22,678 nucleotides of DNA from a virus. Position 1 is the first letter of the stretch. The number at the start of each line of letters is the position of its first letter. The DNA lies in IMG/VR virus record IMGVR_UViG_3300045741_000305, positions 1 through 22,678 of that record. One strand, 5' to 3'. The position numbers and the translations under genes are program-made. This document shows positions 1 to 22,678 of this stretch, one piece after another. The notes beneath the pieces were generated by a model. It had not been told where the DNA came from and searched no databases. It was given only the letters and a program-made list of their open reading frames with translations.

Positions 1-2127
1 ACCGTGACCAAGGCGCGCGTGGAGAAAGCGCGGCGCAAGGTCGCGCTGATGAACTGGCAGCTTCGCACCCAGATCCCTGAGTTCCGTCCTGAGCTGGAGC
101 AGTGTCTCGTCCAGACGGGACTCGCCGGCTCGCAGTTCATGTACATGGTCTGGGACGAGCGCAAGCGCCGGCCCACTGCCACGTACTGGCCGGGCGAGAA
201 AGTGATCATGCCCTCAGGGGCGAGCAGCGCACTCACGGCTGAGCGGCTCACGCAGATCGAGACCATCAGCCAGCGCACCTACGAGCAGCGGGTTGAAACC
301 GGCTACTACATCGATCCGGCGGATTCTGCTCCCGCGAACCAGCCCGATCAGTCCTCAGCCGAGAAGGCCGCGGCCAAGGTGGAGGGTGTCAAGGAGCCCG
401 ACCAGAATCTCGATGGGCTGCGCGAGATCTGGCGCGTGTACACCGAGCTGGAGCTGGATGAGGATCCGGAAACCAAAGGCGAGCTGGCCCCCTACATCAT
501 CGAGATGACCAAGGAGGGGGGCGAAGTGAAGCGCGTGGTGCGCAACTGGGAGGAGAAGGACGAGCAGCGTGCGCAGATGGCGTGGCTGATCGAGTTCCCC
601 TTCCTTCCGTGGCGCGGTGCGCTCTCGGTGGGCTTGGGCCATATCATCGGTGGGCTCTCCGGGGCAGCGACGGGTGCATTGCGGGCACTGCTCGACAGTG
701 CGCACATCAACAACTTCCCGGCCGCACTCAAGCTCAAGGGCGCGAACGCCTCGGGCCAGAGCAAGCAGGTCGATGTGGGCACGCTCGTGGAGATCGAGGG
801 TGGCATCACGCAGATGGATCAGGACATCCGCAAGCTCGTGATGGCCTTCCCCTACAACCCGCCGAGCGCCGTGCTCTTCCAGCTGCTCGGATTCTTGGGC
901 GAGGAGGCCGAAGCGGTCGTCCAGACCACGCTCAAGAACCTGCAGGAAGCGGCTAGCTCAAACCTCCCGGTCGGCACCACGCTCGCGCTGATCGAGCAGG
1001 GCATGAAGGTGATGGCCGGCATTCACCTGCGGCTCTTGAATGCCATGACGCAGCTCATCGGCGTGCTGCATCGGATCGACCGGCTCTACATCACGGATGC
1101 CGAGATCAAGGACGACACGGGCGAAGTGCTCGCCAGTCGCGAGGACTTCAACGGCCCGATCGATGTGATCCCGGTCGCTGATCCGAACATCTTCTCGGAC
1201 GCGCAGCGCTTTGCGCAGATGCAGATCGTCGCCGATCGGGCCATGCAGCTGCCGCAGATCTACGATCAGCGCAAGGTCGAGGAGCTGATCCTTGAGCGCA
1301 CGCGCATCCCCGATGCCAAGAACCTGTTGGTGCCACTGGCCACCCCGCAGCCCGACAATGCCGTGAACGAGAACGCTGCGATGTCCATGGGCCGCCCGGT
1401 CGCTGCATTCCCTGAGCAGGATCATCTGGCGCACCTGCAGGTCCACTTCAACTATTTCGAGTCCCCGGTGCTGGGATCCTTGCCCATCATTGCCAAGAAG
1501 TTCGTCCCCTCGCTCCTCGATCACATGGTGCAACATCTGGCGCTGTGGTATGTGGAGGCGATCTATGAGGGCGGCAATCAGGCAACGCAGCAACTGGGGC
1601 ACGAGTTGAGTGATCTGATGCACCCGAAGGACACTGGGGCGAGCGCAGAGCTGGATCGGTTACTTGCAACCTTAAGTCCGCACGTCACGGCTGAGGCACA
1701 GAAGATATTCCAACGTGTCCCAGAGATTATCCAGCGTGCGCAGGCGTTGATGCAGCAGCTCTCGCCCCAGCCTCCACCGGACACTTCCATGGCTGCCGCG
1801 GCGCTCTCGGCGCAGACCGCTACTGCGATTGCCGACAAGAACGCGCAGACCAAGGTGGTCGACATCCAGTCTCGCACCCAGCTTGGGCATGCCAAGATCG
1901 CCTCGGACCAGCAGACCGCGGCCCAGAAGCTGCAGGCCGCCATGGCGCAGCAAGCGAAGAAGGACGAGGATCAGGCGCAGATGCAAGCGCGCGAGCAGGC
2001 GAGCCGCGAGGCCATGAACGTCGAGGACAACGAGACTGCGCTCACCATCAGCGCAGCTGACATCGCAGCGGGCAAGAAAAGCCCGCTCTCCACAGGCCAC
2101 GGACTTTCAGGAGAGAAAACGACATGA
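1..2127 (+). CDS. Portal protein, 5'-truncated
   Basis: This is the dodecameric head vertex protein through which DNA is packaged and ejected. The reading frame is open from base 1 with no stop, so the gene begins before the window; the GTG at base 4 is probably internal. At least 707 residues are present. Features typical of large podo-type portals are visible: an early segment reading MNWQLRTQIPEFRPELEQ, the GSQFMYMVWDERKRRPT strand, and a Gly/Ala-rich helical segment GLGHIIGGLSGAATGAL (about residues 209-225) ahead of INNFPAALKLKG. The last 130 residues are Ala/Gln-rich and probably coiled coil, like the helical barrel or crown of large portals. It is first in a co-directional head operon and overlaps the next ATG by 4 nt. 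The family call rests on remembered motif style and on position ahead of scaffold and capsid genes. Confidence 0.85.
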   Translation, partial: TVTKARVEKARRKVALMNWQLRTQIPEFRPELEQCLVQTGLAGSQFMYMVWDERKRRPTATYWPGEKVIMPSGASSALTAERLTQIETISQRTYEQRVETGYYIDPADSAPANQPDQSSAEKAAAKVEGVKEPDQNLDGLREIWRVYTELELDEDPETKGELAPYIIEMTKEGGEVKRVVRNWEEKDEQRAQMAWLIEFPFLPWRGALSVGLGHIIGGLSGAATGALRALLDSAHINNFPAALKLKGANASGQSKQVDVGTLVEIEGGITQMDQDIRKLVMAFPYNPPSAVLFQLLGFLGEEAEAVVQTTLKNLQEAASSNLPVGTTLALIEQGMKVMAGIHLRLLNAMTQLIGVLHRIDRLYITDAEIKDDTGEVLASREDFNGPIDVIPVADPNIFSDAQRFAQMQIVADRAMQLPQIYDQRKVEELILERTRIPDAKNLLVPLATPQPDNAVNENAAMSMGRPVAAFPEQDHLAHLQVHFNYFESPVLGSLPIIAKKFVPSLLDHMVQHLALWYVEAIYEGGNQATQQLGHELSDLMHPKDTGASAELDRLLATLSPHVTAEAQKIFQRVPEIIQRAQALMQQLSPQPPPDTSMAAAALSAQTATAIADKNAQTKVVDIQSRTQLGHAKIASDQQTAAQKLQAAMAQQAKKDEDQAQMQAREQASREAMNVEDNETALTISAADIAAGKKSPLSTGHGLSGEKTT

Positions 2128-2327
2128 GCAAGCACCACGGGCATTCGGATATGCACGCCCATCATCCCGCCAGCCACCATGGCGGCCATAAGACCTTGGA
2201 ACACATGCATCCGGCCCATGAGGCGGCCCACAGCGGCGGCCACAAGAGCATGGAACATCACGCTCGCGGCGGCTCGGCGCACGCCGATGGGTGTCGCTGT
2301 TCCAAGTGCAAGGGCGGCCGCGTTTAG
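2124..2327 (+). CDS. Histidine-rich small protein with CxCxxC tail
   Basis: This 67-residue protein contains 17 histidines (a quarter of the chain) and ends with C57-x-C59-x-x-C62 in a Lys/Gly/Arg-rich tail. An internal duplication is visible: GGHKTLEH (20-27) and GGHKSMEH (38-45), each followed by more His. The composition predicts binding of transition metals such as Zn, Ni or Co, but no known domain is recognised. The ATG overlaps the portal stop (ATGA), and AGGAGAG lies about 8 nt upstream, so the start and expression look real. Its place between portal and scaffold suggests a head-associated or assembly role; this is inference. There is no signal peptide or membrane segment. The HARGGSA segment resembles the RGG motifs of the next gene and of the gene at 15479. 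Confidence 0.75.
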   Translation: MSKHHGHSDMHAHHPASHHGGHKTLEHMHPAHEAAHSGGHKSMEHHARGGSAHADGCRCSKCKGGRV

Positions 2328-2348
2328 TTCAACAGGAGCACGATCGAC

Positions 2349-2624
2349 ATGGCTACAGAATCAGGTTTGAGACAGCACTACAAGCTCGCCATTGGGCAGG
2401 GCCTGCAGGGCGCGGCTAGCGGTCCGGGCAATCGCACCGGCAAGTACGCACGCGGCGGCAAGGTGAGCGTGCCCGGGAAGCTTGGCATCAAGGGTTACAC
2501 CAAGGGTGTGCCGACCTCTGCGGCCAAGAATGTGGGCACGGTGAAGACCACGACTGTTTCGCGCGGCAGCAAAGCGCGCGGATTTGACGTGCATGGGCCG
2601 GGCGGCAAGAATCGCAACGTCTGA
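2349..2624 (+). CDS. Small basic glycine-rich phage protein
   Basis: The product is 91 residues, strongly basic, rich in Gly, Lys, Arg, Thr and Val, and almost free of acidic residues. It contains YARGGKVSVPGK around residues 33-44 and ends GGKNRNV. No catalytic motif, membrane span or signal peptide is seen. AGGAG sits about 13 nt before the ATG, and the stop overlaps the next start (TGATG). Such a charge profile would suit binding to DNA or to an acidic capsid or scaffold surface, but that is inference. It shares the RGGK/RGGA signature with the gene at 15479. Function unknown. Confidence 0.65.
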   Translation: MATESGLRQHYKLAIGQGLQGAASGPGNRTGKYARGGKVSVPGKLGIKGYTKGVPTSAAKNVGTVKTTTVSRGSKARGFDVHGPGGKNRNV

Positions 2625-2812
2625 TGGATGAGCGCAAGTACCTCACGGCTCTCATCGATCGGCAGCGTGAGCTTGCGATCGGAGCGATCGAGCAGCCGAC
2701 GGGACTGGATGCGTATCATTACGGATATGCAGCCGGGGTGTTCCGTGGTATGAGCGCCGCGATAGAGTTGCTCAAGCAGCAGTTGCGCGACGAGAAGGAG
2801 AAGGATCTGTGA
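2624..2812 (+). CDS. Small hypothetical protein, 62 aa
   Basis: This is a short, mostly helical protein. The N-terminal half contains MDERKYLTALIDRQREL, the middle a Tyr/Gly stretch (YHYGYAAGVFRGM), and the end a charged helix LLKQQLRDEKEKDL. The start shares one base with the preceding stop (TGATG) and has no clear Shine-Dalgarno, so translation is probably coupled. The stop overlaps the GTG start of the co-chaperonin-like gene. I do not recognise a family. The Y-x-Y-G-x-x-x-G-x-F-R-G-M pattern looks like small phage proteins found near head genes, which is only an impression. Confidence 0.55.
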   Translation: MDERKYLTALIDRQRELAIGAIEQPTGLDAYHYGYAAGVFRGMSAAIELLKQQLRDEKEKDL

Positions 2813-3240
2813 GCGGAGTGTCCAAGCTGATCGTGCCCCCTGAGCGCAATGCGCTGGAGGAGGCCTTCCCGAAAGCCGATCCGGGCCTGATGCCCCTCGG
2901 TGCGCGGGTGCTGGTGCAGCTCAAGGCCCCCAAGCGCAAGAGCAAGGGCGGGATCGCTCTGGTGAGCGAGACGCAGGAGACCGAGCAGTGGAACACGCAG
3001 GTCGGGCGCGTTATCGCCCTTGGCCCGGTGGCTTTCCACAACCGCGACACGCTCGCCCCGTGGCCTGAGGGCCGCTGGTGCCAAGCGGGCGACTTCGTGC
3101 GCGTACCCAAGTACGGTGGCGATCGCTGGCAGGTGAGGCTGCCCGATTCGGAGGAGGTCGCATTGTTTTGCTTGTTCAAGGACCTTGACATCATCGGCCA
3201 GATCACGGGCGATCCGCTCGCGGTCATAGCCTTTATCTGA
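2809..3240 (+). CDS. GroES-like co-chaperonin (phage Cpn10)
   Basis: The 143-residue product resembles GroES/Cpn10, the lid that caps GroEL during folding. Visible signs are PLGARVLVQL (29-38), matching the first Cpn10 strand (RPLxDRVxV); a mobile-loop-like KSKGGIALVSETQ (44-56) whose I49-A50-L51 matches the I/V-x-L tripeptide that docks to GroEL; GRVIALGP (66-73), matching GEVLAVG; and a later GDFVRVPKYGG segment like GDxVxF. It is longer than GroES (about 97 residues), with a 28-residue N-terminal extension and an enlarged roof region, as in phage versions such as T4 gp31. It lies two genes after the histidine-rich gene and just before the scaffold, fitting a role in capsid protein folding with host GroEL. 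No groEL is in the window. The GTG start overlaps the upstream stop and is preceded by AAGGAG. Confidence 0.75.
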   Translation: MSGVSKLIVPPERNALEEAFPKADPGLMPLGARVLVQLKAPKRKSKGGIALVSETQETEQWNTQVGRVIALGPVAFHNRDTLAPWPEGRWCQAGDFVRVPKYGGDRWQVRLPDSEEVALFCLFKDLDIIGQITGDPLAVIAFI

Positions 3241-3253
3241 CAGGGGTAAGACC

Positions 3254-4258
3254 ATGGCGCTGAAGGACGAAGACGACAAGGACGAGAAGGCTGAGCAGCT
3301 GAGCATCCTCGAAGACCATCCCGAAGCGGGTGGTGAGGTGGTGGCGGTCGAGCCTGAGAAGGCGCGTGCCGAGCCGGTCGCTGACGAGCGCATGGCGCAG
3401 TCCGAAGAGGACGACGAGCCTGATCATCCCGGCGTCTCAGATGCTGAGCGGGAGGCGCGGCGTCTGGAAAGGCGGGCGCGCAAGGATCGTGAGAAGGCCG
3501 CGCGCGATCGCAACAAGCGCGAGCTGGAATTCCTCCGTAAGCGCAACGAAGATCTGGAGCGGCGCTTCTCCAGCTACGAGCAGCGGCAGGTGCGGAGCGA
3601 AGCGGCGATCATCGACGATCGGGTGGCGCAGATCGATGCTCACATCCAGCAGGCCGAAGAGGTCCATGCCCTCGCCATCAGCAAGGCGCAGGGTGCCGAT
3701 GCGGTTGAAGCGCAGCGCATCCGTGACCAGCTCATACAGCAGAAGAACCAGCTGCTCTACAGCAAGCAGCAGATCGCCGCGGCCGCGCAGGCTGGACTGC
3801 AGCAGCAGCAACAGCAACAGCAATCAGCCCCGGAGCCCGTCTCGCAGGACCTGCTGCGCCACGCCAGTGAGTGGCAGAGAAAGAATTCGTGGTATAAGCC
3901 TGACAAGAGCGATCAGGACTCGATGGTGACCGGTGCGATCGATGATCGCTTGGTGGCCGAAGGGTTCGATCCGGAAACTGAGGAATACTGGGATGAGCTT
4001 ACCAATCGGGTCAAGCAGGTACTCCCGCACCGCTTTCAGGGCAACGGGCAAGGCGAGCGGCGTGAAAGTCGCGGCCCGGCCATGGCCAATGGAGGCCGGA
4101 GCGAGCGTGCGTTGCGTCCCGGTGAGGTGTACGTGAGCCCGGATCGCAAACAGGCGATGATCGATGCGGGGGTGTGGGATGACCCGAAGCTCCGTACCCG
4201 CTACCTGAAACGCTATCAGCAATATGATCGGGAGCACGCCAATGACAGGCGTGCCTAG
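3254..4258 (+). CDS. Scaffold-like head assembly protein
   Basis: The 334-residue product is highly charged. It has an acidic N-terminus (DEDDKDEKAEQ), a long Arg/Lys/Glu-rich helical region around residues 60-180 predicted to form coiled coil, eight consecutive glutamines (183-190), and a more ordered C-terminal part with WQRKNSWYKPDKSD followed by LVAEGFDPETEEYWDEL. The W-x-x-x-N-x-W-(F/Y) and EGxxPxTxEY(W/Y) patterns are what I associate with putative scaffold proteins of phages with large portals. Position between portal and major capsid genes supports this. Scaffolds act transiently inside the procapsid. No protease motif is evident. GGGGTAAG precedes the ATG. Moderately confident in the role, not in a specific family. 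Confidence 0.6.
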   Translation: MALKDEDDKDEKAEQLSILEDHPEAGGEVVAVEPEKARAEPVADERMAQSEEDDEPDHPGVSDAEREARRLERRARKDREKAARDRNKRELEFLRKRNEDLERRFSSYEQRQVRSEAAIIDDRVAQIDAHIQQAEEVHALAISKAQGADAVEAQRIRDQLIQQKNQLLYSKQQIAAAAQAGLQQQQQQQQSAPEPVSQDLLRHASEWQRKNSWYKPDKSDQDSMVTGAIDDRLVAEGFDPETEEYWDELTNRVKQVLPHRFQGNGQGERRESRGPAMANGGRSERALRPGEVYVSPDRKQAMIDAGVWDDPKLRTRYLKRYQQYDREHANDRRA

Positions 4259-4280
4259 TCGCTGCAAGGAGTGACTGAAC

Positions 4281-4811
4281 ATGAGTATTCGTGACGAACG
4301 TCTGAGCCGCACGGGCGAGAACCGCAAGGAGCGCGAAAGCGCTGACAGGCCGGTGACGCAGGATCGTGAGCTTACCGATGGGCAGCGCTTGGATATGTTG
4401 CGCAGCCAGTTCTTCCAAGTTGCCTTACCAGACCTGCCCCCGATTGCGGGCTACCATGTGTGCTGGTTGACCACCACCAATCCTCGTGACCCGATCCACG
4501 GACGTATGAGACTCGGTTATGAGCCGATCAAGGCCTCAGACGTTCCCGGTTGGGAGCACGCCGGAGTGAAATCCGGTGAATGGGAAGGGTGCGTGGGCGT
4601 CAACGAGATGCTGGCCTTCAAACTTCCAATCCATCTGTACCAGATGTACATGCAGGAGGCGCACCACGATGCGCCCATGCGCGAGGAAGAGAAGCTCAGT
4701 GCCGCACTGGATGTGATCCGCGAACAGGCTGAGCGCAAAGGCGCTCGTGTGGAAGCAGGTGATGGGACCGAGGAGCTTGGAACCGCGAGGCCGGTTCCGA
4801 TGTTCGACTAA
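4281..4811 (+). CDS. Conserved-looking pre-capsid phage protein
   Basis: This 176-residue protein lies between scaffold and decoration/capsid genes. After a charged, probably disordered N-terminus comes a compact core: IAGYHVCWLTTTNPRDPI, then RMRLGYEPIKASDVPGW, EWEGCVGVNEMLAFKLP and a helix LYQMYMQEAHHDAP. I recall similar sequences (CWLsTtNpxDxi, GYxPvkaxevPG, NEMlLfKip) as unnamed proteins directly upstream of capsid genes in tailed phages, so it is likely conserved, but no biochemical role is known to me. The last 40 residues are helical and charged. AAGGAG lies about 10 nt before the ATG. It could be a minor capsid or assembly factor; that is inference from position. Confidence 0.6.
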   Translation: MSIRDERLSRTGENRKERESADRPVTQDRELTDGQRLDMLRSQFFQVALPDLPPIAGYHVCWLTTTNPRDPIHGRMRLGYEPIKASDVPGWEHAGVKSGEWEGCVGVNEMLAFKLPIHLYQMYMQEAHHDAPMREEEKLSAALDVIREQAERKGARVEAGDGTEELGTARPVPMFD

Positions 4812-4872
4812 AGGAAACAGGAATCGAGCGCTCGCATGCTGAACAACCATACCAACTTAGGAGTTCCAAAGC

Positions 4873-5463
4873 ATGAGCGCAACAGCAGCTCCGTTTGGGC
4901 TTCGGCCTGTTTATCACATGGGCGGCGGAATCATCCGGCCGGTCCAGCAGACGATCCCAAGCGGCTACGGTGCTAATATCTACCAGTACAGTCCGGTCGG
5001 CCTGACTGCCTCGGGCGTCGTCGCCCTTGCAGCCGCAGGCGGATCCGGAGCGACTGGTGCATGTGGTGTCTTCATGGGGTGCGAGTTCACCGACGTCTCG
5101 GGACGCCGGCAGTATCGCAACATGTGGCCCACGGGTACGGTGGCAGCCGATGCCATCGCGTACATCACGATGGATCCGCAGATCGCCTACGAGGTGCAGG
5201 CCGATGGTGTCGCCACCATTCCGGCCCTCACCGAGATCTCGGCCGGCTACAACTGGACGGCGAACGGGACCTCCAACGGAAATACCACGACGGGCATTTC
5301 CACGGTGGCGTTGTCGGGAACTACCATCTCGACTTCAGCGGCGAAAGACATGCAGGTGGTTGATATTGCCCGCTATGTCGATAACGCATTCGGGGATACC
5401 TATCCCATCGTTATCGTCAGGCTCGGCAACCATCAGTTCATCAGCTCGCCAGTCGCCTTCTAA
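4873..5463 (+). CDS. Probable capsid decoration protein
   Basis: The product has 196 residues, starts MSATAAPFGLRPVYH, and is rich in Gly, Ala, Thr and Ser with alternating beta-type segments. Segments such as GACGVFMGCEFTDVSGRRQYRNMWP and AYITMDPQIAYEVQADG resemble small proteins encoded immediately before the capsid gene in several tailed phages, which I take to be head decoration or stabilising proteins. No enzymatic motif or membrane segment is visible. TTAGGAG lies about 11 nt before the ATG, and the 61-nt leader contains a 10-bp palindrome, CGAGCGCTCG (4825-4834), of uncertain meaning. The strong ribosome binding site and position next to the capsid gene fit a high-copy virion component. 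Role is inferred from context. Confidence 0.6.
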   Translation: MSATAAPFGLRPVYHMGGGIIRPVQQTIPSGYGANIYQYSPVGLTASGVVALAAAGGSGATGACGVFMGCEFTDVSGRRQYRNMWPTGTVAADAIAYITMDPQIAYEVQADGVATIPALTEISAGYNWTANGTSNGNTTTGISTVALSGTTISTSAAKDMQVVDIARYVDNAFGDTYPIVIVRLGNHQFISSPVAF

Positions 5464-5479
5464 CCGGGAGTAACTACAA

Positions 5480-6400
5480 ATGGCAATGCCAATGCGCAGT
5501 ACAGACTTCCGGTCAGTCGTCGAACCGATCCTGAACGAAGTCTTTGATGGTGTTTATGACCAGCGTGCGGACGAATGGAAGACGGTCTTCCGGGAGTTCA
5601 ACGGTACGCCGCGTGCGTATCACGAGGAGCCCGTGCTGTACGGCTTCGGCGCTGCTCCGGAGTTGCCGGACGGCACAGCAGTCACCTACCAGAGTGGTGG
5701 CGTGCTGTTCATCTACCGCTACGTGTACAAGGTCTATGGCCTCGCGTTTGCGCTGACCAAGGTGCTGGTGGAGGACGGCGATCACATCAAGATCGGCACG
5801 ACCTACGCGAAGCATCTGGCACAGTCGCTGATCGAGACCAAGGAAACCCTGTGCGCCAACATCCTGAACCGTGCGTTCAACACCAACTACACCTTCGGCG
5901 ATGGCAAGGCGTTCAACGTCTCTGACCATCCCTTGGCTCCGGTGGGTGGCACGGCCAGCAACGTGCTCACGACGGCTGCGAATCTCTCGCAGACTTCGCT
6001 TGAGCAGATGCTGGTGCAGATCAGGAACGCGGTGGACAACAACGGCAAGCGCATTCGCCTGACCCCCAAGCAGATCGTGACGGGGCCGAGCAATGTGTTT
6101 CAGGCCGAAGTGCTCCTCAAGAGCGTGTTGCGGGCCGGTACGGCCAACAACGACATCAACCCGATCAAGTCGATGGGGTTGCTGTCTGAAGGGCAGGCGA
6201 ACCTCTCGCGTATCACGAGCAGCACCGCATGGTGGGTGCAGACGGATGCGCCGGAGGGTCTGAAGGTAGCGGTGCGCCGCGGGCTTGAGAAGAGCATGGA
6301 AGGTGACTTCGAAACCGACTCCATGCGCTACAAGAGCACCGAGCGTTATGCGCCGGGCCTGACCGACTGGCGTGCCACTTACGGCACACCGGGCGTCTGA
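5480..6400 (+). CDS. Major capsid protein (Mu gpT-like / HK97-type)
   Basis: The 306-residue product forms the head shell. It has the order of signatures I associate with Mu gpT-like head proteins: an N-terminal helix ending VYDQRADEWKTVF; the FREFNGTPRAYHEEPVLYGFGAAP segment; YRYVYKVYGLAFALTKVLVEDGD (the E-loop/spine side); AQSLIETKETLCANILNRAF; a GDGKAFNVSDHPL motif; the TPKQIVTGPSNVFQAEVLL core; and WWVQTDAPEGLKVAVRRG near the C-terminus. The ending ERYAPGLTDWRATYG is also typical. It starts 16 nt after the decoration gene with GGGAG upstream. A strong GC-rich hairpin follows the stop, consistent with a separately abundant transcript. Confidence 0.85.
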   Translation: MAMPMRSTDFRSVVEPILNEVFDGVYDQRADEWKTVFREFNGTPRAYHEEPVLYGFGAAPELPDGTAVTYQSGGVLFIYRYVYKVYGLAFALTKVLVEDGDHIKIGTTYAKHLAQSLIETKETLCANILNRAFNTNYTFGDGKAFNVSDHPLAPVGGTASNVLTTAANLSQTSLEQMLVQIRNAVDNNGKRIRLTPKQIVTGPSNVFQAEVLLKSVLRAGTANNDINPIKSMGLLSEGQANLSRITSSTAWWVQTDAPEGLKVAVRRGLEKSMEGDFETDSMRYKSTERYAPGLTDWRATYGTPGV

Positions 6401-6415
6401 GCAGCTGATGGAAGT

Positions 6416-6443
6416 GGCCCGGGGGGTTCATGCCCCTCGGGCC
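6416..6443 (+). terminator. Hairpin after the capsid gene
   Basis: An 11-bp inverted repeat (6416-6426 with 6433-6443) has a single G-T wobble and a six-base loop, TTCATG. It begins 15 nt after the capsid stop and lies in the 89-nt gap before the next gene. The following bases are TCCTTGA, not a run of T, so it is not a canonical intrinsic terminator. It may act as a weak terminator, or as an RNA 3'-end stabiliser that keeps capsid mRNA abundant relative to downstream genes. The structure is directly visible; the function is inferred. Confidence 0.5.
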
Positions 6444-6489
6444 TCCTTGAAGCAAGCGGGTTTCCACTCTTTCATGGGAGTTCACTTCA

Positions 6490-7230
6490 ATGCCACAGTA
6501 TGATGATGACCTGTATCTGGGCACAGCCGTCGCAGGCGGCGGCCCTGTCCCCCTTTCCCCCACGCGCATGGACCATGGACTGGGTCCTCTCGGCCGCGTC
6601 TACGTATTCGATGTCGTGCCCCTCACGCTGCAGGCAGCCGGGCTCGCCTCTTCCCAGAACCCGGGATCAGGCGGATCCTTCACCCTGACTGCTGGAACGG
6701 GTGTGACTTCACGCCAGCGTGGAGACGGCACGACGGAGTACGTGCTCGATGTTCCGCGGTGCGTGACGATCACGGCAACCGGTGCCAACTCGGCAACCTA
6801 CAAGGTCTTCGGCTACGACCAGTACAACCAGCCGATGACGCAGCTGCTGGCTGCCCCGTCCACCTCGACGGTGGCGACGACCAAGGCGTTCAAGACTGTG
6901 ACGGCGATCACAAACCAGAACGCGACCGCGGGCACCAATGGCCTGACCTGCGGGTTCAACGACAAGATCGGCGTGCCTGTAGCCGTGAGCGATCAGACCT
7001 ATCTGGTGCGCGTGGGCTGGAATGACGCGCAGGCCGATGCCGCCGGTACGTTTGTCAAAGCGGACGCCACGAGCCCGGCCACGGCCTCGACCACCGACGT
7101 GCGCGGCTGCTACACGCCGGCTTCTGCAGCGGATGGGACCAAGCGCTTGGTGATCGTGATTGCCACGCCGGCCATTGCCGCTGGACCAAACGCGACACGG
7201 GTGGGTGCGTTTGGTGTGACACAGGTGTAA
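6490..7230 (+). CDS. Structural protein after capsid, unknown role
   Basis: The product is 246 residues, rich in Thr, Ala, Gly, Val and Ser, with predicted beta strands throughout. It begins MPQYDDDLYLGTAV and has a proline-containing segment GPVPLSPTRMDHGLGPLGRVYVFDVVPL. The rest (TITATGANSATYKVFGYDQYNQPMTQ and similar) looks like an all-beta sandwich. No catalytic residues, signal peptide or membrane segments are evident. It directly follows the capsid gene across a hairpin and has its own GGGAG site. Plausible roles are head decoration, head-completion or minor virion protein, but the sequence does not decide among them. Confidence 0.6.
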   Translation: MPQYDDDLYLGTAVAGGGPVPLSPTRMDHGLGPLGRVYVFDVVPLTLQAAGLASSQNPGSGGSFTLTAGTGVTSRQRGDGTTEYVLDVPRCVTITATGANSATYKVFGYDQYNQPMTQLLAAPSTSTVATTKAFKTVTAITNQNATAGTNGLTCGFNDKIGVPVAVSDQTYLVRVGWNDAQADAAGTFVKADATSPATASTTDVRGCYTPASAADGTKRLVIVIATPAIAAGPNATRVGAFGVTQV

Positions 7231-7235
7231 GTGTC

Positions 7236-7565
7236 ATGCGCGCCACTACCATCAGCCAGACCGGGACAGGTCGCCCCACGGCAGTTGTGATCGTGGATCG
7301 CTACACCTCTCCCACCGCCATCGCGGTCGGTTGTATTGCCAGCGGCACCGTGACCTACACAGTGCAGCACACGTACGATGATCCGTTCGCGACGGGCTTC
7401 ACGGCAGCAGGGGCGACGTGGTTCGATCATTCCACGATCGCTTCCAAGGCCAATGTCAATGCGGATGGTAACTACGCCTTCCCGCCCAGAGCGATTAGCG
7501 TGAGCGTCGCTTCTGGGACCGGGACCGTCACGGTTACCGTCAATCAGGCCGGCACGGGCCAATAA
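7236..7565 (+). CDS. Small beta-rich structural protein
   Basis: This 109-residue protein starts 6 nt after the preceding stop with only a weak AGGTG as ribosome binding site, suggesting coupling. Its sequence (TAVVIVDRYTSPTAIAVGC, GTVTYTVQHTYDDPF, TVTVTVNQAGTG) alternates hydrophobic and polar residues as in a beta sandwich. I recall small phage proteins with a QHTxDDPF-like segment in structural operons, but no defined function. It probably acts with the 246-residue neighbour as a virion component. Alternative roles cannot be excluded. Confidence 0.55.
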   Translation: MRATTISQTGTGRPTAVVIVDRYTSPTAIAVGCIASGTVTYTVQHTYDDPFATGFTAAGATWFDHSTIASKANVNADGNYAFPPRAISVSVASGTGTVTVTVNQAGTGQ

Positions 7566-7577
7566 GGAGCACAGCCC

Positions 7578-8156
7578 ATGACAGGCGGAGCAGGTATTTC
7601 CGGGGATGGCGGAGGTGGGGAGGCCTCTGCGTTCCTCAGCATGGTGGCATTGCTGTCCGATCCATCGAGGCTGGAAGCAGAGTTTGCGCGTCTCAATGCA
7701 GCGAAAGCCTCGGCTCAGGAGGTGATTGATCTGGCTGGCCCAGCCAGCGAGATCACCAAGATTCGCGCTGAAATCGATGTGCTCAAGGCACAGAGCGAGC
7801 AGGCGCTTGCCGATGCGAATACCAGCGCGCAGGCGATCCTTGCTCGCGCGGAGGAGGAGCGTCGTCATAGGATCAGTGATGGCGAAGCACAGGCACAGCA
7901 GCTTGCAGCACAGGCCACGCAGCAGCTCGTGAATGCCCAAGCTCAGGCCCAGCAGGCGCAGGACGCGCAGGCCGCCGCGGATGCGAAAGCCGCTGAGGTA
8001 GCGAGGCAGGAGAGCGCGCTACAGAGCGATCGTGCCGCTGTGGCTGCCAAGGAAACGGAGCTGAAGCAGCGCGAGGAGCAGCTGGCAGCGCGCGTGTCAG
8101 CGTTGGCCAGCATCAAGTCTGATCTTGCCGATGCCCTGAAAGCGCTGGGGAGTTAA
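7578..8156 (+). CDS. Ala/Gln-rich coiled-coil protein
   Basis: After a glycine-rich N-terminus (residues 1-15) and a short helix, the 192-residue product is one long run of helix-forming residues (Ala, Gln, Glu, Arg, Lys), with heptad-like spacing from about residue 30 to 190. Segments include QAQQLAAQATQQLVNAQAQ and VAAKETELKQREEQLAARV. It is therefore almost certainly an elongated coiled coil. AAGGAG precedes the ATG. It lies just upstream of the giant fibre-like gene, so it may be a fibre base, fibre-assembly factor or linking rod; this is inference. It is too short and wrongly placed for a tape-measure protein. No family recognised. Confidence 0.6.
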   Translation: MTGGAGISGDGGGGEASAFLSMVALLSDPSRLEAEFARLNAAKASAQEVIDLAGPASEITKIRAEIDVLKAQSEQALADANTSAQAILARAEEERRHRISDGEAQAQQLAAQATQQLVNAQAQAQQAQDAQAAADAKAAEVARQESALQSDRAAVAAKETELKQREEQLAARVSALASIKSDLADALKALGS

Positions 8157-8162
8157 CCCGCC

Positions 8163-11100
8163 ATGCCCGGTGATATCGGGTCTGGTGGCATCGTCGAGAT
8201 CCACATCCCGCCCGGTGGAACGGCCGGGCAGGTATTGGCCAAAATCGATGGCGTCGACTACAACGCCACATGGGGTAATGGGGGCGCTGGGGGCGGCATC
8301 GGCAGCATCAGCGTCAGCAACTCCAATGTTCAGGGCGCGCAGGTCTATTTCTCCAATAGCCCCACGATAAGCTTCGGGGCGAACGGCAACACCATCACGG
8401 CATCGGGAGCCGCAGGGGGTGGTGGAGCTGCGATCTCGGCCGCGGGCAGTTCCGTCAACAACGGAACGGTCGTATTCAGCAACGCCAACAACGTGTCGTT
8501 CAGCATGAACGGCTCGACGATCACAGCCACGGCGAGTTTCAACCAAAGCGCCCAGCCAGTGGCGTTCAGCGCCTCGGGCGGATCATCCGCCTTCAGCACG
8601 CTGTCCTTCAGCAACGCCAATGGCGTGAGCTTTTCTAACAATGCCGGGCAAGTGCTGATCACGCATGATCTGCAGTTCACGAACGCCACGAGCAACATTA
8701 CCAGCAATGCGCTGAACACCTCGGTCAGCCGCGTCGCGGCAATCAATGGCTCCTCTGGGACGATGAGCTTTGCTGTGGGCTCATCGCTTTCTGCTTCATC
8801 GAACGCCAGTACGATCACCTTCGGACTCGCATCGAACATCACCACGGCATTGCAGAGCGCGGGGGCGTATCTCACCACGGCCGCCCAGAGCAATCAGGTC
8901 GTCAATAGCCTCAATGGCTCCACGGGGCAGCTCAGCCTGAATGTCGGTTCCAGCCTGAGCGCATCAAGCAACGCCTCCAACATCACCTTTGGGCTCGCCT
9001 CCAATATTACGACTGCGCTCCAGAGTGCCGGTGCCTACCTGACCACTGCTGCACAGTCCTCCGTGTCCAATGTCTCGGCGATCTCGGCGGCGACCAATAA
9101 CACGGGTGGTGGAACGGCAACATTGTCGGGCGGCGTCAGTTTCAGCAATGCCAACAATCTGACCTTCTACACCAGCGCAGGGAACGCGATCGTCGCGAGC
9201 TTTTCCACCTCGCAGAGCGTTCAGACGCAAGCGAGCGGTAACCTTGCTCGCACGGGCGTCACGACAGGTGCTACGGCCGGCTCGCAACTGGCGGCGACCT
9301 TGGATACAGGTGGTCTGAGCCTTGGTGTCCCCGCATGGTTGACGGCCGCGGCGGGCGGCGGCGATGGCTACAATATCGTCTCGATACTTTCCAGTACCTC
9401 TGGGGGTGGGACGCTGGGAGCCACATTCTCTGCGTTGTCGGCCAGTATCGGACTGATGGCGGGCAGCAATATCACGCTCTCGCAGACCAGCAACACGATC
9501 AACATCATTGGACCTACTCCCGGCGCTGGCGTAGCGATTGCTGCGAGTAACTCGACGTTCACCAATGGTTCCGTTTGGCTGACGGTGACCGGTGGGAACA
9601 TGACGATTGATACGGCTGGAGCGCAGTCGATCAGATTCTCAGTAGCTTCTCAGAGCGTGCAGGCTCAGACGTTGACGGTCAGCGCGGCGAATACGAGTTA
9701 CACGGTACCTAGCCTTAGCTTCAGCAACGCCAACAACGTGAGCTTCAGTCTGAGCAACAATTCGCAGGTCTATGCCACGGCGACCTTCGCGCAGAGTGTT
9801 CAGACGCAAGCCTCTGGTGATATTGCTCGCAGTGGTTTCACCACGGGCGCTTCCGTCGGATCATTGCTGGTAGGAACACTCAACAGCGGCGGTTTGAGCC
9901 TGAGCGTACCTCCTTGGATCACGACAGCCGCGCAGTCCTCGGCATCGAACGTATCGCTGGCCGTGGCTGCAACCAACAACACAGGTGGTGGTACGGCTTC
10001 CTTGTCTGGGGCGGTCAGCTTCACGAATGCGAATGGCCTGACGTTCTACACAAGTGCTGGTAATGCGATTGCAGCCAGCTATACGGTCCCCGCTGTCCCG
10101 TCGAGCTATGTGTCCAACGTCAACGCTTCCTCTGGTGCCATCAGTCTGGCTGTTGGCTCGTCGCTGTCAGCCTCGTCCAATGCCAGCACCATTACCTTTG
10201 GTCTGGCCTCAAACATCACGACCGCTTTGCAAAGTGCTGGGGCGTATCTGACCACAGCAGCGCAGAGTTCGGCCTCTAACGTGTCGGCAATCTCTGCCGC
10301 GACGAACAATACTGGTGGTGGAACCGCCACGCTCTCGGGTGGCGTGAGCTTCAGCAACGCGAATAACCTCACGTTCTATACCAGCGCGGGCAATGCCATC
10401 GTAGCCAGCTTCTCGACCTCACAGAGCGTCCAGACTCAGGCTTCAGGAGATATTGCTCGCAGCGGCTTCACCACGAATGCGACAGCAGGCTCCGTGCTGG
10501 TGGGTACGCTGAACAGCGCGGGGCTGAATCTTGGTGTTCCCGCGTGGCTCACTGCTGCTGCAGGTGGTGGAGGGGCAGCGGTATCTATCCCGGCTGGTGG
10601 CAATAGCACTTCGGCGGGTGCGGGCTACAGCAATATCAGCAGCGGCACGGCCTTCATCATTGGTGGCCCGAATATCACCTTGAGCCAGAATGGGGCGTCG
10701 ATCTCCATCTCGGCAAACAATCCGGGTGCTGCGGCGGAGAACAACTGGGTCAATCTGCTGGGTGCCAATACCGCTGGCAACACCACGGTCAGTGGCTCGA
10801 CGCTTGGGTTCTCGGGCGTCAACATGACGCTCTCAGGAACCAACAACAGTCAGCTGGTGATGAGTGTTCCGGCCACATCGAGCCTTGTTGGCGTCAATGG
10901 CATCAGTGTCTCGACTGGCGGATCGACCATCAGCATCATCAACCAGCCCTTTACAGGAAGCTGGTGGCAACCCGAAGTTTACGGAGCTACTACCCCGCTC
11001 ACGATGGCCAATGGAACGGTCTATATCCGGCCATTTGAGCTGGATGGCTATTTTGATGTGATGAAGATCAACATGTTCCAGAGCTTCAACAGCTCTCGCA

Positions 11101-11846
11101 GCACGGCAAGCTTCAGTGCCAGCGTATCGAACGCCAGCAGCAGTAGCGGCTCTGGCTCTTGGGGACTTACGGGCACGGTCTTGATTTTCTCGCGCATCCA
11201 GACCAATCCCGCTGCAGCAAGCTTCAATAGCTTGATCAGCATGTACAGCAACACGTATACGCTGAGTGCCGGATACTCAGCATCGTGCAGCTGGAATGCG
11301 AATGTCAGTTCCGCCACCAACAGTATCACGACCGCGTACAGCATCGGATTTCCGGGCACGATCGGCTCTGACGGTGCGGTGACTTACGGCAACACGGGTA
11401 CGACGGGCACGACCAGTTTCAGCAGCACCAGCACCAACCAGAACAGCTTCAGCAGTAGCTACCAGCTTACGCAGGTCTACTCGCACTTCAGTGGTCTGCG
11501 TGCCGTATACATGCCAGCTGGTAATACGCTGGGGACCACAGCACTGCCGCCTGCAGAGTACTGGCTTGGAGTCATACAGAGCACGACATGGGGAAGTACC
11601 AACATGCCCACTCTTGGCAGCTGCGCGAGCATGTCGGATGCGGGCAGGCTACATTTTACGGCCAGCACAAACAACTTCCTTGAAATTGGCAATAGTGTCG
11701 CCTTTACCACTAGTGGCATACGCCCAATGTTTGGAAGCGCCAACGTAAGCAGCGGCACGACGGGTAATCTGGCGCTTAACACATTCAGCAGCCTCAGCAG
11801 CTACGCCAGCATGTGGTTTGCCTTGGATGGCAGGAAATACCCCTGA
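8163..11846 (+). CDS. Giant repetitive fibre-like protein
   Basis: The 1227-residue product is extremely rich in Ser, Asn, Ala, Thr and Gly. The N-terminus carries GGTAGQVLAKIDGVDYNATW (residues 19-38), a motif common at the start of phage tail-fibre and host-contact proteins. Residues about 45-920 are built of beta-type repeats containing FSNANNVSFS and FSNANNLTFY, an A block (VGSSLSASSNAS to TTAAQS), a B block (SNVSAISAATNN to QTQASG) and a C block (ARSGFTT to GVPAWLTAAA). From about 926 (INQPFTGSWW) there is a non-repetitive C-terminal domain, the usual place for receptor binding or trimer registration. There is no signal peptide. Such repeat proteins are known in tailed phages, but their function is not settled. 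The repeats are nearly identical in protein yet heavily different in DNA. GGGGAG precedes the ATG. Confidence 0.7.
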   Translation: MPGDIGSGGIVEIHIPPGGTAGQVLAKIDGVDYNATWGNGGAGGGIGSISVSNSNVQGAQVYFSNSPTISFGANGNTITASGAAGGGGAAISAAGSSVNNGTVVFSNANNVSFSMNGSTITATASFNQSAQPVAFSASGGSSAFSTLSFSNANGVSFSNNAGQVLITHDLQFTNATSNITSNALNTSVSRVAAINGSSGTMSFAVGSSLSASSNASTITFGLASNITTALQSAGAYLTTAAQSNQVVNSLNGSTGQLSLNVGSSLSASSNASNITFGLASNITTALQSAGAYLTTAAQSSVSNVSAISAATNNTGGGTATLSGGVSFSNANNLTFYTSAGNAIVASFSTSQSVQTQASGNLARTGVTTGATAGSQLAATLDTGGLSLGVPAWLTAAAGGGDGYNIVSILSSTSGGGTLGATFSALSASIGLMAGSNITLSQTSNTINIIGPTPGAGVAIAASNSTFTNGSVWLTVTGGNMTIDTAGAQSIRFSVASQSVQAQTLTVSAANTSYTVPSLSFSNANNVSFSLSNNSQVYATATFAQSVQTQASGDIARSGFTTGASVGSLLVGTLNSGGLSLSVPPWITTAAQSSASNVSLAVAATNNTGGGTASLSGAVSFTNANGLTFYTSAGNAIAASYTVPAVPSSYVSNVNASSGAISLAVGSSLSASSNASTITFGLASNITTALQSAGAYLTTAAQSSASNVSAISAATNNTGGGTATLSGGVSFSNANNLTFYTSAGNAIVASFSTSQSVQTQASGDIARSGFTTNATAGSVLVGTLNSAGLNLGVPAWLTAAAGGGGAAVSIPAGGNSTSAGAGYSNISSGTAFIIGGPNITLSQNGASISISANNPGAAAENNWVNLLGANTAGNTTVSGSTLGFSGVNMTLSGTNNSQLVMSVPATSSLVGVNGISVSTGGSTISIINQPFTGSWWQPEVYGATTPLTMANGTVYIRPFELDGYFDVMKINMFQSFNSSRSTASFSASVSNASSSSGSGSWGLTGTVLIFSRIQTNPAAASFNSLISMYSNTYTLSAGYSASCSWNANVSSATNSITTAYSIGFPGTIGSDGAVTYGNTGTTGTTSFSSTSTNQNSFSSSYQLTQVYSHFSGLRAVYMPAGNTLGTTALPPAEYWLGVIQSTTWGSTNMPTLGSCASMSDAGRLHFTASTNNFLEIGNSVAFTTSGIRPMFGSANVSSGTTGNLALNTFSSLSSYASMWFALDGRKYP
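8775..8891 (+). repeat. Fibre repeat A, copy 1 (aa 205-243)
   Basis: This is the first of three copies of a 39-residue block running from VGSSLSASSNAS to AYLTTAAQS. In its last 24 residues the protein is identical to copy 2, but 20 of the 24 codons differ synonymously, leaving about 69% DNA identity by hand count. Compared with copy 3, 16 of the 24 codons differ. Confidence 0.85.
8943..9239 (+). repeat. Fibre repeat A+B, copy 2 (aa 261-359)
   Basis: This 99-residue block joins repeat A (261-299) to repeat B (302-359). It recurs at residues 664-762 with only two amino-acid changes (N to T in NASNIT, V to A in the linker). In the 58-residue B part, 39 codons differ synonymously between the two copies and no amino acid changes, by hand count. 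Confidence 0.9.
9945..10079 (+). repeat. Fibre repeat B, diverged copy (aa 595-639)
   Basis: This 45-residue block aligns without gaps to the start of repeat B. It keeps SNVS, AATNNTGGGTA, TFYTSAGNAI and most other positions, with substitutions such as LAV for AIS, TNANG for SNANN and A for V. It shows that some copies have drifted in protein, whereas the two flanking B copies have not. Confidence 0.8.
10152..10448 (+). repeat. Fibre repeat A+B, copy 3 (aa 664-762)
   Basis: This is the partner of the 99-residue block at residues 261-359, about 1.2 kb downstream. It is followed, as is the earlier copy, by an ARxGxTTxATAGS to GVPAWLTAAAGGG segment, so the larger repeating module is about 150 residues. 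The DNA of the two copies is clearly different at third positions throughout. Confidence 0.9.
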
Positions 11847-11847
11847 G

Positions 11848-13080
11848 ATGAAAGTTGCACTCGTGCAAGTGGCCTGCCCAGCCTCTACGGGTAACGTAGA
11901 TTTTACTGACGCATCAGTGAGCAGTGATCTGGTGGGGGCATTCTTCTTCGGTGGTATTGCTGCAACGAATGACTCTACTGCCGCAAACGCCGCTTGGAGT
12001 TTTGGCGCGACTGACCTCACGGGTAATGTCTGTATAGCTTATGACGGGCGTGATAACGTAACGGGGGCTACCTCACAGGGACTAGCCTCGTCCACCAAAG
12101 CGGTGCAACGTAACAGCGGATCAGGCTCTGGTGTCGTTGCCGCTTACAGCAGCACCCTATCGAACGGGGTGCGCATGAATTACAGCGCGGTCACAAGCGG
12201 CGCGTTAACCTCGGCACTCCTGATCTCAGGATCCGACACGGCAATGAAAGTAGGCAGTGTCCAGTATGGCACCAGCGATGTCTTTCAAGTCGTGACACAT
12301 GGCCTCGGTGGGACACCGGACGTGCTGATTGTCTTTGTAGCGGGCAACTCAACGGGCACGGACGTGGGCGCGCAGGCGATATCGGCTGGATTCTGGGATC
12401 GGACAACGACCAATTGCTTCACGTCAGCACTTCGCTTCCAGAGCGGAGCCAATCCCACATCCGGCAACGCCTACATGGCTGATGTGGCTATCGGCAAATC
12501 ACTCGCCAATGGATCCGTGACAAACACGCATACCCTCGTATCAGTCGGAGCGACGACCTTTACATTGCAGCGTCCCAGTACGGGGACCAGTGATTTTGTT
12601 CCATGGATCGCGTTGCGTGGGACCGGTGCGCGCATGGTCACCAAAGCGGCGATGGTCACAACACCATTAGCGACAGGGAACAGTACACTGATCTCGGGAA
12701 TGAGTGGTGCACCGCAGGTCATCTTGACTTTGCCGACCAGATTACAGACCGCCAATGCTTTGCAGACCGACGACACCACCGGATCTTATGGGTTTGGAGT
12801 GGCGTGCAACCACGACGGCACGACGACGCAATATGCATCCTGCATTTCCACCATGCAGGACAACGTAGCCACATCCGTATCCAAGCACATGGCAAGCAAC
12901 ACTACTGGGTTGGGGGTGCTGGATAACACCGGAGCCTACACGGTCAAGTCTACGGTGAACTCTTGGGACAGCGGTGGCGCGACGCTCAATTACTCTGCGG
13001 TCAATGCCTCGGCGCTGGAAGTCATCTATCTGGCCTTCGGCCAAGGACTCAATCCGTCTACAGCATGGTTAAGAGCATGA
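11848..13080 (+). CDS. Beta-rich virion protein, paralogue 1
   Basis: The 410-residue product begins MKVALVQVACPASTGNVDFT. I chose the ATG at 11848, one base after the fibre stop, with AGGAAA about 10 nt upstream, over an in-frame TTG at 11818 inside the fibre gene. The sequence is Ser/Thr/Ala/Gly-rich and beta-like. It shares with the 429-residue protein at 19053 the landmarks FGATDLTG / MGATDFTR, HGLGGTPDVLIV / HNCGGTPDVIIV, VGATTF and SWDSGG-x-x-x-NY near the C-terminus, in the same order, so the two are paralogues. I recall such SWDSGG-ending proteins from phage structural regions without assigned function. The position after the fibre gene suggests a tail or fibre-associated component. 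Confidence 0.65.
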   Translation: MKVALVQVACPASTGNVDFTDASVSSDLVGAFFFGGIAATNDSTAANAAWSFGATDLTGNVCIAYDGRDNVTGATSQGLASSTKAVQRNSGSGSGVVAAYSSTLSNGVRMNYSAVTSGALTSALLISGSDTAMKVGSVQYGTSDVFQVVTHGLGGTPDVLIVFVAGNSTGTDVGAQAISAGFWDRTTTNCFTSALRFQSGANPTSGNAYMADVAIGKSLANGSVTNTHTLVSVGATTFTLQRPSTGTSDFVPWIALRGTGARMVTKAAMVTTPLATGNSTLISGMSGAPQVILTLPTRLQTANALQTDDTTGSYGFGVACNHDGTTTQYASCISTMQDNVATSVSKHMASNTTGLGVLDNTGAYTVKSTVNSWDSGGATLNYSAVNASALEVIYLAFGQGLNPSTAWLRA

Positions 13081-13817
13081 GCGGCAAACCTGAAATCGTG
13101 TCGAGCGGCGTGGGCTATCACAACAGCGATCTGGCGAAGTCCACGCTGCGTGTGATTGAAGGTGGCTCGTGGAAGAAGCAACGGGTGGTCGTAATCATCC
13201 CGTCTGCTGACCTGATCCCCGCCAAGGTCGCCATGTCGCATTGGTCGCTGATGTTCCCGCCCAATCAGGCGGTGCATCGGATGCTTGCGCTGGGTCAGGA
13301 AGTCGGTGAGGCATACAGCCATGCCATTACGGAAATTCTTGCGCACCCGGACTTATCCCAGTGGGAATACCTCCTCACGGTCGAGGCTGACAACATGCCT
13401 CCGGCTGACGGCCTCATTAAGCTCATACAGAGAATGGATCAGCACCCTGAATTCGCCTGCATCGGCGGACTCTACTGGTGCAAAGGGCCGGGCGGCTGCG
13501 CGCATATCTGGGGGGACATCAAGGACAAACAGATGAACTTCAGGCCACAGCCTCCCGTCGCAGGCGAGCTGGTCGAGTGCTGGGGCACCTCGATGGGCTT
13601 CAATCTGTGGCGCTTGAGCATGTTTAAAGATGAGCGCCTGCGCAGGCCTTGGTTCAAGACGCTCAATGGCAGCGAGGGTACCGGAATTGGAACCCAAGAC
13701 CTCTACGCTTGGAACGACTTCAAGAAGCACGGCTACCGCTGCGCGGTGGATTGCGGCGTGCTGGTCGGCCACCATGATTACGAGGGCAAATTTGGAGTCA
13801 AGGATTTTACATGGTGA
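13077..13817 (+). CDS. Glycosyltransferase-like protein (GT-A)
   Basis: This is a probable sugar transferase using a nucleotide-sugar donor. From the ATG at 13077, which overlaps the upstream stop (ATGA), the product is 246 residues; an in-frame ATG at 13065 would add four. After a short leader, VVVIIPSADLIP forms the first Rossmann-like strand (37-48), followed by helices. YLLTVEADNMPP (with E103-A104-D105) matches the acidic DxD-like metal and nucleotide site of GT-A enzymes. GGLYWCKGPGG, an ECWGTSMGFNLWR acceptor-side segment and a late GVLVGHHDYEG with paired His, a common third metal ligand position, complete the fold. No membrane anchor is seen. It overlaps the sugar dehydratase gene by 7 nt, so the two are probably translated together. 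Donor and acceptor are unknown. Confidence 0.7.
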   Translation: MSGKPEIVSSGVGYHNSDLAKSTLRVIEGGSWKKQRVVVIIPSADLIPAKVAMSHWSLMFPPNQAVHRMLALGQEVGEAYSHAITEILAHPDLSQWEYLLTVEADNMPPADGLIKLIQRMDQHPEFACIGGLYWCKGPGGCAHIWGDIKDKQMNFRPQPPVAGELVECWGTSMGFNLWRLSMFKDERLRRPWFKTLNGSEGTGIGTQDLYAWNDFKKHGYRCAVDCGVLVGHHDYEGKFGVKDFTW

Positions 13818-14809
13818 AGGTACTCATCACGGGCGCGGCAGGCTTCATAGGGCATCACCTAGTAGATGCCCTGCTGCGTCGCACCGACTGGCACATCACG
13901 ATCATTGATCGGCTCGACTGCTCTGGCAATCTCAACCGGCTGGCCGAGATTGGCGTGGCCAAGAATTCCAGAGTGAGGTTTGTCTACCATGACCTGCGTG
14001 CACAAGCAAACGATCAACTTGCCAGCCAGATCGGCGCACACGACTACATACTCCACCTTGCCGCTGCCACCCATGTCGATAGAAGTATCAGCGACCCATT
14101 CTCTTTCGTCCTCGATAATGTGGTGGCAACCTGCAACATTCTCGATTTCGCACGCTTCACGGGTTGCGAGAAATTCCTCAACTTCTCGACCGACGAAGTG
14201 TTCGGTCCAGCCCCTGTAGGTGTCGCTTACGCAGAGGATGACCGCTACAACGCGGGTAACCCGTATGCCGCGACGAAGGCGGGGGCAGTGCAGCTGGGCC
14301 TATCGTTTCACAACACCTACCAGCTGCCGGTGATCACCACGCATACCATGAACGTGATTGGCGCGCGCCAGCATCCTGAAAAGATGGTGCCCATGACCAT
14401 TGCCAAGGTGCAGACGGGGCAGGAGGTTGTCATCCATGCGGATCCCACTTGTACTCGGCCGGGCAGTCGTTATTACATTGACGCAGAAAACGTCGCCGAC
14501 GCTGTACTCTTCCTCCTCAGTCACGGTCGGCCCGGCGAAAAGTACAACATCGTCGGGGAACGCGAGATGGACAATCTCGAATTGGCACAGCGAATTGCAC
14601 AAGCCGTGGGGAAACCTCTCCGTCACCGTCTCGTCGATTTCCACTCCCAGAGGCCCGGTCACGATCTGCGTTACGCACTGTCCGGTGCCAAGATGGCAGC
14701 GTTGGGTTGGGAGCCTCCGTGCAACATTGAGTCGAGCATCAATAAGATCGTGGCTTGGACGTTATCGAACCCCCAATGGCTGATGCAAGGAATGAGGAAA
14801 GTCGCATGA
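13811..14809 (+). CDS. NAD-dependent sugar-nucleotide dehydratase/epimerase
   Basis: The 332-residue product is an extended short-chain dehydrogenase of the RmlB/GalE type. The dinucleotide-binding GAAGFIG (8-14) is complete. HLAAATHVDRS follows, then STDEVFG with T127-D128-E129, the catalytic triad arrangement of dTDP-glucose 4,6-dehydratase, and Y152-x-x-x-K156 in NPYAATKAG. Later NVIGARQHPEKMVP matches the NxYGxxQxPEKxxP segment of that family. These favour a 4,6-dehydratase over an epimerase, acting on a dTDP-, GDP- or UDP-hexose; the nucleotide specificity cannot be read here. Length is near that of RmlB (about 350), with a shortened sugar-binding end. It sits between a glycosyltransferase and a methyltransferase and likely supplies a modified sugar donor. 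Confidence 0.85.
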   Translation: MVKVLITGAAGFIGHHLVDALLRRTDWHITIIDRLDCSGNLNRLAEIGVAKNSRVRFVYHDLRAQANDQLASQIGAHDYILHLAAATHVDRSISDPFSFVLDNVVATCNILDFARFTGCEKFLNFSTDEVFGPAPVGVAYAEDDRYNAGNPYAATKAGAVQLGLSFHNTYQLPVITTHTMNVIGARQHPEKMVPMTIAKVQTGQEVVIHADPTCTRPGSRYYIDAENVADAVLFLLSHGRPGEKYNIVGEREMDNLELAQRIAQAVGKPLRHRLVDFHSQRPGHDLRYALSGAKMAALGWEPPCNIESSINKIVAWTLSNPQWLMQGMRKVA

Positions 14810-15384
14810 GTGCTGTCATTGACTCGACCGCTGAAGAGATCAAGCCCGCCGATCCCATTAAGCTGGATCTGGGCTGCGGGAAAGGCAAGCAGGCGGGATT
14901 CATCGGTGTCGATATCCTGAAGTTCGACGGCGTGGATGTCGTGTGCAATCTGGGCAAGGATCAGTGGCCGTGGCCTGACAACAGCGTGAGCGAGATCTTC
15001 TGCAGCCACTTTCTGGAACATCTGGAAGCCATGGAGCGCGTGCACTTCTGGAACGAGCTGTACCGGGTACTCAAGCCCAAGTGTGGCGGCAAGATCATCA
15101 CGCCTTACTGGGCCAGCTCCCGTGCGTACGGTGATCCCAGCCACAAGTGGCCGCCGGTCGGTGAGTGGGCGTACTACTACATCAGCAAGGAGTGGCGGAA
15201 GATCAACGCGCCACATACAGACTCAGAGTTCGTGTCGTGGGGCTTCAACTGTGACTTCGATGCCGTGGGTGGCTACGGGATGCACCAGCAGCTGCTCACT
15301 CGGACGCCTGAGTACCAGAACTTCGCGATCCAGTGGTACAAGGAAGGCGCACAGGATCTGCACATGACCGTCACCAAGAAGTAG
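14806..15384 (+). CDS. SAM-dependent methyltransferase (class I)
   Basis: The 192-residue product carries motif I LDLGCGKGK (20-28), the acidic strand end GVDI (D36) expected to bind the SAM ribose, and FCSHFLEHL followed by FWNELYRVLKPKCGGKI, the post-motif region of class I methyltransferases of the Methyltransf_11 kind. The C-terminal half has many aromatics (WAYYYISKEWRK), probably the acceptor site. The start at 14806 overlaps the upstream stop (ATGA); an in-frame start at 14755 lies inside the dehydratase gene and is less likely. As third member of an overlapping cassette it probably methylates a sugar or sugar nucleotide, though protein or small-molecule methylation is possible. Confidence 0.75.
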   Translation: MSAVIDSTAEEIKPADPIKLDLGCGKGKQAGFIGVDILKFDGVDVVCNLGKDQWPWPDNSVSEIFCSHFLEHLEAMERVHFWNELYRVLKPKCGGKIITPYWASSRAYGDPSHKWPPVGEWAYYYISKEWRKINAPHTDSEFVSWGFNCDFDAVGGYGMHQQLLTRTPEYQNFAIQWYKEGAQDLHMTVTKK

Positions 15385-15390
15385 TCCGAA

Positions 15391-15418
15391 TTGACACGAG
15401 CATGTCAAGTGCTAATAT
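15391..15418 (+). promoter_or_regulatory. Sigma70-type promoter within inverted repeat
   Basis: An exact -35 TTGACA (15391-15396) is separated by 16 nt from TAATAT (15413-15418, four of six consensus bases). TG at 15410-15411 stands one base before the -10, giving an extended -10. Transcription would start near 15425. The -35 box is also one arm of a perfect inverted repeat, TTGACA-N6-TGTCAA (15391-15408), whose other arm lies in the spacer, a classic operator position. It is in the largest intergenic gap, directly upstream of the gene at 15479. Recognition by host sigma70 and by a repressor is inferred. Confidence 0.6.
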
Positions 15419-15419
15419 C

Positions 15420-15478
15420 GGGGAGCCGCGGAGACTTGGCTCCTTCCACAGGTCTGTAGGCAATCAAGGAGCCATGTC
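15420..15478 (+). promoter_or_regulatory. Mutually exclusive leader hairpins over the RBS
   Basis: Three segments compete for pairing. GGAGCC (15422-15427) can pair with GGCTCC (15438-15443) across a 10-base loop. The same segment, extended to GGCTCCTT (15438-15445), is a perfect 8-bp complement of AAGGAGCC (15466-15473), which contains the Shine-Dalgarno of the gene starting with GTG at 15479. One fold hides the ribosome binding site and the other frees it. RNA starting near 15425 would lack part of the first segment, so read-through RNA and promoter RNA could differ in translation. The pairings are visible; the switch is inferred. Confidence 0.45.
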
Positions 15479-15931
15479 GTGAAAAAGGTAACAGCCGGCC
15501 ATTCATTCCCAGCTTCATTCGGCTTCTCCGGCTCGACCGGCAAGCTCTCGATCAAACCCCATCTGCGTTCCAGACCCGCTGCGCCTCCTGCTCAATCCGT
15601 GGGAGCCACGCTGCCGGGCATGTCCGGAGCCGCTGGCCTGTCCAAGTTCGGCACCAAGGCGGGCATGAGCGTCGCCTCCCCACTGACGAGCAAGCCTCCG
15701 CGCCAGAACACCAAGCAGTCCCCCGCGACGGCCGTCCTGCCTCAGCCTTTTCAGGACTTCAAGCGCGGTGGCGCGGTCAGGCCTTCGGCGTGGCATGACT
15801 TCAAGCGCGGCGGGAAGGTCGAGGAAGAGATCAAGTACATGCGCAAAGGCCATGCGCCAGAACGGGTCATTGCCGCAGAGCGCCGCGAGCATGGCATGAA
15901 GCGCGGTGGCGCAGCCAAAGGGAAGTGCTGA
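15479..15931 (+). CDS. Small basic protein with repeated KRGG motifs
   Basis: The 150-residue protein is basic and probably largely disordered. The first 90 residues are rich in Ser, Pro, Ala, Gly and Lys. The C-terminal part has DFKRGGAV (93-100), DFKRGGKV (107-114) and MKRGGA (140-145), around a charged helix EEIKYMRKGHAPERVIAAERRE, and it ends in Cys. The GTG start has AAGGAG seven nt upstream; an ATG at 15474 reads into an immediate stop. Short phage proteins with K(K/R)GGKV motifs are familiar but have no known role. It is the first gene after the promoter at 15391, which suggests separately timed expression. Binding to nucleic acid or to a virion surface is possible. Confidence 0.65.
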   Translation: MKKVTAGHSFPASFGFSGSTGKLSIKPHLRSRPAAPPAQSVGATLPGMSGAAGLSKFGTKAGMSVASPLTSKPPRQNTKQSPATAVLPQPFQDFKRGGAVRPSAWHDFKRGGKVEEEIKYMRKGHAPERVIAAERREHGMKRGGAAKGKC

Positions 15932-15934
15932 GCC

Positions 15935-16132
15935 ATGGACGAAGTCAATATCAAGTTCAACCTGCATCAGCTGGCTGTGTTGTCCCATACCGTGGGGTAC
16001 CTCAAGAGCCACCTCCAGCAGCTTGAGGCACACATCATGCAGCAGTGTCAGGCCCACGATGACGCGCAGCGTGCCGCTCAGAGTCCACCAGAAGTGCCCC
16101 CCGTCCCTCCCACTCCGGATCCTCAGGCATAG
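15935..16132 (+). CDS. Small helical protein, 65 aa
   Basis: The 65-residue product has an N-terminal helix-forming part (NLHQLAVLSHTVGYLKSHLQQLEAHIMQQC, written here across residues 9-38 and so rich in Leu, His and Gln) and a proline-rich tail from about residue 49. It starts 3 nt after the previous stop with no clear Shine-Dalgarno, so coupling is likely. The amphipathic helix could form a small oligomer. No family is recognised and no membrane segment is evident. The reading frame is credible because it fills the gap between two genes on the same strand. Confidence 0.5.
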   Translation: MDEVNIKFNLHQLAVLSHTVGYLKSHLQQLEAHIMQQCQAHDDAQRAAQSPPEVPPVPPTPDPQA

Positions 16133-16139
16133 GTGACAT

Positions 16140-17270
16140 ATGTCAGGTTATAGCTCAGTTACCCTCAATCCCGGGACAGGAGGCTCAGCCGTACAGGTCT
16201 GGACCGATGTCTCCGGACGTGCCCACCAAGCCGTCATCATGGAGACGCAGAACGGTTCTGCCGATCCATCCGCGGTCAACACCAGCAACCCATTGCCTGT
16301 CGGGGGTGCCGTAGGTGATGGCACCGCAGACTCGGGCAATTCCGTCAAAGCCGGTGGCGTCTATTTCTCTGCGACGCAGACCTACAGCTCCGGACAGCGC
16401 GTGCCGCTGCAGCTGGACGTCAATGGCAACCTGAAGGTCAATATCGTCGCGGGCGCTGCAGCCGGTGGTACCTCAAGCGCTTTCTCGGCAGCTTTCCCGG
16501 CCACGGGCACGGCAGTGGGCTTCCTCAACTCGACCGGCACTCTGCTCTCCCCGGGCAATCTCGACTCCAGCGGAAATCTCAAGGTCAACATCGCGGCCGG
16601 TGGTGGCTCTGGCGGCACGGCGAGCAGTTTCGCCGCCTCGTTCCCAGCGATCGGCACCGCGGTAGGCTTCAAGGATTCCGCGGGTACCACGATGGCTGCG
16701 GGCAATCTGGATGCCAGTGGCAACCTGAAGGTCAATGTCTCAGCCGGATCGATCTCCGCGGTCACCGACAACAATTCCGCCTTCACCAACGGCAGCACAC
16801 AGGGATTGCCGCTGGCGCTGGCCTACAACGACAGCGCGAGTGCCGTCTCCAGCGGATTGATGGGCATCGTGCGCATGACGACCAACCGGCAGATGCGCGT
16901 GGTGGTTGACGCGGCCACCAATGGCGGTCTGACTCCAGATGGGTACATCGCTCCGGCCACGCCGGCAGTGCGCGCGGTCAAGGCGAGCGCGGGCCAGATT
17001 GGCTTCATTCATGCGACCAACAACACGTCAAGCCCGGTGTACCTGAAGGTGTTCAACGTAGCCTCCGGCAGCGTCACGCTCGGTGCCACCGCGGCCACCT
17101 TCCAGTTTGAGATCCCGGCCAACACACAGGGTGCGGGGTTCACGGTGGCTCTGACCAATGGTCTGAGCCTGACCACGGCCATCACGACGGCAGTGACGGG
17201 CGGTATGTCCTTGACCGACAACACCTCGATCTCCGCCAGCACAGTGAGTGTGACCCTCGGGTACGCCTGA
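16140..17270 (+). CDS. Virion protein with three 49-residue repeats
   Basis: The 376-residue product is Gly/Ala/Ser/Thr-rich. Three units begin at residues 92, 141 and 190 with LDVNGNLKVNI, LDSSGNLKVNI and LDASGNLKVNV; the first two run through SFxAxFPAxGTAVGF, giving an exact 49-residue period. The N-terminal region has TSNPLPVGGAVGDG. The C-terminal 110 residues (KASAGQIGFIHATNNTSSPVYLK, here two strands, then FQFEIPANTQGAGFTVAL and ITTAVTGGMSLTDN) match a beta-sandwich end domain that I recall recurring in tailed-phage structural proteins. It is likely a fibre or baseplate-associated protein. The ATG follows a weak AGGTGACAT, and the stop overlaps the next ATG by one base. Confidence 0.65.
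   Translation: MSGYSSVTLNPGTGGSAVQVWTDVSGRAHQAVIMETQNGSADPSAVNTSNPLPVGGAVGDGTADSGNSVKAGGVYFSATQTYSSGQRVPLQLDVNGNLKVNIVAGAAAGGTSSAFSAAFPATGTAVGFLNSTGTLLSPGNLDSSGNLKVNIAAGGGSGGTASSFAASFPAIGTAVGFKDSAGTTMAAGNLDASGNLKVNVSAGSISAVTDNNSAFTNGSTQGLPLALAYNDSASAVSSGLMGIVRMTTNRQMRVVVDAATNGGLTPDGYIAPATPAVRAVKASAGQIGFIHATNNTSSPVYLKVFNVASGSVTLGATAATFQFEIPANTQGAGFTVALTNGLSLTTAITTAVTGGMSLTDNTSISASTVSVTLGYA
16413..16745 (+). repeat. 49-residue tandem repeat
   Basis: Two full units (16413-16559 and 16560-16706) and the start of a third (from 16707) encode L-D-x-x-G-N-L-K-V-N blocks. Unit length is constant at 147 nt. The amino-acid landmarks GNLKVN, AFPA/SFPA and GTAVGF are kept, while codons vary, for example AACCTGAAG versus AATCTCAAG for the same NLK. 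Confidence 0.85.
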
Positions 17271-19042
17271 TGTCATTTATCGTCGTACGCGGAGCACCTG
17301 CTGTCTCGGTGCCGACGATTTCGGTCACGCCGAGCGGAGTGGACAAATTGGTCGTTGCGTTGGTAACGCCCTCTACCGTCGTGCCCGATACCGGCGTTCT
17401 TGGCTACAACATCCAGCAATCCTCCTCAGCTGGCGGGCCCTTTGCAGACATCGCCAGCCTCGTTCCAGCCGGATCCTTTCCATACACCATCTCCGGACTG
17501 GTGAATGGGAGCACCTATTATTATCGCGTTGAGGGTGTAGACGCCGGTCCAAACCGCGACTCCTCTGACTGGTCGTCGGTTGTCAACGCAACAGTGGGTG
17601 CCTCTCCTCCAGTGGGCAGTGCCATTGCTTATCCGCGCATCGGTGCCTATCCCATTGGTGGCAGTCCGCGCGCCTACGACGACGATGCTTTCATTCTGTG
17701 GGCCAGTAAACACAACGGCCCGATCCTGATGGGAATCTGGGACGGTTGGCAGAATGGCGATTCCGCGCAGCGTACCAAGTCCTTTGCGCAGGTGTGTTCG
17801 CTGATGATCTCCACCAGCGTCAACCCTGATCCGCCGATACCCATTCAGTACACCAATTCGCTGACCAAGAATTTAAATGCTGGTGGTGAGGTCCCGGCGC
17901 GCGTCACCATCATCAACAACAACAATTTCATGCTGAAGACGTCCTATCCTAACGGATCGAATGTTCCAGCCTCGTACTGGAATGCCAGCTACAGTGTTGG
18001 CAACATCGCACCGAGCGCCAATGAGCCGACCTATCAGGGACGCAATTGGCGGCAGTACAGCGTCGATTATTACTACGACTTTGGGAAAGCTGGCGGAGCG
18101 CTGGGACTGGCATTCAATACGGGCGGATTGTTTGCGGCTAACCCTTCGCTGAAGGGTATGTTCGTCGATGACTTCTATCTGGCAATACCCAACCTCAGTA
18201 CCGCCGGGGACTGGCTGCGCACGGGTACGGCACAAGCGGCTCCCAACTCAACCGTTGATGCCGCAATCCGTCAGGGTCAGGCATCTCTGGCAGCTTACTG
18301 GAAAGCGCGTTCGCCGAGCGATTATACGCTGGCCAATATCAGTCAGGTCCGGAGTTCCTCCACCAATACGAGCGGAACAGACGGTGTCTTTCACGGTGGT
18401 GTGTGCGAAGGGCTGATGGGATTCTCGTGGTCGCAGGAAGTGTTCGACTCGTGGCTCGGCATGATGAACAGGTATGCCGCAGAGATCAATTTCTGCGTCG
18501 CTCCCAAGCTGGCGGTATTCGGCCATGGTAACGTGACTTATGATGGTCGGGACTACTATTACCCGACCACACCCTACCAAGCGGCTAAGTACGGCTTTTG
18601 CAGCTGTCATCTGCATGATGGTTTCTACTATCCCAATAGCATTGGCAACGGATCGGTCTCCAATGCCAATGCGGGGTACAACTGCAATCTGCGCAACTGG
18701 TTCGATTACTACTCTGTGCATCCCGTGACAGGCGTGGCACAGGCCTATCCGAATGTGGGGCTGGGCTACGGATATCTGGGTACACCCATTGATTCCTACT
18801 ACATCACAGGCACGACTGTAGCATGGCAGTCAGGCGTGTTTCGTCGCAGGTTCTCCAACAGCACCACAGGCAAGGAATGGTGGGTGCTCGTGAACCCCAA
18901 GGGCAATGGAACGCAGACCATCAACTTAGGCACGACGATGAACAAGATCACCAGCGTCTCGCAGGACACGACCATCGATAATGGCAGCTCGGTTACCTCT
19001 GTGACCATGAGCGCGGCCAGTGGCTTGATATTGTTCAAGTGA
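17270..19042 (+). CDS. FN3 plus glycosidase-like tail protein (depolymerase?)
   Basis: The 590-residue product has three parts. Residues about 14-110 form a fibronectin type III domain (GYNIQQSSSAGGPF, YTISGLVNGSTYYYRVEGVD). Residues about 120-500 look like a TIM-barrel glycosidase of the uncharacterised GHL/GH-like group: AYPRIGAYPIGG, ILMGIWDGWQNGD, and LKGMFVDDFYL with D300-D301, a typical acidic strand end in such barrels. The last 80 residues (EWWVLVNPKGNGTQTINLG, then SVTSVTMSAASGLILFK) resemble the small beta domain closing those enzymes. It would cut host surface polysaccharide during adsorption. The catalytic acid cannot be proved from sequence alone, and a purely binding role is possible. 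The ATG overlaps the previous stop by one base. Confidence 0.65.
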   Translation: MSFIVVRGAPAVSVPTISVTPSGVDKLVVALVTPSTVVPDTGVLGYNIQQSSSAGGPFADIASLVPAGSFPYTISGLVNGSTYYYRVEGVDAGPNRDSSDWSSVVNATVGASPPVGSAIAYPRIGAYPIGGSPRAYDDDAFILWASKHNGPILMGIWDGWQNGDSAQRTKSFAQVCSLMISTSVNPDPPIPIQYTNSLTKNLNAGGEVPARVTIINNNNFMLKTSYPNGSNVPASYWNASYSVGNIAPSANEPTYQGRNWRQYSVDYYYDFGKAGGALGLAFNTGGLFAANPSLKGMFVDDFYLAIPNLSTAGDWLRTGTAQAAPNSTVDAAIRQGQASLAAYWKARSPSDYTLANISQVRSSSTNTSGTDGVFHGGVCEGLMGFSWSQEVFDSWLGMMNRYAAEINFCVAPKLAVFGHGNVTYDGRDYYYPTTPYQAAKYGFCSCHLHDGFYYPNSIGNGSVSNANAGYNCNLRNWFDYYSVHPVTGVAQAYPNVGLGYGYLGTPIDSYYITGTTVAWQSGVFRRRFSNSTTGKEWWVLVNPKGNGTQTINLGTTMNKITSVSQDTTIDNGSSVTSVTMSAASGLILFK

Positions 19043-19052
19043 GGACAGCACA

Positions 19053-20342
19053 GTGAAAGCGGCAGTACTCCAGCAGGCATCTCCAACCAGCAACACCACG
19101 CAGGACTGGACCGATGCGACCGCGGTCAGCAGCGATGCCAAGGGGTTCCTGAGCTTCGCCTCCTACGCCACGGCCAACAACACCGCTACAGCCAGCGGTC
19201 ACCTGACGATGGGCGCGACCGATTTCACGCGCGACAATGCATTCAGCTACTGCCAGATCGCGGATGGCGGCGTCATCCTGACGAGCAATCAGACCGATTA
19301 CGATACCAATGCGGGCTCGATCATTATAGCGAGCTACTCCCCGGGGCCGACCGTCAAAGCCTCCTACAACAGCACGCTTGCGACTGGTGTCCGGGTCTCA
19401 TATTCGAACTCCTCTGCGACCCAGTATCTGATCAACGGTGTCTTGGTAGCTGGGTCCGATATCGCCTTTGCGACAGCGACAGCAACTCTGACAAACCCTG
19501 CGACCACGGTGAGCGTTACACACAATTGCGGCGGCACGCCTGATGTGATCATCGTGCAAATGGTCATCGGCCTTACCGTAGTACCGGGTGGTGTCAGACC
19601 AGTTTCCATCACCTCGGTATGGGAGCGCGGCGGAGGCACGCAGGCCACGATATCCACTGGATACGATTATCACTCTGACCCGACCAAAGTGGCCGGATAC
19701 ATCACGACCTCCAATTTCGGACGCTGGGCCATACCGCAGACAGGGGCCCTGAATAACACGATGACCATCAGCAATGTCGGCGCGACGACATTCGATCTGA
19801 CAACTAATTTCAGCCCGGGCAATGTCTGGCAGTTCATTGCGCATTCAATGCGTGGCACAACCAATCCCATCGTCGCCAAATGTGGGACGTTCACGACCAA
19901 GACCAGCACGGGCACCAGCGCAGACATCACGGGCATGGCCTCACCTCCGATACTGCTGTTCACCATGCCCTCACGCATGACGGCGTTGACCACTGGCGTG
20001 TTCGATGATTCGGCGGGCTCATGGGGCTTGGGCTGGTCAGCCAATAATGGCGGCACGACCCAGCAGTTCGCCTCTGCCGCGGTACTGCAGCAAGGCGTGG
20101 CGACCAACCAAGTCGCCAAATGCCGCACCAGCAACAACCGCGCCATGCTGGTTCTGGACAACAGCGCCAACATCCTCACCGACGCGAGCATCAGCAGCTG
20201 GGATTCGGGTGGTGTCACGTTCAACTACAACACCTCTTCGGGCACCGCCTATGAGGTGATGTATCTGGCCATCGCAGCACCCTCGGGCGGCGGCGGCGGC
20301 GGCTTGCGGAATGATCCCATGATGATGCTGGGAGTCGCGTGA
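19053..20342 (+). CDS. Beta-rich virion protein, paralogue 2
   Basis: The 429-residue product starts at GTG (GAGGA upstream) with MKAAVLQQASPTSNTTQDWT. It is paralogous to the protein at 11848. Shared ordered landmarks are MKxAxxQ at the N-terminus, GATDxT, ATGVRVSYS / SNGVRMNYS, the H-x-x-GGTPDV-x-IV segment, VGATTFxL, and ISSWDSGG-x-x-x-NYN near the end. It adds a Gly-rich tail (SGGGGGG) and a final MMMLGVA. It looks like an all-beta virion protein, possibly a second tip or side fibre following the glycosidase-like gene. The function is unknown. The stop overlaps a 45-codon ORF by one base. Confidence 0.65.
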   Translation: MKAAVLQQASPTSNTTQDWTDATAVSSDAKGFLSFASYATANNTATASGHLTMGATDFTRDNAFSYCQIADGGVILTSNQTDYDTNAGSIIIASYSPGPTVKASYNSTLATGVRVSYSNSSATQYLINGVLVAGSDIAFATATATLTNPATTVSVTHNCGGTPDVIIVQMVIGLTVVPGGVRPVSITSVWERGGGTQATISTGYDYHSDPTKVAGYITTSNFGRWAIPQTGALNNTMTISNVGATTFDLTTNFSPGNVWQFIAHSMRGTTNPIVAKCGTFTTKTSTGTSADITGMASPPILLFTMPSRMTALTTGVFDDSAGSWGLGWSANNGGTTQQFASAAVLQQGVATNQVAKCRTSNNRAMLVLDNSANILTDASISSWDSGGVTFNYNTSSGTAYEVMYLAIAAPSGGGGGGLRNDPMMMLGVA

Positions 20343-20479
20343 TGTTGCTGCTGCTCGCACTGGACCTGCAGAGCGGCTCCTCGCAGATGGTCTCGCGTGT
20401 CCGGGTCTATCTTAATGGGCAGTGGATACCTTTCTGGGTGTCCACATCTGAGAGTGCGCCAGTAGGTCAGCCGGGGTAA
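20342..20479 (+). CDS. Tiny ORF, 45 aa
   Basis: This short frame reads MLLLLALDLQSGSSQMVSRV, continues VRVYLNGQWIPFWVSTSESAP and ends GQPG. Its ATG shares one base with the preceding stop (TGATG), and its stop lies 3 nt before the connector gene, so it exactly fills the gap. Codon third positions are GC-rich as in the neighbours. The leucine-rich start is too short to call a signal peptide or transmembrane segment with confidence. No Shine-Dalgarno is clear; translation would depend on coupling. No family recognised. Confidence 0.45.
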   Translation: MLLLLALDLQSGSSQMVSRVRVYLNGQWIPFWVSTSESAPVGQPG

Positions 20480-20482
20480 CAA

Positions 20483-21607
20483 ATGTCATTACTGACTTTA
20501 TTCCAGCTCGATCTTGAAATCACCACGAAGGCCGGGGCGCAGGTCCCGACAGGCGTTTCTGGAACCGTTGGGACGACCTATTTCAGCACTCGGCAGCTGC
20601 TCGATCACGCCTTCCGTCGTTGCAAGAAATCCCCGCAGGAAGTGACCAGTGAGCAGATGGATACGGCTCTGGAGCTGCTGTGGCTGAATCTGCAGACGCT
20701 GAACCAGCGCGGCATAATGATGCACGTCGTTGAGAATCAGTTGTTGGGGCTGCAGGATTCGGTGGCAGCGCTCCAAGCCAACGTGGGTACGCTGAACATC
20801 TACTCGGCCAACCTGCGCACGATCACCAGACTTTCGGGGACGGCGAGCGGCTCAACGGGCTCGCCAACAGAAGCCTTCGATGGAGATCTGAGCACAGCTT
20901 GGACCCCACAGGTAACCTCAGCCACCCTCACCCTTGCGCTCAGCGGTCCCGCTGCGGTCACCTCGGCCGGCATTCTGCCTGCTGCATCGGGGACGTGGTC
21001 ATTCGATCTGCAGGTGTCCACAGACAATACCAACTGGACCACTGTCGTGGAGGTCACCTCCGTCGCTGCAGTGGCCGGTACGTGGCTCTGGTATGACGTT
21101 CCCGGCGTGTCCTCAGCAGCATATGTGCGGCTGGTGGAGACAGGCCTTACCGTGATGAGCGTGGCGGAGATGGTCTGGGGCAACAACCAGTCCGATATCC
21201 CCATGAGTCCTCTGGACCGCAACACCTACGATGCGCTGCCAAACAAAGCGGCAACCGGACGTCCGGTGCAGTACTGGTTCAATCGCCAGCGTACGCACGC
21301 CTATCTGACGCTCTACCCATCACCAGCCAGCTCCTACGTGCTGACATCCTTCGTGGTCGCGCGCGTGCAACGCCAGCTGATGGATGTGGGAACGCTGCAT
21401 CAGACCCTTGAGCTGCCCAATCGCTGGTATCTGCCGATCGTGGCGGATCTCGCGCGCAATATCGCCGCGGAGCTGCGGGACATCGATATGAGCCTGCTGC
21501 CTGTTCTTGAGGCCAAGGCCAACGAGTTGCTCGCGGCAGCGTGGGACGGAGAAGAGGATGGGGCCCCGGTGCGGCTGCTGCCCAATTTACGGGTGTACCA
21601 AGGATGA
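20483..21607 (+). CDS. Head-tail connector with discoidin-like insert
   Basis: The 374-residue product looks like a P22 gp4-like connector/adaptor that binds below the portal. The N-terminal helical part contains LLDHAFRRCKKSPQEVTSEQ and ALELLWLNLQTLNQRGI. The C-terminal part has DIPMSPLDRNTYDALPNK (238-255), GRPVQYWFNRQ, LYPSPAS, and LPNRWYLPIVADLARNIAAELRDID, all familiar from such connectors. Between them, about residues 114-232, is an extra beta domain with AFDGDLSTAW (131-140) and VSTDNTNWTTVVE, hallmarks of F5/8 type C (discoidin) jelly rolls, which usually bind carbohydrate. The following ATG overlaps this stop. Connector identity is judged from remembered motifs; the inserted domain is the unusual feature. 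Confidence 0.7.
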   Translation: MSLLTLFQLDLEITTKAGAQVPTGVSGTVGTTYFSTRQLLDHAFRRCKKSPQEVTSEQMDTALELLWLNLQTLNQRGIMMHVVENQLLGLQDSVAALQANVGTLNIYSANLRTITRLSGTASGSTGSPTEAFDGDLSTAWTPQVTSATLTLALSGPAAVTSAGILPAASGTWSFDLQVSTDNTNWTTVVEVTSVAAVAGTWLWYDVPGVSSAAYVRLVETGLTVMSVAEMVWGNNQSDIPMSPLDRNTYDALPNKAATGRPVQYWFNRQRTHAYLTLYPSPASSYVLTSFVVARVQRQLMDVGTLHQTLELPNRWYLPIVADLARNIAAELRDIDMSLLPVLEAKANELLAAAWDGEEDGAPVRLLPNLRVYQG

Positions 21608-21864
21608 GCAGATTCCTCGATCCAACCAATCAGGCGACTTACGGTCTGGGCATCTGCGGGCGGTGCTCGCGCAAGTTTTTCCTGTCCAAGCTCTTCCCTG
21701 ATCCCAATTCGCCCGGGCTGATGGTGTGCGAGCAGGACCGTGACGTCTACGATCCCTATCGCCTGCCGCAGCGTGTCACCGAAGACATCACGCTGCCGTT
21801 CGTGCGGCCAGATGAACCCGTGGCATTGGGGCCGAATGACTCACCGCTGATGACAGGACCATGA
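21604..21864 (+). CDS. Small Cys-motif phage protein
   Basis: The 86-residue product starts at the ATG that overlaps the connector stop. It contains GICGRCSRKFFLSKL (C18-x-x-C21) and GLMVCEQDRD (C42), matching small phage proteins with ICxRCGxxxxLSxL and GLxVCxxCxDP segments that look like a zinc ribbon. Here the expected fourth Cys is D45 (C-E-Q-D), so a metal site would be C3D or absent. The tail is Pro-rich. It is usually found next to head-tail connector genes, as here. Its function in the family is not known to me. Confidence 0.6.
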   Translation: MSRFLDPTNQATYGLGICGRCSRKFFLSKLFPDPNSPGLMVCEQDRDVYDPYRLPQRVTEDITLPFVRPDEPVALGPNDSPLMTGP

Positions 21865-21865
21865 C

Positions 21866-22216
21866 ATGGAAACCCTTGGTCAACATCAGCGTCGCTTCCT
21901 GCCTCTGGTAGCCAAGCTCATTGAGTACGCCTACGCGCAGGGGTATGAACTGACCTGTGGGGAGATGTATCGCTCACCGGAGCAGGCCGCACTCAACGCG
22001 CAGCATGGGACGGGGATCGCGAACAGCCTGCACATCCTGCGGCTCGCGGTGGATCTGAACGTATTCAAGGACGGCGTATACATGACCGATGAGGCATCGT
22101 ATAAGCCACTGGGCGATTACTGGAAAACGCTTGACCCCGCGTGTGCTTGGGGCGGCGATTTTGTAACGCTCAAGGATTTCGACCATTTCTCACTCAGTTG
22201 GGGAGGGATAAGGTAA
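21866..22216 (+). CDS. Endolysin, M15-type L-Ala-D-Glu peptidase
   Basis: The 116-residue product is a peptidoglycan peptidase of the VanY/M15 type. It has the substrate-loop arginine segment EMYRSPEQAALNAQ (33-46), SLHILRLAVDLN with H56 and D63 as the first two zinc ligands, and DFDHFSLSWGG with H107 as the third; the preceding acidic residues could supply the catalytic base. WGGDF precedes the last His as in phage L-alanyl-D-glutamate peptidases. It is close to the minimal length of the catalytic domain, without a cell-wall-binding domain and without a signal peptide, so it would need a holin. The next gene is a holin candidate, overlapping by one base. Confidence 0.85.
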   Translation: METLGQHQRRFLPLVAKLIEYAYAQGYELTCGEMYRSPEQAALNAQHGTGIANSLHILRLAVDLNVFKDGVYMTDEASYKPLGDYWKTLDPACAWGGDFVTLKDFDHFSLSWGGIR

Positions 22217-22419
22217 TGACCAAGATCACCAAGTACTGGAAGGATCACGGCACCAAGGTGCTGGGGACATCCACCGCGATCGTCAGTGGATTCCTCACGA
22301 TCCCTGATCTGATCTCGCAGCCTCATGTGAAGTACGTCGCTGCTGTTAACGTCGTGCTGGGCGCAGTGACGCTCAGCCGGGGCTTCGTCAACACGAAGAA
22401 TCTGCAGCCGCCCGCATGA
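22216..22419 (+). CDS. Two-TM holin candidate
   Basis: From the ATG sharing a base with the endolysin stop (TAATG), the product is 67 residues. A charged N-terminus (MTKITKYWKDHGTK) precedes a hydrophobic segment at about 15-33 and a second at about 39-57 (YVAAVNVVLGAVTLSRGFV), with a short basic tail. This size and topology suit a class II-type holin, which permeabilises the inner membrane to release the endolysin. The identification rests on topology and neighbours, since holins share little sequence. The first hydrophobic segment contains Pro and Asp, which weakens it. Confidence 0.6.
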   Translation: MTKITKYWKDHGTKVLGTSTAIVSGFLTIPDLISQPHVKYVAAVNVVLGAVTLSRGFVNTKNLQPPA

Positions 22420-22678
22420 GCGAGGAGATCAAATTGACGCCGAACGGGTTCTTCAAGGTGGACAACCTGACGTTGCGGCTAGCAACGCTCGCCTTTGGCG
22501 CGTGGAGCTTTGTTGTGTATCACGCGGCGGATAAGATGACGAGCGAGATGGCCTCGATCCACACCGAACAGACCGTAACGCAGGAGCGTTTCGAGGCGTT
22601 CAAGCTCGACAGCCTGCAGCGCATCACGGCGCTGGAGCAGCAGAATGCCCGACAGCGTGAGGAACTCAACCGGCTGGA
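22416..22678 (+). CDS. TM plus coiled-coil protein, 3'-truncated (spanin-like?)
   Basis: The ATG at 22416 overlaps the holin-candidate stop (ATGA), and the frame stays open to the window end, giving at least 87 residues. One hydrophobic segment (about 22-38, LATLAFGAWSFVVYHAA) is followed by a hydrophilic helix with heptad-like spacing (ERFEAFKLDSLQRITALEQQ). This N-in, single-TM, periplasmic coiled-coil plan is that of inner-membrane spanins (Rz type), and the position after endolysin and holin agrees. It could instead be an accessory holin. No outer-membrane partner (Rz1-like lipobox) is visible in what remains of the window. Confidence 0.55.
   Translation, partial: MSEEIKLTPNGFFKVDNLTLRLATLAFGAWSFVVYHAADKMTSEMASIHTEQTVTQERFEAFKLDSLQRITALEQQNARQREELNRL

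Follow-up and report, generated by a model that had tools for sequence, protein, structure and literature searches.

Protein-identical, DNA-scrambled repeats in a phage fibre-like gene are probably old modules under strong purifying selection

The repeat copies in a fibre-like gene of an IMG/VR virus record (22,678 bases, analysed over its full length and called the window below) encode nearly the same protein in very different codons. We hold, with good confidence, that they are old duplicated and shuffled modules of a fibre shaft under strong purifying selection, and that no selection for DNA dissimilarity is required. An earlier note on this DNA had proposed strong constraint on the protein, possibly together with selection for dissimilar DNA that counters recombination between the copies. 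The first half of that interpretation is borne out by our analyses, while the second is not.

The product of this gene is composed of 30% serine plus threonine, 13% alanine, 12% glycine and 9% asparagine, and contains three recurring modules, A, B and C (Table 1). No profile in Pfam, PHROGs or NCBIfam, those of known fibre families included, matched it, nor did any annotated phage protein in a search whose low-complexity filter may mask some relatives (the phage ctKR88, described below, has one). A scan of bacterial genomes for the module gave no confirmed relative, and none of the solved structures matched the repeat. AlphaFold2 reached a pLDDT of 37.5 with the single sequence and 66.3 with 43 sequences (pTM 0.32), models too poor to support a fold name, and a viral fold search returned nothing below E 0.001. 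From its composition, its repeats and its position after a block of head genes, the protein is most likely a phage fibre shaft.

Table 1. Features of the fibre-like gene and of the sugar-enzyme block downstream, in window positions
Feature	Position	Strand	Residues	Remarks
Repeat-rich fibre-like protein	8163..11846	+	1227 in all	
Module A, copy 1 (A1)	8775..8891	+	205-243	
Module A, copy 2 (A2)	8943..9059	+	261-299	
Module B, copy 1 (B1)	9066..9239	+	302-359	
Module C copy	9792..9887	+	544-575	pairs with residues 754-785
Module B, copy 2	9921..10070	+	587-636	more diverged; 7-8 amino-acid differences from the other B copies
Module A, copy 3 (A3)	10152..10268	+	664-702	protein identical to A1
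Module B, copy 3 (B3)	10275..10448	+	705-762	protein identical to B1
Module C copy	10422..10517	+	754-785	pairs with residues 544-575
Glycosyltransferase-like protein (GT-A/GT2-like)	13065..13817	+		weak profile matches; conserved directly downstream of the family's fibres
NDP-sugar epimerase/dehydratase	13811..14809	+		
SAM-dependent methyltransferase	14755..15384	+		

The head block (4-6400) resembles that of the Caulobacter phages RW, GB2A, RLK and KcrB, in which the portal, GroES-like and major capsid genes and those downstream are ordered as in the window. Amino-acid identity to phage RW is 80% for the capsid, 58% for the GroES-like protein and 41% for the portal, and neither the repeat fibre nor the sugar-enzyme block showed a homologue in the compared part of RW. 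Elsewhere in the window, the proteins encoded at 11818-13080 and 19053-20342 are paralogues of about 420 residues (34% identical, without a family match) and are possibly further adhesins. The protein at 20483-21607 is 35% related to a gene of phage RW and matches an F5/8 type C (discoidin-like) domain over residues 123-218, and a small M15-type peptidase, likely an endolysin, lies at 21866-22216.

Recounting the copies reproduced the figures of the earlier note. Residues 261-359 and 664-762 form a 99-residue repeat with two amino-acid differences (N273/T and V301/A), in which 68 of the 97 shared codons differ synonymously; there are 83 nucleotide differences and the longest identical run of DNA is 11 nt. 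Its B part (58 residues, B1 and B3) has 39 synonymous codon differences and no amino-acid difference. Pairwise, the three A copies differ by 0-1 amino acids and 27-29 synonymous codons: A1 and A3 differ in 27 of 39 codons, A2 differs from both by one amino acid, and 20 of the last 24 codons differ between A1 and A2. The alignment can be carried on to 140 residues (261-400 and 664-803), over which there are 14 amino-acid differences. Of these, 12 lie within the final 41 residues, and the 99-mer is thus the frozen portion of a longer, less frozen repeat.

The window copies are saturated without excess and differ to the extent that random codon choice produces. When codons were drawn at random from the gene's own usage with the protein held fixed, 80.0 ± 7.2 nucleotide differences were expected at the identical residues of the 99-mer, and 80 were observed. 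Codon differences in the 99-mer numbered 68 against 60.6 simulated (P 0.06), and its longest identical run compares with 14.5 nt expected (not significant); over all six repeat pairs, there were 212 codon differences against 203.7 ± 8.8 expected (P=0.19). In 31% of the simulations, some stretch of 24 codons had 20 or more differences, as between A1 and A2. A codon model of the 99-mer gave dS of at least 4.2 and omega of 0.006 (range 0.001-0.016), in line with the strong constraint that had been proposed. Codon usage in the repeats did not differ from that of the rest of the gene except for serine (P 0.03, uncorrected for 11 tests). No residual DNA similarity remains between the window copies; they are as similar as random synonymous codon choice would leave them, and with this result the anti-recombination idea loses its footing.

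Scanning IMG/VR with the modules retrieved about 105 loci (given L numbers below) with 89 fibre-like ORFs, or about 85 discounting overlapping contigs, as some ORFs come from the same contig or population and overlap. In 58 of the 89, internal repeats span at least 30 residues at an identity of 80% or more. The modules behave as a shuffled deck: their strings vary in number and order from gene to gene, so the stable repeat number that the earlier note had raised is not seen. Codon-difference ratios across the family run from 0.14 to about 1.19, which indicates a continuum of copy ages. Copies in separate phages are frozen and saturated to the same degree as the window copies; L084 and L086 share 119 residues with five differences at a codon-difference ratio of 1.05, and L089 and L086 share 57 identical residues at 0.94. 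At the young end, a ratio below 0.3 is seen in just 4 of 110 non-redundant within-gene pairs. Exact DNA repeats of at least 100 nt occur in six ORFs (two from the same population), including 170 nt in L087 and the longest, 556 nt, in L057. In L073 and L011, the fibre ORF exceeds 3,100 codons and carries module A in over a dozen copies, with one repeat of 417 residues at 98% protein identity in which 163 codons are silently changed. We found no published report of this fibre family in the open-access literature, and the module family is apparently widespread and undescribed.

At a matched level of protein identity, DNA similarity is higher between copies within one gene than between copies from separate phages. 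For module A at an amino-acid identity of at least 90%, 104 within-gene pairs give a codon-difference ratio of 0.63 and 396 between-phage pairs one of 0.93, the reverse of what selection for dissimilarity predicts. The suggestion that copies avoid shared runs of identical bases fared no better: within genes of the family such runs exceed the expected length (mean z +1.3; 87 of at least 20 nt against 62.8 expected), and the window shows no significant departure. In L073 and L026, similarity is greater between neighbouring copies than between distant ones.

The amount of amino-acid change for a given silent time is similar within genes, at 0.076 (0.053-0.104), and between phages, at 0.099 (0.089-0.109), and the dN/dS check on repeat pairs that the earlier note had called for gave NG86 medians of 0.054 within genes and 0.066 between phages, the between-phage pairs not being strict orthologues. 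A measure of this type for the other genes of the same loci was 0.17 overall, with a median of 0.12. The modules are thus under somewhat tighter constraint than the typical gene of these phages, although their rates are biased downwards to some extent because matched pieces were picked for similarity. A whole-fibre rate of 0.31 amino-acid changes per silent unit was set aside as an artefact of gapped alignments of shuffled modules. With a family dN/dS of about 0.05-0.07, the premise that an old duplication under ordinary constraint must change the protein was too strict. The A/B core of the window lies far below even this family average.

Serine provides a further clock, since no single silent mutation joins its two codon sets, TCN and AGY (PMC6872785). 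Codon change in the family follows a stepwise order in which serine lags: in the youngest within-gene bin there were 0 switches between the sets against 21.7 expected, and the switch ratio was 0.14 at intermediate bins and 0.57 in saturated pairs. A1 and A3 show 0 of 9 serine-set switches and B1 and B3 1 of 12, although their remaining codons are saturated, which points to descent from one another through stepwise point mutation. Re-choice of codons, or an independent coding origin, was rejected for both pairs on this retention of the serine sets. A2 differs from A1 in codon set at 5 of the 9 shared serines. At residue 264, the fourth module position, it uses AGY like many other phages, whereas A1 and A3 use TCN, as do L073, L076 and L097; this hints, though on small numbers, that A2 may have a history separate from that of A1 and A3. 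At residue 269, A2 has serine as AGC, the matching position in A1 and A3 is TCN, and most other phages have threonine there; a parallel change within one gene is possible.

We propose that copies are generated by duplication and by recombination, both inside a fibre gene and between the fibre genes of different phages, and that they then drift silently, the window copies representing the old end of the age range. Strong purifying selection would hold the protein of the A/B core while single-step synonymous changes reach saturation. The source of the constraint would be structural, possibly with modification of serine and threonine as well. One observation against this explanation is that the 99-mer has 2 amino-acid changes where about 20 would be expected (at 0.08 per codon per unit time, if t is 2.5), so that strong heterogeneity among sites is needed; the 140-residue repeat, with its 14 differences, is closer to the expectation from the family rate. 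The serine sets of A2 and the poor predicted structures also count against it, as does the rarity of young DNA-alike duplicates, which could mean that identical repeats are unstable.

That rarity would be accounted for by passive purging, in which duplicates that are still alike are soon deleted by recombination and drifted or imported copies persist; such a process would be added on top of constraint and would not replace it. The shuffling of modules between phages is consistent with it. However, short-read metagenome assembly breaks at DNA-alike repeats and yields the same depletion, making purging inseparable from artefact in this set, and members with long exact repeats, such as L057 and L087, do exist. 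We consider a contribution from purging possible but rather unlikely.

Somewhat less probable again is that the window copies were acquired separately from different phages bearing the same frozen module and were not duplicated in place. Different phages do carry copies that encode the same protein in saturated codons, and the serine codons of A2, at residue 264 and in their difference from A1, would suit such an import. Against it, the three window copies share protein states not found together elsewhere in the set (SASSNAS), and the serine sets kept at 9 of 9 (A1/A3) and 11 of 12 positions (B1/B3) point to descent from one copy.

Selection for DNA dissimilarity, pushing synonymous divergence past drift as a protection against recombination or slippage deletion, we regard as very improbable. 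A few observations lean its way: the longest identical run in the window's repeat pairs is 14 nt against 16.5 simulated, A1 and A2 differ in 29 codons against 24 expected (P 0.07), and young within-gene duplicates are few in the family. Yet taken over all pairs there is no significant excess over random codon choice; same-gene copies are the closer ones in DNA, adjacent copies in L073 and L026 are closer than distant ones, identical runs exceed their expected length, other members keep exact repeats of 100-556 nt, and the amino-acid-per-silent rate is similar within and between. Least credible of all is that the scrambling serves translation or mRNA structure, by keeping RNA hairpins from recurring or tRNAs from running short. 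Only the scrambling itself speaks for it; repeat codon usage (serine apart) does not differ from that of the rest of the gene, and the extent of difference is that of random choice.

A possible reason for the constraint on the old shaft modules lies downstream of the fibre gene. Among 53 related loci with sufficient sequence beyond the fibre, 48 have a homologue of the glycosyltransferase-like protein after it (median gap 138 nt) and 47 have a methyltransferase downstream, several of these loci overlapping (one contig or population) so that the counts are not all independent. Reciprocally, a search with the glycosyltransferase-like protein found fibre modules upstream in 16 of 23 loci having upstream sequence. 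Only the window and a small number of relatives have the NDP-sugar epimerase between the two genes. In most of these phages the glycosyltransferase-like protein is 50-74% identical to that of the window, despite capsid proteins that are, where seen, only 29-40% identical, and the block therefore seems to travel with the fibre. This protein looks, if weakly, like a putative family 2 glycosyltransferase: 10 of 29 family members match PF00535 (best E 0.011, weak), the match to SpsA (1h7l) is similarly weak (E 0.019), and E107, D109, N110 and D115 are invariant. Serine and threonine are replaced less often than average (9.2% and 8.4% versus 11.3%), and the Ser-Thr exchange is the commonest. Together with the linked enzymes, this pattern suggests that the fibre modules are perhaps modified. 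It is conceivable, and we offer it tentatively, that the Ser/Thr-rich modules are the substrate of the co-inherited glycosyltransferase and methyltransferase, frozen both within a fibre and among unrelated phages since every copy must show the same modification sites, and that they belong to a widespread undescribed decorated-fibre cassette; we found no published report of such a cassette in the open-access literature.

Among annotated genomes, the complete podovirus Podoviridae sp. ctKR88 (MW202524, Manatee Spring) has a fibre-like gene with tandem repeats of period 44 residues, in which a 90-residue match has 15 amino-acid differences and 47 silent codon differences. The overall arrangement matches that of the window, with methyltransferase, glycosyltransferase-like and methyltransferase genes following the fibre-like gene in ctKR88; this phage differs from the window in having other modules, and its annotation reads hypothetical, 'has synthase' and methyltransferase.

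Polyubiquitin appears to be the closest parallel to the fibre repeats. There, purifying selection with silent divergence has been debated against homogenisation (Sharp and Li, 1987; Nei et al., 2000; reviewed in PMC10457151), and the pattern has been explained by purifying selection with slow turnover (PMC10457151). Both systems combine near-identical protein (97 of 99 residues here) with many synonymous differences, and in both the copies of one gene are closer in DNA than copies between species (here, between phages). Unlike the polyubiquitin repeats, the phage fibre modules are interspersed with others in an order that changes between phages, and silent sites in the window have reached full saturation. 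Persi et al. (2016; PMC5120217) reported that repeats within proteins diverge faster horizontally than vertically, typically by an order of magnitude. We likewise treated repeats as paralogues, and adjacent copies tend to be closer in both studies; in the fibres, however, horizontal and vertical dN/dS are about equal and both low, a loose comparison, as vertical here means between phages.

This fibre family, a large natural set of dozens of genes and hundreds of copy pairs, seems to depart from the reported rule that repeats inside a protein evolve far faster than orthologous ones. Time and constraint would be enough to produce protein-identical, DNA-scrambled repeats, and the linked sugar-enzyme cassette supplies a possible explanation of the constraint that can be tested.
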